The notes beneath the pieces were generated by a model. It made no database searches. It was not told where the DNA came from and worked only from the letters and a program-made list of their open reading frames with translations. 64,000 nucleotides of DNA from assembly GCF_011682145.1 (NCBI RefSeq), contig NZ_WHJH01000040.1, positions 1 through 64,000 of the forward strand, in the 5' to 3' direction. Below are positions 1 to 64,000 of this stretch, one piece after another (position 1 is the stretch's first letter; each line of letters begins with the position of its first letter). This DNA is from Massilia mucilaginosa. Its GTDB lineage: Bacteria > Pseudomonadota > Gammaproteobacteria > Burkholderiales > Burkholderiaceae_D. The position numbers were made by a program, and so were the translations under genes.

Positions 1-2
1 CG

Positions 3-149
3 AACAAGAGTGACCGGCTCAGCCGATGGGCGCTTGCGCTGCAAGCGCGGGTCGGCTATGGAAAAGCGGTCGTCGCCATCGCCGCGAAGAACGCTCGTCT
101 CGCCTGGGCCGTGCTTGCCAGGGGAGAACAGTTCAGGCCGCTCACCTGA
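3..149 (+). CDS. IS110-family transposase, C-terminal end (partial)
   Basis: This open frame enters from the left edge and ends with TGA at 147-149, so only the last 48 residues are visible. They contain the pattern GKAVVAIAAKNARLAWAVLA, which is the typical C-terminal tail of IS110-family DEDD/serine transposases (a GxAxVAxAxKxARxxWAxL pattern). The enzyme catalyses insertion of the element guided by an element-encoded RNA, as shown for the IS110 and IS1111 groups. The catalytic domains lie outside the window. Other frames here are also open for 70-130 codons but resemble nothing. The family call is from memory of the motif. Confidence 0.75.
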   Translation, partial: NKSDRLSRWALALQARVGYGKAVVAIAAKNARLAWAVLARGEQFRPLT

Positions 150-580
150 CTGTGGGGGGAAGCATGTCGTCCGGCCGGCTGACGGCCGGACCCGCCCGTT
201 GGGCGGGCCAGCGACAGCATGCTTCCCGATACGTTAGCAACTGAGCACACGGGGAAAACCCGTCGGCAGGAAAACACAAGGGGAGCAAGCTGTTTCCCCG
301 TAAGAAACGGAAAGGAACATTCTTCGAGTCTGCAATGCATGATGAGGTAACGGTTTGACCGGGTGGAGCATACCTGTAGTCTGACGGGACAGAAACCAAG
401 TCCGACGAATGAACGAGGTCCTCCACGCGCGTCTGTCATCATGGTCCGAGCCGTGCAAGATACCCGTGCTCGAGATAACCGTTTGTAGTACCGCAGGCCG
501 ACCTTCCGTCTTGCCAGGCAAACTCAAGAACATCCTCGAAAAATCAATTGAAAAACACCTTGAATTTGTTGGGAAGCCCT
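150..580 (+). mobile_element. Non-coding right end of the IS110-family element (boundary uncertain)
   Basis: About 430 bases follow the transposase stop without any convincing gene. IS110-family elements carry long non-coding ends, one of which encodes the bridge/seek RNA; in the IS1111 group that end lies downstream of the transposase. The segment starts with a strong branched stem structure (157-227). The true right end cannot be fixed without a second copy; I place it just before the direct repeat at 585, which is a guess. Confidence 0.45.
157..227 (+). other. Predicted three-way-junction structure behind the transposase
   Basis: Three nested inverted repeats are visible. The outer stem pairs gggaagcatg (157-166) with catgcttccc (218-227). 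Inside it, tccggcc (170-176) pairs with ggccgga (184-190), and cccgccc (191-197) pairs with gggcggg (201-207). Together they form a compact cloverleaf-like fold directly after the transposase stop. It could be part of the guide RNA of the element, a terminator, or a recombination-end structure. The pairing is seen directly; the function is inferred. Confidence 0.55.
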
Positions 581-584
581 TGTA

Positions 585-652
585 GTCAGACCTGACACCG
601 GCGGGGATACTGCCGAGGCCGTGTCCGAATGTCAGACCTGACACCGGCGGGG
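585..652. repeat. Two copies of a 22-bp direct repeat
   Basis: Positions 585-606 and 631-652 are identical over 22 bases and carry the core cagacctgacaccgg. The copies sit 46 bp apart between the IS end and the clpA terminator. The core resembles the gtctgaccccgg repeats at 10,520-10,608, which suggests a dispersed repeat family of this genome. Confidence 0.7.
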
Positions 653-657
653 GGCAT

Positions 658-688
658 AAAAAAACCCGCATCGTGTGCGGGCTTTTTT
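658..688 (-). terminator. Rho-independent terminator of clpS-clpA
   Basis: A hairpin with arms cccgca and tgcggg is flanked by an A run on the left and a T run on the right, so it can act in both directions. It begins 15 bp downstream of the clpA stop codon. Confidence 0.85.
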
Positions 689-702
689 GTTGTTGCCGGT
701 GC

Positions 703-3003
703 TTATTCGATTTCGACCGTTTCCGGTGCCGCCGGTGGAGGCGCAGCGTCGGACTCGGGGAATTCGAGCGTGACCGCATCTTTGTCGTCCATGTCGACCG
801 TGACCCGGCCGCCACTGACCAGACGGCCGAACAGCAGTTCGTCGGCCAGCGCCTTGCGGATCATGTCCTGGATCAGGCGCGCCATCGGCCGCGCTCCCAT
901 CTGCGGATCGAATCCTTTCTTCGCGAGGAACTTGCGCAGTTTCTCGGTGAAGATGGCTTCGACCTTCTTCTCGTGCAGCTGTTCTTCGAGCTGCATGAGG
1001 AACTTGTCGACCACGCGCAGGATGATTTCTTCGTCCAGTGCGCGGAAGCTGATGGTGGCGTCGATCCGGTTGCGGAACTCCGGCGTGAACATGCGCTTGA
1101 TGTCGGCCATCTCGTCGCCCGCCGCCTTGGAGTCGGTAAAGCCCATCGAGCGCTTGGTCAGGCTCTCGGCGCCGGCATTGGTCGTCATGATGATGATCAC
1201 GTTGCGGAAGTCCGCCTTGCGGCCGTTGTTGTCGGTCAGGGTGCCATGGTCCATCACCTGCAGCAGGATATTGAAAATATCCGGATGCGCTTTTTCGATC
1301 TCGTCGAGCAGCAGCACCGCGTGCGGCTTCTTGGTGATGGCTTCGGTCAGCAATCCACCCTGGTCGAATCCGACGTAGCCCGGCGGCGCGCCAATCAGGC
1401 GGCTGACGGCGTGGCGTTCCATGTACTCCGACATGTCGAAGCGAATCAGCTCGATGCCGAGGATGAAGGCCAGCTGCTTGGCCACCTCGGTCTTGCCGAC
1501 GCCGGTCGGACCGGAGAACAGGAAGGACCCGATCGGCTTGTCGGTCTTGCCCAAACCGGCGCGCGCCATCTTGATCGCCGACGACAGCGCATCGATCGCA
1601 GGCTCCTGGCCGAACACGACGTTGCGCAGGTCGCGGTCGATGGTCTGGAGCTTGCTGCGGTCGTCCTGGTTGACGGTTTGCGGCGGGATGCGCGCGATCT
1701 TGGCAATGATGTCCTCGATCTCGGTCTTGCCGATGGTTTTCTTCTGCTTCGACTTCGGCAAGATCCGTTGCGCCGCGCCGGCTTCGTCGATGACGTCGAT
1801 CGCCTTGTCGGGCAGATGGCGGTCGTTGATGAAGCGCGCCGCCAGTTCGGCCGCCGTCGACAGCGCCGACGACGAATACTTCACGCCGTGGTGCTCTTCG
1901 AAGCGCGACTTGAGGCCGCGCAGGATCTGGATGGTCTGTTCGACGGTCGGCTCGTTGACGTCCACTTTCTGGAAGCGGCGCGACAGGGCGTGGTCTTTTT
2001 CGAACACGCCGCGGAACTCGGTGTAGGTGGTCGCGCCGATGCACTTGAGCTGGCCGTTGGCGAGCGCAGGTTTCAGCAGGTTGGACGCGTCGAGCGTGCC
2101 GCCGGACGCCGAGCCGGCGCCGATGATGGTGTGGATCTCGTCGATGAACAGGATGCCGTGCGGGGTTTCCTTGAGCTGCTTGAGGACCGCTTTGAGGCGC
2201 TGTTCGAAGTCGCCACGGTACTTGGTGCCAGCCAGCAGGGCCCCCATGTCGAGCGAATACACAATGGCATTCTGCAGGATTTCGGGCACTTCTTCCTGCG
2301 TGATGCGCCAGGCCAGGCCCTCGGCGATCGCGGTCTTGCCGACCCCGGCTTCACCGACGAGCAGCGGATTGTTCTTGCGGCGGCGGCACAGGATCTGGAT
2401 CACGCGGTCGACTTCGTCCTCGCGCCCGATCAGGGGATCGATCTTGCCTTCGGCGGCGGCCTTGTTCAGGTTCTGCGTGAACTGGTCGAGCGGGCTTTCC
2501 TTGGCCTGGCCTTCGACTTGCGCTTCTTCCACGCCTTCGGACGTTTTTTGCGAGTCGACCTGCTGGTCCTTGCGCACGCCATGCGAAATGAAGTTGACCA
2601 CGTCGAGGCGGGTCACGCCCTGCTGATGCAGGTAGTAGACCGCGTGCGAGTCTTTTTCGCCGAAGATCGCCACCAGCACGTTGGCGCCGGTGACTTCCTT
2701 CTTGCCATTCGAGGCGGATTGAACGTGCATGATGGCACGCTGGATCACACGCTGGAAACCAAGCGTCGGCTGCGTGTCGACCTCGCCCGTGCCAGGCACG
2801 GTCGGGGTGTTGTCGCCGATGAAATTGGTCAGCGTCTTGCGCAGGTCTTCAATGTTGACAGCACAGGCGCGCAGGACTTCCGCGGCCGATGGGTTGTCCA
2901 GAAGCGCCAGCAGCAAATGCTCAACGGTGATGAATTCATGCCGTGCTTGCCGAGCTTCGACAAAGGCCATGTGTAAAGAGACTTCCAATTCCTGCGCAAT
3001 CAT
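703..3003 (-). CDS. clpA: ATP-dependent Clp protease ATP-binding subunit ClpA
   Basis: Hsp100 unfoldase that feeds substrates to ClpP and takes N-degron substrates from ClpS. The product has 766 residues, close to E. coli ClpA (758). It has an N-terminal Clp repeat domain (about 1-140), a first AAA+ domain with Walker A GEAGVGKT at 217-224, and a second with GPTGVGKT at 498-505. The frame is open further upstream, but the start at 3003 is preferred because GGAGGA precedes it and the product then begins [14 protein letters not shown] as in the family. The start overlaps the clpS stop by four bases (ATGA), so translation is probably coupled. clpP is not in the window. Confidence 0.97.
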
Positions 3004-3302
3004 ACTTCCTCCATCACGCACTGCAGGGGGTGCCCCGCCTTGCGCGCATGCGTTAATACAAACTCCACTTTGGTACACGCTATATCTTTGGAAAACACGC
3101 CACACACTCCCTTGCCATGACGATGGACGGACAGCATGATCTGCGTGGCCGTCTCTCGGTCTTTGTTGAAGTATTCCTGGATGACGGCGACCACAAACTC
3201 CATGGGCGTGTAGTCATCGTTCAGTAGTGCTACCTGGTACAGCGGCGGCGGCTTGACCGTCTGCCGCTCCAGCAGTTGTTCGGTATCTTGCTTAGTGGCC
3301 AT
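3000..3302 (-). CDS. clpS: ATP-dependent Clp protease adaptor ClpS
   Basis: Adaptor of 100 residues that binds N-terminal destabilising residues and delivers those proteins to ClpAP. The family core is clear: [20 protein letters not shown] followed by a helix ending in the [16 protein letters not shown] segment, where the His contributes to the N-degron pocket. It is the first gene of the clpS-clpA operon, and its stop codon overlaps the clpA start. It diverges from the cold-shock gene on the other strand. Confidence 0.97.
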
Positions 3303-3623
3303 AACGCTTATTCTAATGCTTTCGACGATGATGCTATGGGTAAATATCAGGGCATGTACATTTGTTTTCCATCTTACGCGTTTTCCGATCTATGCGCAGA
3401 TGGGACCCCAATTCGGTAAATCAAGAGTTGCTTTTTCGCAGAGTGTGAGGAATTTGGCAATTCCGATGCAAAAGCGCTTGACTTGAATATTTTTTCAACC
3501 AACAATGCGGTTATCGACTTGTACTTATGTACTTGTTGATAAGAAGTGAGCAGGCTGAGGAGGGGGCAGAAGCTTCTTGCTTTTATGGCTCGTGTGATTG
3601 GTTATAATTTTGAAAGTTCTTTT
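3303..3623. promoter_or_regulatory. Divergent control region between clpS and the cold-shock gene
   Basis: This 321-bp region has no gene and is clearly more AT-rich than its surroundings. It must hold the promoters of clpS (leftward) and of the cold-shock gene (rightward). A good plus-strand candidate is TTGACT at 3478-3483, a 17-bp spacer, and AACAAT at 3501-3506. That would give the cold-shock mRNA a leader of about 110 nt, in line with the long, cold-responsive leaders of cspA-type genes. I found no convincing -35/-10 pair for clpS. Confidence 0.5.
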
Positions 3624-3827
3624 ATGGCAACAGGTACAGTTAAGTGGTTCAATGATTCCAAAGGTTTTGGCTTCATCACTCCAGATGACGGCGGCGAAGA
3701 TCTGTTCGCGCACTTCTCCGCAATCAACATGAACGGTTTCAAGACCCTCAAAGAAGGTCAAAAAGTTCAATTCGAAGTCACGCAAGGCCCTAAAGGCAAG
3801 CAAGCTTCCAACATCCAGGCTGCTTAA
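3624..3827 (+). CDS. cspA: CspA-family cold-shock protein
   Basis: Small single-domain nucleic-acid chaperone of 67 residues with an OB-fold cold-shock domain. RNP1 (KGFGFI) and RNP2 (DLFAHF, the family form of VFVHF) are both present. It binds single-stranded RNA/DNA and melts RNA structure in the cold. The start at 3624 gives the universal [10 protein letters not shown] beginning; an upstream in-frame ATG at 3585 would add 13 unrelated residues. A strong terminator follows. The symbol is generic, because such genomes carry several csp paralogues. Confidence 0.95.
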
Positions 3828-3841
3828 GCAATCACCGATGT

Positions 3842-3873
3842 AAAAAACCCCGCTTTCGAGCGGGGTTTTTTTA
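3842..3873 (+). terminator. Rho-independent terminator of the cold-shock gene
   Basis: A 7-bp GC-rich stem (ccccgct / agcgggg) with a stable TTCG tetraloop is followed by seven T residues. It begins 15 bp after the cold-shock stop codon. Confidence 0.93.
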
Positions 3874-3890
3874 TCTCCGCTACACACTCC

Positions 3891-4382
3891 ATGACGATCA
3901 TCTTACAGCTTCTCAGCCTTGCCGACCTGCGCACGCTTGCCGCATCGCGCGTTCCACGCCACCTCACCGGCCAGGCCGCCCCCGGCGCCCTGCCGCCCGC
4001 GTTTGTCGCGCAGCGCGCGCTCGAGCTCATCGAGGCCGGCAAGAGCCCCGCCTGGTGCGCCACCTTCGTCATGCTGCGCGTGAGCGACCAGATGGTGGTC
4101 GGCGCCTGCGGCTTCAAGGATGAACCGCGCGACGGCCAGGTCGAGATCGGCTACGCCGTCTCGCCCGACTGGCGCGGGCAAGGCATCGCCACCGACGCCG
4201 TGGCCGAACTGGCGCGCATCGCGTTTGCCGGCGGCACGGTCGAGCGCGTACTGGCACAGATCGCGCCCGACAATACCGCGTCGCTGCGCGTGGCCGGCAA
4301 GCTCGGCTTCGAGGCCGGCGCCACGCTGCGCGACGCCGAGGGCGACGAACTGGTGCAGTGGGTGCTGCGCAAACCGGCCTGA
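3891..4382 (+). CDS. GNAT-family N-acetyltransferase (RimJ/RimL-like)
   Basis: Predicted acetyl-CoA-dependent N-acetyltransferase of 163 residues; the substrate is unknown. The acetyl-CoA-binding motif A is visible as VSPDWRGQGIATDAVAELAR (about 89-108), preceded by the EIGYAV strand and followed by the NTASLRVAGKLGFE segment that is typical of RimJ/RimL-type enzymes. No clear ribosome binding site precedes the ATG at 3891. Its stop codon abuts the stop codon of the convergent GST gene with no spacer. It could modify a ribosomal protein, an amino acid or an antibiotic. Confidence 0.85.
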   Translation: MTIILQLLSLADLRTLAASRVPRHLTGQAAPGALPPAFVAQRALELIEAGKSPAWCATFVMLRVSDQMVVGACGFKDEPRDGQVEIGYAVSPDWRGQGIATDAVAELARIAFAGGTVERVLAQIAPDNTASLRVAGKLGFEAGATLRDAEGDELVQWVLRKPA

Positions 4383-5021
4383 TCAGGCTCGCTCGAACAC
4401 GGCCATCTGGTCGCGCAGCGCTTTCCGGAACGCCGGACGGGCTTCGCAGCGCGCCTGGTAGGCCTTGAGGGTCGGATAGCCGTCGATGATGGCGGTGTGA
4501 CGCAGCAGGCGCAGCACCGTGGTCATCATCAGGTCGCCCGCGCTGAAGGCGCCGTCGAGATAGTCGCGCTCGCCGAGCCACGCGGCCAGCTGATCGAGGC
4601 GCTTGTGGACCGCGTCGAGCGCGCCGGGACGACGCAGCCTGGCCCACTCCTCGGCACCGTAAAGCAGGTCGATCGCGGCCAGCTGCTGGAGCGGCACCTC
4701 GACCGTGTTGAGCGCCGCGAAAATCCAGCCGGTGGCGCGCGCCCTGCCCGCCTCCTCCCTGGGAAACAGGGCCCCGCTGCGCTGCGCGATATGCAGCACC
4801 ATGGCGCCCGATTCGAACAGGGTCAGGTCGCCATCCTGCATCATCGGCACCTGCCCGAACGGCTGCAGCGCGAGGTACTCCGGCGACGCCTGGTCCGGCG
4901 GACCGATCAGGCGCACCGCGTACAGTTCGCCCGCCTCTTCAAGCGCCCAGCGCACCCGCAAGTCGCGTACCAGGCCCTGGGCGAAGGGAGGAACGTACTG
5001 AAAAGCACTGATGGTCAGCAT
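4383..5021 (-). CDS. Glutathione S-transferase family protein
   Basis: Cytosolic GST-like protein of 212 residues. The N-terminal thioredoxin-like domain (1-80) carries the glutathione-site pattern PFGQVPMMQDGDLTLFESGA, with the cis-Pro of the QVPM motif and the ES pair that contacts the gamma-glutamyl group. The C-terminal part is the all-helical domain with the SAGDLMMTTVLR helix cap. Physiological substrate unknown; roles in detoxification or thiol redox chemistry are usual. It is monocistronic and convergent with the GNAT gene. Confidence 0.9.
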   Translation of the reverse strand: MLTISAFQYVPPFAQGLVRDLRVRWALEEAGELYAVRLIGPPDQASPEYLALQPFGQVPMMQDGDLTLFESGAMVLHIAQRSGALFPREEAGRARATGWIFAALNTVEVPLQQLAAIDLLYGAEEWARLRRPGALDAVHKRLDQLAAWLGERDYLDGAFSAGDLMMTTVLRLLRHTAIIDGYPTLKAYQARCEARPAFRKALRDQMAVFERA

Positions 5022-5073
5022 GGCGGCAATCTCCTGAAGTTGTAATTGATCAGGATCATAAACCGCTTCGGGC

Positions 5074-5112
5074 TGTCAGGCGCGCCGTCACGCGCACGCG
5101 GCGCGCCTGACA
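5074..5112 (-). terminator. 14-bp hairpin behind the protease gene
   Basis: A perfect 14-bp inverted repeat (5074-5087 and 5099-5112) with an 11-nt loop lies 6 bp beyond the stop codon of the S8 protease gene. There is no T run, so it is either an atypical terminator or an mRNA-stabilising 3' hairpin. Confidence 0.5.
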
Positions 5113-5118
5113 TGCTGC

Positions 5119-7176
5119 TTACAGGGCGTCGATTCCCAGCGTCATGTACGTTTCGGGCGCGCCCGGCGCATTCCGATTGACGCAAACGACATTCCAGTAG
5201 TACTCGCCGCCGCTTCCCAGTTTCAGCGGCGCCCAGCGCAGCGAGGTGGGCGCGTTCTTGTTCTCGTACCAGGTGGTGAAGAATTCCACCGGCAGGCGGC
5301 TGTAAGCCGTTACCGCGCATGAGGTCGCATTTGTGGCCTGATACGCCACCGTCACGGCGGTGTTCGCCGGCAAGGTGGCAGAGCCATCATTCGGCACCCC
5401 ATTGATGCTGAAAGCGATGACCGGCTCCAGCCCGCGCGCCACCCGCGCCGAGGCGCTGGCGCTATTGCTCTCGCCGTTGGCGGAACGGCAGTCGACATCC
5501 CAGCGGTGCAAGCCCGGATTGCGCGGCGCGCTGCCCCAGTTGAAGGAGGTCGGACCGGCCAGCTTCTGCTCGACCAGGTTGCCGTCGACGTAGGCCCGCA
5601 TGTCGCAGCTTTGCGCACCGACCGCGTCGTAGCTCAGATCGAATGCGGTGGCGGTGGTCAGCACCGGATTGGGCGCCACGCCGAGCGCGGGCGGGGTGGC
5701 GCTGGAACGCTGGCCGCCGAGCTTGAATTCGACCGTCGGCTTGGCCTTGTGCGCGGCGCCGGCGATGCTGGCCACCCGCAGCGGGATGCCCTGGGTGAGC
5801 GCACCGCCGCTGACCAGGCGCGCGCGGATGGCGTTTTCCACCTCGCCCGGCGTGCGCAGGGTGGGCGTGGTTTCGATCAGGCGCGCCGCCAGCGCGCTCA
5901 CGTGCGGCGCCGCCCACGAGGTGCCGGAACTGACCACATAGGTCGAGGCGTAGCTGTTCATCCAGGTCGACCTGACGTTCTTGCCAGGCGCCCAGGCATC
6001 GACGCAGGCGCCGAAGTTCGACCCCATCTCGGTCACGCCCTTGGGGTCGAGCGGCGCAAAGGCACCGCTGCCGTTCAGGGGCTGGGCCGGCTGGCCGTTG
6101 CTGTCGATCGCGCCGACCACCAGCGCGCCGTCGGACGGCAGCTTGTCGTTGAAGCTGTAGAAGCAGGCGTCGCTGTAGCGGTTGCCGGCCGACTGCACGA
6201 AGACCGCGCCGCGATAGCCGCTGGCATTGTCAGGCGTGATCAGGGCGCGCACGCTTTTCTGGAAAGCGGCGACCAGGGGCATGCGGTCGGGTGTCAGATT
6301 GACCATCTGGAAGTTGCTCGACAGATTAACCACACCCATGCGTCCCTCGGCCAGGATGCGGCGCTTGGCTTCGTCCAGGGCCGCGATCACATTCGCAAAA
6401 CTGTTGCTGCCCACCGCGCAGGTAGGGTCGCCGTAGGCCAGCGAGACCAGTTTCGCGCCGGCGTTGACCCCGGTGACGCCGGCGTTGTCGTTTTTGGCTG
6501 CGATGATGCCGGCCACGAAGGTCGCATGCGGATACTTGCCGATTGCGCAAGCGCCAGGCGCGTTCCAGCGCGCGCTGACCGGCACGTCCACATGGTTGGC
6601 GATGCCGCTGTCGATCACATACACGGTGGCGGCGCCGCTACTGGCCGCGCTGCCGCCGACCGCCTGCACACCCCACGGCAAAGTGCTGGCGCCGACCTGC
6701 ACGTCGCTCCACACGGCGCTGGCGCTGGCCTCGGCCTGGATGTCCGGCGACACCGACTTGATGCGCGGATCGCGCCTGAGCGCGCTCACCTGCTGTTCGG
6801 TCAGGTAGGCGGCAAAGCCCTGCAGGGTGTGGCTGTAGGCATGGGTGGCGGTAAGCCGGTGCGCGGCTTCGACCTCGTGCAGCAGGCGCATCACTTTGCC
6901 GTCGTGGTCGGCGCCGAAGCGCGGGTCGCCGAGCGCCTTGGCCGAATACCGCTGCGCGGCCGTGTCGGCGAACAGGACGATGTAACGGATGGTACCGGCT
7001 TCGTTGCGGATCGGCGCCTGCAGCGCTGGCGGGGCCTGGCGCAGGGCCGCGGCGCCAGCCGGCAGGCCCGGCGCGGCGGCGCCGTTCTGCGCACCGGCGC
7101 CGCCCGCCAACGCCGTGGCGCCGAACAGGCCGCCGGCCACGATTGCACACACACGTTTGCCAATTGCTCTTGTCAT
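5119..7176 (-). CDS. Secreted subtilisin-like serine protease (S8 family, proteinase K-like)
   Basis: Predicted extracellular protease of 685 residues. Order: signal peptide (about 1-29), an I9-type propeptide with the RYIVLFAD strand and a GFAAYLTEQQ segment, then the catalytic domain with Asp189 (YVIDSG), His217 (YPHATFVAG), oxyanion Asn332 (SAGN) and Ser420 (SSGTSWAAPH). About 200 C-terminal residues form two beta-rich Ig-like modules. The start at 7176 is chosen over an in-frame start 30 bp upstream because AAGGAAG precedes it and it opens directly into the signal peptide. The His motif is HAT instead of the usual HGT. Substrate unknown; nutrient scavenging is a likely role. Confidence 0.92.
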   Translation of the reverse strand: MTRAIGKRVCAIVAGGLFGATALAGGAGAQNGAAAPGLPAGAAALRQAPPALQAPIRNEAGTIRYIVLFADTAAQRYSAKALGDPRFGADHDGKVMRLLHEVEAAHRLTATHAYSHTLQGFAAYLTEQQVSALRRDPRIKSVSPDIQAEASASAVWSDVQVGASTLPWGVQAVGGSAASSGAATVYVIDSGIANHVDVPVSARWNAPGACAIGKYPHATFVAGIIAAKNDNAGVTGVNAGAKLVSLAYGDPTCAVGSNSFANVIAALDEAKRRILAEGRMGVVNLSSNFQMVNLTPDRMPLVAAFQKSVRALITPDNASGYRGAVFVQSAGNRYSDACFYSFNDKLPSDGALVVGAIDSNGQPAQPLNGSGAFAPLDPKGVTEMGSNFGACVDAWAPGKNVRSTWMNSYASTYVVSSGTSWAAPHVSALAARLIETTPTLRTPGEVENAIRARLVSGGALTQGIPLRVASIAGAAHKAKPTVEFKLGGQRSSATPPALGVAPNPVLTTATAFDLSYDAVGAQSCDMRAYVDGNLVEQKLAGPTSFNWGSAPRNPGLHRWDVDCRSANGESNSASASARVARGLEPVIAFSINGVPNDGSATLPANTAVTVAYQATNATSCAVTAYSRLPVEFFTTWYENKNAPTSLRWAPLKLGSGGEYYWNVVCVNRNAPGAPETYMTLGIDAL

Positions 7177-7592
7177 TTTCTTCCTTGTATTGGTTAGCCC
7201 ATCCACGGATGTGAATATGCAGAATGCGTTGCATAAATATCAACAGCGCGAGCAAGTGTAACGTAAATACTGGTTACATATTCTTAACATTTTTGACATT
7301 AATTATCGCTCTGGAAGCAAGGATGGCGATGCCATGCGCGGGGCATGACGAGACTCATGAGGACTGCATCGGGATGGGTTTTCTAGACTACAAAAATTGC
7401 CGCGAAAGAAAGCAGGCCGGCTTGCCTTGCGCCGGAATACGGAAGCAAAAGGGCGATATCCGGCACTGCCGGGCGCGGCGCAGCATCATGGCGCGATACC
7501 GACAGCACCGCGTGGCAGTACCGGGAGCATGCCAACTTTACATCGTCGCCGTGCGTGCAACACTGCCTTCCCGACCCGCACAGGAGACCTTC
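7177..7592. promoter_or_regulatory. Divergent intergenic region between the protease and the sterol-desaturase-family gene
   Basis: About 415 bp hold the promoters of both flanking genes. The stretch 7190-7310 is AT-rich. A reading frame is open from 7224 in phase with the downstream gene, but its translation is not protein-like and there is a strong ribosome binding site at 7582. I see no RNA gene or repeat here. Confidence 0.4.
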
Positions 7593-8318
7593 ATGCTACC
7601 CCTTATCCTCGCCGTGTTCGCGGCCTGTTTTGTCCTCGAACGCGTCATCCCCGGCTGGACCTTGCCGAAAATTCGCACCTGGCCGTTGCGGGTGCTGCTG
7701 ATTAACGCGGCCCAGCTGGGCATCGTGGTGCTGGCCGGGATCAGCTGGGAACGCTGGCTGTCGGCCGTGTCCGTGTTCCAGTTGTCGCATTACCTGAACC
7801 CGGTCGCGGGCGGGCTACTGGCCTATTTCATCGCCACCTTCGTGTTTTACTGGTGGCACCGCTGGCGCCATGAAGTCGACTGGCTGTGGCTGCATTTCCA
7901 CCAGATTCACCATAGTCCGCGCCGCATCGAGGTGATTACCTCGTTCTATAAACATCCGGGGGAAATGCTGGTGAACTCGATCATCGGCAGCCTGCTGGTG
8001 TACACCTTGCTGGGACTGTCGCCGGAGGCGGGCGCGTATTACACGCTGTGCACGGCGCTGGGGGAATTCTTTTATCACACCAGCGTGCGCACGCCGCGCT
8101 GGATCGGCTATCTCTTCCAGCGTCCGGAAATGCACCGCATTCACCATCAGTACGGACGCCACAAGAATAACTACGGCGATATCGTATGGTGGGACATGCT
8201 GTTCGGGACCTACGAGAATCCTCAGCGCTTCGAGTCCACCTGCGGCTTCGATGCGGACAAGGAAGAGCGCCTGGTCGAGATGCTGATGTACCGGGATGTG
8301 CACCGGGATGCTCCCTGA
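7593..8318 (+). CDS. Sterol desaturase / fatty acid hydroxylase family membrane protein
   Basis: Integral-membrane di-iron oxygenase family member of 241 residues. The histidine clusters of the family are visible: HRWRH (about residues 89-93), HFHQIHH (about 102-108) and a C-terminal HRIHHQYGRHKNN region. The first 80 residues are hydrophobic and should form membrane helices. The start at 7593 is supported by AGGAGA six bases upstream. Members hydroxylate or desaturate lipids such as fatty acids, carotenoids or hopanoids; the substrate here is unknown. It stands alone, facing the protease gene. Confidence 0.88.
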   Translation: MLPLILAVFAACFVLERVIPGWTLPKIRTWPLRVLLINAAQLGIVVLAGISWERWLSAVSVFQLSHYLNPVAGGLLAYFIATFVFYWWHRWRHEVDWLWLHFHQIHHSPRRIEVITSFYKHPGEMLVNSIIGSLLVYTLLGLSPEAGAYYTLCTALGEFFYHTSVRTPRWIGYLFQRPEMHRIHHQYGRHKNNYGDIVWWDMLFGTYENPQRFESTCGFDADKEERLVEMLMYRDVHRDAP

Positions 8319-8383
8319 CGTCATGACGGCCACTGGCCAAGCTTCTTCACGGCCTGCCCGCATGCACCCGCATTCCAGATAAC

Positions 8384-8413
8384 AAAAAACCCCGCTCTCC
8401 TGCGAGAACGGGG
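8384..8413 (-). terminator. Rho-independent terminator of icd
   Basis: The hairpin (arms ccccg and cggggc flanking a paired tctc/gaga section) is preceded on the plus strand by six A residues, which makes a T run for leftward transcription. It lies 42 bp past the icd stop codon. Confidence 0.85.
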
Positions 8414-8454
8414 CTGTGTGCGCCGCGCCTGGGCGCGGCGGCAATCGTCCGCTA

Positions 8455-9708
8455 TTACATCTGCTCGATCATCACATCGCCGAAACCGGAGCACGACACT
8501 TGGGTCGCGCCTTCCATCAGGCGGGCGAAGTCGTAGGTGACCTTTTTCGAGGCGATCGATTTCTGCATCGATTCGATGATCAGGTCGGCCGCTTCCAGCC
8601 AGCCCATGTGACGCAGCATCATTTCAGCCGACAGGATCAGCGAACCTGGGTTCACGTAGTCCTTGCCTGCGTACTTCGGTGCGGTACCGTGGGTCGCTTC
8701 GAACATGGCGACCGAGTCCGACAGGTTGGCGCCCGGAGCGATACCGATACCGCCCACTTGTGCGGCCAGCGCGTCGGAGATGTAATCGCCGTTCAGGTTC
8801 AGGGTCGCGATGACGCTGTACTCGGCCGGACGCAACAGGATCTGCTGCAGGAACGCATCGGCGATCGAATCCTTGACGATGATGTCCTTGCCGGTCTTCG
8901 GATTCTTGAACTTGCACCATGGGCCGCCATCGATCAGCTCGGCGCCGAATTCTTTTTGCGCCAGTGCGTACGCCCAATCGCGGAAGCCGCCTTCGGTGTA
9001 CTTCATGATGTTACCTTTGTGAACGATCGTCACGGAAGGCTTGTCGTTGTCCACGGCGTACTGGATCGCCTTGCGCACCAGGCGCTCGGTACCTTCGATC
9101 GACACTGGCTTGATGCCCAGGCCCGAGGTCTCAGGGAAGCGGATCTTGGTAACGCCCATTTCCTTGATCAGGAAATCCATCAGTTTCTTGGCGCCTTCGG
9201 AACCTTGCTGGTATTCGATACCGGCGTAGATGTCTTCCGAGTTTTCGCGGAAGATGACCATGTCGGTCTTCTCTGGCTCACGCACTGGCGAAGGCACGCC
9301 GGTGAAGTAACGCACCGGACGCAGGCAGACGTACAGGTCGAGCTGCTGGCGCAGGGCGACGTTGAGCGAACGGATGCCGCCGCCGACCGGGGTCGTGAGC
9401 GGTCCCTTGATCGACACAACGTAGTCCTTCAGCACTTCCAGGGTTTCTTCCGGCAGCCACACGTCCGGGCCGTACACGGTGGTCGATTTCTCGCCGGCAT
9501 AGATTTCCATCCAGCTGATCTTGCGCTTGCCGCCGTAGGCCTTGGCCACGGCTGCGTCGATGACCTTGATCATGACCGGGCTGATATCGACGCCGGTGCC
9601 ATCGCCTTCGATGTAGGGAATGACTGGATTATCTGGTACATTCAGCGAAAAATCGGCATTGACCGAGATTTTCTGGCCGTCAGCAGGTACTTTGATATGT
9701 TGATACAT
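8455..9708 (-). CDS. icd: Isocitrate dehydrogenase (NADP-dependent)
   Basis: TCA-cycle enzyme that oxidises and decarboxylates isocitrate to 2-oxoglutarate. The product has 417 residues, one more than E. coli Icd. Family motifs include [12 protein letters not shown] at the N-terminus, the substrate loop with Ser in [12 protein letters not shown] (the site phosphorylated by AceK in E. coli), and [16 protein letters not shown] in the Mg-binding region. The start at 9708 follows a GGAG box; an open extension of 22 codons upstream is not family-like. Monocistronic with its own terminator. Confidence 0.97.
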
Positions 9709-9941
9709 CGTGATCTCCGAAGTGGACGCATAGCAGGCGGCAACAATGTTGCGTCTGTCAGGCATGGTCTGCAATCTGAATTGGTTACTATAAATACGAC
9801 GAGAGTTGTAGTCTTCTATAAGACATAAGACGCGCGTTTCATATTATGCACCAGTATTTTACTAGGCGCTACGGTTTTGCGACACTAACAAATGGCCCGC
9901 CAAGCGAACGGCGGGCCGAACATCTTTCCAGCGACTCAATT

Positions 9942-10505
9942 ATGCCCCTCATTCTCTTTAACAAACCGTTCCAGGTGCTGTGCCAGTTCTCGCCGCAGGC
10001 GGGACGCGAATCGCTGGCCGACTACCTGCGCACGCCCGACATCTACCCGGCCGGCCGGCTCGACGCCGACAGCGAAGGGCTGATGCTGCTCACCGACGAC
10101 GGCCGCCTGCAGCACAGCATTGCCCATCCGGACCACAAGGAAGCCAAGACCTATCTGGTGCAGGTGGACGGCGCGCTGGAGGCCGACGCGCTGGCGCGCT
10201 TGCAGGCGCCGCTCGACCTGGGCGATTTCGTGACCAAGCCGTGCCAGGCGGTGCGGATCGCCGAACCGGGCTGGCTGTGGCCGCGCACGCCGCCGATCCG
10301 GGTGCGCGCCGACAAGCCGACCAGTTGGATCGCGATTACTTTACAGGAAGGAAAGAATCGCCAGGTGCGCAGAATGACGGCGGCGGTGGGATTGCCGACC
10401 CTGCGGCTGATACGCAGCAGCATCGGGCCGTTTTCGCTGGCGACGCATCCCCTGATGCCGGGAGAATGGGTGGAAGTGCCGGCTGGAGATATGAAGAAGA
10501 TCTGA
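9942..10505 (+). CDS. rluE: 23S rRNA pseudouridine synthase, RsuA/RluE family
   Basis: Pseudouridine synthase of 187 residues. The catalytic motif GRLDADSEGLMLLTDDG (about residues 39-55) contains the nucleophilic Asp after RL, and the C-terminal EGKNRQVRRMTAAVG motif is typical of the RsuA/RluB/E/F group. There is no N-terminal S4 domain, which fits RluE (23S rRNA U2457 in E. coli) best. The start at 9942 makes the protein begin MPLILFNKPF as in the family. It diverges from icd. Confidence 0.88.
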   Translation: MPLILFNKPFQVLCQFSPQAGRESLADYLRTPDIYPAGRLDADSEGLMLLTDDGRLQHSIAHPDHKEAKTYLVQVDGALEADALARLQAPLDLGDFVTKPCQAVRIAEPGWLWPRTPPIRVRADKPTSWIAITLQEGKNRQVRRMTAAVGLPTLRLIRSSIGPFSLATHPLMPGEWVEVPAGDMKKI

Positions 10506-10519
10506 GATGCATCCAGAAC

Positions 10520-10608
10520 CGGGCTTGTTTCCACGCCGGGGTCAGACCCCGGTTTTGCTTGCCTGGGGTCTGACCCCGGTGTGGAAACAAGCCCGGGTCT
10601 GACCCCGG
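10520..10608. repeat. Long inverted repeat built from gtctgacccc units
   Basis: Two 31-bp arms (10,520-10,550 and 10,565-10,595) are inverted copies with a single mismatch, separated by 14 bp. A third copy of the core gtctgaccccgg follows at 10,597-10,608. Inside each arm ggggtcagacccc is itself palindromic. It lies in the gap between the convergent pseudouridine synthase and rpsT genes and looks like a REP/BIME-type dispersed element. Confidence 0.85.
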
Positions 10609-10660
10609 CTTAAGAATTTCGGCTTGGAAACTGAAACGCCGCAACCTAAACGCCCACAAC

Positions 10661-10696
10661 AAAAACCCGCCAGGGCCGAAGCCAGGCGGGTTTTTT
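10661..10696 (-). terminator. Bidirectional terminator between rpsT and the pseudouridine synthase gene
   Basis: Arms cccgcc and ggcggg enclose a 13-nt loop that can pair further. Five As precede and six Ts follow, so it works in both orientations. It lies 51 bp past the rpsT stop codon. Confidence 0.85.
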
Positions 10697-10747
10697 CATA
10701 CTCACAAGCCCGACCGGCAGACCGAAGTCCACCGGCGGCACAGGCTA

Positions 10748-11011
10748 TTAAGCCAGCGCTTTCAGAGCAGCAGCCAGACGGCTCTTGTGACGCGCTGCTT
10801 TGTTCTTGTGGATGATTTTCTTGTCGGCGATGCTGTCGATGGTCGACACGGATGCCTGGAAGATCGATGTTGCGGCGGCTTTGTCGCCAGCCTGGATAGC
10901 CTTGCGCACTGCCTTGATAGCGGTACGCAGGGTCGAACGCTGCGACGAATTGTGAGCGTTTTGCTTAACTGCTTGACGAGCGCGCTTGCGTGCTTGTGCG
11001 GTATTTGCCAT
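10748..11011 (-). CDS. rpsT: 30S ribosomal protein S20
   Basis: Primary 16S rRNA-binding protein of the small subunit; 87 residues, identical in length to E. coli S20. It begins [13 protein letters not shown] and is rich in Lys, Arg and Ala throughout. The start at 11,011 is fixed by this conserved N-terminus; a further 12 open codons upstream are not part of the protein. A well-formed promoter lies about 140 bp upstream. Confidence 0.98.
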
Positions 11012-11149
11012 GGAATTTCCTAAATCGGGGTCAAGTTGCGTTTGCAAACAATAGCGTCTGTCAAACCAGTGTCTTTTCTACACCTTGTGTGTCAAACCAG
11101 TGCCTGCCAAACATTAGTGTCTGCGTAACAGAATTCTGTACAGCCTTCG

Positions 11150-11178
11150 ATTATAGCGAAAAGTTCCGGTAAGGGCAA
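11150..11178 (-). promoter_or_regulatory. Sigma-70-type promoter of rpsT
   Basis: Read on the minus strand: TTGCCC (11,178-11,173), a 17-bp spacer, and a perfect TATAAT (11,155-11,150). Transcription would begin near 11,143 and give rpsT a leader of about 130 nt, long enough for the autogenous control known for S20. Two partial repeats containing tgtcaaaccagtg lie in this leader (near 11,057 and 11,090). Confidence 0.75.
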
Positions 11179-11223
11179 TTCAAAAATCAACATTTGTCAG
11201 CCACGCCCGTTCGCGCCACTCTT

Positions 11224-11242
11224 GCCGGGCTATAATCCCGGC
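11224..11242 (+). promoter_or_regulatory. Candidate -10 element inside a palindrome just before murJ
   Basis: TATAAT (11,231-11,236) sits in the loop of a gccggg/cccggc inverted repeat and ends only eight bases before the murJ ATG. No Shine-Dalgarno sequence is visible. If it is used, the transcript would be leaderless or nearly so. The matching -35 is poor. Confidence 0.4.
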
Positions 11243-11244
11243 CC

Positions 11245-12795
11245 ATGAACTTGCTCAAAACCCTGGCTGCCATCTCCAGCATGACCATGCTGTCCCGCGT
11301 CACCGGCCTGCTGCGCGAAAGCCTTTTCGCGCGCGCCTTTGGCGCTTCGGAATTCACCGATGCCTTCAACGTCGCCTTCCGTATTCCCAACCTGCTGCGC
11401 CGCATGTTCGCCGAGGGCGCCTTCGCCCAGGCCTTCGTGCCGATCCTGGCCGACGTCAAGACCCAGCATGGCGATGAAGGCACCCGCCCGCTGGTCGACA
11501 GCGTGGCCACGGTGCTGATCTGGTCGACCCTTCTGATCACCATCGCCGGCATCATTTCCACGCCGTTCCTGATCAAGTGGATCATGGATACGTCCAGGCA
11601 GACCCCGCAAGCCGAGCAGGCTGCCGTCTTCATGACGCGCATGATGTTCCCCTATATTATCTGCATGGCCTTCGTCTCGCTGGCCAGCGGCATTCTCAAC
11701 ACCTGGCGCCAGTTCAAGATTCCCGCCTTCACCCCGGTGCTGCTGAATATTTCCTTCATCCTGGCCTCGCTGTTCCTGGCCCAGCGCCTGGAACAACCGA
11801 TTTACGCGATGGCGTTCGCGGTGATGGTCGGCGGCCTGTTGCAGGTCGGTATCCAGATTCCCTCCCTGATGAAAATCGGCATGCTGCCGCGCATTTCGCT
11901 CAACCCGATCGCCGCCCTGCGCGACCCGGGCGTGCACCGCATGCTGAAAAAGATGGGACCGGCCGTGTTCGCCGTCTCCGCCGCCCAGATCAGTCTGCTG
12001 GTCAATACCGGCATCGCTTCGCGCCTGGGCGCCGGCAGCGTCTCCGCCCTCACCTACGCCGACCGCCTGATGGAATTCCCCACGGCGATGCTGGGCGTGG
12101 CGCTGGGCACGATTTTGCTGCCCAGCCTGGCCAAGGCGAATGCCGAGGGCGATACCTCCGAATACTCGGCCCTGCTCAACTGGGGCCTGCGCCTGACCTT
12201 CCTGCTGGCCCTGCCGGCTTCGGTTGGCCTGGCCATGCTGGCCGAACCGATGATCGCCACCCTGTTCCACTACGGCGCGTTTACCGCCAAGGCGGTCCAT
12301 GCTTCGGCCATGCCGCTGATGGCCTACAGCGCCGGCCTGGTCGGCATCATCCTGGTCAAGACGCTCACCCCGGCCTTCTATGCGCGCCAGGACGTACGCA
12401 CGCCGGTGCGCATCGCCATCGGCGTGCTGGTGGCGGTGCAGCTGATGAACCTGGTATTCGTGCCGCTCCTGAGCGTGGCCGGCCTGGCGCTGTCGATCGG
12501 CCTGGGCGCCTGCATCAACGCGGCCGTGCTGTATGCCATGCTGCGCAAGCGCGGCATTTACGTGCCGCAGCCGGGCTGGCTCCTGTTCTTCGCCAAGCTG
12601 GTGATCGCCGTGGCCGTGATGGGCCTGATCGCTTACTACTGCAAGATCCAGTTCGACTGGGCCGCGCTGCAAGCGCGTCCATGGCTGCGCGCCGGGGCCC
12701 TGTTCGCCATCGTGGCAGGAAGCGGCCTGGCCTACTTCGTGGTGCTGTTCGGGCTCGGTTTCCGCTTCAGGGATTTCAAGCGCAGCGGGCGCTGA
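11245..12795 (+). CDS. murJ: Lipid II flippase MurJ
   Basis: Inner-membrane MOP-superfamily flippase that moves lipid II to the periplasmic face for peptidoglycan synthesis. The product has 516 residues and about 14 hydrophobic segments. It begins MNLLKTLAAISSMTMLSRVTGLLRE and contains the family signature FRIPNLLRRMFAEGAFAQAF (about 45-64) with essential arginines. It is divergent from rpsT, a common arrangement in betaproteobacteria. No ribosome binding site is seen. Confidence 0.96.
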   Translation: MNLLKTLAAISSMTMLSRVTGLLRESLFARAFGASEFTDAFNVAFRIPNLLRRMFAEGAFAQAFVPILADVKTQHGDEGTRPLVDSVATVLIWSTLLITIAGIISTPFLIKWIMDTSRQTPQAEQAAVFMTRMMFPYIICMAFVSLASGILNTWRQFKIPAFTPVLLNISFILASLFLAQRLEQPIYAMAFAVMVGGLLQVGIQIPSLMKIGMLPRISLNPIAALRDPGVHRMLKKMGPAVFAVSAAQISLLVNTGIASRLGAGSVSALTYADRLMEFPTAMLGVALGTILLPSLAKANAEGDTSEYSALLNWGLRLTFLLALPASVGLAMLAEPMIATLFHYGAFTAKAVHASAMPLMAYSAGLVGIILVKTLTPAFYARQDVRTPVRIAIGVLVAVQLMNLVFVPLLSVAGLALSIGLGACINAAVLYAMLRKRGIYVPQPGWLLFFAKLVIAVAVMGLIAYYCKIQFDWAALQARPWLRAGALFAIVAGSGLAYFVVLFGLGFRFRDFKRSGR

Positions 12796-12810
12796 GCGGC
12801 ATCAGGGGCG

Positions 12811-13224
<414 letters not shown>

Positions 13225-13296
13225 GAGCCAGATTCCATTTCCATTACCTCCCCGAGCCTTGCGTAGATCATTCAAGTACTGGTTACTTTTTTGCGC

Positions 13297-14169
13297 CTAC
13301 ATTTCCCTTTTAGGCTCATTGCGGCGGCCGTCGTCGCGCTGGCGTTCATCGCGCTTGGGCTCGTCCTGCCCGGCGCTCTCCTGTCCATTCTTGCCGGACT
13401 GATCTTCTTCCGGCGGCTCCACCGGCTCGTCAGGCTTGTCGGCGGGCGGCTCCGCCTTCTCCGGCTGCGGCTCCGGCTGCGGCTCCTCGGGTGGCGTCAT
13501 GGCCGCCTCGGCAGCCGGTTCCTGGGCTGGCGCTGGCGCTGGCACTGGCGGGGGCGCCATCTGGTCGGCCGGCTTCGCAGCAGCGTCGGCTGGAGGGAAC
13601 AGCGGCGCCGGCTGGCCCGGCTGGCTCTGCCCGGGCACCGTCATCGGCTCCTGCGGCGTCATGGTCAGTGTCGACAAGGTGAACTTCCACTCCGACAGCT
13701 TGCTCTTGTTTTCCATGTTCAGAAAGCGCGCGTCAAAATTGCCGACCTTGAGCGGCGGCGCATCCGACAGGCTGTAGACCCCCAGCACGCCCTGCTTGTC
13801 GCCCACGTACATCACGCCCCATTCGGCCTTGCCGGTGATCGGGTCGACGAAAATCTTGCGCAGGTGGCGCCGGGTGCCGGGAAAGCGCGGGTCCTTGAGC
13901 AGTTCCTGCAAGGTGGGCGGCTGCTGCGGCTGGCCGGGCGGCGTGGCGGCGGCGTAGCTGCGCAGCGCGTCGCTGAAGGCGGCGCCGATGGCGAGCAGTT
14001 CTTCTTCGGCGGCCGCGCGCTGCATGAGCGAGCCGACCTTCAGGCTGGCCGCGCCCACCAGCCCGATCACGGTGACCAGGATGATCAAGCCCAGATAGGT
14101 AAAGCCGTGCGCGCGCGCCAGGCGCGGCGCGGCCCTACCAGTCCTGGTACGGTTTGCCGTTGCGGTCAT
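13297..14169 (-). CDS. Atypical pseudopilin with long Pro/charged tail (last gene of the secretion operon)
   Basis: Protein of 290 residues with a type III signal sequence: a basic leader, then GFTYLGLIILVTVIGL (about 22-37), so prepilin peptidase should cut after Gly22. Position +5 is Gly, not the usual Glu, as in tip pseudopilins of the GspK kind. A globular domain reaches residue 190; the last 100 residues are Pro-, Glu-, Lys- and Arg-rich and probably disordered. The start overlaps the preceding gene by 35 bp; it is the only Met close to the leader. No exact family is recognised. Confidence 0.7.
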   Translation of the reverse strand: MTATANRTRTGRAAPRLARAHGFTYLGLIILVTVIGLVGAASLKVGSLMQRAAAEEELLAIGAAFSDALRSYAAATPPGQPQQPPTLQELLKDPRFPGTRRHLRKIFVDPITGKAEWGVMYVGDKQGVLGVYSLSDAPPLKVGNFDARFLNMENKSKLSEWKFTLSTLTMTPQEPMTVPGQSQPGQPAPLFPPADAAAKPADQMAPPPVPAPAPAQEPAAEAAMTPPEEPQPEPQPEKAEPPADKPDEPVEPPEEDQSGKNGQESAGQDEPKRDERQRDDGRRNEPKREM

Positions 14170-14548
14170 TGCCGGGCGCCCCACTCTTGATGCTGTACAG
14201 ATTGCCCTTGGTGGTGTCTTCGGGCGGCACCAGGATCCAAGTGGTGCTGCTGTCGGCCACCGGGTCCACCGGAATGCTGCGCAGGTATTTTTTCTCGACC
14301 AGCTGTTCCAGCGAATCGGGATAGCGTCCGGTGTCGGCATAGTACTGGTCGATCACGGCGCGCGTGTTGCGCAGGTTGTCGGCCAAAATGGTGTCCTTGG
14401 CGCTGTCGATGCTCGGAAAAAAGCGCGGCACCGCGAGCGTGAGCAGCAGCGCCACAATGCCCAGCACCACCAGCAGTTCGATCAGGGTGAAGCCGCGCGC
14501 CGGGCGGCCTTGGTTTGCTTGTATCCGTGCTTGCATCGTCTTCACCAT
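14135..14548 (-). CDS. GspG/GspH-like pseudopilin
   Basis: Pseudopilin of 137 residues. Prepilin motif GFTLIELLVVLGIVALL begins at about residue 19 with Glu at +5; the mature protein then has the GspG-like core with DTGRYPDSLEQLVEKKYL and a short C-terminal strand region. It should be processed by PilD (not in the window) and polymerise into the periplasmic pseudopilus. Its start overlaps the stop of the gene before it by seven bases. Confidence 0.82.
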   Translation of the reverse strand: MVKTMQARIQANQGRPARGFTLIELLVVLGIVALLLTLAVPRFFPSIDSAKDTILADNLRNTRAVIDQYYADTGRYPDSLEQLVEKKYLRSIPVDPVADSSTTWILVPPEDTTKGNLYSIKSGAPGNDRNGKPYQDW

Positions 14549-15024
14549 TTGCGGTACGGTACATCGTTCAGGCCGACCCGGTCCGAGGTCGAATACACAT
14601 CGTACACGTCCTCGCCTTCGCGCGGGTCAAGGGCCTCGCTGGCGTAGCTGCGCTTGCCCCAGGTCTGGGCCGGATTGACGTCGCCGCTGGCGCTGAAGGG
14701 GTCGCGCGGCACGCGGCGCAGGAAGAATATCTTGGCGCGCGTCGGGCTGCGCACATCGGGCACGCCGTCGACCAGCTGTTCGAGCGACTTCGGGTAGCCG
14801 TTGCTGTTGAGGGCACGCGCGATGCGGCCTTCGTCGTAGGCGCGCTTGTAGGCGTCGATGCCCTGGCGGATCTCGCGCAGCGAGCGGCGCAGCTCCTGCT
14901 CCTGCTGGCGTTGCATCGTCACTTGGGTCACCGGCACCACCAGGGTGCCGAGCAGGGCCAGAATCGCCAGGGTCACCAGCAATTCGATCAGCGTGAAGCC
15001 GCGGCCCCGCCCCTGCGCCATCAT
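14542..15024 (-). CDS. GspG-like pseudopilin
   Basis: Pseudopilin of 160 residues with GFTLIELLVTLAILALL from residue 9 and Glu at +5. Further on it has NGYPKSLEQLVDGVP and RRVPRDPF, typical of GspG-type pseudopilins where the C-terminal loop binds calcium in canonical systems. The start overlaps the secretin stop (ATGA). It is one of four pilin-like proteins of this operon, so it is probably a minor subunit. Confidence 0.83.
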   Translation of the reverse strand: MMAQGRGRGFTLIELLVTLAILALLGTLVVPVTQVTMQRQQEQELRRSLREIRQGIDAYKRAYDEGRIARALNSNGYPKSLEQLVDGVPDVRSPTRAKIFFLRRVPRDPFSASGDVNPAQTWGKRSYASEALDPREGEDVYDVYSTSDRVGLNDVPYRKW

Positions 15025-16991
15025 TGCCGCGGCGCGGGCGTGGTTTCCGGCGCCGGCACCGGGGTGACGGCGGGCGCCGGCGCTTCGGCCGCCGCCGGCG
15101 CAGGTGCCGGTGCCGGTGCCGGTGCGGGTGGGCGCGCGCCGGGCGACGGCGGCATGAGCACCGGCGCGCGCGGCGTGGTGTCCGGACGGCGCCGGAAGCT
15201 GGTCTCGGTGCCGGCGCTGAACTCGGATGCGCTGGCCGGCGGACGGTGGATGTTGCGGATCAGGTGAGGCGTAATCGACAGCACGATCTCGGTGCGGTCG
15301 GCGCCGTCGGCGGTGCGTCCGAACAGGCGCCCCACCACCGGCAGGTTGCCCACGCCGGGAATCTTGGTGCCGCTGCTGCGGTCTTCGTTGTTGATCAGGC
15401 CCGCCAGCACCTGGTTCTCGCCATCCTTCAACTGCAGCATGGTCGACGCTTCGCGGTTGCCGATGCGGTAGGCGGTGGTGCCCGAGGCGGTGGTGATGGT
15501 GTCGAGCAGGCTGCTCACCGTCAGGCCGACGCGGATGCCGATTTCGTTATTCAGATAGATGGTCGGCTCCACGTTCAGGGTCAGGCCGACGTCCAGATAG
15601 GTGATCGATTCCTGCGAAAAGCCGTTCGCCACGCCGCCCGAGGACAAGGTGGTGGTGATGTTCGGGACCTTGTCGCCGATGACGATCTTGGCCTTTTCCT
15701 TGTTGCGCACGCGGATGCGCGGATTGGCCAGGGTGTTCGAGTCGCCGTCGGTCTTGCGCGCTGTGATCGTGGTCGACAGCGACGACAGGCCGATGTCGGC
15801 GCGTCCCAGCCCGCGCACGGTGTCGAGCGTGAGCGGCCCGCCGCCGGGCGTGGTCAGGGGCGCCAGGGTCAGGGTGGTGGGCCAGGAGACGCCCAGTTCC
15901 AGCAGGCGGCTGCGCTTGATCTCCAAAATCTCGACTTCGAGCATGACTTCCGGCTCGGCCACGTCCTGCAGCGCCACCAGCTTGGCGGCCAGCTTGATCG
16001 CTTCCGGGTTGTCGCGCACGATCACCAGATTGAGCTTTTCGTCGATGACCACGTCGCGCGACTTGAGGATGGTCTTGAGCGTGTTGGCCACTACCTTGGC
16101 GTCGGCGTTCGCCAGGAAGAAGGTTTTCACCGTCATCTCCTGGTATTCCTTGAGCTTGGTGGCCACGTTCTGGTACACCAGCAGGGTATTGCCGTCCATG
16201 ATTTGATAGTCCAACTGGTTCGACACCATCAAGTAGTAGATGGCCGCTTCGACCGTGCTGTTTTTCAGGAAGATGGAGGTCTTCTGGTCGGTCTTGACGT
16301 CCTTGTCGAAAATGAAGTTCAGGTTCGAACGGCGCGCGATCACGTCGAGCACCTGCTTGAGCGGAGCGTCGCGGAACTCGATGCTGATCGGCGTCTTGTA
16401 GGCGGCGGCCAGGCCGGTTTCGGCGACCGGCGCGGCGGTGTTTTCGTTTATCTGCAAAAGCAGCCGGCGCGCCGGTTCGTACTGCGGGCGCTCGACCAGG
16501 ATGGCGGCGGCGCGCGCGCGGGCCGGCTCGTATTCCTTGCGCTCGAAGGCGGCCGTCGCTTCTTCCATGGTTTTGGCGTGGCGCTGGTCCATCTCGATCA
16601 GGCGCAGGCCGGCCCTGGCGCGCTCGTTGGCCGGATCGAATCCCAGCACGCGCTGGTAATCCTGCAGCGCCGGGGCGGGCCGGCCGGCGGCCAGCGCGCG
16701 CTCGGCCTGGTCGAGCAGGCGCGTGGCGGCGCGGTCGCGCGCGCGCAGGTAGGCGGCGCGGAAGACCGGGTTTTCGGGCTCGGCGTCGATCGCCTGGCGG
16801 TACTTGATCAGGCCCGCCTCGACTTCATCCTTCTCGACCAGCGAATTGCCTTCGAGGTAAGCGGCGCGCCCGGCGCAGCCGGACAGCGCCAGCAGCATCA
16901 GTGGCACCATCAGCGGAACGGCAGCGGCGCGCGCAAGGCGGCGCCAGGGTGGCAAATTCAGGCAACGTGTGCCAATCCGGTGGCTAGCCAT
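15021..16991 (-). CDS. Lipoprotein secretin with TPR-like N-terminal domain (GspD/MshL-like)
   Basis: Outer-membrane channel of the secretion machine; 656 residues. A lipoprotein signal (LALSGC, Cys39) precedes TPR-like helices (about 40-200), a secretin/TonB short N-terminal domain (YKTPISIEFRDAPLKQVLDV onward), an N1 domain with VIDEKLNLVIVRDNPEAI, and the secretin core ending with IPGVGNLPVVGRLFG and EIVLSITPHLIRN. The C-terminal 60 residues are Pro/Ala-rich. The lipid anchor suggests no separate pilotin is needed. The start overlaps the PilP-like stop by one base (TGATG). Confidence 0.92.
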   Translation of the reverse strand: MASHRIGTRCLNLPPWRRLARAAAVPLMVPLMLLALSGCAGRAAYLEGNSLVEKDEVEAGLIKYRQAIDAEPENPVFRAAYLRARDRAATRLLDQAERALAAGRPAPALQDYQRVLGFDPANERARAGLRLIEMDQRHAKTMEEATAAFERKEYEPARARAAAILVERPQYEPARRLLLQINENTAAPVAETGLAAAYKTPISIEFRDAPLKQVLDVIARRSNLNFIFDKDVKTDQKTSIFLKNSTVEAAIYYLMVSNQLDYQIMDGNTLLVYQNVATKLKEYQEMTVKTFFLANADAKVVANTLKTILKSRDVVIDEKLNLVIVRDNPEAIKLAAKLVALQDVAEPEVMLEVEILEIKRSRLLELGVSWPTTLTLAPLTTPGGGPLTLDTVRGLGRADIGLSSLSTTITARKTDGDSNTLANPRIRVRNKEKAKIVIGDKVPNITTTLSSGGVANGFSQESITYLDVGLTLNVEPTIYLNNEIGIRVGLTVSSLLDTITTASGTTAYRIGNREASTMLQLKDGENQVLAGLINNEDRSSGTKIPGVGNLPVVGRLFGRTADGADRTEIVLSITPHLIRNIHRPPASASEFSAGTETSFRRRPDTTPRAPVLMPPSPGARPPAPAPAPAPAPAAAEAPAPAVTPVPAPETTPAPRQ

Positions 16992-17527
16992 CAGTCGAAG
17001 ACTCCAATGTTGAGCTGTTGAACCTGGTTCAAAGGCAGATAGGTCAAGGTCAGCGTGGGCGGCGCGATCGCGTCCACCCGGTACACGCCGTCGATCACCA
17101 TCTTGTTACGTACGATATAGGTCTTGTCGCCGCGCGCGAGGAAGACTTCCCACGCGCCCTCGCCGACCGCCTTGCCGATGTAGACGAAGGGCAGCGGCGG
17201 CGCGCTTGGCGGCGGCGGGGGCGGTGGCGGCGCGTTGTCGACCGCCGCCGCCGGCGGCGCCGGGTTCAGGTTCTGGCTGCCGAACACGCCGGCCCCGAAG
17301 GCGTCGTCATCGCCGATCAGGGTGTCGCGCGCGGCCAGGCGCAGGATCGCCGGTTCGGCCGGCGCGGCGACAGCATTGGCGACGCTACTGGTGCGGGTCA
17401 CGACGGCCTTCGGCGCGCTGCGTTCGACCGCTTCGGCCACATCCGGCTCGGGCTTGTTGTCGCCAAAAATGAGCAGGCCGGCGGCCAGCAGCACGGCCGC
17501 GCCCATGGCGAGGTGGCGCGGGGTCAT
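16991..17527 (-). CDS. PilP/GspC-like periplasmic connector protein
   Basis: Protein of 178 residues with one N-terminal membrane helix (about 5-22), a low-complexity linker containing a run of eight prolines, and a C-terminal beta domain (FVYIGKAVGEGAWEVFLARG onward) of the HR/PilP kind. In related machines this domain docks the inner-membrane platform to the secretin N0 domain, which fits its place directly before the secretin gene. Start at 17,527 overlaps the preceding stop (ATGA). Homology is inferred from domain layout, not from a strong motif. Confidence 0.68.
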   Translation of the reverse strand: MTPRHLAMGAAVLLAAGLLIFGDNKPEPDVAEAVERSAPKAVVTRTSSVANAVAAPAEPAILRLAARDTLIGDDDAFGAGVFGSQNLNPAPPAAAVDNAPPPPPPPPSAPPLPFVYIGKAVGEGAWEVFLARGDKTYIVRNKMVIDGVYRVDAIAPPTLTLTYLPLNQVQQLNIGVFD

Positions 17528-18090
17528 TGCGGCGCTCCCGGCACGTCTTGCAGGTAAAAGGTCATGCGCACGCGCGCTTCGAGCACCGGCTCGCCGAGGT
17601 TGTCGCGCTTGAAGCTGATTTCGTCGAGCGAGGCGAAGGGAATCGCGCGCAGCGACAGGATGGTGAACTTCCAGATGGCGCCGTAGCTGCCCTTGACCGG
17701 CAAGGTCACTTGATAGGTGTGCAGGCGCGCGTTGCGGTCGTAGCCGGCCTTGTAGTCGCCCTGCGAGAGCGACAGGCCGCTCTTGGCGGCGATCCCGAAC
17801 AGGGTCTTGACCTGCTGCTCGGCGTAGCGCTTTTCGCCCAGGGTGGCGTAGAACAGGGCCAGGTTTTCGTTGGCGATGACCGGCGCCGGCTTGTCGAGCG
17901 CCGGCGGCATGCGCGCCAGGCCGAGCGCGACGGCGTGGCGCTGCGCTTGCAGCGCGCCTTGCGGCAGCAGCCAGATGACGGCGGCGCCGCCGGCCAGCAG
18001 CAGCACGCAGGCGCCGCAAAAAAACGGCCCCCGAGCGGCCACGGCCAGGCGCGCGCGCAGCGCCATCCTTGCGACGGTCGGCGCGCTCAT
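17524..18090 (-). CDS. PilO-like platform protein
   Basis: Protein of 188 residues with a single N-terminal membrane helix (about 22-43), a short helical stretch, and a C-terminal alpha/beta (ferredoxin-like) domain ending YLQDVPGAPQ. This is the PilO/GspM topology: the periplasmic part pairs with the PilN-like partner and connects to the PilP-like protein. It overlaps both neighbours by four bases, so the three proteins are probably made in fixed ratio. Confidence 0.68.
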   Translation of the reverse strand: MSAPTVARMALRARLAVAARGPFFCGACVLLLAGGAAVIWLLPQGALQAQRHAVALGLARMPPALDKPAPVIANENLALFYATLGEKRYAEQQVKTLFGIAAKSGLSLSQGDYKAGYDRNARLHTYQVTLPVKGSYGAIWKFTILSLRAIPFASLDEISFKRDNLGEPVLEARVRMTFYLQDVPGAPQ

Positions 18091-18632
18091 GGCGCCACCC
18101 ATTCGGCTTCGAGCTGGAAGCGGATTGGCTTGTTGGGGTCCTGCTCGTTGATTTCGTGGCGGATCAGGGTCACGCCGGCGAACAGTTCCTCGCGTTTGAG
18201 CAGTTCGACGTATTCGATCATGGCATCGCTGCTTTTCGCTTCGGCGGTGATTTTCAGGCTGCGTTTGCGCGCGTCCGGTTCCAGCGCCAGCATGCCGATG
18301 GCGGGCGGCGTGGCGGCGGCGATGGCGTCGTACAGGGCGCGCCACGGCAGGTTCAGTTGCATGACGGCCGCGTTCACGCCGGCCGCCTGCGCTTCGGAAA
18401 TGCGCGGGCCTTGCGCCACAGGCGCCACCACCACGGGGGCGCGCGAGCGCAGGCGCGCCGCGTTCAGTTGTTCGGTGTCGGCGCGCTGCTGCGCCACCAG
18501 GCGCCAGCCCAGGGTGGCGGCGGCCGCGCACAGGGCCAGCCCGAGCACGGCCACGGCCCAGGTGCCGGGGCCGGCGCGGTGCAGGGTGCGCTGCATGGAG
18601 GGCGGCGCAAAATCGATGTGCACACGTTTCAT
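18087..18632 (-). CDS. PilN-like platform protein
   Basis: Protein of 181 residues: short cytoplasmic head (MKRVHIDFAPPS, like the PilM-binding N-terminus of PilN), one membrane helix (about 24-46), then a periplasmic helix and a ferredoxin-like domain. The N-terminal peptide fits binding to the PilM-like protein encoded just upstream. The start overlaps the PilM-like stop (ATGA). The call rests on topology and gene order. Confidence 0.68.
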   Translation of the reverse strand: MKRVHIDFAPPSMQRTLHRAGPGTWAVAVLGLALCAAAATLGWRLVAQQRADTEQLNAARLRSRAPVVVAPVAQGPRISEAQAAGVNAAVMQLNLPWRALYDAIAAATPPAIGMLALEPDARKRSLKITAEAKSSDAMIEYVELLKREELFAGVTLIRHEINEQDPNKPIRFQLEAEWVAP

Positions 18633-19441
18633 AACCGGCTCCCGGTTGCGGCCAGGCGCGCGCAGTCGGACCAGCCCACGCCCTGCCCTTGCCCCAGCAA
18701 ATGGCAGCTGAGTGCGGGGTGGGTGGCGCCCTTGCTCCAGGCGGCGGGCGCGTGGCCCGATACGCACAGGCGCGCCGGCACCGAGACATTCAGGCGCAGC
18801 GCTTCGCGCGCCACATGCGCGGCCAGCCAGTCAAGATCGGCGTCCTCGGGCAGCGCGGCAGCGCGCACGGCGCGGATCGACCCGTCCTCGATGGCGGCCA
18901 GGCTCAAGACGCGCTGCTGCACCAGGCCATACCAGGCGCCGCTCTTGACAGAGCCGCGCCACTGGTTGAACCCGGCGACGAATTGCGGCACCAGTTGCAC
19001 CAGCGGCGCGCGCTGGGCGGCGCACACCTGTTCGATCAGCGCCAGCAGGTGGCGCGGCAGCGCGGCGACCAGGAACGGCTGCGCCGCATCCCAGCCGGCG
19101 GCCAGCTGCCAGGCGCCGGTCGGCTCGCCGAACAAGGTTTGAAAGCGCAGCGCGGCGGCGGCCTCCAGGTCGGCCAGGCGCGCGCTGCCCGCGGGCGGCG
19201 CCACCTGCCAGATGCGCACCAGTTCATCGGCCAGCACGATGGTGACGGGCCAGTTGGCGCTGCCGGCGCCTTCGAGCAGCAGGCGCAAGGCGCCGGCGAT
19301 CGACTCGGGGTGGCTGCCGCCATCGAACGCCAGTTCGGCCACCAGCTCGGGCGAAGCGCTGCCGAAACGGCTGGTTTTGAGGAGCGCGACGGCGCCGGGC
19401 GCGATGCCGACCCGCAGCGATTGTCCGAAGCGTCTACGCAT
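18629..19441 (-). CDS. PilM/GspL-like cytoplasmic platform protein
   Basis: Soluble protein of 270 residues without membrane helices, of the actin-like PilM/MshI type (RVGIAPGAVALLK near the N-terminus is a degenerate phosphate-1 strand). In type IV pili PilM recruits the ATPase and binds PilN. Its start overlaps the gspE stop by eight bases. Actin-fold nucleotide motifs are weak, so nucleotide binding may be lost. Confidence 0.65.
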   Translation of the reverse strand: MRRRFGQSLRVGIAPGAVALLKTSRFGSASPELVAELAFDGGSHPESIAGALRLLLEGAGSANWPVTIVLADELVRIWQVAPPAGSARLADLEAAAALRFQTLFGEPTGAWQLAAGWDAAQPFLVAALPRHLLALIEQVCAAQRAPLVQLVPQFVAGFNQWRGSVKSGAWYGLVQQRVLSLAAIEDGSIRAVRAAALPEDADLDWLAAHVAREALRLNVSVPARLCVSGHAPAAWSKGATHPALSCHLLGQGQGVGWSDCARLAATGSRL

Positions 19442-21131
19442 GCAGGGTCACCCGCTTGATTTCGGTGAGCGTGGTGGCGCCGCGCTTGACCAGGTCGAGC
19501 GCGGCCAGGCGCAGGCTGCGGGTGCCGTTGGCGTGGGCCGCGGCCTTGATCTGGCGGATCGGGCGCTTGTCGACGATCAGTTCACGGATCTCGTCGTTGA
19601 GGGTGAGGATTTCGGCGATCGAACGGCGCCCCTTGTAACCGGTGCCGCGGCAATCGCCGCAGCCCTTGCCCTGCATGAAAAGGTAGTCGTGCACGTCGGC
19701 GCGTTCCAGGTTGACCGCATCGAGTTCGGCGTCGCTCGGGGTGAATTGTTCCGCGCAGTGCGGGCAGTTCATGCGCACCAGGCGCTGGGCCCAGATGCCG
19801 TTGAGCGCCGACACGAAGGCGTAGGGATCGATGCCCATGTGGGTAAAGCGGCCGAACACGTCGAACACATTGTTGGCGTGGACGGTGGTGAGCACCAGGT
19901 GGCCGGTCAGGGCCGACTGCACCGCGATTTCGGCGGTTTCGCGGTCGCGGATTTCGCCGACCATGATCTTGTCGGGGTCGTGGCGCAGGATCGAGCGCAA
20001 GCCCTTGGCAAAGGTCAGGCCCTTCTTTTCGTTGACCGGAATTTGCAGGATGCCGGGCAGCTGGTATTCGACCGGGTCTTCGATGGTGATGATCTTTTCG
20101 CGCCCGTTGTGGATTTCGGTCAGGGCCGCGTACAGGGTCGTGGTCTTGCCCGAACCGGTCGGCCCGGTCACCAGCAGCATGCCGTAGGCTTCCTGCGCCA
20201 GCATGCGCAAGGACACCAGCGAGGCCGCGTCGAAGCCCAGCGCCTCCAGGGTGAGCGCGCCGTAGGCTTCGATCATGGCGCGCTTGTCGAGGATCCGGAT
20301 GACCGCGTCCTCGCCGTGGATGCTCGGCATGATCGAGACGCGCAGGTCGATCTCGCGTCCGCCCGACTCGACCCGGAAGCTGCCGTCCTGCGGCACGCGG
20401 CGTTCGGCGATATCGAGTTCGGCCAGCACTTTCAGGCGCGAGATGATGTGCTCGGCCACTTCGATGCCGCCCACCGAGGTGGCGTGATCGAGCACGCCAT
20501 CGACCCGGTACTTGACGGCCAGGCCGCCGGCGGTGCTCTCCAGATGGATGTCGGATGCGCCGGCCTTGAGCGCGTCGTACAGGGTCGAGTTGACCAGCTT
20601 GACAGCCGGGCTGGCGGCCTCGGACACCGAGGCGAACGACAGCACGGCGGCGGTCTTGCCGTCGCGCCGGGCGTCGCCCACGTTGGCCACCAGGGTGTCG
20701 ACCGCGCGCGCCGATTCTTCCTGCTTGGACAGGTAGGCCTGGATATCGGCTTGCAGCGCCAGGCGCACATTGAGCGGCGCGCCTGGGGTGGCGCGCGCGC
20801 GGGTAGCAAGCCAGGTTTGCAGGTCGACGTCGAAGGGGTCGGCGATCACGCCGAGCACCTGGCCGCCGGGCTCGCGCAGCAGCACGCAGTGGCGCGCCAG
20901 CGCCTGCGCCAGCGGCAGCAGGTCGAAGGCGGTTGCGCAGCCGAGCATCTCGGCCGTTTCCATCACGCTCAAGCCGAAGGGCTCGGCCAGGGCCTGGACG
21001 ATCTGGCGCGCATCGAGGCCGCTGGCCGCCTCCAGTTCGGCCACCAGCGAGCGCTGCGTGTGCAGGCTCTGGGCGCGCGCGCGCGCCAGCAGGGCCGGGT
21101 CGAGAATGGGAGACGGCACGGCGGAACTCAC
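19434..21131 (-). CDS. gspE: Type II secretion/type IV pilus assembly ATPase GspE
   Basis: Hexameric motor of the secretion machine; 565 residues from a GTG start at 21,131 that overlaps the gspF stop (GTGA). N-terminal MshEN/GspE_N domain (1-140), then the ATPase with Walker A GPTGSGKT (323-330), the Asp box EDPVEYQLPG, Walker B DKIMVGEIRD (387-396), a His box with HAN, and a zinc-binding CPHC...CGDC tetracysteine (456, 459, 491, 494). The frame stays open far upstream through gspF, but only this start gives a normal GspE length. Confidence 0.94.
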   Translation of the reverse strand: MSSAVPSPILDPALLARARAQSLHTQRSLVAELEAASGLDARQIVQALAEPFGLSVMETAEMLGCATAFDLLPLAQALARHCVLLREPGGQVLGVIADPFDVDLQTWLATRARATPGAPLNVRLALQADIQAYLSKQEESARAVDTLVANVGDARRDGKTAAVLSFASVSEAASPAVKLVNSTLYDALKAGASDIHLESTAGGLAVKYRVDGVLDHATSVGGIEVAEHIISRLKVLAELDIAERRVPQDGSFRVESGGREIDLRVSIMPSIHGEDAVIRILDKRAMIEAYGALTLEALGFDAASLVSLRMLAQEAYGMLLVTGPTGSGKTTTLYAALTEIHNGREKIITIEDPVEYQLPGILQIPVNEKKGLTFAKGLRSILRHDPDKIMVGEIRDRETAEIAVQSALTGHLVLTTVHANNVFDVFGRFTHMGIDPYAFVSALNGIWAQRLVRMNCPHCAEQFTPSDAELDAVNLERADVHDYLFMQGKGCGDCRGTGYKGRRSIAEILTLNDEIRELIVDKRPIRQIKAAAHANGTRSLRLAALDLVKRGATTLTEIKRVTLHA

Positions 21132-22315
21132 GACATGTCTCCGGCCAGATCGAAAATCGGCATATACAGCAGCACCACAATGGCGCCGACGACCAGCCCG
21201 ATGGCGGCCATCAGCAGGGGTTCGAAAGTACGGGTGAAGCGGTCGATCCAGCGGCTGATTTCGCCGTCGTAAAAGGCCGCCGACTGGGTCAGCATCGGCC
21301 CCATGTCGCCGGTGCGCTCGCCCACCCGCAGCATGCGCAGCGAGATCGGGGTGGTCAGGCTGTTGGCCTCGAACGCGGTCGAGAGCGGCAGGCCCGACTC
21401 GATGCTGGTGCGCGCCGCGCCCAAGGAAGCGCGCATCGAGCTTGATACCATCGCCTGCACGGTGTCGATGGCGTTGACGATGGTGATACCGCCTTCGCTG
21501 AGCATGCCGAGCGTGAGGTACAGGCGCGAGAGTTCGTAAATGCGCACCCGTTCGCCGATGCCGGGCAGGCGCGTGACCAGGCGCGCCAGGCCGCCGTTGC
21601 GGGTCAGGCGCCGCCACAGCAGCACCAGCGCGCCCGCCAGCACGGCCAGGCCGCCCAGCAGCAGGCCGCTGTGGCCGCTGGCGAACTGGCCCCAGCCGAG
21701 CAGCATCTGCGACATCCACGGCAGGTTGCGTCCGGCGCCCTGGTAGACCTCGGCAAAGCGCGGCACCACGTAGGTAATCAGGAACATGCTCACGCCGCCG
21801 CCGACTGCCAGCAGGATCACCGGATAAATGGCGGCGCTGACGATCTTGCTGCGCACCACGTCGATGCGCTGCTGGTAATCGATGTAGCGCGCGAGCGAAC
21901 GCGGCAGGTCGCTGGTGCCTTCGGCGGCGCGCACGATGCCGATGTAGAGCGGCGAAAACAGGTCCGGCTGGTCGGCCAGCACGCTGGAAAAGCGTTTGCC
22001 TTCGCGCAAGCCGCCGAGCAGGCGTTCGAGCACGCTGCGGGTCGAGACGCTGGTTTCTTTTTCGAGCAGGGCTTCGAGCGCTTCGACGATGCCCAGGCCC
22101 GCCGTCAGCAAGGCCAGCAGTTCCTGGCTGAACAGCACCAGCGACAGACCTGGGCCGCGACCGCGGCGCAGGCCGGCGGCGCGCACCGGTTCGACCGCGC
22201 TGACGAACAGCCCGCGTGCTTCGCACTGGCGGCGGGCATCGGCCTCATCCTGGGCGTCGACCACCTGGCTGCTAATGCTCAGGTCAGGCGCGAGGGTACG
22301 GACAGCAAACTGCAT
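21128..22315 (-). CDS. gspF: Type II secretion inner-membrane platform protein GspF
   Basis: Polytopic membrane core of the machine, 395 residues. Two GspF domains are visible (about 60-190 and 260-390) with the duplicated pattern FSQELLALLTAGLGIVEALE / YLTLGMLSEGGITIVNAID, and three long hydrophobic helices near 160-190, 215-240 and the C-terminus. GspF couples ATPase rotation to pseudopilin extraction. It lies between gspG (41-bp gap) and gspE (overlap). Confidence 0.94.
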   Translation of the reverse strand: MQFAVRTLAPDLSISSQVVDAQDEADARRQCEARGLFVSAVEPVRAAGLRRGRGPGLSLVLFSQELLALLTAGLGIVEALEALLEKETSVSTRSVLERLLGGLREGKRFSSVLADQPDLFSPLYIGIVRAAEGTSDLPRSLARYIDYQQRIDVVRSKIVSAAIYPVILLAVGGGVSMFLITYVVPRFAEVYQGAGRNLPWMSQMLLGWGQFASGHSGLLLGGLAVLAGALVLLWRRLTRNGGLARLVTRLPGIGERVRIYELSRLYLTLGMLSEGGITIVNAIDTVQAMVSSSMRASLGAARTSIESGLPLSTAFEANSLTTPISLRMLRVGERTGDMGPMLTQSAAFYDGEISRWIDRFTRTFEPLLMAAIGLVVGAIVVLLYMPIFDLAGDMS

Positions 22316-22356
22316 GAGGCCTTTGCGGGGAAAGGGAAAACTGCGGGGTCAGGAAA

Positions 22357-22800
22357 CTATTGGGACGTGATGTCGGCGTTTTCGCCGGTGCCGCCGGGCT
22401 GGCCGTCCTTGCCGGTCGAGACGATTTCGTAGTCGCCCTTGGTGCCTGGCGCGCGGTACTGGTATGGGCGGCCCCACGGATCCTGCGGCACCGCTTTTTT
22501 GAGGTAGGGACCATTCCACTTGACGCCGGCGGTGGCGGGCGCGACCAGCAAGGCGGCCATGCCTTCTTCGGTGGTCGGGTAGCGGCCGACGTCGAGGCGG
22601 TAGGTGTCGAGCGACTTTTCGAACGCTTCGATCTGGGCCTTGGCGACGGTGACTTCGGACTTGCCGAGCTGGGCGAAATACTTCGGCCCCACGTAAGCGG
22701 CGAGCAAGCCGATGATGACGATAACGACGAGTAATTCAAGCAGGGTGAAGCCCGCAGGGCGCGTGCGCCGGGAGTGGTTGATTTTCGTTACTGCAAACAT
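22357..22800 (-). CDS. gspG: Major pseudopilin GspG
   Basis: First gene of the secretion operon; 147 residues. Leader ending in Gly, then FTLLELLVVIVIIGLLAAYV with Glu at +5, followed by VGPKYFAQLGKSEVTVAKAQ and the GspG signature GRYPTTEEGMAALL, WNGPYLKK, PQDPWGRPYQYR. A ribosome binding site (AGGAGT) lies nine bases before the ATG. GspG forms the pseudopilus shaft. Promoter must lie in the 230 bp upstream (22,801-23,032). Confidence 0.95.
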   Translation of the reverse strand: MFAVTKINHSRRTRPAGFTLLELLVVIVIIGLLAAYVGPKYFAQLGKSEVTVAKAQIEAFEKSLDTYRLDVGRYPTTEEGMAALLVAPATAGVKWNGPYLKKAVPQDPWGRPYQYRAPGTKGDYEIVSTGKDGQPGGTGENADITSQ

Positions 22801-22954
22801 CCGTTCGACTCCTCAATGCTCAATTTGGCGTGCAAGGCTACCATGCCGCCGACGGTTGCGACAACTATTCTTTCATAGCGGGCACGGGGATATTTGACAT
22901 GCTTTTGAGCAAGGTTTTTCGGGGTGCTGACGGATCGCTTACCGCGTGCCCGGA

Positions 22955-22992
22955 CAAAAAAAAGCACACTTGCCGTTCCCGGCAAATGTGCG
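22955..22992 (-). terminator. Rho-independent terminator of the nuclease/PEP-CTERM operon
   Basis: A 12-bp stem (gcacacttgccg with cggcaaatgtgc, one mismatch) has a 4-nt loop. On the minus strand it is followed by eight T residues. It separates the PEP-CTERM gene from the secretion operon, which is transcribed in the same direction. Confidence 0.9.
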
Positions 22993-23032
22993 ATCGATGC
23001 AGGCGGGCCCTGCGGCCCGCCTCGAGCGTCGC

Positions 23033-23659
23033 TTAGCGCGCCGCCTTGCCGCTGCGGCGACGGACGAAGGCAACCAGGCCCAGGCCGGTCATGACCAGCA
23101 GCAGGTCCGATGGTTCCGGCACCGAGGTCGGTGGCAGCAGCGGGGTCACCGTCACGATGCGGGTCGGGTTGTCGACATCGACCACGCCTGGCGGAGTCAG
23201 CTGGAACTCGACCAGATTACCGTTGCCGCCGTAGTATTCGCCAGTGTCGAGGTCAACCAGCGCCACGCCGAACAGGGCGCCAAAGCTTCCCGCGACGGTC
23301 TCGAAGTCGCCACGGAAATGGACATCGAAACCGAAAATACCACCAAGAACGACCGACTGCATCAGATAATTGTCCGCGCCGCTGTTAGCGAAGGTGACCA
23401 AGCCAGGAATATCGCCCAGAACACTACCCCCACGGAGAATCTCGTCTTCGAAGGCACCGCTGAAGTTGGTGACATCGGCAAACGCCGAGGTGGCCGCTTG
23501 CACGCTGTTGAAGCTGAAATACATGGCCCCGCCATTGCCAACAAATTTGCTGGAGTCAATGGAAACGTGATAACTCGGACCAGCCCATGCCGCAGTGGCG
23601 CCCAACGCGAACGTTACGGCGAGCAATGCTTTCGTGATAATTTTTTTGATATCGAACAT
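23033..23659 (-). CDS. PEP-CTERM sorting-domain protein
   Basis: Exported protein of 208 residues with an N-terminal signal peptide ending near AWA (about 27) and a C-terminal PEP-CTERM signal: VPEP, a hydrophobic helix of about 18 residues, and a basic RRR end. Exosortase should cut at the PEP motif and release or anchor the protein at the cell surface. The middle (about 150 residues) is beta-rich, low in charge, and of unknown function. It follows the nuclease gene by 10 bp, with its AAGGGAAG ribosome binding site overlapping the nuclease stop, so the two are one operon. Confidence 0.9.
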   Translation of the reverse strand: MFDIKKIITKALLAVTFALGATAAWAGPSYHVSIDSSKFVGNGGAMYFSFNSVQAATSAFADVTNFSGAFEDEILRGGSVLGDIPGLVTFANSGADNYLMQSVVLGGIFGFDVHFRGDFETVAGSFGALFGVALVDLDTGEYYGGNGNLVEFQLTPPGVVDVDNPTRIVTVTPLLPPTSVPEPSDLLLVMTGLGLVAFVRRRSGKAAR

Positions 23660-23669
23660 TCTTCTTCCC

Positions 23670-26600
23670 TTAGAGTGAACCACTTAAAATTTTCGTGACG
23701 AAACCAACGCCTTTACGGGCGGGACTGCTATACACAACGGAAAGGGTGACTTTGGCGCCAACTGGTATTGTACCATTGCTAACAGTCATATATGGCTCAG
23801 TTCCCAACATTCCAGTCCGTGTAGCAACAGTTACGCCCGGAGTCAGTGACGAAAATACAACATGGAGCGGTCCGGTGATTGGCGCGTCGCTATTGTTTGT
23901 GATAGTCAGGGTGCCGCTGTAGGTATTTTTGAAAATATCCACGCGCAAGCCCGAACCGCTGACGCCGAAACTGGCGGTGACGTCGGCATAGGCCGGCGCC
24001 AGGTTCAGCGCCACCACCACCGGATCGTGATCCGAGGAACGGAACGCGTCATTCTTGAACAGGGCCTGGGCGGCGCTGCTCTTGGCGTCGGTGTTGTAGT
24101 CGATCACGGTCGGCTCATCCGCATTGGTATGCCATTCGGTGGCGCCGATGACCTGGGCGTCGAGCGAGGTGCTGGCCAGCGCATGGTCGAGGTAGCCGCT
24201 CTCGCCGTCGAAGACGTAGGAGTAAGGAATGCCGCCCGGACGCACGAAGCGCTCCAGCTGGTTGACCAGGCCGGCCTGGTTGAGCAGGTGGATCGGATCT
24301 TCGAAGCCGTGCGCATTCATGTCGCCGATGACCAGCACGTCCGGGTCGCCCGCGCTTGCCACCACTTGCGGAATGAAATAGCTGGCCAGGCGCTGCGCCT
24401 GCAGCACGCGGGTGGCGTTATTGCAGCTCTGGCCATCGCCCAGGTCGGCGTTGGCGCCGGAACCGCAGCCGCCCTTCGACTTGAGGTGGTTGACGATCAC
24501 CGAAAACTTCGCGCCGTTGGCGGCCTTGAAGGTCTGCGCCATCGGCGGACGGTTGTTGACGGCATCGCCGTCGGACAGCGCGCCGCCGGCCGGGCTGACC
24601 TTGGCCGGCTTGTAGATCATCGCCACGCGAATCGCATCGGTGCCGGTGGTGGCCGGCTTGGGCACGTAAGCATAGGTCTCGAAGCCGGTGGCCGCGTTGA
24701 GCTGCCTGACCAGGTAGTCGACCGCGATGTCGTCGTTGTTCTGGATTTCCATCAAGCCCACCACATCGGCGTCGATGGCTTTCAGTTCATTGACGATCTT
24801 GTCGCGCTGGCGCACGAATTCGACCATGTTGTCGGCGCCACGGCAATTCGATGGACGCGTGGTCGAACCGACCTTGCAGCCCTGCCCCGTGCGGCCCCAG
24901 GCGTCGGCGCCGTCGAGGAAGGTGGTGAAGAAGTTGAGCACGTTGGCGCTGGCCACCTTGACGTTGCCAACCGGCAGTTCCGGTGCCGCCAGGCGCGAAT
25001 TGCTGCGTGTGAACGACGGCGCCATGGTCGGCTGGATCTTGAAGGCTGTGCGGCCGCCCCCGATGGCGCCGAAGTCGACCACGCCGACCAGGTTGCCGAC
25101 GGTATCGCCGGCGCGCACCGTGCCATCCTGGCCCAGGTAGGGAATGCCCGAGCAGGCCACCACATCCGCGCACGGCGGGGTGGCGGCCGGCGGGGTGATG
25201 AACCAGCTGTCGTCGAGCACCAGTTCGTTGCTCGCGTTCGATGCCGCCAGCGCCAGCGCTTCCGGCGTGCCCGGACGGAAACGGTTGGTCGCGGTTTCGC
25301 GGCGTCCCACCGACAGGGTCAGCTCGCCACGGTCGCCCAGGTAATTGGTCTGGTTGACGGTCAGGACATTGCTGATATTGACCAGCATTGCCTCGTAACG
25401 CGCCAGGTCCGTGCCCGGCACGAAAGTGATGTTGGCGGGCGTGACGCTGTTGCCGCTGCCGAGCACATCGGTGCCGGTGATGTCTTTCATTTCAGTGTAG
25501 GTGCGCAGCGCGCCGGTCGGCTTGTACTCGACGATGGTGCCTTTCACGCGCACCAGGTCGCCCACGGCCAGCGTTGGCGCGGTGCTGGTGAAGACGAACA
25601 GGCCGTCCGATGTGGCCGGATCGCCGTCGCCGTTGGCATCCTGGATGAAATAGCCGTTCGACACCTTGTGGGTGACCACGCCTTCGGTGCTCACGCTGAC
25701 ATTGGCGAACGGACTGGCCGCGCCGGCGCCCTGGATTTGCGGGATGGTGGCCGCGCCCGAGACGCTGACATTGACCGGGCAAGTCGCTTCCTGGCCGGCA
25801 TTGTTAGTAAAACGAATCACCAGCGGATAGCTGCCCGAGGCCAGGCTTGCCGCCGCCTGCAGGTTGACGTTGGCGGATGCGCCGTTGGCGGAGGCCGCCG
25901 TCAGGCTGCCCAGGCTGATGCCGGGCACGGCGCCGCTGGCGATGACGGCGCCATTGACGATGCTGTCTTCATCCGAGGCGCGCAGCAAGAGCGCGCCCGG
26001 CTTGCCCTGTTCGATGGCCAGGCTGGCCGGGCAGACCGGCACGATCGGCTTGGCTTGCGGCACGGTGGCGCCGCAGGTATTGCGGGCCGAGGCGCTGGTG
26101 CGCGGGGCCGGCGCGGCGGTGGCGAAGTCGACGCTGTTGTCGTCGGTATCGGCGCAGCCGCCATTGGCGCGGAACAAGGCCAGCGAGGCCGACATGGCCG
26201 GTGCGCGCGTGCCTTCGGCGCCGTTGGCGGTGCCGAAGCCGACCAGGTCGGCGATGTTGTCACCGCTCGGGGTGGCGCCGCTGAGGGTCGCGGTATCGCG
26301 CACCAGCGCGACTTTGCCGGTGGTTCCCGACATGTTAAACCCGCTTTGCGGCACGATGACCGGGGTTGGCAGTGAAGGCTGGCCCGAGCCGCCGCTCTGC
26401 TGCTGGATCAGGACGTACTGGCCCGGCTCGACGGTGAAGGTCGGCAGGGCCGACTTGCCGCTCCAGGCGCCCGTGCTGGTGGCCGAGCCGTACTGGAGGC
26501 TCCACCCTTCGGCGGTGACCGGGGCACTGCCGCGGTTGAAGATTTCGATGTAGTCGTTGGTAAAGAAAGTGGTGTTGGCGTTACCACCAGCGCCGTACAC

Positions 26601-26717
26601 CTGGCTGATCACGAGGTCGGGCGAGACCGCCATGGCGGGTGAGGCAAAACCGGCCATCAGTGCGGCCAGCACGGTCAGCCGGCCGGGAACGTGAATGGTT
26701 GCTACGGGCTTTTTCAT
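23670..26717 (-). CDS. ExeM/NucH-family extracellular endonuclease
   Basis: Large secreted nuclease of 1015 residues. Order: signal peptide (about 1-30), lamin-tail domain (about 32-170, ISQVYGAGGNANTTFFTNDYIE), a beta-rich linker, an OB-fold region with YFIQDANGDGDPATSDGLFV and VKGTIVEY, then an endonuclease/exonuclease/phosphatase domain with VGLMEIQNND, NHLKSKGG, IGDMNAHGFEDPI, LDHAL and SSDHDPVVV, and a C-terminal Ig-like module. All metal and catalytic residues seem present. Start at 26,717 follows AGGAAG. No C-terminal anchor is seen, unlike Shewanella ExeM. It likely degrades extracellular DNA and may be cargo of the adjacent secretion system (inference). Confidence 0.92.
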   Translation of the reverse strand: MKKPVATIHVPGRLTVLAALMAGFASPAMAVSPDLVISQVYGAGGNANTTFFTNDYIEIFNRGSAPVTAEGWSLQYGSATSTGAWSGKSALPTFTVEPGQYVLIQQQSGGSGQPSLPTPVIVPQSGFNMSGTTGKVALVRDTATLSGATPSGDNIADLVGFGTANGAEGTRAPAMSASLALFRANGGCADTDDNSVDFATAAPAPRTSASARNTCGATVPQAKPIVPVCPASLAIEQGKPGALLLRASDEDSIVNGAVIASGAVPGISLGSLTAASANGASANVNLQAAASLASGSYPLVIRFTNNAGQEATCPVNVSVSGAATIPQIQGAGAASPFANVSVSTEGVVTHKVSNGYFIQDANGDGDPATSDGLFVFTSTAPTLAVGDLVRVKGTIVEYKPTGALRTYTEMKDITGTDVLGSGNSVTPANITFVPGTDLARYEAMLVNISNVLTVNQTNYLGDRGELTLSVGRRETATNRFRPGTPEALALAASNASNELVLDDSWFITPPAATPPCADVVACSGIPYLGQDGTVRAGDTVGNLVGVVDFGAIGGGRTAFKIQPTMAPSFTRSNSRLAAPELPVGNVKVASANVLNFFTTFLDGADAWGRTGQGCKVGSTTRPSNCRGADNMVEFVRQRDKIVNELKAIDADVVGLMEIQNNDDIAVDYLVRQLNAATGFETYAYVPKPATTGTDAIRVAMIYKPAKVSPAGGALSDGDAVNNRPPMAQTFKAANGAKFSVIVNHLKSKGGCGSGANADLGDGQSCNNATRVLQAQRLASYFIPQVVASAGDPDVLVIGDMNAHGFEDPIHLLNQAGLVNQLERFVRPGGIPYSYVFDGESGYLDHALASTSLDAQVIGATEWHTNADEPTVIDYNTDAKSSAAQALFKNDAFRSSDHDPVVVALNLAPAYADVTASFGVSGSGLRVDIFKNTYSGTLTITNNSDAPITGPLHVVFSSLTPGVTVATRTGMLGTEPYMTVSNGTIPVGAKVTLSVVYSSPARKGVGFVTKILSGSL

Positions 26718-27160
26718 CGAAACTTCCTGAAGGGAGTAGAGTGGAATCGGCATTGTCATGCCGACTACGGACGTTGATGTTCTATGTTAGCAAAAAGTAT
26801 TCTTCCATAGTAAATTTCATCATAGTTGTGATAAATGACAACATGATGACAGTGCACTGCCGCGCCGGCATGCGGCGCGCCCCGGTGGAAGGACGAGTCG
26901 GCCCGTGGACAGCGCACGCCGTCGCGATGAGGCGCGAGCCTGATTAACGCAAGCGCCGGGCCTTGGCATGATGCAGGGCCGCCTCGGTCCCGCGCGGGCG
27001 CTGCGCGATCGAGGTACAGCCGCATGCCGGCACAGGAAGCGGCCGGCAGGACCGACAGTGCGCCCAGTCCCATGAACAAGCAGCGCACAGCGCGGCCGGC
27101 AAACCGGCTGCATGGAGGCGGCGTACCGATCGCGCGCAGCGGCCCCGTGGCACCAGGCGC
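26718..27160. promoter_or_regulatory. Intergenic region upstream of the nuclease gene
   Basis: About 440 bp without a convincing gene. The first 110 bp (26,750-26,860) are strongly AT-rich and must contain the nuclease promoter; I could not pick a reliable -35/-10 pair. The rest is GC-rich, and several frames are open for 75-110 codons, none protein-like. No terminator of the TIGR03790 gene is evident. Confidence 0.35.
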
Positions 27161-28183
27161 TCAGCGTCCATACGGCGCCGCCAGCGGCTCGCCGATGAAC
27201 AGGCCCTGGGTCGGCCAGGCCACGCTGCGCCAGTACGCTTCGATGGCGGTGCTGCCGTTCAGGTAATGCTTGAGCAGGACGCCGGGATGGGGAAATTTTT
27301 GCCAGTGGTTGCAGGGCTCGCTGACGCTGCCATAGCTGGCCGTCGCGCCCGCTTCCAGCCAGCGCAGGCTGCTCATCTGGCTGGTGCCGTACAGGTCGCC
27401 GCCGAAGGAGGTCAGGTGGTCGGCCAGCGCGCCCGGCAGAAATTTGACGCTGTCGAGCTTGTCGACCCTCGCGGTGCCGGTCTGGTACACCATGATGTCG
27501 CTCACACCGTCGAGTGCGTCGCTATGCAGGGTTTTGGTGCGGATCTTCCTGGCGGCGATCTGTCCGTCGCGCGGAAACAGCTCGGCCCGCGAATTGCGCG
27601 CCGCCTGCGAGGTGACCAGATAATACGCGCTGGCGTTCGGCACGCGAAAACCGCTCGCCACGCCACGGTCGATCAGGGCCTTGGCCTGCGCCACCGAGTC
27701 GGTCGGCAGCAGCATCGACAGGCGCATGCGGAAGTCGGCCAGCGGCTGGACCGAGCTGGCGTTGAAGTAGGCGCTGGGGCGGCTGGCGGCGCAGGTGTTG
27801 CTGCACTGGCCGGCGTCGAAACCCATGCTGTAGGCGGCCGTGATGGCGTTGCACTCGACGGCATAGGGCGCGGTCCAGACCATCAGCACGGCTTCGATGC
27901 CGGGCGGAAGCTGGCTGTCGATGCTGTCTTTCAGGGCGCTGAAGCGGGCGGCGTCGAGCCGCTGCGGCTTGCCGGGAATATTCACGTGAATGACGTTGGC
28001 GGCCGGAATGCCGCGCGCCTTGCGGTAGTACGCGGCAATGGCCACGCTGTTCGGTTCGGCGGCGTTGACGACCAGCGCCAGCTGGCTGGGCCGCAGACGT
28101 GGCGCCGAGGCGCCCTGGGCGCCAGCCTGGCCGATGGCGCCGCCGAGGGCAAGGGTCAGGAACAGTGCTGCGCGCAGGGTCAT
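27161..28183 (-). CDS. TIGR03790-family exported protein
   Basis: Secreted protein of 340 residues with a signal peptide (about 1-22). It matches the layout of the TIGR03790 family: LALVVNAAEPNSVAIAAYYR near the N-terminus, GIPAANVIHVNIP, then MVWTAPYAVECNAITAAYSMGFD and FGGDLYGTSQMSSLRWLEAGATASYG. As I recall, that family is confined to genomes that carry exosortases; its function is unknown. Start at 28,183 is the Met that begins the signal peptide. It follows a small lipoprotein gene by 47 bp, probably the same transcript. Confidence 0.85.
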   Translation of the reverse strand: MTLRAALFLTLALGGAIGQAGAQGASAPRLRPSQLALVVNAAEPNSVAIAAYYRKARGIPAANVIHVNIPGKPQRLDAARFSALKDSIDSQLPPGIEAVLMVWTAPYAVECNAITAAYSMGFDAGQCSNTCAASRPSAYFNASSVQPLADFRMRLSMLLPTDSVAQAKALIDRGVASGFRVPNASAYYLVTSQAARNSRAELFPRDGQIAARKIRTKTLHSDALDGVSDIMVYQTGTARVDKLDSVKFLPGALADHLTSFGGDLYGTSQMSSLRWLEAGATASYGSVSEPCNHWQKFPHPGVLLKHYLNGSTAIEAYWRSVAWPTQGLFIGEPLAAPYGR

Positions 28184-28230
28184 GGAATCGCCAGGTCGGT
28201 TAGGCGGGACCGCTTGCCCCGCAGCGCCGA

Positions 28231-28674
28231 TTATAGCGCCTGGCCGGCCGGCGCCGCGGCCGCGACGGGCTGGGTGGCAATGCACTCGGCTGGCCGGGCC
28301 GGGTCGGGCGCGGGATCGCAGGCCGGCTGCGCGGGCGGATTTCCCGCCGGGCCCTGCTCGCGCAGATGCTCGGGACGCTCTAGCGCGCGGCGCCGCACTT
28401 CCAGGGAGAAGGCCTGCTCGTAGGGAACCATGCGCAGCTGTTCGGCTTCGCGCTCGGCCGTGCTGACCGCTGGCGCGCTGCGCACGGCAGCGGCGCCCTG
28501 CACCGTGCTGGTATTGGTGTACGTGGCCGGGGTGGCCGGAGCTTGCTGGACTGCGGAAGCGGAACTGGTCTGAACGGTGATCGTCTCGGTGCCGATCGGC
28601 TCTCCACCCCCGCAAGCGGTCAGTGCAACGAGTCCGGCGCAAAGGATGGCGCGGTTGAATACGTTAAAAAACAT
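28231..28674 (-). CDS. Small lipoprotein of unknown function
   Basis: Predicted lipoprotein of 147 residues: signal peptide with lipobox LTAC (Cys21) followed by GGGEPIG. The remainder is rich in Ala, Pro, Gln and Thr, with one charged helical stretch (STAEREAEQLRMVPYEQAFS) and four Cys residues in total. A GAGGAAGT box just before the ATG supports the start. It precedes the TIGR03790 gene in an apparent two-gene operon, so it may be its partner. No family recognised. Confidence 0.7.
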   Translation of the reverse strand: MFFNVFNRAILCAGLVALTACGGGEPIGTETITVQTSSASAVQQAPATPATYTNTSTVQGAAAVRSAPAVSTAEREAEQLRMVPYEQAFSLEVRRRALERPEHLREQGPAGNPPAQPACDPAPDPARPAECIATQPVAAAAPAGQAL

Positions 28675-29024
28675 ACTTCCTCACATCGGATAAATTCGGA
28701 TAACGGACCGAATTCTATGCGTGGAGAAACAATTCTGCTGGGGAAATTTATTTCAGAATTTAACAAATTGATTTTTTTTATCTCTTTTGTTCGACGTTAG
28801 GCGATTTTCGATGAACGTAAGCGGAACATATCTATTAGGAAACATAAAAAATTTTCTGGAAATGTCAATTTTAGGACACGAAAAAAGCCCTAAGTTGTAA
28901 CTAAGTGTATTTGGCAACATTTTTCGCGGGAGACGGCGTAGAAATCAACACATCACTCTTGTTGCAACGCAGCATTTAACTTGTCTGACGACCAATCCAG
29001 GCAACGGCCGGCGCCAATCGGACA
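28675..29024. other. AT-rich intergenic region
   Basis: About 350 bp with much lower GC than the rest of the window, especially 28,720-28,930. It must contain the promoter of the lipoprotein/TIGR03790 pair. I found no ORF, tRNA or clear promoter pair. The composition suggests either a regulatory region for a DNA-bending protein or a remnant of transferred DNA. Confidence 0.4.
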
Positions 29025-29050
29025 CAAAAAAGGGGAGCCGCGGCTCCCCT
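29025..29050 (-). terminator. Rho-independent terminator at the end of the polysaccharide locus
   Basis: A perfect 10-bp palindromic stem (aggggagccg / cggctcccct) has an A run on its left, which reads as six Ts in the leftward direction. It lies 20 bp past the manC stop codon and closes the locus. Confidence 0.85.
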
Positions 29051-29070
29051 TCCCTTTGCCGTCAACGCGC

Positions 29071-30498
29071 TTATGCGCGCTGGTAGATATCTTCGAAGCG
29101 CACGATGTCGTCTTCACCCAGATAACTGCCGGACTGCACTTCAATGATGTGCAGCGGCACCTTGCCCGGGTTTTCCAGGCGGTGATTCATGCCGATCGGG
29201 ATGTAGGTCGATTCGTTTTCCGACAACAGGCTCACTTTTTCGCCGCAGGTCACGCGCGCCGTACCACTCACCACCACCCAGTGTTCGGCCCGGTGATGGT
29301 GCATCTGCAGCGACAATTTTTCGCCCGGCTTGACGGTAATGCGCTTGACCTGGAAACGCTCGCCCGCGTCGATGCCCTCGTAATACCCCCACGGGCGGTA
29401 CACCCTGGTGTGATGCAGGTGCTCGGTGCGTTCCTTGGACTTGAGATGGTCGACGATCTGCTTGACGCGCTGCACCTGGTCCTTGTGCGCCACCAGCACC
29501 GCGTCCGGCGTTTCCACCACGACCAGGTCGCTCACGCCGACCACCGCCACGATGCGGCTCTCGGCGCGCACCAGCGAATTGCTCACACCATCGAGGTACA
29601 CATCGCCGCGCTGCACATTGCCCTGCGCGTCCGCGCCGCGGCCCTGCTGGACTTGCCACAGCGCCGACCAGGAACCAACATCGCTCCAGCCGATGTCGGC
29701 CGGCACCACCACGGCGTGGCGGGTACGCTCCATCACGGCGTAATCGATCGAATCGGACGGGCAGCTGGAGAACGCCGCTTCGTCCAGGCGGCAGAAATCG
29801 AGGTCGCGGTAGCCCAGCCGCACAGCCGCTTCGGCCGCCACCGCAATCGCCGGGGCGAATTCGGCCAGCTCGCGCAGATAGCCTTCGGCGCGGAACAGGA
29901 ACATGCCGCTGTTCCAGTAATAGCCGCCGTCGGCAACGAAGCCTTCGGCGCTGGCGCGGTCGGGTTTTTCGACGAAACGGTCGACCTGGTAGGCAGCGGC
30001 GGAACCGGCCGCCGGCGCGCCGCGGTGGATATAGCCATAGCCGGTCTCGGGCGCCTGCGGCACGATGCCGAAGGTGGCCAGGGCGCCATCGGCCACCAGG
30101 GTCGCGGCCTGGGCCACCGCCTCGGCGAACGGCACGTTCTTGTCGATCACGTGGTCGGCCGGCAGTACCAGCATGACCGCGTCCGGATCGATGGCGCGCA
30201 GGTAGTTGGCGGCGGCGGCCACCGCCGGGGCGGTGTTGCGGCCGACCGGTTCGAGCAGGATGCCGAGCGGGGTGACACCGATTTCGCGCAGCTGCTCGGC
30301 CACCAGGAAGCGGTGCTCGTTGCCGCACACCACCAGCGGCGCCATCAGCTCGGGCCAGCCGGATACGCGCAGGACGGTATCTTGCAGCATGGTCTTGTCG
30401 GTTACCAGCGGCAGCAGCTGCTTGGGCAGCACCGCGCGCGACAGGGGCCACAGGCGCGTCCCCGCGCCACCGGACAGGATCACTGGGTAGATTTTCAT
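29071..30498 (-). CDS. manC: Mannose-1-phosphate guanylyltransferase / mannose-6-phosphate isomerase
   Basis: Bifunctional enzyme of 475 residues that makes GDP-mannose for polysaccharide synthesis. The nucleotidyltransferase domain (1-280) begins with the GGAGTRLWPLSR signature and contains PKQLLPL, LPADHVI and FVEKPD. The C-terminal cupin domain (about 330-470) has the isomerase metal site pattern MHHHRAEHWVVVSGTA. It is the last gene of the exopolysaccharide locus and ends at a strong terminator. GDP-mannose implies mannose, fucose or rhamnose-type residues in the polymer (inference). Confidence 0.95.
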   Translation of the reverse strand: MKIYPVILSGGAGTRLWPLSRAVLPKQLLPLVTDKTMLQDTVLRVSGWPELMAPLVVCGNEHRFLVAEQLREIGVTPLGILLEPVGRNTAPAVAAAANYLRAIDPDAVMLVLPADHVIDKNVPFAEAVAQAATLVADGALATFGIVPQAPETGYGYIHRGAPAAGSAAAYQVDRFVEKPDRASAEGFVADGGYYWNSGMFLFRAEGYLRELAEFAPAIAVAAEAAVRLGYRDLDFCRLDEAAFSSCPSDSIDYAVMERTRHAVVVPADIGWSDVGSWSALWQVQQGRGADAQGNVQRGDVYLDGVSNSLVRAESRIVAVVGVSDLVVVETPDAVLVAHKDQVQRVKQIVDHLKSKERTEHLHHTRVYRPWGYYEGIDAGERFQVKRITVKPGEKLSLQMHHHRAEHWVVVSGTARVTCGEKVSLLSENESTYIPIGMNHRLENPGKVPLHIIEVQSGSYLGEDDIVRFEDIYQRA

Positions 30499-30569
30499 TG
30501 CATCTCTTTCAGGTCGTTTTTATGCTGCTCTTATTATGTGCGCTGCCTCTATGTGCGCTGCCACGATGT

Positions 30570-31715
30570 TTACTTGACCGCTTCCAGCGGCGCATCGGAG
30601 CGCCGGGTGAAGCGGCGGTCGCGCGCGTTGACCCACTCGTCGGACGCGTAGTCCGACACGTGCTTCATTTCGCCGGCCCGGTCCACACTGTAGTCCTTAA
30701 AGACGATCATTTCATCTAAAGTTACATCGCGCAAGACCCGTGTGTATTCGAACAACACACTGCGCACCACCTTCGCGCCCGAGCAGATGTGGCTGCCGTG
30801 GCCAATCCAGCTCGGCCCGATGATGGTGGCGCCGGCTTCCACGCAGGCGCCCGAGCCGATGTAGACCGGCCCTTCGATGGTGGTGCCTTCCCACTCGATG
30901 CGGGTGTTCAGGCCGACCCACAGGCCGTCTTCGACCTGGATGCCGGGCACGTCCATGTGGGCGACTTCGCCCAGCAGCACGTTCTGCAGGGTCTGCCAGT
31001 AGTCGGACACGCTGCCGATGTCGATCCAGTTGAAGCCGCGCGTCTGCGCGTAGAACGGCATGCCTTCCTTGGCCAGCAGCGGGAACAGTTCGGAGCCGAT
31101 ATCGAACGGCACACCCGAGGGAATCAGGTCGATCACCTGCGGCTCGAAAATATAGATGCCGGTGCTGATGAAGTTCGACTTGGCTTCAGCCTCGGACGGC
31201 TTTTCCTGGAACTCGGTGATGCGGCCATCCTTGTCGGTGACCACCACGCCGTAGCTCGATACCTTATCCCAAGGTACTTCCTTGGTGATGACCGAACACA
31301 ACGCGCCCTTGCGGCGGTGCTCGAACAGGGCCGACTTGAGGTCCAGATCGATCAGGGCGTCGCCGCACAGCACGATGGTGGTGTCGTCGAAGAAGCCGCC
31401 GAATTCCTGGATCTTCTTCATGCCGCCGGCCGAGCCGATCGGCTGCGGCACGACCTCGCCATCATCGTTGGTGTAGCCTTCGAAGGAGTAGCCGATCTGG
31501 ACCCCGAACTGGTGGCCTTCGCCGAAATACTCTTCGATCTTTTCGTGCAGATAACTGACGTTGACCATGATCTCGGTCACGCCGTACTTGGCCAGGTGCT
31601 CCACCAGGTAGGCCATCACGGGTTTGCCCAGGATCGGGATCATCGGCTTGGGCAGATCATAGGTCAGGGGGCGCACACGGGTGCCTTTACCAGCGGCCAG
31701 GATCATCGCTTTCAT
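30570..31715 (-). CDS. NDP-sugar pyrophosphorylase with left-handed beta-helix domain
   Basis: Sugar-1-phosphate nucleotidyltransferase of 381 residues. N-terminal domain with LAAGKGTRVRPLTYDLPKPM (about 7-26) and the sugar-binding FQEKP motif; C-terminal hexapeptide repeats (about 250-340, VYIGSGACVEAGATIIGPSW). Such GDP-mannose/glucose pyrophosphorylase-like proteins occur in many polysaccharide clusters; whether it uses GTP or another nucleotide cannot be told here. It sits between galE (21 bp) and manC (71 bp). Confidence 0.88.
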   Translation of the reverse strand: MKAMILAAGKGTRVRPLTYDLPKPMIPILGKPVMAYLVEHLAKYGVTEIMVNVSYLHEKIEEYFGEGHQFGVQIGYSFEGYTNDDGEVVPQPIGSAGGMKKIQEFGGFFDDTTIVLCGDALIDLDLKSALFEHRRKGALCSVITKEVPWDKVSSYGVVVTDKDGRITEFQEKPSEAEAKSNFISTGIYIFEPQVIDLIPSGVPFDIGSELFPLLAKEGMPFYAQTRGFNWIDIGSVSDYWQTLQNVLLGEVAHMDVPGIQVEDGLWVGLNTRIEWEGTTIEGPVYIGSGACVEAGATIIGPSWIGHGSHICSGAKVVRSVLFEYTRVLRDVTLDEMIVFKDYSVDRAGEMKHVSDYASDEWVNARDRRFTRRSDAPLEAVK

Positions 31716-31736
31716 GGGAATTCTTTCGTTAAATTG

Positions 31737-32735
31737 TCACTTGGGCAGGGATTGCCAGCGCCATGCATCGGCGCACATCTGGGCCACGTCGCGCTCCGCC
31801 TTCCAGCCGAGCTCGCTTTCGGCGAGGCTGGCATCGGCAAAGCACGCGGCGATATCGCCCGGGCGGCGCGCCACGATGCGGTAGGGCACTTGCTTGCCGC
31901 TGGCCTGTTCGAATGCGCGCACCATTTCCAGCACACTGTTGCCGCGCCCGGTGCCAAGATTGTACGTAACAACGCCGGGACCTGTCGCCAGCTTGCTTAA
32001 GGTTTTCACATGACCGATGGCCAGGTCGACCACGTGGATGTAATCGCGCATGCCGGTGCCGTCCGGGGTCGGATAATCGCCGCCGTACACCGACAGGAAC
32101 TCGCGCCGGCCTTCGGCCACCTGGGCGATGTAGGGCAGCAGATTGTTGGGGATGCCGTTCGGTTCTTCGCCGATCAGGCCGCTCTCGTGGGCGCCGACCG
32201 GGTTGAAATAGCGCAGCAGCGCGATGCGCCAGCTCGCATCGGCCTTGATCAGGTCGCGCAGCATGTCTTCAATGATCAGCTTGCTGCGGCCGTAGGGATT
32301 GGTGGCCGACAGCGCAAAATCTTCCTTGATCGGCACCGAGACCGGGTCGCCGTACACGGTGGCCGAGGAGCTGAACACCAGCGACTTGACGTCGTGGCGC
32401 GCCATGGCGTCGAACAGCATCAGGGAGCCGGAGACGTTGTTGTCGTAGTAGCGCAGCGGCTGCGAGACCGACTCGCCCACGGCTTTCAGGCCGGCGAAGT
32501 GGATCACGGCGCCGATCCGGTGCGCGCTGAAGGCGGCGTCGAGGGCGGCGCCGTCGCGGATGTCGCCTTCGATGAAGGTGAGCGGCTGGCCGCTGATGCG
32601 CTGCACCCGATCGAGCACGCTGCGCTGGCTGTTGGACAGGTTGTCGAAGGCGATCGGCTCGTGGCCGGCCTTGATCAGTTCGACACAGGTATGCGAGCCG
32701 ATGTAGCCCAGGCCGCCGGTAACAAGAATTTTCAT
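31737..32735 (-). CDS. galE: UDP-glucose 4-epimerase
   Basis: Short-chain dehydrogenase-type epimerase of 332 residues that interconverts UDP-glucose and UDP-galactose. N-terminal NAD motif GGLGYIGSH (7-15), catalytic SSSATVYG (about 122-129) and YGRSK (about 147-151), and the GalE-type ends [13 protein letters not shown] and [15 protein letters not shown]. It could also act on N-acetyl derivatives. It supplies a galactose donor for the exopolysaccharide. Confidence 0.95.
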
Positions 32736-32784
32736 GGTGACACTTTCGGAAAAGGGTGATGTGGGGAGCGAGCCGCTGCCCGCC

Positions 32785-33527
32785 CTACTGGCCCTGCGGC
32801 AAGCTGCGCGCGAGGCTCATGCGATTAAACAGAATGCCGACCGGCAGCAGCACCAGCTGGTCGTCGAACTCGCCCCCGGGCGCCAGCGGATCGCGGCCCA
32901 GCGGGCGCTCGATGAAAGTGGCGACGGCGAGCGCATTGAAGCGCTCATCGGCATTCGTGGTGGACGTGTCCGGCTGGCGCACGCCGGCTACACTGATGCC
33001 GCCATGCTCGCGCCCGTACGAAAACACCACGGCGGCGCCGCACTGGGTCGCCATCGAACACACGGGCGCGCCCACCTGGCGCACCAGCTGGCCGCCGCTG
33101 CGCGTGACGATCGACTTGGTGCCGAAGACCACGGTGGGCTGGATCGGCGCCGTGCTCATGGCCGGCGTGACGCTGTAGCGCAGCAGCTTGCCCCAGCCGT
33201 CGCCGGGCGCGATGCCCAGCGTAACCCAGGGCAGCAAGCCGCTGCAGCGCTCTTCGCTGTCGCAGCGGCCGTCGAACTCGCGTCCGCCGCCATCGTCCAG
33301 CGCCGGGCGCGGCAGGCGCCCGTTGACCACCGCAAAGCCGATCAGCGCTTCGCGCGCCTGGGCCAGCGCGGTCCGGCTGCGCTGGTCCGGGCCGGACTGG
33401 GTATCGGTCTTGCCGATGCCCGACATCAGCAGCGATGCCGCGCCGAGGCCAACCACGGCCAGCATCAGCAGCAAGGCGGCGCCGTGCTGGCGTACTCTTG
33501 CCTTGCGCCGCCCTGCCAGCACGCCCT

Positions 33528-33540
<13 letters not shown>
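32785..33540 (-). CDS. Prepilin-like protein embedded in the polysaccharide locus
   Basis: Protein of 251 residues with a short basic leader followed by HGAALLLMLAVVGLGAASLLM, a PilX/pseudopilin-like N-terminal helix that lacks the FTLIE motif. The body has a repeated pattern in such Burkholderiales proteins: LIGFAVVNGRLPRP, then CSGLLPWVTLGI and DGWGKLLRYSV, with paired cysteines. Start at 33,540 overlaps the dehydrogenase stop by 13 bp, so it is co-translated with sugar genes. Its role there is unknown; it may be a minor pilin or surface protein. Confidence 0.68.
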
Positions 33541-34808
<1,268 letters not shown>

Positions 34809-34883
34809 AAAACTGCCTTTGAATGAATAGTGTAAATAGGGTTCAGCTACCAGGGGAACAGCTACCGGGAAAGCAAGCGGGGT

Positions 34884-35636
34884 TCAGCGCGCGGCCGGCC
34901 GGCGCCGGGTCGCTTCTTTGAGGAACAGCCAGATGAAGCCCATGTCGTCGATAAAGTAACGGCGGAACATGCGGCGCGGCTCCTGCAGGAAGCGGTAGAA
35001 CCACTCCAGGCCGCTTTTCTGCATCCACAGCGGGGCGCGCTTGACCCGGCCGACGGCCACGTCGAAGGTGCCGCCCACGCCCATCGCGAATGGAATTTTC
35101 ATCTGCGCCTGGTACTGGCCCAGGAAATGTTCCTTCTTGGGCGAACTGATCGCCACGAACAGCAGGTCGGCTTTGGCGGCGGCGATCTGCTCGACCACAC
35201 CCGCTTCTTCTTCGGGTTTCCAGTAGCCGTTGCGGTAGCCGGCCAGGGTCATGCCGGCGTATTTTTTCTCGTAGATGCGCTTGACGTCGGAGACGACTTC
35301 TTCGCGCGCGCCCAGCAGGTACACGCGCCAGCCTTTTTCGGCGGCGCGCTTCATGAGCGCTTCGAACAGGTCGACCCCGGCCACCCGCTCCTTGAGGGGT
35401 TTACCGAGCAGGCGCGCGGCCCACACCACCGGCATGCCGTCGACGTTGATCAGCGCGCATTCATTGATGATGCGGCGCAGTTCGGGGTCGCGGTTGGCCT
35501 TGACCAGCTTGTCGACGTTGACCACCACGTGCTGGTGGGGCGTGCCGGCGCTGATGAAACCTTCCACTTTTTGCAAGGTTTCTTCCATCGTGAGGTTGTC
35601 CATCAGACAACCCATCATCTCGATACGCTCGCTCAC
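34884..35636 (-). CDS. WecG/TagA/CpsF-family glycosyltransferase
   Basis: GT26-type transferase of 250 residues. Family motifs: NVDKLVKANRDPELRRIINE (about 43-62), DGMPVVWAARLLG, GVDLFEALM, YLLGAREEVV, and the C-terminal GVGGTFDVAVGRVKRAP with LEWFYRFLQEPRR. WecG transfers ManNAcA, and TagA transfers ManNAc, to an undecaprenyl-linked acceptor. GTG start at 35,636 overlaps the wecB stop (GTGA). With wecB and the dehydrogenase it forms a likely ManNAc(A) addition module (inference). Confidence 0.88.
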   Translation of the reverse strand: MSERIEMMGCLMDNLTMEETLQKVEGFISAGTPHQHVVVNVDKLVKANRDPELRRIINECALINVDGMPVVWAARLLGKPLKERVAGVDLFEALMKRAAEKGWRVYLLGAREEVVSDVKRIYEKKYAGMTLAGYRNGYWKPEEEAGVVEQIAAAKADLLFVAISSPKKEHFLGQYQAQMKIPFAMGVGGTFDVAVGRVKRAPLWMQKSGLEWFYRFLQEPRRMFRRYFIDDMGFIWLFLKEATRRRPAAR

Positions 35637-36763
35637 GCCAGTTCCTTTGTCGCAAGTTCCTTGGTCAACACGGCGACGATGCGCTCGGCCGCCTTGCCAT
35701 CCCACAGGTGCGGACGGCGGCCCTGCTTGCCTTCGCCGCGCAAGACCTTGCGCGCCTCGGCCACGATGCGGGCCGGATCGGTGCCGACCAGCACGTTCGA
35801 GCCTTCGTCGACGGTGACCGGGCGCTCGGTGTTTTCACGGATGGTGATGCAGGGCACGCCCAGCGCCGTGGTTTCTTCCTGCAGGCCGCCGCTGTCGGTC
35901 AGCACCACCGCCGCGTCTTTCCACAGGTTCAGAAAAGCCATGTAGGCTTGCGGTCCGACCAGGGTCACGTTCGGTCCCAGGTCGATGCCGAAGCTGTCGA
36001 GATTGGCGCGGGTGCGCGGATGCACCGGGAAGATCAGCGGCAGCTCTTGCGCGATCTCGCGCAGGGCGCCGGCCAGGGTGGTCATCATGGCGGCGTCGTC
36101 GACATTGCTGGGACGGTGCAGGGTCACCACGCCGTAGCGCGCGCCATTGGCGCTGCGCGCGGCCTTGATGGCACTGGTTTCGTAGGCGGACGTGTCGGCC
36201 GTGCCCAGCTTGTCGGCCTGGAACAACACATTGTCGACCATCACATGGCCGACATAATGGATCGCCGACTCGGCCTTGCCTTCGCGCTGCAGGTGGCTCA
36301 CGGCGCTCGGCTCGGTGACGAAGAACCAGTCGCTGATGCTGTCGGTGACGAGGCGGTTGATTTCTTCCGGCATGGTCATGTCGCCGCTGCGCAAGCCGGC
36401 TTCGACGTGGGCCACGGGAATGTTGAGCTTCTTGGCGGCGATCGAGCAGGCCAGGGTGGAATTGACGTCGCCCACCACCAGCACGGCGGCCGGGCGCTCG
36501 GCCTGGCACAGCTCTTCGAACGCGACCATGATTTTGGCCGTCTGCTGGGCATGGCTGCCGCCGCCCGCGCCCATGAAGATATCGGGCTGGGGAATGCCCA
36601 GTTCTTCGAAGAAGACATCGTTCATCTCGCGGTCGTAGTGCTGGCCGGTGTGGATGATCTTGAAGGTGAGCGCATCCTGCTGTTGCAGGGCGCGCACGAT
36701 CGGCGCGATTTTCATGAAGTTGGGTCGAGCACCGGCAACCAGATAGATCAGAGGCATAGTCAT
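35633..36763 (-). CDS. wecB: UDP-N-acetylglucosamine 2-epimerase (non-hydrolysing), copy 1
   Basis: Enzyme of 376 residues that converts UDP-GlcNAc to UDP-ManNAc. Visible: GARPNFMKIAPI near the N-terminus, HTGQHYDREM, VVGDVNSTLA, VAHVEAGLRSGD, PEEINRLVTD, VHPRTRANLD and TDSGGLQEE, including the conserved Asp, Glu and His residues. A second start at 36,757 is possible. It seems to be the first gene of a transcription unit, as a hairpin at 37,008-37,043 and a TATAAT at 36,789-36,784 (minus strand) lie upstream. Confidence 0.94.
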   Translation of the reverse strand: MTMPLIYLVAGARPNFMKIAPIVRALQQQDALTFKIIHTGQHYDREMNDVFFEELGIPQPDIFMGAGGGSHAQQTAKIMVAFEELCQAERPAAVLVVGDVNSTLACSIAAKKLNIPVAHVEAGLRSGDMTMPEEINRLVTDSISDWFFVTEPSAVSHLQREGKAESAIHYVGHVMVDNVLFQADKLGTADTSAYETSAIKAARSANGARYGVVTLHRPSNVDDAAMMTTLAGALREIAQELPLIFPVHPRTRANLDSFGIDLGPNVTLVGPQAYMAFLNLWKDAAVVLTDSGGLQEETTALGVPCITIRENTERPVTVDEGSNVLVGTDPARIVAEARKVLRGEGKQGRRPHLWDGKAAERIVAVLTKELATKELA

Positions 36764-36783
36764 CCAGATTTATAAAAAAGGCA

Positions 36784-36791
36784 ATTATAAT
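36784..36791 (-). promoter_or_regulatory. Candidate -10 element upstream of wecB
   Basis: The sequence attataat contains TATAAT on both strands; on the minus strand it ends about 20 bp before the wecB start. The -35 is weak. The rest of the 291-bp gap to the lyase gene holds a strong hairpin but no gene. Confidence 0.35.
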
Positions 36792-37007
36792 CGGAAAGGC
36801 AAATTCGTTGTCCGCACATTATCGAATGTGCGCGCCCGCCCGGCAAGCGGGCGTGTCGCCCGAAACCGGTTCGACGTTGTCGAGACGCATCAAGAGGCGG
36901 AAGGTGCCGTTCTTGGAGGAAAGAAGGGATGCTTGGGACGAAGCGGATGGGGTCGAAAGCCGGCGCTGGGGCCATGCGTTCAAGAGACAGCGGAGGGGAA
37001 ATGCAGC

Positions 37008-37043
37008 GCCTTGCGGCGGCGCCAACAGGCGCCGTCGCAAGGC
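37008..37043 (-). terminator. 16-bp hairpin behind the lyase gene
   Basis: gccttgcggcggcgcc pairs with ggcgccgtcgcaaggc across a 4-nt loop (one G-T pair). It lies 11 bp past the stop codon of the heparinase-like gene. There is no T run, but the stem is very stable and probably separates the upstream eps transcript from the wecB unit. Confidence 0.5.
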
Positions 37044-37054
37044 GGGGTGGGACA

Positions 37055-39049
37055 TCAGTTGACCGTCACATCCAGGTCGGTCACCGAAATCACGCGTCCA
37101 CCCACGGTGATCTTGGCAGTGGTACCGCTGAACACGATCTCCGGCTTCACCAGCAAGCAGTTCGAACGCAGGACCGAGACGAAGAAGCCGCGGTTCTTGG
37201 CCGTCGCATAGTTAAACTTGTTCCAGAAATGCGGTCCGGCCGGCACGGTCGGCGCCGGCATGTAGCCGACCGAGGCGCTCATCGCAAACGGGTCGGGCGA
37301 AGCCACCGTGCCGCACATCTCGGCCGGCGCCACGTCGGCGCGGAAGGCGGCCGCCGTGCCGCTCACCGGCGCCACGGTGTGCAGGTTGTACTCGTACTTG
37401 CGCGGCGTAGCGCTGTTGAGCTGGTCGATCGTCACCAGGGTCGATGGACGGATGAAGACCACGGTGCGTTTCGCCTGGCTCAGCTTGCCTGCATAGGCGG
37501 CGGTGGCGTCGCCGGTGGTGATGTCGTAGGCGGCCGTCTGCAGGAACTTGGTCAGCTTGCCGGACGCGGCGCGATCGCCCAGGCCGCCGGCGCCCAGGTA
37601 CTGGCCCTGGCCGCCGTCGAAGGTGATCGCATTGTGCGCCTTGGTCTGCTTGTAGTAATCGCGCCAGTGCGGCGAGTTGTAGTAGTCGTAGTTGCCGCTG
37701 TCCATGGCCAGCACTTTGCCCTTCGAGTACATGACAAAGCTGTTCTGGTCGGCATGCGAGTGATTCACCGAGCCGAACGGGCTGCTCTTGAAGAACACCG
37801 AGGTGCGGGCGCGGTCGGTCAGCGAGCTGTGCATGGCGGCCCAGCCGATCGCCGGGAAGTAGGCGCCGTTCGGCTGGGTGCTCGGCAAGGCGATGGTGCC
37901 GGAGTACTCGCGCGGGCTGAGCAGGATGTGCAGGCGCGCATAGTCTTCGCCGCTCTGCTGCTTGACGTACCAGCGCGACAAGGTGGTGTCGGAGCGGTTC
38001 ATGACAGCCTTGCCGAAGCGGGCCCATTCTTCGATCCGGTTCACTTCGGCGCCGTCGCCGAACACGCCGACCGGCACGCCGGGCGGCAGGGCGTAGGCCA
38101 TGAAGCGGGCGAATTCGGCCAGCCATGGCTTGCGGTAGAACGGCACACCGAGCACGCGCTCGATCAAGTCCCACATCAGCAGCGATTCGCCGGATTCCCA
38201 GCCGGCATAGCTCGAGCCGTTGGCAAAGCCGCCGTCGTCGCCGCCCCATGGGCTGGTGCTGCTGACATACAGCGGCAGCGAGGTGCGCAGCCAGGCGTGC
38301 GTCTCGGGCATGTCGCCGCGCACGATCAGCAAGGCGCCGACGAATTTGCCCAGGGCGTTATAGGCGATCCCGTTTTCCGGATACAGCTTGACCGTGTCGG
38401 CCACCTTGGCCAGGCCCGAGTTGCCGCAGGCGACGATGATGTCCTTGACCATCTGCTTGTCGGCGGTCGTCATGGCGGGAAAGGCGAAATCGTAGGCGAG
38501 GGCATAGAACCAGGCGTAATCGCGCGTTTCCGAGACGTCGCCGACGCATTTGCGCGCCAGGATGCCTGGCGCAAACAGTTGCATGCGGGCCCGCATTTCG
38601 GTGATAAACCAGGGATTCTTGGTCATATGGTAAGCCACGGCCGCCTCGGCCATGCCTTCCAGGATGCGGTCCTGCTGCCACCAGGATTCCATGCGCACCG
38701 AGGTCGTGCCCGAATTGATCTGCGAACGCAGCGTGGTGCTGATATTGGCCACCGAATTGCGCTGCAAATAACCGGTCACGGCCACGATGGACGACGTGCG
38801 CTCGGCCTTGGTGGCGGCCACGATGCCCAGGTAATCGGGCTGGCCCTTGAACAGGCGCGGGTGGCCCATCGGCGCGGCGGCGTCGAATTTATCGATGGCG
38901 GTGGTCAGGGATGTCGGGGCCAGGGCGTTGGCCGTGGCGGTCAACTCGGCCGTGGTAAAACGGGGTGCGACAGTGGTGAAATTCTGTGCCATGGCGGGCA
39001 GGCAAAAGGCCGCCGTCGCCAATGAAATAACGCTAACTAATTTTATCAT
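37055..39049 (-). CDS. Heparinase II/III-like polysaccharide lyase, exported
   Basis: Exported protein of 664 residues with a signal peptide cut near AMAQ (about 21). The N-terminal half is an all-helical toroid (WYALAYDFAFP-type segments), the C-terminal half a beta-sandwich. The heparinase II/III signature is clear: NHSHADQNSFVMYSKGKVLA, then MDSGNYDYYN and AHNAITFDGGQGQ. Such enzymes cleave uronic-acid-containing polymers by beta-elimination; periplasmic lyases in export loci trim or clear stalled polymer. Its ATG overlaps the stop of the preceding glycosyltransferase (ATGA). Substrate is inferred to be the polymer made here. Confidence 0.87.
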   Translation of the reverse strand: MIKLVSVISLATAAFCLPAMAQNFTTVAPRFTTAELTATANALAPTSLTTAIDKFDAAAPMGHPRLFKGQPDYLGIVAATKAERTSSIVAVTGYLQRNSVANISTTLRSQINSGTTSVRMESWWQQDRILEGMAEAAVAYHMTKNPWFITEMRARMQLFAPGILARKCVGDVSETRDYAWFYALAYDFAFPAMTTADKQMVKDIIVACGNSGLAKVADTVKLYPENGIAYNALGKFVGALLIVRGDMPETHAWLRTSLPLYVSSTSPWGGDDGGFANGSSYAGWESGESLLMWDLIERVLGVPFYRKPWLAEFARFMAYALPPGVPVGVFGDGAEVNRIEEWARFGKAVMNRSDTTLSRWYVKQQSGEDYARLHILLSPREYSGTIALPSTQPNGAYFPAIGWAAMHSSLTDRARTSVFFKSSPFGSVNHSHADQNSFVMYSKGKVLAMDSGNYDYYNSPHWRDYYKQTKAHNAITFDGGQGQYLGAGGLGDRAASGKLTKFLQTAAYDITTGDATAAYAGKLSQAKRTVVFIRPSTLVTIDQLNSATPRKYEYNLHTVAPVSGTAAAFRADVAPAEMCGTVASPDPFAMSASVGYMPAPTVPAGPHFWNKFNYATAKNRGFFVSVLRSNCLLVKPEIVFSGTTAKITVGGRVISVTDLDVTVN

Positions 39050-40098
39050 GCTGCCAACTCCTCATAACGTTGTCGAAGACGTCGCAAGACTGTCTCGACC
39101 ATGTACTCGGACTTGACACGTGCCAGTCCGCGCTCGGAGATCATATCCGCCAGGATATTATCGTCCAAAATGCGCAAAATACAGGCAGCGAGCTGGGGTA
39201 TATTGCTCACTTCAACGATAAAACCACACTTTCCTTGATCCAACATGTGTGGCACAGCACCAACATTGCTCGCCACTACCGGAACTATTGCCATCATGGC
39301 TTCCAAAATTGACATCGGCATCTGTTCCTTGTGCGATGGCAGCACAAACACAGCCGCTTCGGCCAACAAGGCGGCGCGCGCATCGGCATCGACCCAGCCC
39401 GGCAGGCGCACGTAGTCGGCCACGCCGAGTTCGGCCGCCAGGGCGCGCGCGCCATCGGCGTCGCCGTCGCCGGCCAGCACCAGGCGCGCGTCGGGCGCTT
39501 GCGCATGCACAACGGCGAAGGCGCGGATCAGGTCGAACACGCCCTTCTTCTCTTCCAGCCGTCCCAGGAACAGCACGCTGCGCCCGGGCCGGCGCGCCAG
39601 CGGCGCGACGCCGGCGATCGGATTGGGAAACACCTCGACCACCTTGAGCCCGGCGCGCGTACGCAGCCAGGTTGCCGAGACCTCGGTCAGGGCGAAGGCG
39701 GCGGCGGCGTCGCCCAGCAGCCGCAGCGCGAAGCGCTGGCGCCAGCCGGACAGGCGCACGTCAACGAAGTCGATGAATTCGCCTCCGTGCAGATGCACCA
39801 GCACGGGCCGGCGGAACAGGCGCGCCGCCGCCATGAACGGGGCCTTGCGCCAGAAGCTGACCCCGGACGCCAGGTGCACGTGCAGCACCGCGACGCGCCC
39901 GCCGATTAACAGCCCGACGAACTGCAGCAGCGCGGCCAGCGCGCGCAGCGCCTTGCGCAGCGGTCCGCCGTCGACGTGGGTGGCGATGAAGCGGCAGCGC
40001 CCGCCCTCCTCGTAGCCGTGCGCCAGATAAGTCTGGATCACGCTGGCCATGCCGCCACGCGCTGCCGGCGACGGGCCGATCATGATCACCGACTTCAT
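39046..40098 (-). CDS. Glycosyltransferase, GT4 family
   Basis: GT-B fold retaining glycosyltransferase of 350 residues. N-terminus MKSVIMIGPSPAARGGMASV with the glycine-rich acceptor loop; C-terminal domain with VLFLGRLEEKKGVFDLIRAF and the EX7E-type segment VFVLPSHKEQMPMSILEAMM. Sugar specificity unknown. The start at 40,098 shares one base with the stop of the CapK-like gene (TGATG), and its stop overlaps the start of the lyase gene, so the three are tightly coupled. Confidence 0.92.
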   Translation of the reverse strand: MKSVIMIGPSPAARGGMASVIQTYLAHGYEEGGRCRFIATHVDGGPLRKALRALAALLQFVGLLIGGRVAVLHVHLASGVSFWRKAPFMAAARLFRRPVLVHLHGGEFIDFVDVRLSGWRQRFALRLLGDAAAAFALTEVSATWLRTRAGLKVVEVFPNPIAGVAPLARRPGRSVLFLGRLEEKKGVFDLIRAFAVVHAQAPDARLVLAGDGDADGARALAAELGVADYVRLPGWVDADARAALLAEAAVFVLPSHKEQMPMSILEAMMAIVPVVASNVGAVPHMLDQGKCGFIVEVSNIPQLAACILRILDDNILADMISERGLARVKSEYMVETVLRRLRQRYEELAA

Positions 40099-41579
40099 CA
40101 GAGCGTTCCGGCGCTGTCGCTCTCGCCCTCGCGCTCGATATGGGCCGCGCCCAGGTAGCCGGACAGGTCGAGGCGCTGGACCAGCAGCTTGTGCTTGCCC
40201 GAGCCGGTGCGCGGGATGCCGTCGACCCGCACGATCTCGATGTCCAGTCCGCCCTGGGTCTTGGCCAGGACGCCGGCCGCCAGCGCGGCGCGCGCGCGCG
40301 GGGTCAGTTCGGTGTCGGACATGACCTTGAGGGTGGCCTTGCCCGGCGTGTCTTGCTCGAATTGCATCATGTCGGCGCTGGCGAGCTGCTCGAAGTGGGC
40401 CGCGCCGATGGTGCAGATCGACACCAGGCGGTGATCGCGGCACACCAGGAATTCCTGCAGCCGCCCTTCGATCCGTTCGACCACGGCGAAGCCCGGGCGA
40501 ATGGTGTTGGGCGCCTTGCTCCACATGGCCAGGTCGCCGGTGCGGTAGCGGATCAGCGGCATGACCCGGTTGTCGAAGCCGGTGGCGACGATTTCGCCGA
40601 GCACGCCCGGCTCGGTAATGGCGCGCCCGACGCTGTCGACCAGCTCCACCTTGCCGTACAGGGGCCAGAAGAAATAGCGGCTGTCTTCGGGCAGCGAGAT
40701 GGCCTTGACGGCGCGCTCGGAGTGGCCGTAGTCGAGCAGGACCGGGCAACCGAACACTTCGCGGATCAGGTCGACCTGGTAATCGTAGACATTTTCGGAA
40801 AACAGCTGCACGGCGCGGATGCGCGCGACCAGCTCGGGCGCCGGATTGGCCTTGAACCAGTGCGCCAGCGGCACCAGCGCCGATGGGAAGGCGTGGATGA
40901 TGGTCGGCTTCCACTTGGCGATCGCTTCCACGTAGCCGGGCATGTACTGCGCTTCCAGGTGGTCCGACGACAGATGCAGGTAGCGCTTGATCGGATCGTA
41001 CATCCACAGCGCGCCGCCCGGCTTGCCGGCGCCCGGCACGCTGCGTCCGCGCAGCGCCAGGATGACGTCGCCGCCGCCGACCCCGGCGACGGTATCGAAC
41101 GTGCTGTTATAGGCAAAGTCCTTGGAACGCGAGACGTACTTTTCCAGGTACAGCTTCATCGGCACCGAGGTCGAGCCGCCGGTAAACGCCATCAGGTGGG
41201 TTTCCGGCCCCATTTTGGTGGACAGGTAGCGCGTGCTGTCGGCCTTGAGCGATTCTTTTTCGAGCAGCGGAAACGCGGCCAGCAGGCGCGTCGCGTCGGA
41301 CGGATCGCGCACCTCGGCCAGGGCGCTTTTCAGGTGGGCGTAGGCGGGCACGGTCTCGATTGCCCAGCGCAGCGTGTCGAGCAGTTTTTCGTCGGCGCGG
41401 CGCGCGGTCCAGGCCACGTCGTTGCAGCGGTTGATTTCGGCCTGGAACTCGTCGTACTTGGCGCCGTAGCGCAGGCGCGTCGGCGCCATCGAATACACGT
41501 GGCCGAGCGAGCTCTTGACCCATTGCGGGGCCGCCGTATAGAACTTCAGGAAAGGATGGACAATGTCTTCGATCGGCAT
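40098..41579 (-). CDS. CapK/PaaK-like adenylate-forming enzyme of polysaccharide clusters
   Basis: Protein of 493 residues related to phenylacetate-CoA ligase. Adenylation motifs include the P-loop-like FTGGSTSVPMKLYLEK (about 132-147), YGHSER (about 290), YRTGDLAMW (about 347-355) and a C-terminal RTGSGKHKLLVQRLDL (about 458-473) with the catalytic Lys. CapK homologues occur in many capsule and exopolysaccharide loci, where they may activate an acyl or amino-acid substituent for attachment to the polymer. Substrate and role are unproven. Confidence 0.85.
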   Translation of the reverse strand: MPIEDIVHPFLKFYTAAPQWVKSSLGHVYSMAPTRLRYGAKYDEFQAEINRCNDVAWTARRADEKLLDTLRWAIETVPAYAHLKSALAEVRDPSDATRLLAAFPLLEKESLKADSTRYLSTKMGPETHLMAFTGGSTSVPMKLYLEKYVSRSKDFAYNSTFDTVAGVGGGDVILALRGRSVPGAGKPGGALWMYDPIKRYLHLSSDHLEAQYMPGYVEAIAKWKPTIIHAFPSALVPLAHWFKANPAPELVARIRAVQLFSENVYDYQVDLIREVFGCPVLLDYGHSERAVKAISLPEDSRYFFWPLYGKVELVDSVGRAITEPGVLGEIVATGFDNRVMPLIRYRTGDLAMWSKAPNTIRPGFAVVERIEGRLQEFLVCRDHRLVSICTIGAAHFEQLASADMMQFEQDTPGKATLKVMSDTELTPRARAALAAGVLAKTQGGLDIEIVRVDGIPRTGSGKHKLLVQRLDLSGYLGAAHIEREGESDSAGTL

Positions 41580-41592
41580 GTTGATGGGCTTT

Positions 41593-42759
41593 CTATGCTG
41601 TGGTGGTTGTGGTGGCGGCGGCGGCGCGCGCGCCGGCCAGTCCGCGGAAGATGCTTTCGTAGCGCGTAATCATGTGCTGCACGTCGAAGCGCGCGCGCAC
41701 CGAGGCCAGCGCGCCCTGCCCCAGGCGCGCGCACAGCGCCGGGTCGCTCAAACGGGTCAAGGCGGCAGTCAGCGCTTTGACGTCGCCGGCCGGGTACAAC
41801 AGGCCGTTGACGCCGTCGTCGACCTGCTCGCGCATGCCGCCGACGTCGCTCGACACCAGCGTTTTACCGAGCGCCATGTATTCCAGGGTGGCGATCGGAA
41901 AATTCTCGTCGTGCGAAGTGAGGGTCATCACATCGCACATGCCGATGAAGGGACGCACATCCTGCTGGAAACCTGCCAGCAGGACGGCATCGCGCAGGCC
42001 GAGCGCGTCGATGCGGGCCTCGATCTGCGGGCGCGTCACGCCGTCGCCGACCAGCACCGCGCGCGCGGCCACGCCTTGAGCGCGCAAGCGCGCCAGCGCC
42101 TCGAGCAGGTCGCCGTGCCGTTTCTCCTCGCGGAAAATGGCGCACAGGCCGATCACCAACTCGTGCGCGCCGATGCCGTGCCGGGCGCGCAGCGCGCTAG
42201 CCGGCTGCGCCACCAGCTCCGCCGCGAAGTGCCCCAGGTCGACCCCGTTGTGCACCACTTCGCTGCGGCGCAGCCCGACCCCGAGCTTGGCAAAAAACCC
42301 GCGCTGAAGCTCGCTGATGAAGATGACGCAGGCGGCGGTCCGATAGAATTGACGATAGACGATAAAACGCAGGCGCGCGCTGCCGCCGCGCCGCACCACG
42401 CCCATGCTGTGGCAAATGAAGGCCTGCGGCGGGCGGCGCCGTGCGCGCCAGCCGGCCATGGTGGCGCACATCTGCGAATACTGGGAGGTGGTGATCACCA
42501 GGTCGGGCGCCAGCTGGTCGATCAGGCCGGTCATGCGCTTCAGGGCGCCGAGGTCGACCCCGCCACCGGAATGGCAGCAGACGATCGGCGCGACTCCGCC
42601 CCGTTCCAGCTCGGCGGCCAGTTCGTCGGAATCCTTCAGGTAGGCCACGGCCACCTTGTGGCCGCGCTGGGCCAGGCCGGTCGCCAGCGCCACCAGGTGG
42701 CGTTCGGCGCCGCCGAACTTGAGCTGGTCGGCGACGAACAGGAGGGTCATTGGCGTCAT
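41593..42759 (-). CDS. Glycosyltransferase, GT4 family
   Basis: GT4-like transferase of 388 residues: FVADQLKFGGAERHLVALA near the N-terminus, EVVHNGVD, and the C-terminal segment MTLTSHDENFPIATLEYMAL with the nucleotide-sugar-binding glutamates. The C-terminus ends in a run of Ala and Thr encoded by a short repetitive stretch (41,597-41,635). The start is uncertain: TTG at 42,771, ATG at 42,759 or ATG at 42,750, none with a clear ribosome binding site. It lies 13 bp before the CapK-like gene. Confidence 0.9.
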   Translation of the reverse strand: MTPMTLLFVADQLKFGGAERHLVALATGLAQRGHKVAVAYLKDSDELAAELERGGVAPIVCCHSGGGVDLGALKRMTGLIDQLAPDLVITTSQYSQMCATMAGWRARRRPPQAFICHSMGVVRRGGSARLRFIVYRQFYRTAACVIFISELQRGFFAKLGVGLRRSEVVHNGVDLGHFAAELVAQPASALRARHGIGAHELVIGLCAIFREEKRHGDLLEALARLRAQGVAARAVLVGDGVTRPQIEARIDALGLRDAVLLAGFQQDVRPFIGMCDVMTLTSHDENFPIATLEYMALGKTLVSSDVGGMREQVDDGVNGLLYPAGDVKALTAALTRLSDPALCARLGQGALASVRARFDVQHMITRYESIFRGLAGARAAAATTTTTA

Positions 42760-42823
42760 CTGGGTTTTCAAGCAATCATAATCAAGGTAGAGGCTCCCGC
42801 CGGGGGCGGGGCCGGCAGCTGGT

Positions 42824-44086
42824 TCAGGAAACGCTGCGCCCCATCGCCAGCGCGATCTGGGCCTTCAGGGCGGCGGCCACGCGCGGCGCGGCGAAGCGTT
42901 CGGCCACCGCTTCCGGTCCGCCCTGCCCGGCCGCGCCGTCCAGTGCGGACAGGCCGGCGCGCAGCATGCGGGTGACCGCTTCGATATCGTCCGGCGCGGC
43001 GCAGGCGTCGGCGCTGCCGGCCCATTCGGCGATCAGGTCGGCCGAGGTGCCCGGCGGCGTGATGCCCCAGACCGGGCGGCGCGCGCCGATGTATTCCACC
43101 AGTTTACTTGGCAGGAACACACTGGGCAACTTGCTGGGCGCGTCGATCACCAGCAGCGCGTCCGAGTCGCGCGCCAGCTGCAGCGATTCGCGGTAGCCGA
43201 CCTGGCCGCGCATGCGCACCAGTCCCGCCGGCAGCGCCTTGTAGGCGTCCGAGGCCAGCAGGTTGGGCGAGACGTGGCCGACGAATTCGAAGGCGACCGC
43301 ATCGAACACGCCCGGCTGGCGTTCGAGCATGCGCGCCAGCGCCGCGAACAGCGGTTCGGGCGAGCGGGCGCCGTAGCAGGCGCCGATGTGGCGCACCACA
43401 TGACGCACGCCGGGACGCGCCGCCACCGCCGGTGCCAAGGCCGGCGCCGGGCCGGCGAAATTGTCCATGTCCCAGGCGTGCGGCAGCACGGCGGCGCGCG
43501 CGCGCCAGTCCGGCGGATATTTGGCCATCACCAGGTCCAGGGTGCGCTGCGAGGTAAACAGCACGCGATCGGCGGCCTCGACCACGCGCCGCTCGAGCGC
43601 CGCGTTGACCCGGTGTTCCAGCCAGGTGTTCGGATGGAAGGGATTGTCCGACCAGGGGTCGCTGAAATGCGCCAGCCACGGCAGCCCGGTGCGGCGCTTG
43701 ATTTCCAGCGCCAGCAGGTGGTCCGACATCGGCATGCCGAAGCTGACCAGCGCCTCGCTGCCGCTGGCGGCGATCCGTTGCAGCGCCGGCCCGAGCGCGC
43801 GGCGGCGCCACGGACCGAGGCCGTCGGGAATGGTGTTATACAGCGGCAGCAGGCGGCGCGCGACGCGGTGCGCGAAGCCCTTGAAAAAGGTGCCGGGGCT
43901 GGGCACGCACAGCGAGCCGATGCGCTCGAAAAAATCCGGATACTGGTCGTAGGCGTCGGAAAACTGCGGATCGCTGCCGTGCAGCAGTTCGACCCGCGCG
44001 TCCAGGTGATACAGCTGGCGCCCGATCTGGATCGCCTGCGGGGTCAGCTTGGGCGGCGCGTAGTAGCAGATCGCAAAAATCTTCAA
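42824..44086 (-). CDS. Glycosyltransferase (GT4-like) with TTG start
   Basis: Transferase of 420 residues beginning LKIFAICYYAPPKLTPQAIQ, followed by HFSDPWSDNPF, LFTSQRTLDLVM, VLPHAWD and the C-terminal FLPSKLVEYIGARRPVWGIT segment typical of GT4 enzymes in exopolysaccharide loci. The TTG at 44,086 overlaps the stop of the second wecB (TTGA) and gives a normal N-terminus; the longer open frame upstream is unrelated in sequence. Sugar specificity unknown. Confidence 0.87.
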   Translation of the reverse strand: MKIFAICYYAPPKLTPQAIQIGRQLYHLDARVELLHGSDPQFSDAYDQYPDFFERIGSLCVPSPGTFFKGFAHRVARRLLPLYNTIPDGLGPWRRRALGPALQRIAASGSEALVSFGMPMSDHLLALEIKRRTGLPWLAHFSDPWSDNPFHPNTWLEHRVNAALERRVVEAADRVLFTSQRTLDLVMAKYPPDWRARAAVLPHAWDMDNFAGPAPALAPAVAARPGVRHVVRHIGACYGARSPEPLFAALARMLERQPGVFDAVAFEFVGHVSPNLLASDAYKALPAGLVRMRGQVGYRESLQLARDSDALLVIDAPSKLPSVFLPSKLVEYIGARRPVWGITPPGTSADLIAEWAGSADACAAPDDIEAVTRMLRAGLSALDGAAGQGGPEAVAERFAAPRVAAALKAQIALAMGRSVS

Positions 44087-45240
44087 GCGCGCTCTCCGAA
44101 GCCGGCCAGGGTGTCGAGGATGCGCAGCGAGGCGTGGCCGTCGCCATAGAAATTGCCGCCGCTGCCGTCCCGCACATCGCTGTCGAGCAGACCGGCCACG
44201 GCCGTGACGATGCGTTCGCGGTGCGGGCCGACCAGGTGCACCATGCCCGACGCCGCCCCTTCCATGCGCTCGGTGACGTCGCGCATGACGACCACCGGTT
44301 TGCCCAGGCTCGGCGCTTCTTCCTGGACGCCGCCGGAATCGGTCAGCACCACGGAAGCATTGATCATCATCGCCACGAACGGCAGGTAGTCGAGCGGCTG
44401 GCACAGCACCAGGTTGGCGAAGCCGGCCGGCACCAGGTAACGTTCGACAGCGCCGCGCACGGCCGGATTCGGATGCACGGGGAACACGAAATCGATGTCC
44501 GGATAGCGTGTGCACAGCTCGGCGATGGCGGTGCAGATCGCCTCGAAGCCGGCGCCGAAGCTTTCGCGCCGGTGCGCGGTGACCAGCACGAACGGGCGGC
44601 GCGGGCCGATGAAGCGGTTCAAGCCCTGCGGCTCGAGGGCGGCGGCGACCTGCGCGCGGCACGCCGGGTCTTCCTGCAGGCGCGCGCGCACCAGATACAG
44701 GGCGTCGATGCCGGTGTTGCCGGTGATCAAGGTACGCTCTTCGGCAATGCCTTCGCGCAGCAGGTTGGCCTTGGCCGGCGCGGTCGGCGGGAAGTGCATC
44801 TCGGCGATGGCGCCGACCAGCTTGCGGTTCATCTCTTCCGGGAATGGTTCATAGATATTCCCGGTGCGCAGGCCGGCTTCGACGTGGGCCACCTTGGCCT
44901 TGGCGTAGAAAGCGGCCAGCGCGCCGGCAAAGGCGGTGGTGGTGTCGCCCTGCACCAGCACCCAGTCCGGACGCTCCTGTTCCAGCACGGGCGCGAGGCC
45001 TTCCAGCACCCCGGTGGTCAGGCCGGTCAGGGTCTGGCCCGGCTTCATCAGGTTCAGGTCATGCTCGGGATTGATGCCGAAAAAGGCCAGCACGCTGTCG
45101 AGCATTTCGCGGTGCTGGGCGGTGACGCAGACCACGACCTCGAAGCCGCCGTGGGCACGCGCGGCCAGCACCACCGGCGCCAGTTTGATGGCCTCGGGAC
45201 GGGTGCCGAAGACGAAGAGCAGTTTTTGAAGTGCGGGCAT
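44083..45240 (-). CDS. wecB: UDP-N-acetylglucosamine 2-epimerase (non-hydrolysing), copy 2
   Basis: Second WecB-type epimerase, 385 residues, with FGTRPEAIKLAPVVLAARAH, TAQHREMLD, VQGDTTTAFAG, VAHVEAGLRTGN, PEEMNRKLVG, TAHRRESFG, VHPNPAVRG and TDSGGVQEEAPSLGKP. These are the classical E. coli WecB motifs, while copy 1 (35,633-36,763) is more divergent. ATG at 45,240 follows AGGATCC. Having two in one locus suggests different substrates or separately regulated UDP-ManNAc supply. Confidence 0.95.
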   Translation of the reverse strand: MPALQKLLFVFGTRPEAIKLAPVVLAARAHGGFEVVVCVTAQHREMLDSVLAFFGINPEHDLNLMKPGQTLTGLTTGVLEGLAPVLEQERPDWVLVQGDTTTAFAGALAAFYAKAKVAHVEAGLRTGNIYEPFPEEMNRKLVGAIAEMHFPPTAPAKANLLREGIAEERTLITGNTGIDALYLVRARLQEDPACRAQVAAALEPQGLNRFIGPRRPFVLVTAHRRESFGAGFEAICTAIAELCTRYPDIDFVFPVHPNPAVRGAVERYLVPAGFANLVLCQPLDYLPFVAMMINASVVLTDSGGVQEEAPSLGKPVVVMRDVTERMEGAASGMVHLVGPHRERIVTAVAGLLDSDVRDGSGGNFYGDGHASLRILDTLAGFGERA

Positions 45241-45257
45241 GGTGGATCCTGGGATGG

Positions 45258-46739
45258 TTAATCGTGTTTTGTAGGAGATGCGGGAGCTATCGGCGCCTGG
45301 GGCAGGAACAGGGCGCGCGCCTCGGACAGCACGCCGGCCAGCTTGAGCAGGGCGACATAGGCGACGGCGAAGGCGGCGCCGATCAGCACCGCTTCGAGCA
45401 AGGGAGCGCGCACCAGGTCGGCCGCGTCGAGCAGCGCGGCCAGCGCGCCGGCGCCGACGCAGGCGGCCAGGATGCGCAGCAGCGCGCCCCACTGCTGCAG
45501 GCGGCGCAGCGGCACCCCGGTCACGCGCGAGACGCGCCAGAAGCTGAAGGCGTTGCCGGCGGCCAGGGTCAGCACATTGCCGAGCGCGGCGCCGGGCACG
45601 CCGAACAGCAGCGCGCCGGTGACGCCGGCGGCCAGGCTGACGAACAGCAGGCAGCCGTCGGCGGCCAGTAAAAAGCGGCCCTGGTTGAGCACCACCGTGA
45701 GCGTGCTGACCTCGACCGCCACACCCAGGAGGGCCAGGCAATTGATGCGCATCACGTCGGCGGCGAGCAGGTATTTGTCGGTGTAGACCACGGTCACGAT
45801 GTGCACGGCCAGCACGGCCGTGAGCATCAGGGTCGGCAGCAGCACGAAGGCGCTGGCCAGGTTGGCGCGCTGGTTCAGGCGCAGCATGCCGTCCTGGTCC
45901 TTGTTCGATTCGAGCGCGGACAGGCGCGGCGCGATGGCGTTGCTGACGCTGTTGCGTACCAGGGCCACCACCGGCATGATGACGGCGCCGATCGAAAAGG
46001 CGGCAAAGGCGGCGGCCGGGAACATGGCGGCCGCGACCCACTGGTCGGCCTGGCCGCGCAGCAGGAACAGGGCCGATGCGAGGCCGAACGGCACGCAGTA
46101 GACCAGCTGGGTACGCAGCGCCGGCATTTGCAGCGGAAACACGCGCCAGCCGTAGTGGCGCCCGATGTGCAGCAGCACCAGCACCACCTTGATGGCGGCG
46201 TAGGCCACCAGGGCCCCGAACACCACGTCGGCGCGCCCGGACCAGGCGGCGGCGCCCACCATCAGCACGCGCAGCACGGCCAGCGCGACGATCATCCTGG
46301 CCTGGCCGGCCACGTCGCCGCGCGCATTGGGCAGGAATTCGATCAGGTTGGCCGCCACCCACAGCGTGAGGAAGGCAGGCATGAACCAGGCCGCGCTGTG
46401 CATGGCGCGCAGGCTGGCCGGCAGCAGAGGATTCCACGGTCCCAGCGCCAGGCCGGCCAAGGCACCGGTCAACAGCAGCATCAGCAGGGTCTGGTGCACA
46501 TACGGCGCGCGCGCCTGCCCTTCATGGCGCGGCAGGAAATAGAACAGGCTGCGCGGCAGCGCGAAGGGCGCGATCGCCATGGCCGTGCCGATCGCCAGCC
46601 AGGCCAGGCGGTAGTCGGCAAAGGCGGAGGTCGGCAACAGGCGCACCAGCGCGATCGGCATCAAAAATTGCAGGCCGAAGTCGAGCATGTTGGCGGCGGT
46701 CAGGGTGATCGCGCCGCGTTTCAGGCTGACGGCCGTCAT
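45258..46739 (-). CDS. Wzx-like oligosaccharide flippase (MOP superfamily)
   Basis: Polytopic membrane protein of 493 residues with about 12-14 hydrophobic segments. It begins KRGAITLTAANMLDFGLQFL and has the MOP-type helix 5-7 region with VIMPVVALVRNSVSNAIAPR. It should flip undecaprenyl-linked repeat units to the periplasmic face. It is 17 bp upstream of the second wecB and 12 bp downstream of the acyltransferase gene. Family membership rests on topology and context. Confidence 0.85.
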   Translation of the reverse strand: MTAVSLKRGAITLTAANMLDFGLQFLMPIALVRLLPTSAFADYRLAWLAIGTAMAIAPFALPRSLFYFLPRHEGQARAPYVHQTLLMLLLTGALAGLALGPWNPLLPASLRAMHSAAWFMPAFLTLWVAANLIEFLPNARGDVAGQARMIVALAVLRVLMVGAAAWSGRADVVFGALVAYAAIKVVLVLLHIGRHYGWRVFPLQMPALRTQLVYCVPFGLASALFLLRGQADQWVAAAMFPAAAFAAFSIGAVIMPVVALVRNSVSNAIAPRLSALESNKDQDGMLRLNQRANLASAFVLLPTLMLTAVLAVHIVTVVYTDKYLLAADVMRINCLALLGVAVEVSTLTVVLNQGRFLLAADGCLLFVSLAAGVTGALLFGVPGAALGNVLTLAAGNAFSFWRVSRVTGVPLRRLQQWGALLRILAACVGAGALAALLDAADLVRAPLLEAVLIGAAFAVAYVALLKLAGVLSEARALFLPQAPIAPASPTKHD

Positions 46740-46751
46740 TGCGGGCCGCCG

Positions 46752-47360
46752 CTACGCATTTGGATAATCACAATACTCGACGTACCCTTCGCTGCCCTTG
46801 GTCGAGATGACCTTGGCCGGAATGCCGACCGCGACCGAGTTGTCGTCCAGGTCACGCGTGAGGACGGCGTTGGCGCCGATGGCGCAGCCGTTGCCGACCT
46901 TGATGGCGCCGAGCAGCACGGCGCCGGCGCCGATGTGGATGTTATCGCCGAGCACAGGCACGCCCTTGCGCTCGCCCCGGTTGACCTGGCCGATGGTGAC
47001 GCCCTGCGAAATATTGCAGTTGCGCCCGATGCGCGCGTCGCGGCTGACCACGATGCCGCCGAAGTGGCCGATGTAAAAGCCGGGCCCGATCTCGGTATCG
47101 TAGGGAATCGAGATGCCGAACTTGAAGCGGTAGTGCTTGTGCATGAAACGGGCGGCGACATGGGCCAGCTTCCACAGGCCGCCAGCGCCGCGCGTGACGG
47201 CGGCCAGGCGCAGCCAGAACAGGAAGCGGAAGCCCGGCACCATGCGGTAGGCGCGCAGGCCGGCGCGCCAGCCGCTGGCGCCTTGCAGGCAGCGATACAG
47301 GTCCGAGCCCCACAACATGCGCAGGCGTTGACGTGGTGTTTGGTTCATGCCTTGGTTCAT
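46752..47360 (-). CDS. Serine acetyltransferase-like hexapeptide acyltransferase
   Basis: Left-handed beta-helix acyltransferase of 202 residues. Hexapeptide repeats run from about residue 90 to 180 (GPGFYIGHFGGIVVSRDARI, IGRNCNISQGVTIGQ, VLGDNIHIGAGAVLLGAIKV, GNGCAIGANAVLTRDL), with the catalytic-type His in HFGG. In this setting it probably adds an acetyl group to a sugar of the repeat unit, not to serine. ATG at 47,360 overlaps the stop of the upstream glycosyltransferase (ATGA). Confidence 0.87.
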   Translation of the reverse strand: MNQGMNQTPRQRLRMLWGSDLYRCLQGASGWRAGLRAYRMVPGFRFLFWLRLAAVTRGAGGLWKLAHVAARFMHKHYRFKFGISIPYDTEIGPGFYIGHFGGIVVSRDARIGRNCNISQGVTIGQVNRGERKGVPVLGDNIHIGAGAVLLGAIKVGNGCAIGANAVLTRDLDDNSVAVGIPAKVISTKGSEGYVEYCDYPNA

Positions 47361-48511
47361 GCGAGCAGCGCCGACAGGTAAGGTGCGGAAACGGTTTCGG
47401 GCGCCAGGCGGGTGCTGGCGTAGGCGCGGCAACGCGCGCTGCAGGCGGCCAGCTCGGCCGGGTCGGCCAGCAGCGCGCGCGCCGCCGCGACGGCGCCGGC
47501 GACATCGCTCACCGCCACGCCCAGGCCCAGGCGCGCGATGATGCCGTCCGGATCGAACGTGGCCACCACCGGCACGCCGTTGGCCCAGGCTTGCAGATAG
47601 GTGTTGGGGAAACCCTCGAAGGACGAGGTATTGACAAAGATGCGGGCGCGCGCGAACAGGCTGCGCGTGGTGCCGAACTTGACCTGGCCGTGAAAGCGCA
47701 GGTTCGGCAAGGCGCGCGCGCCCGCTTCGGCGCGCGCGTACAGCTCGCGCTCTTCCGGATGGGCGCCGCCGGCCATCTCGCAGACGAACTCGGGCAACTC
47801 GCGCACGATGTCGATGAACCACTCTGGTCGCTTCATCGAGCGCATATTGGCCAGCCACAGCAGGTCGGTGCTGCGCTCGGCGGGGGGGGCGATGGTGTCG
47901 GGCAAGTCCGAAAACATGCCGGCCACTTCGGCATGCAAGCCGTAGTTCTTCAGCAGCAGCGCGGCTTGCTTGTCGGTTTGCGCCAGGATCGCGTCGGCGC
48001 GCCGCAGGCCGTAGTGATACAGGACGCGGTCGCGCGCGTTGGTCAGCATCAGGGTATCGGGCGCGCAATCGGCGTCGGAGGCGATGCGGAACACGAAGCG
48101 GCGCCCGTGGCGGCGGCAAAAGGCGGCGGCGATGCCGACGGTGGCGCCGGCGCAGCTGACGTAGTACACGTCGGCGTCGGCCGCCTTCATGGAAGCCCAG
48201 GTGGCGGTCAGGCGCGGCGCGAAAAAGCGCAGGCCGGGCAAGCCGTCGGCGAGGGCGAAGGTCTTGCGCACGGTCACGCCGCCGACCTGCTCGACCGGCT
48301 GCTGGCCGAAGTCGCCCACCAGCGAGGTCACCTGGTGGCCGCTGCGCGCCAGGTAGCGCGACATCAGCGCGTGCTGCACTTCTTCGCCGCCGATGTGGAC
48401 TTTTTTCCCGTCCAGGTCGGCAATGACGCCCCAGGCGTAGTAGTTCAGCATGCAGATGCGCGCCGATTTGCGCTGCACTGCATCGCGCTGCGTTGAATCA
48501 ATATCAGTCAC
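47357..48511 (-). CDS. Glycosyltransferase, GT4 family, with C8 tract
   Basis: GT4-like enzyme of 384 residues: CMLNYYAWGVIADLDGKKVH with GGEEVQ near the N-terminus, LLWLANMRSMKRPEWFIDIV, and the C-terminal VNTSSFEGFPNTYLQAWANG motif with the donor-binding glutamate. GTG start at 48,511 overlaps the ligase stop (GTGA). Eight consecutive C residues lie in codons for IAPPAE (47,882-47,889 on the plus strand). Sugar specificity unknown. Confidence 0.9.
   Translation of the reverse strand: MTDIDSTQRDAVQRKSARICMLNYYAWGVIADLDGKKVHIGGEEVQHALMSRYLARSGHQVTSLVGDFGQQPVEQVGGVTVRKTFALADGLPGLRFFAPRLTATWASMKAADADVYYVSCAGATVGIAAAFCRRHGRRFVFRIASDADCAPDTLMLTNARDRVLYHYGLRRADAILAQTDKQAALLLKNYGLHAEVAGMFSDLPDTIAPPAERSTDLLWLANMRSMKRPEWFIDIVRELPEFVCEMAGGAHPEERELYARAEAGARALPNLRFHGQVKFGTTRSLFARARIFVNTSSFEGFPNTYLQAWANGVPVVATFDPDGIIARLGLGVAVSDVAGAVAAARALLADPAELAACSARCRAYASTRLAPETVSAPYLSALLA
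47882..47889. repeat. G8/C8 homopolymer in a glycosyltransferase gene
   Basis: Eight G residues on the plus strand (eight C in the coding strand). Loss or gain of one base would truncate the enzyme in mid-protein. It stands out from the rest of the locus. Confidence 0.85.
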
Positions 48512-50028
48512 GTTGCCAACTCGTCTTTCCGTAAGTCAAAGGGCTTGTCGTGCCAGGGTGCCGGTTCCCGATGCCGGTTCCTGTCCTTCATGCGGTACAC
48601 GCCGCCGCAACCCATCAGGATGCCGAGCAGGATCCAGAAATACGATTGCGAAAAAGTGGGGGTGAACATATCGTCGGTGAAGCCCTGGATGAACCACAGG
48701 GGGATCATGACGGCGCCGCCGGCGAACATGCCCTGCAGGCTGGCGCTGGCATGCTCGCGCGAGAGGCGCAGGAATTCGCGCCGCACGAACAGCAGGAAGG
48801 CCAGCACGAAGCCGAAGCCGACCAGGCCCAGGTCCATCAGGCCGCCCAGCCAGGCGCTGTGGGTCTGCGCCACCGGCAGCATCTTGTTCAGGCGCACGGG
48901 CGGGCTCCACAAGAGCGAGCGCACGCCTTTCGGCAACACCGGTTCTTCCAGCACATACGGCAGCAGCGGCAGCCAGATGCCGTCCAGGCGGCCGGCGGTC
49001 ACGGCGCCGCGGTCGCCGTTGCCGACCCCGGTCAGGGCGCGTTCGAGGATCGGTTCGATCACCAGCGGGCCGATGCAGCCGGCCACGATCACGCCGATGA
49101 TCACGGTCTTGACGCTGATACGCTTCCAGAAGTAAATCAGGTTGACCAGGATGAAGCCGATGAAGCCGCCGCGCGAGAAGGTCATCAGCACGCACACGGC
49201 GAACACCACGGAAGAGACGAACAGCAGGCGGCGCTGGGCGTCGCCGGCCCCGCGCAGCGAGAACAGGGTCACCGCGTAGAGCATGTTCAACAACAGGCTC
49301 ATCTCGTTGGCGTGCATGCCGAGGCTGCCCAGGAAGTCGCGCGCCAGGGGCGAGGCCAGCTGGCGCAGCGAGATGCCCGAGCTGAGCAGCCGCCAGCCCA
49401 CCAGGCCGCAAAAGATCCAGCCGGACATCAGCATCAGGTACAGGAATTTTTCCGGCTTTTTACTGTGGCGCACCGACAGCCCCACCATCAGCGCCAGCAG
49501 CACCAAAAATTGCGGCTTGATGAACATGTCGCGGATATAGCCGAAGCCATCGTGGTACTGGATCAGGCGTTCGGCCTCGAAGCGCGGCGGGATCAGGTGG
49601 ACATTCGACATGCCGACCACGCAGGCGATGCCGATCGGCAAGATATACCAGGTGAGCAGGCGCATCGGCGCGAGCGGATCGCGCCAGCGCCGCAGTCCGG
49701 CATGGACCACGTAGGAGACGATGGTCAGGAACAGGATCAGGTTGAGCGGATTGAGGCCGCGGATGCCCAGCATTTCGTGCGGAAAGAAGACCAGCGCCGA
49801 GAGCGGCATGATGACGATGGCGGCGGCCACCCCGACCCGGAAATCGAGCATGACCCACAAGCCGAGGCCGCACATGATCACGGCGGCCGGCACCAGCACG
49901 CCCAGGGTCGGCACGGCGGCCCCGAACACGGCCGCGAGCAGCAGCAGCGCGATCACGCCCGCAATGGCGGTCAGCTTGCCGCTGCCGCCCTTGTAGCGGC
50001 GCGACTGGGGAACCGGGTGCTCGATCAT
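48508..50028 (-). CDS. O-antigen ligase/polymerase-like membrane protein
   Basis: Polytopic protein of 506 residues with about 12 hydrophobic segments and a large periplasmic loop (about 330-420). The Wzy_C pattern FSRGGFIGFILVNLIYFW (about 280-300) and the loop His-containing AQTHSAWLGGLMDLGLVG are typical of O-antigen ligases and Wzy polymerases. It should polymerise the repeat unit. ATG at 50,028 is chosen over a GTG at 50,058, which has no ribosome binding site. Its stop overlaps the next gene. Confidence 0.88.
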   Translation of the reverse strand: MIEHPVPQSRRYKGGSGKLTAIAGVIALLLLAAVFGAAVPTLGVLVPAAVIMCGLGLWVMLDFRVGVAAAIVIMPLSALVFFPHEMLGIRGLNPLNLILFLTIVSYVVHAGLRRWRDPLAPMRLLTWYILPIGIACVVGMSNVHLIPPRFEAERLIQYHDGFGYIRDMFIKPQFLVLLALMVGLSVRHSKKPEKFLYLMLMSGWIFCGLVGWRLLSSGISLRQLASPLARDFLGSLGMHANEMSLLLNMLYAVTLFSLRGAGDAQRRLLFVSSVVFAVCVLMTFSRGGFIGFILVNLIYFWKRISVKTVIIGVIVAGCIGPLVIEPILERALTGVGNGDRGAVTAGRLDGIWLPLLPYVLEEPVLPKGVRSLLWSPPVRLNKMLPVAQTHSAWLGGLMDLGLVGFGFVLAFLLFVRREFLRLSREHASASLQGMFAGGAVMIPLWFIQGFTDDMFTPTFSQSYFWILLGILMGCGGVYRMKDRNRHREPAPWHDKPFDLRKDELAT

Positions 50029-50059
50029 GCCGGCACCTGTGCGCTCGATCCGCCGCACA

Positions 50060-51667
50060 TCACGCAGGAGCGCCGATCAGCTTGGCGCGCACTGGTGGCG
50101 CAACGTGCTTCATCAGGTCGTTGACAAACGCATCCTGGACGGCGAACGCGGCCTTGTCGTCGGGCTCGATGGACGAGACGCGGAACAGGTAACCGTCGGG
50201 AATGTAATCGGACAGCGCATACTTGAGCTGCACCATCTGGCGGTCGACATAGCTGCGCACCACGCTGCTGCCCATGGTGAACCAGTAGGTGACCGGCTCG
50301 GTGCGCGGGCCATGGCTGGCCACCATGCGCGTGACCGGGACCGGCAAGCCGTCGAACACCAGGTTTTCGTCGTGCAGGTCGCGAATCTGGAAACCCTGGG
50401 CCGCGTAGCAGACTTCCTGGCGGTGCGCGCGCATCGACTGGGTCTGGTTCGAGCCGTAGGCGATGGTCAGCATCACGCGCTGGCCGCGGCTGTTGATGTA
50501 GGTGCGCGAGAGGGTCTGGCTGTAGACCGCCGCCACTTTTTCCTGCTGCACCGAGGAAGGCACCATGGCCACGGCGTCGGGATCGATCTTCCAGTCGCCG
50601 AAGGCGTGCGGAACGCTGGTTTCCAGCACGATCGCGGGCTCGCTGTCGGACAGCATTTTCTGCGGCTTGATGGCAAGCGTGGCCAGCAGGGCCGCGCCCA
50701 TCAGCACGGCGGCGCCGAGCGCCATGCCGAGCGGACCGTAGTTGGCGCTCAAGGCCGGCGGCCCGGCTTCGCTGGCGAACAGCGGCAGCGCTTGCTTGTC
50801 GGCGGCGCCGAAGCGCAGCAGCGAATCGGTGGCGATAATGAGCAGCAGGGCCGAAACGAACAGCACCATGCCGGCGAAACCGTGCAGGAAGCCCTGCCCG
50901 GCCGCGTCGCCCAGGTGATAGGTGATCAGGGTGAGCACCATGACCCTGATCACGTTCGAAATGAAGGAGATCGGCACGATCAGGATGGCCAGGGTGATGT
51001 TGCGGAACAGCGAGTTGTGGCGCACGATGTTCAGGTACAGCAGGCCCAGCGCCTCCAGGGTAAACAGCGTATGCAGGCCGGCGCAGGCGTCGGCCACGAG
51101 CAGCTTGTACTGGCCGATCTGGAGGATCACGCCGCTGCGCGAAATCGGATAGCCGACCCAGTACAGCACGTTGCCGACCACCCAGGAGACGGCGGTTTTC
51201 ATGGGCATGGTCAGCATGTCGACCAGGGAACCCGGCAGCGGCAGCATGAACAGCATGAAGAAGAACGGGAACCACTGGGCGCGCAGCGCGCGCTTGCCGC
51301 GCATGAGCAGGATGAGCGCCATCAGGGTGCCGAGGTAGGAGCCGATCTCGAAGATGGCGATGCCCTGCGAGCGGCCGATGAAGTACACGAACACCGACAG
51401 CACCAGCAGCGGCCAGCCCAGGGGGCTGCCGCGCTCGCCTTCGCTGACGGCCAGCATCTGGCCCCAGTTGCGGTACAGCAGCCAGTGCGCGATGCCGAGA
51501 ATGATCGGGCCGTGCGCCTGTTCTTCGGTGGCCCACAGGCCGGTGAACATGTCGTAGAAGCTCGGGACGTACATCAGCAGCAGGCCGAGCGCGATCGGCG
51601 CCCAGGACGGCAGCGCGCCGTTGCCGGACAGGCCGGCCGGCACGGACGACTTGGCCTGCGTGCTCAT
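50060..51667 (-). CDS. xrtB: Exosortase B fused to its partner EpsI
   Basis: Single protein of 535 residues. Residues 1-285 are exosortase: eight hydrophobic helices with the proposed Cys-Arg-His triad at Cys195 (VADACAGLHTLFTLEAL), Arg241 (ISNVIRVM) and His262 (FLHGFAG). Residues about 310-335 form another membrane helix and the rest is the periplasmic EpsI domain (AFGDWKIDPD, HRQEVCYAAQGFQI with Cys420, YWFTMG). Exosortase recognises PEP-CTERM signals. No stop or frameshift separates the two parts. In several other XrtB loci xrtB and epsI are separate genes, as I recall. ATG overlaps the epsG stop (ATGA). Confidence 0.93.
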   Translation of the reverse strand: MSTQAKSSVPAGLSGNGALPSWAPIALGLLLMYVPSFYDMFTGLWATEEQAHGPIILGIAHWLLYRNWGQMLAVSEGERGSPLGWPLLVLSVFVYFIGRSQGIAIFEIGSYLGTLMALILLMRGKRALRAQWFPFFFMLFMLPLPGSLVDMLTMPMKTAVSWVVGNVLYWVGYPISRSGVILQIGQYKLLVADACAGLHTLFTLEALGLLYLNIVRHNSLFRNITLAILIVPISFISNVIRVMVLTLITYHLGDAAGQGFLHGFAGMVLFVSALLLIIATDSLLRFGAADKQALPLFASEAGPPALSANYGPLGMALGAAVLMGAALLATLAIKPQKMLSDSEPAIVLETSVPHAFGDWKIDPDAVAMVPSSVQQEKVAAVYSQTLSRTYINSRGQRVMLTIAYGSNQTQSMRAHRQEVCYAAQGFQIRDLHDENLVFDGLPVPVTRMVASHGPRTEPVTYWFTMGSSVVRSYVDRQMVQLKYALSDYIPDGYLFRVSSIEPDDKAAFAVQDAFVNDLMKHVAPPVRAKLIGAPA

Positions 51668-52542
51668 TTGAAGTCCACCAGCACCGAACCGACCACCACG
51701 GCGCCGTTCTGGGCCACCTGTTCGGCCAGGGCGTTGACGTCGCCCATGTGGGTCTTGTTCTTGCGCGCGACGATCAGCACGCCGCCGGTGCGGGCGGCCA
51801 GCACCAGGGCGTCGAGCCCGGTCTGGCTGGCGGCCACGTCATACAGGGTGACATCGTATTTCGATTCGAGCTGGGCGTTCAGGCCGGCGAAATTGCTGCG
51901 GCTGAGCAGTTCCTGGGGATTCGGCGGCAAGGTGCCGGCGCCCAGCACCGACAGGTCGACGAAGGAGCCGACATGGGCGGTAACGTCGAGGTCGGCGCGG
52001 CCGGCCAGCACGTCGGACAGGCCCTGTTTGCCGGGAATATTGAAAATGGTGTGCTGGGCTGGTTTACGCAGGTTGGCGTCGACCAGCAGGGTGTGTTCGC
52101 CCAATTGCGAAAACACCACCGCCAGGTTGGCCGCGAACAGGCTGGCGCCGTCGCCGCGGTCGATCCCGACCACGGTGAGCGACTTGCGCCCGCGCGCGAA
52201 CCAGCGCAGCATCAGCTGGCTGCGCACGGCGCGCAGGGTTTCGACCTGCGGGCTGAACGGATCGTAGGCGGCCACCAGGTGCGGCGAATAGCTGCCCTCG
52301 CCCGGCTGCAGGTAGGGATAGTCGAACTGGCGCGCCAGCACTTGCTGGATATCGGCTTCGTTGATCAGGCCCAGGCGCTGGGCGGCCTCGCCGAAGCGGA
52401 TCCCGAGTTCCTTCTGCATGCGCAGCACGCGCTCGGCGTTCTCGGGGGTGATCTTGCCCGATTCGAGCAGCAAGCCGCCGATGCTCGAATCGGCGCGTTT
52501 CAGTTTCTCGGAGGCGGCGAGGGAAAGCTCGGTCTGCGTCAT
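51664..52542 (-). CDS. epsG: EpsG, chain-length determinant tyrosine-kinase-like protein
   Basis: Cytoplasmic partner of EpsF, 292 residues, of the BY-kinase/MinD fold. An N-terminal MshEN-like segment (20-80) precedes the ATPase-like domain: GIDRGDGASLFAANLAVVFS (about 125-144) stands at Walker A and LLVDANLRKP at Walker A'. The Walker lysine is replaced and there is no C-terminal tyrosine cluster, so classical autokinase activity is doubtful. A GGAAA box precedes the ATG. The stop overlaps xrtB. Confidence 0.9.
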   Translation of the reverse strand: MTQTELSLAASEKLKRADSSIGGLLLESGKITPENAERVLRMQKELGIRFGEAAQRLGLINEADIQQVLARQFDYPYLQPGEGSYSPHLVAAYDPFSPQVETLRAVRSQLMLRWFARGRKSLTVVGIDRGDGASLFAANLAVVFSQLGEHTLLVDANLRKPAQHTIFNIPGKQGLSDVLAGRADLDVTAHVGSFVDLSVLGAGTLPPNPQELLSRSNFAGLNAQLESKYDVTLYDVAASQTGLDALVLAARTGGVLIVARKNKTHMGDVNALAEQVAQNGAVVVGSVLVDFK

Positions 52543-52575
52543 GGTGTTTCCTATTGTTGGTTCGGGCGCGGGCGG

Positions 52576-53982
52576 CTAGCCCAGGCGCAGGCGGCGCGGC
52601 AGCAGCGAATTGATCGCGCTGTAGCGGCGCTTGGAAGCAGTCCAGTCGATCACGCCAAGCACCGGCATCTGCAGCACTTCGGCCATATCGGCTTCGGAGC
52701 GCACGCGGCGGTCGATCATTTCGGTCAGCAGGGCAAAGCCCAGGCCCAGCATCACGCCCAGGAAACCCGAGAGCATGGTGTTGAGCATGACGCGCGGACC
52801 GCTGGCGCCCAGCGGCGCGGTGGCCGGATTGAGCACGGCGATGTCGGACTGCTCGGACGCGCCTTCGATGCGGGTCTGCGAAAAGCGCATCGAGGTGGCG
52901 TCGAAGGCGCGCTGGGCGCTCTCGACGTCCTTGACCAGCACGCCGAGTTCGTCGCGGCTGCGGTTCAGTTCGAGTACCTTGGCCTTCTGGGCCGCCAGCG
53001 CCGCGCGCACCGCGCCTTCGCGCTGCTGCAGGATGGCGGCGTTGTTGCCGACGCTGCTGGACGCCGAGCGCTGCTGGGCAGACAGGTTGGCGTTGATCTT
53101 GTCGACTTCGGCCTTGATGCTCAGGTATTGCGGATGGTTCACGCCCAAACGCTGGCCCGCTTCGGCCAGGCGCGATTCGGCCCCGGCCAGCTGCACCTTG
53201 AGGTTCTGCACCAGCGGATTGGAGGCCACGTCGGGCGAATCGGCGGCGCGCGCACCCTGCGCCATGCCCTGGCGCGAATTGGCTTCCATGGCCTGGCCCT
53301 GGGCCGCGACCAGCTGGGCCGACAGGTCGTTGAGGCGGTTCGATTCGACGTCGAGACGGTTGTCGACGCTGACGATGCCGTTGTCCTGCTGGTACTTGGA
53401 GAGGCGGCTCTGGGCCGCTTCGACGTTACCGCGCAGCATTTTGGTCTGTTCGTTGAAGTAGGCTGCGGCCTTTTTCATCGGCTCGACCTTCAGTTCGATG
53501 GCCAGCTTCTGGTATTCCTCGGCGAAGGCATTCGCCACAGCCGCCACGAACTGCGGATCGGCGCCCTTGAAATTGATTTCGACCACGCTGCTTTCGCGCG
53601 AAGGGACCACGTCGAGCTTGACCAGCAGCAGGCTGGCCAGCCAGTCGCGCACGGTGCCCTTGCCGCCGGTGGCTTTGCGGAACTGCTCGACCACGGTCGG
53701 ATTTTCCGCCATTTTCAGCTGGTCGACCACCCTGCCGGCCACGTTCTTGCTGCTGATGATGTCGATCTGGGTCGCCATATAGCCCGGCAACAGCTGGCTC
53801 GGCATGGCAATCCCGGTCAGCGGATCGACGCCCTTGTAGTTGAGCAGCACGGACGCCGTGGCCTGGTAGGTCTTGGGCATCGACAGGCTGACCATCAGGG
53901 TCAGCGTGACGGTGACGAGCAAGGTCGCCAGGATGATGTACTTGCGCGCATACAAAATCAGCAGGAACTGGGATAAATTCAT
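52576..53982 (-). CDS. epsF: EpsF, Wzz-type chain-length determinant protein
   Basis: Polysaccharide co-polymerase of 468 residues with membrane helices at about 15-35 and 400-425. N-terminal Wzz domain, a long coiled-coil periplasmic section (about 160-370, many Ala/Gln/Glu), and the GNVR-like segment before helix 2 (FDATSMRFSQTRIEGASEQS, then IAVLNPATAPLGASGP). It controls polymer length together with EpsG, which follows 33 bp downstream. Confidence 0.94.
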   Translation of the reverse strand: MNLSQFLLILYARKYIILATLLVTVTLTLMVSLSMPKTYQATASVLLNYKGVDPLTGIAMPSQLLPGYMATQIDIISSKNVAGRVVDQLKMAENPTVVEQFRKATGGKGTVRDWLASLLLVKLDVVPSRESSVVEINFKGADPQFVAAVANAFAEEYQKLAIELKVEPMKKAAAYFNEQTKMLRGNVEAAQSRLSKYQQDNGIVSVDNRLDVESNRLNDLSAQLVAAQGQAMEANSRQGMAQGARAADSPDVASNPLVQNLKVQLAGAESRLAEAGQRLGVNHPQYLSIKAEVDKINANLSAQQRSASSSVGNNAAILQQREGAVRAALAAQKAKVLELNRSRDELGVLVKDVESAQRAFDATSMRFSQTRIEGASEQSDIAVLNPATAPLGASGPRVMLNTMLSGFLGVMLGLGFALLTEMIDRRVRSEADMAEVLQMPVLGVIDWTASKRRYSAINSLLPRRLRLG

Positions 53983-54024
53983 TTAGCAACTCTCAATGTG
54001 GTGCGGCGGCCAAGGCCGGGAAAA

Positions 54025-54813
54025 TCAGAACCAGCTTTCCTTGACGAAGACGACATCGTCCACTTGCAGCAGGTCGTCCTGCTTGGCGTCGATCAGGCGG
54101 ATCTTGCCGTCCGCATCGCGGCGCTTGATCACCAGGCCGCGCTCGGTGCCGCGCATGGACAGGCCGCCGCCGGCCGACAGGGCCTGCACCACGGTCATCG
54201 AACGCTCGAGGCGGAACGCGCCCGGACGCTGGACTTCGCCGTAGATATAGAACTTGGGCGCGCGCTCGACGAACAGGACGTCGTTGCCGGACAAAACGTA
54301 GTCCTTGTTCAGCTGGCCGTTGCGGACCATCTCGATGACGTCGATCTCTTCGCGCGTGGTCTTGCCGTCGCGCGTGCGGATCAGGCTGAGACGGTCGCCG
54401 CCTTCGCTATTGATGCCGCCGGCCATGGCCAGCAAGTCGATCAGGCTGCGCTTGCCTTCGATCGGGTAGCGGCCCGGGCGGTTAACCGCGCCCAGCACCG
54501 AGACCTGCTGGCTCTGCACGGCGGTGACGATGACGTTCACTTGCGGCTTCTTGACGAAGTTGCCCGCTTCCAGCATCGAGGCGATCTTCTTTTCCGCGGC
54601 GGCGGCCGACAGGCCGGCCACCGGCACCTGGCCGATCAGCGGATAGCTGATGTTGCCGCCTTCGCTGACCCGGGTTTCCAGGGTCAGGTCGGGACTGCCG
54701 TAGACGGAGACCTTGAGCACGTCGCCCGGGCCGAGCGGCAGGTCGGCGGCGCTGGCCGCGCCCATCGTCATCACTGCCAGGAAAGCCATCAGGCCATGTA
54801 CCAGTTTGTTCAT
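54025..54813 (-). CDS. epsE: EpsE, polysaccharide export protein (Wza-type)
   Basis: Periplasmic/outer-membrane export protein of 262 residues with a signal peptide cut after ASA (about 23). The poly-export motif LGPGDVLKVSVYGSPDL is followed by SLBB repeats (VSVLGAVNRPGRYPI and FYIYGEVQRPGAFRLE). No lipobox is seen, so it differs from lipoprotein Wza and probably works with EpsL in the outer membrane. ATG at 54,813 follows AAGGTG. Confidence 0.94.
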   Translation of the reverse strand: MNKLVHGLMAFLAVMTMGAASAADLPLGPGDVLKVSVYGSPDLTLETRVSEGGNISYPLIGQVPVAGLSAAAAEKKIASMLEAGNFVKKPQVNVIVTAVQSQQVSVLGAVNRPGRYPIEGKRSLIDLLAMAGGINSEGGDRLSLIRTRDGKTTREEIDVIEMVRNGQLNKDYVLSGNDVLFVERAPKFYIYGEVQRPGAFRLERSMTVVQALSAGGGLSMRGTERGLVIKRRDADGKIRLIDAKQDDLLQVDDVVFVKESWF

Positions 54814-54864
54814 ATGTATCACCTTCTTATCGGTTTCAGTTGTCGGGACGGCGGCCGGGGCCGC

Positions 54865-55866
54865 TTACTTCAGGCCGGCGACGCCGCGCGCGGTGGCGGC
54901 ATCATCGGCCGCCGGCGTGGCGGCCGGCTCGGCCGGGGCCGGAGCGGCAGGGGCCGGGGCCGGGGTCGCTGCGACGGGGGCCGGGGCGGCCGGCGCGGCC
55001 GGCGCGGCGGCCAGGGTCGGCGCCTTCAGGTAATCGATCTTGGCGGCGCTGCGCAGGCGCTTGAGCTCGGCATCGGCCGCGTCCTTGGTGCGTTTGTTGA
55101 ACAGGAATTTTTCGATCTGCGGCGCCGCCACTTCGAGGGTGGCCGGGTTGTCGCGCACGTCAACGATCGAGACCAGCATGCTGCGCTCGCCTTCCTTGAC
55201 GATGAACAACTGGTTCTTTGGCATGCTTTTCAGCTTGGCCGACATTTCCGGCGCCAGGTCGGAGGTGGTGCGCGACGCCTGGGTGCGCATGAACTTGACC
55301 TTGTTGGCGTCGAACCAGACGGCGACGTCGTCCAGCGACTTGGCGTTCTCGGCCACGGTCTTGACTTCCTCGCTCAGGTCGCGGGTCTGGATGACCAGCT
55401 GCTTCATGTCGAACTGCTTGCGGTTGGCAAAGAAGTCCGGGTTCTTGCTGTAGTAGTCGTTCACTTCAGCGGGGGTCGGACGGGTCACGGCGCCGACTTT
55501 TTTCTGCATGTAGGCCTGGGCGATGATCAGGGCCTTGGCCCGTTCGATCGCCTGCACCACTTTGGGATCGCGGTCGGTCTTGTCTTTGGCCGCTTCGTTC
55601 TGCAGCAGCTGGCGGTCGATCAGGGCTTCGACCAGCTTCTTGCTGGCCTCGGTCTGCTGGGCCGGCGGCACGTTGGCCAGCATCAGCTCCTCGCTCAGCT
55701 GCAATTCGGTGATCTCTTCTCCGTTGACGCTGACCAGGGCCTGCCCCACTTTGGGCTTGCCGTCTTTGTTGCCGCAGCCGGCCAGTCCGGCGAGCGCAAC
55801 CATCAGGGCGGCGCACAGCAAACGTTTGTGTGAAGGCGGCGACATGGCCAGGGTGGAGATGTTCAA
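54865..55866 (-). CDS. epsD: EpsD-family peptidyl-prolyl cis-trans isomerase-like lipoprotein
   Basis: SurA/PpiD-like lipoprotein of 333 residues. Lipobox LAGC (Cys31), N-terminal SurA_N-type helices with LVSVNGEEITELQLSEELML, and a weak parvulin domain. The last 60 residues are Ala/Pro repeats. It starts with TTG at 55,866, supported by GAGGA; the first ATG seven codons later has no such box. EpsD homologues are fixed partners of exosortase-B polysaccharide loci. It opens the D-E-F-G-xrtB block. Confidence 0.92.
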   Translation of the reverse strand: MNISTLAMSPPSHKRLLCAALMVALAGLAGCGNKDGKPKVGQALVSVNGEEITELQLSEELMLANVPPAQQTEASKKLVEALIDRQLLQNEAAKDKTDRDPKVVQAIERAKALIIAQAYMQKKVGAVTRPTPAEVNDYYSKNPDFFANRKQFDMKQLVIQTRDLSEEVKTVAENAKSLDDVAVWFDANKVKFMRTQASRTTSDLAPEMSAKLKSMPKNQLFIVKEGERSMLVSIVDVRDNPATLEVAAPQIEKFLFNKRTKDAADAELKRLRSAAKIDYLKAPTLAAAPAAPAAPAPVAATPAPAPAAPAPAEPAATPAADDAATARGVAGLK

Positions 55867-56098
55867 TTTAGTCCTCGAATTTTTGTTATAAAGCTTGATT
55901 AATACACAACGACATTGCCGGGATTATTACACATTTCGGCAAATCGATGCGTTTAAATGGTGCCGCCATTGCGCACCGCATCATGCCCTGCGGACTGTGC
56001 CGGAGCACGTCCGCAGGCGCTCATTTTAGCGCGTTAACGATGACAGCGAAACAACTTTGCTGCACTGCGGCAGAGGCTTAAGCCTCTCTTAATCCAAC
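55867..56098 (-). promoter_or_regulatory. Leader region of epsDEFG-xrtB with two palindromes
   Basis: This 232-bp gap holds a perfect 16-bp palindrome agaggcttaagcctct (56,072-56,087) and a longer hairpin (55,987-56,017) with 9-bp arms cctgcggac/gtccgcagg and an inner gtgc/gcac stem. The last 90 bp before epsD are AT-rich. Neither stem has a T run. It is the most likely place for a promoter, operator or attenuator of the export genes. Confidence 0.5.
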
Positions 56099-57481
56099 TC
56101 AGTGCGCGTTCTCGCGGCTGAACACCACTTTCACCGTTTTGACGATGATCCACAGGTCGAGCCAGAGCGACCAGCTGCGCAGGTAGTCGAGATCGTACTG
56201 GATCCGCGCTTCCATCTTGTCCAGCGTTTCAGTCTCGCCGCGCATGCCGTTGACCTGGGCCCAGCCGGTGATGCCGGGCTTGACCTTGTGGCGCAGCATG
56301 TAGCCCTTGATCAGCTTGCGGTACTGCTCGTTGTGGGCCACCGCGTGCGGACGCGGACCGACGATGCTCATGCGCCCCTGCAGCACATTGAAGAACTGGG
56401 GCAGTTCGTCGAGCGAACTCTTGCGCAAAAAGGCGCCGACCCGGGTGATGCGCTGGTCGCCCTTGCGCGCCTGCACCACGGTGTCGCCATTCTCGGTCAC
56501 GGTCATCGAGCGGAACTTGTAGACAATGATTTCTTCGCCATACAGGCCGTAGCGGCGCTGGCGGAAGATCACCGGTCCGGGCGAGGTGAATTTGACGGCG
56601 GCGGCGATGACCAGCATGATCGGCAGCAGCATCAGCTGGATGACCAGGCCGAGCACGATATCGCTGGTGCGCTTGATCATGCTGTTCAGGCCCATGAACG
56701 GGGTTTCGCAGATGGCGATCACGGGCATGCCGCCGACGTTGTCGAAACGCGCCTGCATCAGGTCGAACACATAGATATCGGGCAGGAAGTAGACCGAGGC
56801 CGTGGTGTCCTGCAGCTCGTCGAGCAGCTTGCGAATGCGCGGCTGGGCCGAAATCGGCTGGCTGATGAAGATCATCTTGATGTTGTGTTCGCGCACATAG
56901 GCGGCGATATCGGCCATTTTGCCCAGCATCGGATGGCGCAGGTTGGCCGGATGGCGGTCTTCGGTGCGGTCGTCGAAAAAGCCGTGCATCTGCATGAACA
57001 GATTCTTGTGGCGCTCGCAGATGCCGGCGAACTTGAGGCCGACGTCGTTGGCGCCGATCACCACCACCGAACGCATCTCGGTATTGTTGCCGGGACCGAC
57101 GGAGACGCGCCGCACCGCCAGGTGGCTGACCAGCATCACGATAGGGGTGGCGACGAACCAGGCCAGCACCACCTGATTGTCGTAATAACCCGACAAACCG
57201 CTGGCCGAACCGAGGAACAGCAGCACGCACACGGTCAGCACCCAGCCGAACACGGTGTCGCGCACATAGGCGACCATGCGCCCGCTGCGCCAGGTGCGGT
57301 AAGGATCGACGTGCTGGTAGACTGCCGAGGACACGAAGAACGCGAGAATCATCAATACCAGCGAATACCCCGTGAACGGCTCATGGAAGTACATCGACGA
57401 CACATACAGGGTCCCCATGATGATCAGGGGATCGAGCACGCGCTGGAAAAACGAAATTAAGGGGATGTCATTGACCGTCAT
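56099..57481 (-). CDS. Undecaprenyl-phosphate sugar-1-phosphate transferase (WcaJ-like)
   Basis: Initiating polyisoprenyl-phosphate hexose-1-phosphate transferase of 460 residues. N-terminal membrane helices (about 10-130), a Rossmann-like CoA-binding-type domain with SVVVIGANDVGL, and the C-terminal catalytic domain with KRTSDIVLGLVI, FRQRRYGLYGEEIIVYKFRS, SSLDELPQFFNVLQG and VGPRPHAVAHNEQY. It transfers a hexose-1-P, usually glucose-1-P, to undecaprenyl phosphate. ATG at 57,481 has AAGGTG upstream. It lies eight bases after epsL. Confidence 0.94.
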   Translation of the reverse strand: MTVNDIPLISFFQRVLDPLIIMGTLYVSSMYFHEPFTGYSLVLMILAFFVSSAVYQHVDPYRTWRSGRMVAYVRDTVFGWVLTVCVLLFLGSASGLSGYYDNQVVLAWFVATPIVMLVSHLAVRRVSVGPGNNTEMRSVVVIGANDVGLKFAGICERHKNLFMQMHGFFDDRTEDRHPANLRHPMLGKMADIAAYVREHNIKMIFISQPISAQPRIRKLLDELQDTTASVYFLPDIYVFDLMQARFDNVGGMPVIAICETPFMGLNSMIKRTSDIVLGLVIQLMLLPIMLVIAAAVKFTSPGPVIFRQRRYGLYGEEIIVYKFRSMTVTENGDTVVQARKGDQRITRVGAFLRKSSLDELPQFFNVLQGRMSIVGPRPHAVAHNEQYRKLIKGYMLRHKVKPGITGWAQVNGMRGETETLDKMEARIQYDLDYLRSWSLWLDLWIIVKTVKVVFSRENAH

Positions 57482-57489
57482 GGGCACCT

Positions 57490-58761
57490 TTAGAACTGCG
57501 CATTGGCGTTCACCGAAACCGTGTTCGCCTTGAAGCTTCCATTGCCGAGGAACTGCGCGCCGCTGCGCTCCTGGTGGATGAAAGAGGTTGAAAATTGCAC
57601 TGTTTGCAGGGGCGACCAGGTCGCGCCCACAGTTGCCTGGCGCAGCATGTCGTTCAGGTCGTCCGGCGAATTATTCAGCAGCCGTCCTTCGTAGGAGCGC
57701 TGTTCGACGCTCATGTTGGCGTCCACGCGCACCTTGGCGCTGGCGTCCCAGCTGGCGCCGGCGCTGGCGCCGCGGTTCAGGCTGAAGGTATAGAAGTAAT
57801 TCTCGATGGCCGAAAACTCGCGCCAGGCGGCGGTGTTGAGGCGCAGTTTCTGGCGCGGATTGAAGCTGGCCGTGACGCGCCCGTTAAAACCGCTGACGTC
57901 GCGCGGACCCGACTGCGCATTCTTGCGTTTGGCGTAGCCGGCCAGCGCCTGCACCGTGGTGGTCGGGGTGGCGCGCCAGACGACGCGCGCCTTGAGCTCA
58001 TCCTGCTTGTAATCGTCGTCGCGCACCACCCCGGCGAGGATGCGCTGGTTCAGGTACTTGCCGGAGAGGCGGCGCGCCACCAGGCCGGCGGTGCTGCCGC
58101 TGCGCGGCAGATAGTCGAAGCCGGCTTCGGCCGCGTCTTCGGTGCGGTCGTTGTAGCGCTGCGCGCTCAGCTCATAGGTATATTTGTCGCGCGACGCGGC
58201 CGCGCGCATGCGCCAGCTCGGGTGCATGCGCCAGGCGGCGTCGGCAAACTGGCGGCGCTGCACGCGCAGATTGCGCTCGCGGCTCTGGAAATCGGTGTAC
58301 GGCGCCAGGGTCTGGGCGTAAGTCGCGCCGAGGCTGCCTTCGAGATGGTTGGCCAGCTGCCAGTTCCAGGTGCCCTGGAAATCCTTGCCATCGTAGTCGA
58401 GCTGCTTGAAGTGCGAAAACGCCACCTTGGACAGCTTGCCCTGGGCCTGGATGCGCTGGCGGCTCCAGGTTTTGTCGAACAAGACCCCGACCACGCTCTG
58501 GCGCGCCGAATCGCTGCGCTGGTTGTCGTAGCCGGGCGCCTCGTCGGCCAGGCGGAACAGGTTGTCGTCGTGAAAATAGCCGAGGCCGCCGTAAACATGC
58601 AGCGGATCGGACGGCCCGGCCCAGGCCTGGCCGCCGCCGGCGCCCAGGGCGAGGGCCAGCGCCACGGCGCGCGCGACCGTACGCGTTGCGGCGCGCGATG
58701 CTGTCGCGGCGCGCAAGGCGACTTGCGCACTGTGCTGAGAGGATGGCAAGGATGAAGGCAT
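57490..58761 (-). CDS. epsL: EpsL, XrtB-associated outer-membrane beta-barrel protein
   Basis: Predicted outer-membrane barrel of 423 residues. Long signal peptide (to about residue 48, AWAGP), then alternating beta strands with many aromatic girdle residues, ending NANAQF with the terminal Phe recognised by BAM. The N-terminal mature segment HVYGGLGYFHDDNLFRLADE is typical of EpsL-type proteins in exosortase-B loci. It likely forms the outer-membrane passage for the polymer. First clearly locus-specific gene after the CPBP protease (40-bp gap). Confidence 0.9.
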   Translation of the reverse strand: MPSSLPSSQHSAQVALRAATASRAATRTVARAVALALALGAGGGQAWAGPSDPLHVYGGLGYFHDDNLFRLADEAPGYDNQRSDSARQSVVGVLFDKTWSRQRIQAQGKLSKVAFSHFKQLDYDGKDFQGTWNWQLANHLEGSLGATYAQTLAPYTDFQSRERNLRVQRRQFADAAWRMHPSWRMRAAASRDKYTYELSAQRYNDRTEDAAEAGFDYLPRSGSTAGLVARRLSGKYLNQRILAGVVRDDDYKQDELKARVVWRATPTTTVQALAGYAKRKNAQSGPRDVSGFNGRVTASFNPRQKLRLNTAAWREFSAIENYFYTFSLNRGASAGASWDASAKVRVDANMSVEQRSYEGRLLNNSPDDLNDMLRQATVGATWSPLQTVQFSTSFIHQERSGAQFLGNGSFKANTVSVNANAQF

Positions 58762-58801
58762 TTGTTAGTCTTTGTTCAAGTCGGATCGAATGGGCGAGAT
58801 A

Positions 58802-59521
58802 TTACCAGTATGTCCAATTTCCTGTTCGCACAATCCACACCCCGAGAAGGCCGTTGGTAACGGCGTGCGCGAGGATCGAGGACCACAGGCTTCGTTGTTT
58901 CATGTACAACAGCGAATAGGCGGCACCGGCGACCATCCCGGCCAGCCACAGGTTATGCTCAAATCCAAACAGCACCACCCCGATCACAAAACTTTTGAGG
59001 CTTATTTGCGCTGGATCAAGCAATTGGAAGCGATCGGAATCGATCCAGCGCATCAGAAAGGAGCGCCAGAACAGTTCTTCCATGACGGGAACGACCAGGG
59101 CGGCCCCGGCGATGCGCACGGCCACCATCAGCCAGTCGATCCGGCCGCCGGTGATGGGATTGAAGCCGTCGGGCGCGCCGATCACCATCCAGCTGGCGTT
59201 CAGGCTGACCCACAGCACCAGCACCACCACCCCGGTGACGACGGCGACGGCAGTGGCCGGCATGCCCAGGTCCCAGCGGTGCAATTCGGTGTAGTCGCGC
59301 CAGAACCAGGCCAGGGTGGCCAGCACGGCGCCGATCTTGAGCGCGTAGATCCAGCGCAGCGCCTGGAGCTCGATGCCCAGGCGGGCCAGGAGATCGACCG
59401 CGATGATGAAGAAGATATAAACCAGGAAAGGCAGGATGCGGACCCATGCCGCGCGGCTGAACATCGGAACGTTGGCAGCGGCAAGCGCCGTCAGGTCGTG
59501 TTGTTCATTGCGTTCGGACAT
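58802..59521 (-). CDS. CPBP-family intramembrane protease, exosortase-associated type
   Basis: Membrane protein of 239 residues with about seven hydrophobic segments. The CPBP (CAAX-type/Abi) motifs are present: EELFWRSFLMRW (about 145-156) with the two glutamates and Arg, GFEHNLW (about 184-190), and HAVTN near the C-terminus. This resembles the CAAX-protease-related family found with PEP-CTERM/exosortase systems. It may process sorted proteins or lipid precursors, but no substrate is known. It is probably the first gene of the eps transcript. Confidence 0.9.
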   Translation of the reverse strand: MSERNEQHDLTALAAANVPMFSRAAWVRILPFLVYIFFIIAVDLLARLGIELQALRWIYALKIGAVLATLAWFWRDYTELHRWDLGMPATAVAVVTGVVVLVLWVSLNASWMVIGAPDGFNPITGGRIDWLMVAVRIAGAALVVPVMEELFWRSFLMRWIDSDRFQLLDPAQISLKSFVIGVVLFGFEHNLWLAGMVAGAAYSLLYMKQRSLWSSILAHAVTNGLLGVWIVRTGNWTYW

Positions 59522-59572
59522 GGTTCTTCATCTGCCAGGCGGATTGCCTGCTCCTGTTTTATGCGTTGGTGA

Positions 59573-61468
<1,896 letters not shown>

Positions 61469-61582
61469 AGAGGATGAGTGCGCAGGCCGGAAAACCGGCC
61501 GGATGAATGAATGAAGCACGCATTGTACCGACTTGGGACAGCTAGTACCCAATTTGCCGCCATTTAGGGTGCAAACCTCGGC

Positions 61583-61588
61583 TATAAT
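61583..61588 (+). promoter_or_regulatory. -10 element of the tRNA-Arg promoter
   Basis: A perfect TATAAT ends 61 bp before the mature tRNA 5' end, and a GC-rich discriminator-like stretch follows it. The -35 is not obvious. Confidence 0.55.
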
Positions 61589-61649
61589 TGCGGTCGATTC
61601 ACGACACCGGGCCGGCCAAGGCGGGCGCCGATCGCCGAATCACAGCGTC

Positions 61650-61724
61650 CTCTCCGTAGCACAATGGATAGTGCACATGCCTCCTAAGCGTGGGATACAA
61701 GTTCGATTCTTGTCGGAGGGACCA
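61650..61724 (+). tRNA. tRNA-Arg (anticodon CCU)
   Basis: Cloverleaf of 75 nt including encoded CCA. Acceptor stem 61,650-61,656 with 61,714-61,720 (one U-G pair), D stem gcac/gtgc, anticodon stem catgc/gcgtg (one wobble) around loop ctcctaa with CCT at 61,683-61,685, a 4-nt variable loop, and T arm acaag-ttcgatt-cttgt. It reads AGG. Discriminator is A. It lies on the strand opposite to uup. Confidence 0.96.
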
Positions 61725-61883
61725 TTGTTTCAGCCTGCCCGCCCCCGCCTGTCTTATCCAGCCTGTCTCAATCGATACTCCCGGAGAACGGTTTGTTCGT
61801 CCGTTCAATCATCTGGAGAGCAATTCCTGCACCGACGTCATGCGCAACAGGAGCTGGTCTTCCTTGTTGATGCGCCTGGCGCT

Positions 61884-62396
61884 CTATTGGCGGCTCCACG
61901 ATTTCCTCAACAACAGGTCGAACAGGAAAATTTTAGCGTTCGCGCTGGCGCGGACCCTGGCCCAGCTGACGAACATGGCGTTCAAGGTTGACATATATGT
62001 CAACACCTCGGTTCTGTTGAAAACGCAGGCGACGTCGTAGTCCGCCGCATGGCGCTCTTCCTGTAGCTTGAGAAACAACGTGGCCAAGGCTTGCAGATCC
62101 GGATCAAGCGGAAAAGTCAGCAGAGGCGCCACTTGGGGCGGGAAGCGGGTTGGTGGACCCGCGTAAGAAGCGCAGACAGCTTTCATATCGGCATGAACAA
62201 ACGCACGCCGGATCCTGATACGTGGTTCCTTGCCGAGCTTCGACCCAATCAGCGCCGCCCCTTCGCTGACCAGCATGTGAAAAGGCGCGTAATAGGCACA
62301 CGACATCGCCCGACGCAGACTGGCTTGTTTGGGTTTGCCGCGCTCTAAGCTCGCCAAGGCGAACGCCTGTTCCAACAAGTCTGCGTGGAGCGACAC
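61884..62396 (-). CDS. HEPN-like protein of unknown function
   Basis: Helical protein of 170 residues from a GTG start at 62,396. Near the N-terminus it has KPKQASLRRAMSCAYYAPFH (about 22-41), the AYYA-x-FH pattern seen in HEPN-type helical bundles. I do not see a clear R-x4-6-H ribonuclease motif, so toxicity is uncertain. It starts two bases after the stop of a 72-residue upstream gene and they surely form one unit. It ends 160 bp from the tRNA-Arg 3' end, in convergent orientation. Confidence 0.68.
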   Translation of the reverse strand: MSLHADLLEQAFALASLERGKPKQASLRRAMSCAYYAPFHMLVSEGAALIGSKLGKEPRIRIRRAFVHADMKAVCASYAGPPTRFPPQVAPLLTFPLDPDLQALATLFLKLQEERHAADYDVACVFNRTEVLTYMSTLNAMFVSWARVRASANAKIFLFDLLLRKSWSRQ

Positions 62397-62398
62397 TG

Positions 62399-62617
62399 TC
62401 AGTCAGTAACAAGCTTGACATAGGGCCAACTATCGAGCTCCATGGCAAGTAGTTTCTGGGATATGGCGCTGCTCACCTTGCGCAGACGGTTGATCTTGGC
62501 ATCGCTCGGATCATAATCGTCCTCGAAATGGAGATAGACCCACACGGCAGGCATACCGGTCGAGTCCGGTGAAAATTTCACGGGTCGCGCCGCCAGTCGG
62601 ACAAAGCGTGAATCCAC
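62399..62617 (-). CDS. Small protein paired with the HEPN-like gene
   Basis: Protein of 72 residues (GTG start at 62,617; true start uncertain). The pattern FSPDSTGMPAVWVYLHFEDD followed by a helix (INRLRKVSSAISQKLLAME) and SWPYVKLVTD recurs, as I recall, in small proteins encoded next to HEPN-like genes in proteobacteria. It may be an antitoxin-like partner. No nucleotidyltransferase GSx9DxD motif is present. Confidence 0.55.
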   Translation of the reverse strand: MDSRFVRLAARPVKFSPDSTGMPAVWVYLHFEDDYDPSDAKINRLRKVSSAISQKLLAMELDSWPYVKLVTD

Positions 62618-62970
62618 TTGTCAGAAGATTCTTCAATGTGGGTCGGGAAAAGCTCGCCGAGGCACCCGGATTGCAGCGCCGGAAGACGGCAAAACAAGGC
62701 GGGCGATGGCAGTGCGGCGGCATGCGCTGCCTTGCGCTGGCCGCGCCGCTGGTTCATCTCGCAGTCAGGATGGCGCGCCGCCCAGCCGACGTCAATCGCG
62801 AAACGGCCCGCTCGCAGATGGATGGGATCAAGGACATGACTGAGGGCAAGCGCTGGCGCAGGACCAGCAACACCAAGTCGCACGCGCTCCACACCTCAAT
62901 CATCGGTGCCATCTCCGCATTGAGCGTGGAGCGTCATGCCGCCAGCCCGGCAGCGCGCCGCATCGCCCCG
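62618..62970. other. Region with no recognised gene
   Basis: Both strands have open frames of 70-180 codons, but none has a family resemblance or a good ribosome binding site. It lies between the CHAD gene (ending leftward) and the two-gene HEPN module. It must contain the module promoter; none could be picked out. It may be decayed coding DNA. Confidence 0.4.
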
Positions 62971-63906
62971 TCAATGCGGGGCGCGCAAAGGCACAAAGCG
63001 CTTCCACAGCTTGCGCAACTTGCCGCCACCCTGCCCGGCGCGCCCGGCCAGGTAGCCGCGCACGAAGGCGGTGCCAACCTTGAGACCGGCATCGGCCTCG
63101 CTTAACTGCGCCAGCAGGCCGCCGGCCACGCTGGCATCGTTCATCAAGCCGAGTTCATCCTGCAAGCCGGCCAGCGCCCTGACGTACGGGCGCACGGTTT
63201 TCTGCGGATACAGCGATGCAAAAAATTCGGCGGCGTAGCGGGTTTTCTTGGCGGCGATGCGGACCCGGTGGCGCGCCTCGGGATCGGCATGCTTCAGTTT
63301 GCGGCCACGCTTGAGCAGGCGCTGCTGGTCCTTTTCGAGAATGCCTTTGGCAAAGTCGGCGATGCGCATCTTGAGCCGCGCCCGGTCCGCCGGCAACTGC
63401 ATGGCGCGCCAGCCGCGCTCGTCCAGCCAGCGCTCCAGGTGGCCGACCAGGTCCTGGTAGCGCTCGGATCCTACCGCCTCCGCAGCCACGGCATGCAGCG
63501 CGTTGGCCCTGTCGGCGGCGGCCAGTTGCACCGGCACCAGCGGCGCCAGCGCGTCAACGCTGGCGCTGATCGCCGGCAAGGTCGAGCCGGCCAGCACATC
63601 CCAGTCGCGCGCCGGTCCCAGTTGCGCCACCAGCCAGTCGAGCTCCTGGCGCAGCGCCACGGGCAGGCTGAGCACGTCATCAAACATGCCGAGCGCCGCG
63701 CGCAGGCGGCGCAGGCCGACCCGCATCTGGTGCAGGCTCTCGACATCGTGATACTTGATGACCCCGGTTTCGTTGGCCTCGACCTGGTCCAGGCAATTGC
63801 GCATGATCGCCTGAAAGGCTTTCTCGACGTTCATGCGCGGCGCGAGCTTGAGCGCATGCGCTTTCACCGCCTTGGGCGTGGTGGGAAATCTGACTGCGGT
63901 ATCCAT
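62971..63906 (-). CDS. CHAD-domain protein
   Basis: All-helical protein of 311 residues. Two helical bundles contain the conserved His and basic residues of CHAD: ESLHQMRVGLRRLRAALGMF (about 56-75) and EARHRVRIAAKKTRYAAEFF (about 210-229). CHAD domains bind inorganic polyphosphate and localise to polyphosphate granules. There is no CYTH domain here. A strong GGAGGA box precedes the ATG at 63,906. Monocistronic as far as seen; the region beyond 63,907 runs off the window. Confidence 0.93.
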   Translation of the reverse strand: MDTAVRFPTTPKAVKAHALKLAPRMNVEKAFQAIMRNCLDQVEANETGVIKYHDVESLHQMRVGLRRLRAALGMFDDVLSLPVALRQELDWLVAQLGPARDWDVLAGSTLPAISASVDALAPLVPVQLAAADRANALHAVAAEAVGSERYQDLVGHLERWLDERGWRAMQLPADRARLKMRIADFAKGILEKDQQRLLKRGRKLKHADPEARHRVRIAAKKTRYAAEFFASLYPQKTVRPYVRALAGLQDELGLMNDASVAGGLLAQLSEADAGLKVGTAFVRGYLAGRAGQGGGKLRKLWKRFVPLRAPH

Positions 63907-64000
63907 ATGGCACGTTCCTCCTTGCAGACATTGTGCGCGGAAACGCCATTCGATGCCATTTCGTTACCGCCGCAAAAGACTATTCAGGACGGCTGCTTGC

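What the first reader, a model, noticed from the sequence alone, without database searches (positions are those of the whole stretch)
13297..22800. Type II secretion / type IV pilus hybrid machine in one coupled operon
GspE, GspF and GspG-type parts are combined with a PilM-N-O-P-like platform, a lipoprotein secretin with TPR-like domain (MshL-like) and three extra pseudopilins. There is no GspC/L/M set, no PilT and no prepilin peptidase. Eight of nine junctions overlap. It is not the standard Gsp cluster and may be a dedicated exporter for surface or matrix proteins.
Basis: partly seen in the sequence, partly recalled or inferred. Interest (0 to 1): 0.65.

Follow-up and report, generated by a model that had tools for sequence, protein, structure and literature searches.

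The report
Unorthodox type II protein export operon
This is an 11-gene protein-export machine, a little-studied cousin of the standard type II secretion system that is widespread in betaproteobacteria; it probably ships enzymes out of the cell and tends to occur in genomes that also carry the PEP-CTERM surface-protein sorting system.

Summary
The operon is real: 11 genes, 9 of 10 junctions overlapping. It is not the standard Gsp cluster, but it is no one-off hybrid. It belongs to a betaproteobacterial family already in print as the "unorthodox T2SS" of Ralstonia and the second gsp cluster of Cupriavidus metallidurans. The same 11 gene types are at the C. metallidurans locus. Its pp1 pseudopilin occurs in 144 of 399 genomes of the order. 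The window's genome holds three copies beside a canonical T2SS and T4aP and MSHA-type loci. GspE and the secretin form clades of their own. The fourth pilin lacks Glu+5 in 175 of 175 motifs read, as the tip pseudopilin GspK does (recalled). Most likely job: type II export of folded exoproteins.

New lead: exosortase is present in 103 of 144 genomes with the family and 62 of 255 without it (OR 7.8); for canonical GspL the OR is only 1.7. The link holds within the window's own taxonomic family (OR 6.6). So PEP-CTERM cargo may cross the outer membrane through this machine. That is not shown, and 41 of the 144 genomes lack a detected exosortase.

The parts
22357..22800 (-). gspG, major pseudopilin
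   Evidence: TIGR01710 177.4 bits, cut-off 88.85; PF08334
21128..22315 (-). gspF, inner-membrane platform protein
   Evidence: PF00482; TIGR02120 245 bits, below its 424 cut-off
19434..21131 (-). gspE, assembly ATPase of a separate clade
   Evidence: PF00437; below both GspE and PilB equivalog cut-offs; tree
18629..19441 (-). pilM-like actin-fold cytoplasmic protein
   Evidence: AlphaFold pLDDT 92.9; Foldseek PilM 5eox E 6e-12, EpsL cytoplasmic domain 1yf5 E 1e-10
18087..18632 (-). pilN-like platform protein
   Evidence: PF05137 22.5 bits, cut-off 22.8
17524..18090 (-). pilO-like platform protein
   Evidence: profile matches PDB PilO 3jc8, E 3.7e-6
16991..17527 (-). pilP/GspC-HR-like protein, N-terminal helix plus C-terminal beta domain
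   Evidence: model pLDDT 75; Foldseek PilP 2y4y and GspC 3oss, prob 1.00, E 0.05-0.06
15021..16991 (-). lipoprotein secretin
   Evidence: PF00263, PF03958, PF07660; lipobox-like motif in 177 of 186 family members; own clade
14542..15024 (-). pp1, minor pseudopilin with Glu+5
   Evidence: N_methyl; Glu+5 in 179 of 180 motifs read
14135..14548 (-). pp2, minor pseudopilin with Glu+5
   Evidence: N_methyl; Glu+5 in 167 of 167 motifs read
13297..14169 (-). pp3, pseudopilin lacking Glu+5, GspK-like tip candidate
   Evidence: no Glu at +5 in 175 of 175 motifs read; no Pfam hit
23033..23683 (-). PEP-CTERM protein (NF038129), neighbour and possible cargo
   Evidence: a hairpin with a T run in the printed intergenic sequence makes co-transcription with gspG unlikely
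23670..26759 (-). ExeM/NucH extracellular nuclease, neighbour and candidate cargo
   Evidence: NF033681 535 bits, cut-off 300

Best explanation
An unorthodox type II secretion system that exports proteins already folded in the periplasm. GspE drives GspF to assemble a short pseudopilus of GspG with a pp1/pp2/pp3 tip (pp3 standing in for GspK). The pilins would be matured by the one prepilin peptidase encoded elsewhere. The split PilM-N-O-P platform does the work of GspL-M-C and connects to a self-piloting lipoprotein secretin. In this genome three paralogues coexist with a canonical T2SS, each beside a different exoenzyme. The window copy may export the adjacent ExeM nuclease. Shown: gene content, conservation, separate clades, Glu+5 pattern. 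Inferred: that it secretes, its cargo, and the use of the C222 peptidase.
For: GspG meets the T2SS equivalog cut-off. The E+/E+/no-E pseudopilin pattern is constant. Platform folds or profiles match PilM/GspL, PilO and PilP/GspC. One A24 peptidase hit in the genome. Operon conserved. Neighbours: M4 protease and pectate lyases at the two paralogues and ExeM in the window. In the 80-locus Massilia-group set, 70 loci have upstream operon genes; 36 have an S8 subtilase, 24 ExeM, none both. M4 neighbours occur in two separate GspE clades. Other copies sit by GH18 chitinases, astacins, an M60 protease and a multicopper oxidase. Precedent: the Geobacteraceae Pul system, with three pseudopilins, is reported to be required for secretion of the multicopper oxidase OmpB (passages).
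Against: No secretion experiment. Two controls did not separate near from far genes: a blind sample gave exoenzyme domains in 5 of 20 near and 4 of 20 far secreted-looking clusters, and a crude signal-peptide count gave 67 of 204 non-Massilia sides and 42 of 147 Massilia sides against 4 of 13 canonical T2SS sides (3 of 13 canonical loci dropped for lack of gspE). The Massilia-group loci share ancestry and are not independent. Many copies have no obvious exoenzyme beside them. Kinship to the Geobacter system was not tested by sequence.
Confidence: 0.75

Rival explanations
1. Its main cargo are PEP-CTERM proteins: exosortase-processed proteins leave the inner membrane and cross the outer membrane through this machine, as GlyGly-CTERM and MYXO-CTERM proteins are reported to use the T2SS.
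For: Co-occurrence with exosortase in 399 genomes: 103/41/62/193, OR 7.8, p 2.8e-20; canonical GspL OR 1.7, p 0.013. Genus level 50/16/21/71, OR 10.6. Without GspL OR 14, with GspL OR 3.7; 27 of 165 exosortase genomes have neither machine. Within the window's family 31/7/26/39, OR 6.6, p 3.9e-5. Distance to an exosortase gene under 50 kb in 9 of 25 same-contig pairs, and in 14 of 17 same-family genomes with a same-contig pair. PEP-CTERM genes within 1 kb: 51 of 204 neighbours in the Massilia set versus 1 of 438 downstream genes further out. Haft 2006, Table 2, lists a T2SS E protein, NE1609, as 34th best match to the PEP-CTERM profile, with RSp0148 and GSU1783 among its homologues (passages). 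Analogy: passages in PMC11980579.
Against: 41 of 144 carriers lack a detected exosortase and 62 exosortase genomes lack the family. Outside the Massilia set PEP-CTERM adjacency is weak: 11 of 271 genes within 1 kb, 9 of 687 further out. Of 0 PEP-CTERM tags among 117 members of eight exoenzyme/RHS neighbour clusters, none supports direct tagging. No shared RpoN box: 1 of 164 operons versus 4 of 444 control genes. Shared lifestyle or genome completeness could drive part of it; no species tree was available. My PEP-CTERM pattern also found 0 in 211 kb of own-genome control loci where about 2 are expected, so that control is uninformative.
Confidence: 0.3
2. It builds a surface pilus (MSHA- or T4aP-like) rather than a secretion pseudopilus.
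For: Split PilM/N/O/P-type platform; weak MshEN domain on GspE; in the PilQ-rooted secretin tree the family pairs with the two MshL rows at SH-aLRT 99, under a long-branch warning.
Against: GspG passes the T2SS equivalog cut-off; MshL, PilQ and PilB cut-offs are all missed. No retraction ATPase among the 11 genes. pp3 lacks Glu+5 like GspK. Separate T4aP and MSHA-type loci exist.
Confidence: 0.12
3. It is simply the general secretion system of its lineage.
For: 81 of 144 carriers have no GspL detected by PF05134.
Against: 63 of 144 carriers, the window's genome included, also have GspL; several genomes hold two to four copies, including this one with three.
Confidence: 0.2

Closest known systems
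Unorthodox T2SS of the Ralstonia solanacearum species complex
   Same: Seven core gsp genes with four hypothetical genes between gspE and gspD in one of the two clusters; coexists with an orthodox T2SS; one cluster next to an rhs gene (passages).
   Different: Ralstonia sequences were not compared here; the cited passages report presence/absence and association with host range, not cargo.
Second gsp cluster of Cupriavidus metallidurans CH34 (Rmet_4704-4713)
   Same: Described as gspD, gspEFG, two extra gspG copies and four conserved hypotheticals (passages). The CH34 replicon stretch found with the window's GspE holds all 11 gene types in order.
   Different: 54% identity of GspE; a multicopper oxidase lies 1.7 kb downstream; no locus tags were shown for the stretch, so the match to Rmet_4704-4713 is inferred.
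Geobacteraceae Pul/Oxp atypical T2SS
   Same: Second T2SS with three pseudopilins (PulG, OxpG, TklG) reported as required for OmpB secretion (passages).
   Different: Kinship rests on a homologue list in Haft 2006, not on a comparison made here.
Canonical T2SS (Gsp)
   Same: GspE, F, G and secretin; GspG passes the equivalog cut-off; a pseudopilin without Glu+5.
   Different: No Pfam GspC/L/M/K; GspE and secretin below cut-off and outside the sampled T2SS clade.
MSHA and T4aP pili
   Same: PilM/N/O/P-type parts.
   Different: MshL, PilQ and PilB cut-offs missed; separate such loci in the same genome pass theirs.

Membership tests
Canonical T2SS | GspE over the TIGR02533 cut-off | tested here: not met
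   488.5 bits against 630.25; the C358 copy scores 702
Canonical T2SS | GspD over the TIGR02517 cut-off | tested here: not met
   143.5 bits against 351.35
Canonical T2SS | GspG over the TIGR01710 cut-off | tested here: met
   177.4 bits against 88.85
Canonical T2SS | GspC, GspL, GspM by sequence family | tested here: not met
   no such Pfam hit among the M/N/O/P-like proteins at E<=0.1; the genome's one PF05134 hit is on C358
Canonical T2SS | GspE and secretin inside the T2SS clade | tested here: not met
   family and T2SS are separate sides of supported branches, 100 and 98 for GspE, 100 and 100 for the secretin; quick trees, few references
Canonical T2SS | one pseudopilin without Glu+5 (GspK-like) | tested here: met
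   pp3 in 175 of 175 motifs read, 8 of 183 had no motif
Unorthodox T2SS of Betaproteobacteria | gspEFG and gspD, extra gspG-like genes, and four other genes between gspE and gspD | tested here: met
   window order; same 11 types in the C. metallidurans stretch; description from passages
Unorthodox T2SS of Betaproteobacteria | sequence kinship with the Ralstonia clusters | not tested
   no Ralstonia sequence was fetched
T4aP | PilB and PilQ over cut-off | tested here: not met
   467 against 676 and 145 against 284 bits
MSHA | MshL over cut-off | tested here: not met
   97 against 250 bits
Any type II secretion system | exports proteins across the outer membrane | not testable with these tools
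   needs a mutant secretome

The most novel reading that the evidence does not exclude
The unorthodox T2SS is the preferred outer-membrane exit for exosortase/PEP-CTERM cargo in Betaproteobacteria, with the canonical T2SS as fallback. It would complete a rule that each C-terminal sorting tag with an intramembrane protease (GlyGly-CTERM, MYXO-CTERM, PEP-CTERM) is paired with a type II machine.
Probability: 0.3. Interest if true: 0.8.

Novelty: new member of a known kind. Interest (0 to 1): 0.52.

Why it matters
A machine found in about a third of sampled genomes of the order (144 of 399) is, in the passages I saw, described only as an unorthodox or atypical T2SS, and no cargo is given for the betaproteobacterial form. 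If the exosortase link is causal, it makes an open question testable: how PEP-CTERM proteins get from the inner membrane to the cell surface and matrix. The pattern gives a concrete prediction: either type II machine can serve, and the unorthodox one is favoured.

Tried and rejected
RpoN -24/-12 box upstream of the operon as a link to the PEP-CTERM regulon: 1 of 164 versus 4 of 444 controls, rejected.

A shared C-terminal export domain: the last 100 residues of the window ExeM matched only members of its own cluster in the loci file.

Enrichment of exoenzymes beside the family in general: two controls showed no difference, so the cargo-next-door claim is kept only for recurrent lineages. In the blind sample, 3 of the 20 near clusters are judged by a representative scanned earlier or later.

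Sequence-only profile comparison of the PilM-like protein with the genome's own PilM, GspL and MshI (single sequences): no hit; structure was used instead.

OxpG as a literature term gave mostly unrelated papers. PMC9765573 had none of the terms sought.

MshL-like secretin and MSHA membership: rejected on cut-offs.
Full report
What is there. The window holds an 11-gene minus-strand operon, gspG-gspF-gspE-M-N-O-P-secretin-pp1-pp2-pp3, at 13297-22800, with 9 of 10 junctions overlapping. Family searches support GspG, GspF, GspE, PilN (just under cut-off), the secretin and N-methylation pilins. The O-like protein matches PDB PilO by profile. The M-like model (pLDDT 92.9) matches PilM and the GspL cytoplasmic domain. 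The P-like domain matches PilP and the GspC HR domain, at prob 1.00 but E about 0.05.

Where it belongs. The window GspE falls below both the GspE and PilB cut-offs and the secretin below those of GspD, PilQ and MshL, while GspG passes as a T2SS major pseudopilin. In quick maximum-likelihood trees the family is one side of a fully supported branch for GspE (32 of 48 rows) and the secretin (28 of 41 rows), separate from ten T2SS rows and from the MSHA and T4aP rows. The references are few (mostly Burkholderiales, one E. coli) and both trees carry long-branch warnings. pp1 and pp2 keep Glu+5 (179 of 180 and 167 of 167 motifs) while pp3 has none in 175 motifs, the pattern I recall for GspK.

Distribution. 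A pp1 profile finds the family in 134 of 294 genomes of the window's taxonomic family, in 144 of 399 of its order, 66 of 158 genera, and in 8 of 398 of the phylum, all 8 in the same order. The window's relatives by secretin are Massilia aquatica (95%) and M. frigida (87%). Own genome: copies on C344, C22 and C111, a canonical T2SS on C358, and loci that pass PilB, PilQ and MshL cut-offs.

Already in print. Passages describe two unorthodox T2SS in R. solanacearum and a second gsp cluster in C. metallidurans with four hypotheticals. [quoted passage not shown] SLT transglycosylases neighbour 10 of the loci here. In the Denise 2019 passages I saw, systems were sorted into T2SS, T4aP, MSH and so on, with 884 left generic; I did not see this type named there.

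Cargo. The C22 copy lies 22 bp from an M4 protease and the C111 copy encloses two pectate lyases. The window copy has ExeM and a PEP-CTERM gene upstream, but a hairpin with a T run lies between them and gspG (sequence printed). Among 70 Massilia-group loci with upstream operon genes, 36 have an S8 subtilase, 24 ExeM, none both; downstream, 71 of 80 have the MurJ-like gene. M4 neighbours occur in 14 loci, 13 distinct, in two separate GspE clades. Other copies have GH18, astacin, M60, GH2, a multicopper oxidase or RHS neighbours. Against this, two general controls found no enrichment: exoenzyme domains in 5 of 20 near versus 4 of 20 far clusters, and secreted-looking large neighbours on 67 of 204 non-Massilia and 42 of 147 Massilia sides versus 4 of 13 canonical sides.

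The exosortase link. In the same 399 genomes exosortase is present in 103 of 144 with the family and 62 of 255 without (OR 7.8, p 2.8e-20); for GspL the OR is 1.7, and the family and GspL are independent (OR 1.3, p 0.24). At genus level the OR is 10.6. Where GspL is absent the OR is 14, where present 3.7; GspL itself tracks exosortase only where the family is absent (OR 2.8 versus 0.75). Within the window's family the OR is 6.6 over 103 genomes, taking these to be handles G000-G102. Physical distance is under 50 kb in 9 of 25 same-contig pairs from capped lists. In the window, XrtB (50060-51667, 411 bits over 275) lies in an EPS locus with EpsE, F, G and D. Haft 2006 Table 2 lists a T2SS E protein as 34th best match to the PEP-CTERM profile in Nitrosomonas; that it belongs to this family is inferred from its homologue list. 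Searches showed me no paper joining this machine to PEP-CTERM export, though one passage says PepA is probably secreted via a type II system. The tests use genomes, not independent events, and PF05134 may miss divergent GspL.

Verdict. A member of a known but little-studied type II variety; type II export likely, cargo partly guessed. The exosortase association is the part worth following.

Noticed in passing
L160 (J. lividum EIF2 plasmid), L158 (B. ambifaria plasmid), L161 (Eleftheria): RHS-repeat proteins, some paired with FG-GAP, IPT/TIG or Ig-like proteins, lie beside family copies on plasmids; the RHS cluster touches 9 loci. A Ralstonia copy is also reported next to rhsB.
   Followed up: partly
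window 32785-33582 (-): 265-aa protein with a pilin-like N-terminus (my reading) inside the sugar-nucleotide/EPS stretch, no NCBIfam hit at E<=1e-5.
   Followed up: no
L034 7139-9469 (-), L035, L160, L161: Some family secretins are longer at the C-terminus, and PGAP names two of them cohesin domain-containing proteins.
   Followed up: no
G000 contigs C360, C222, C244, C333: The genome has 20 T2SSE-domain and 12 secretin hits, including two MshL loci and a TfpB-type ATPase.
   Followed up: partly
window 27161-28642 (-): TIGR03790 family protein of unknown function upstream of the ExeM gene.
   Followed up: no
L157, L215, L180: Multicopper oxidase genes within about 4 kb of three copies, recalling OmpB of the Geobacter system.
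   Followed up: no
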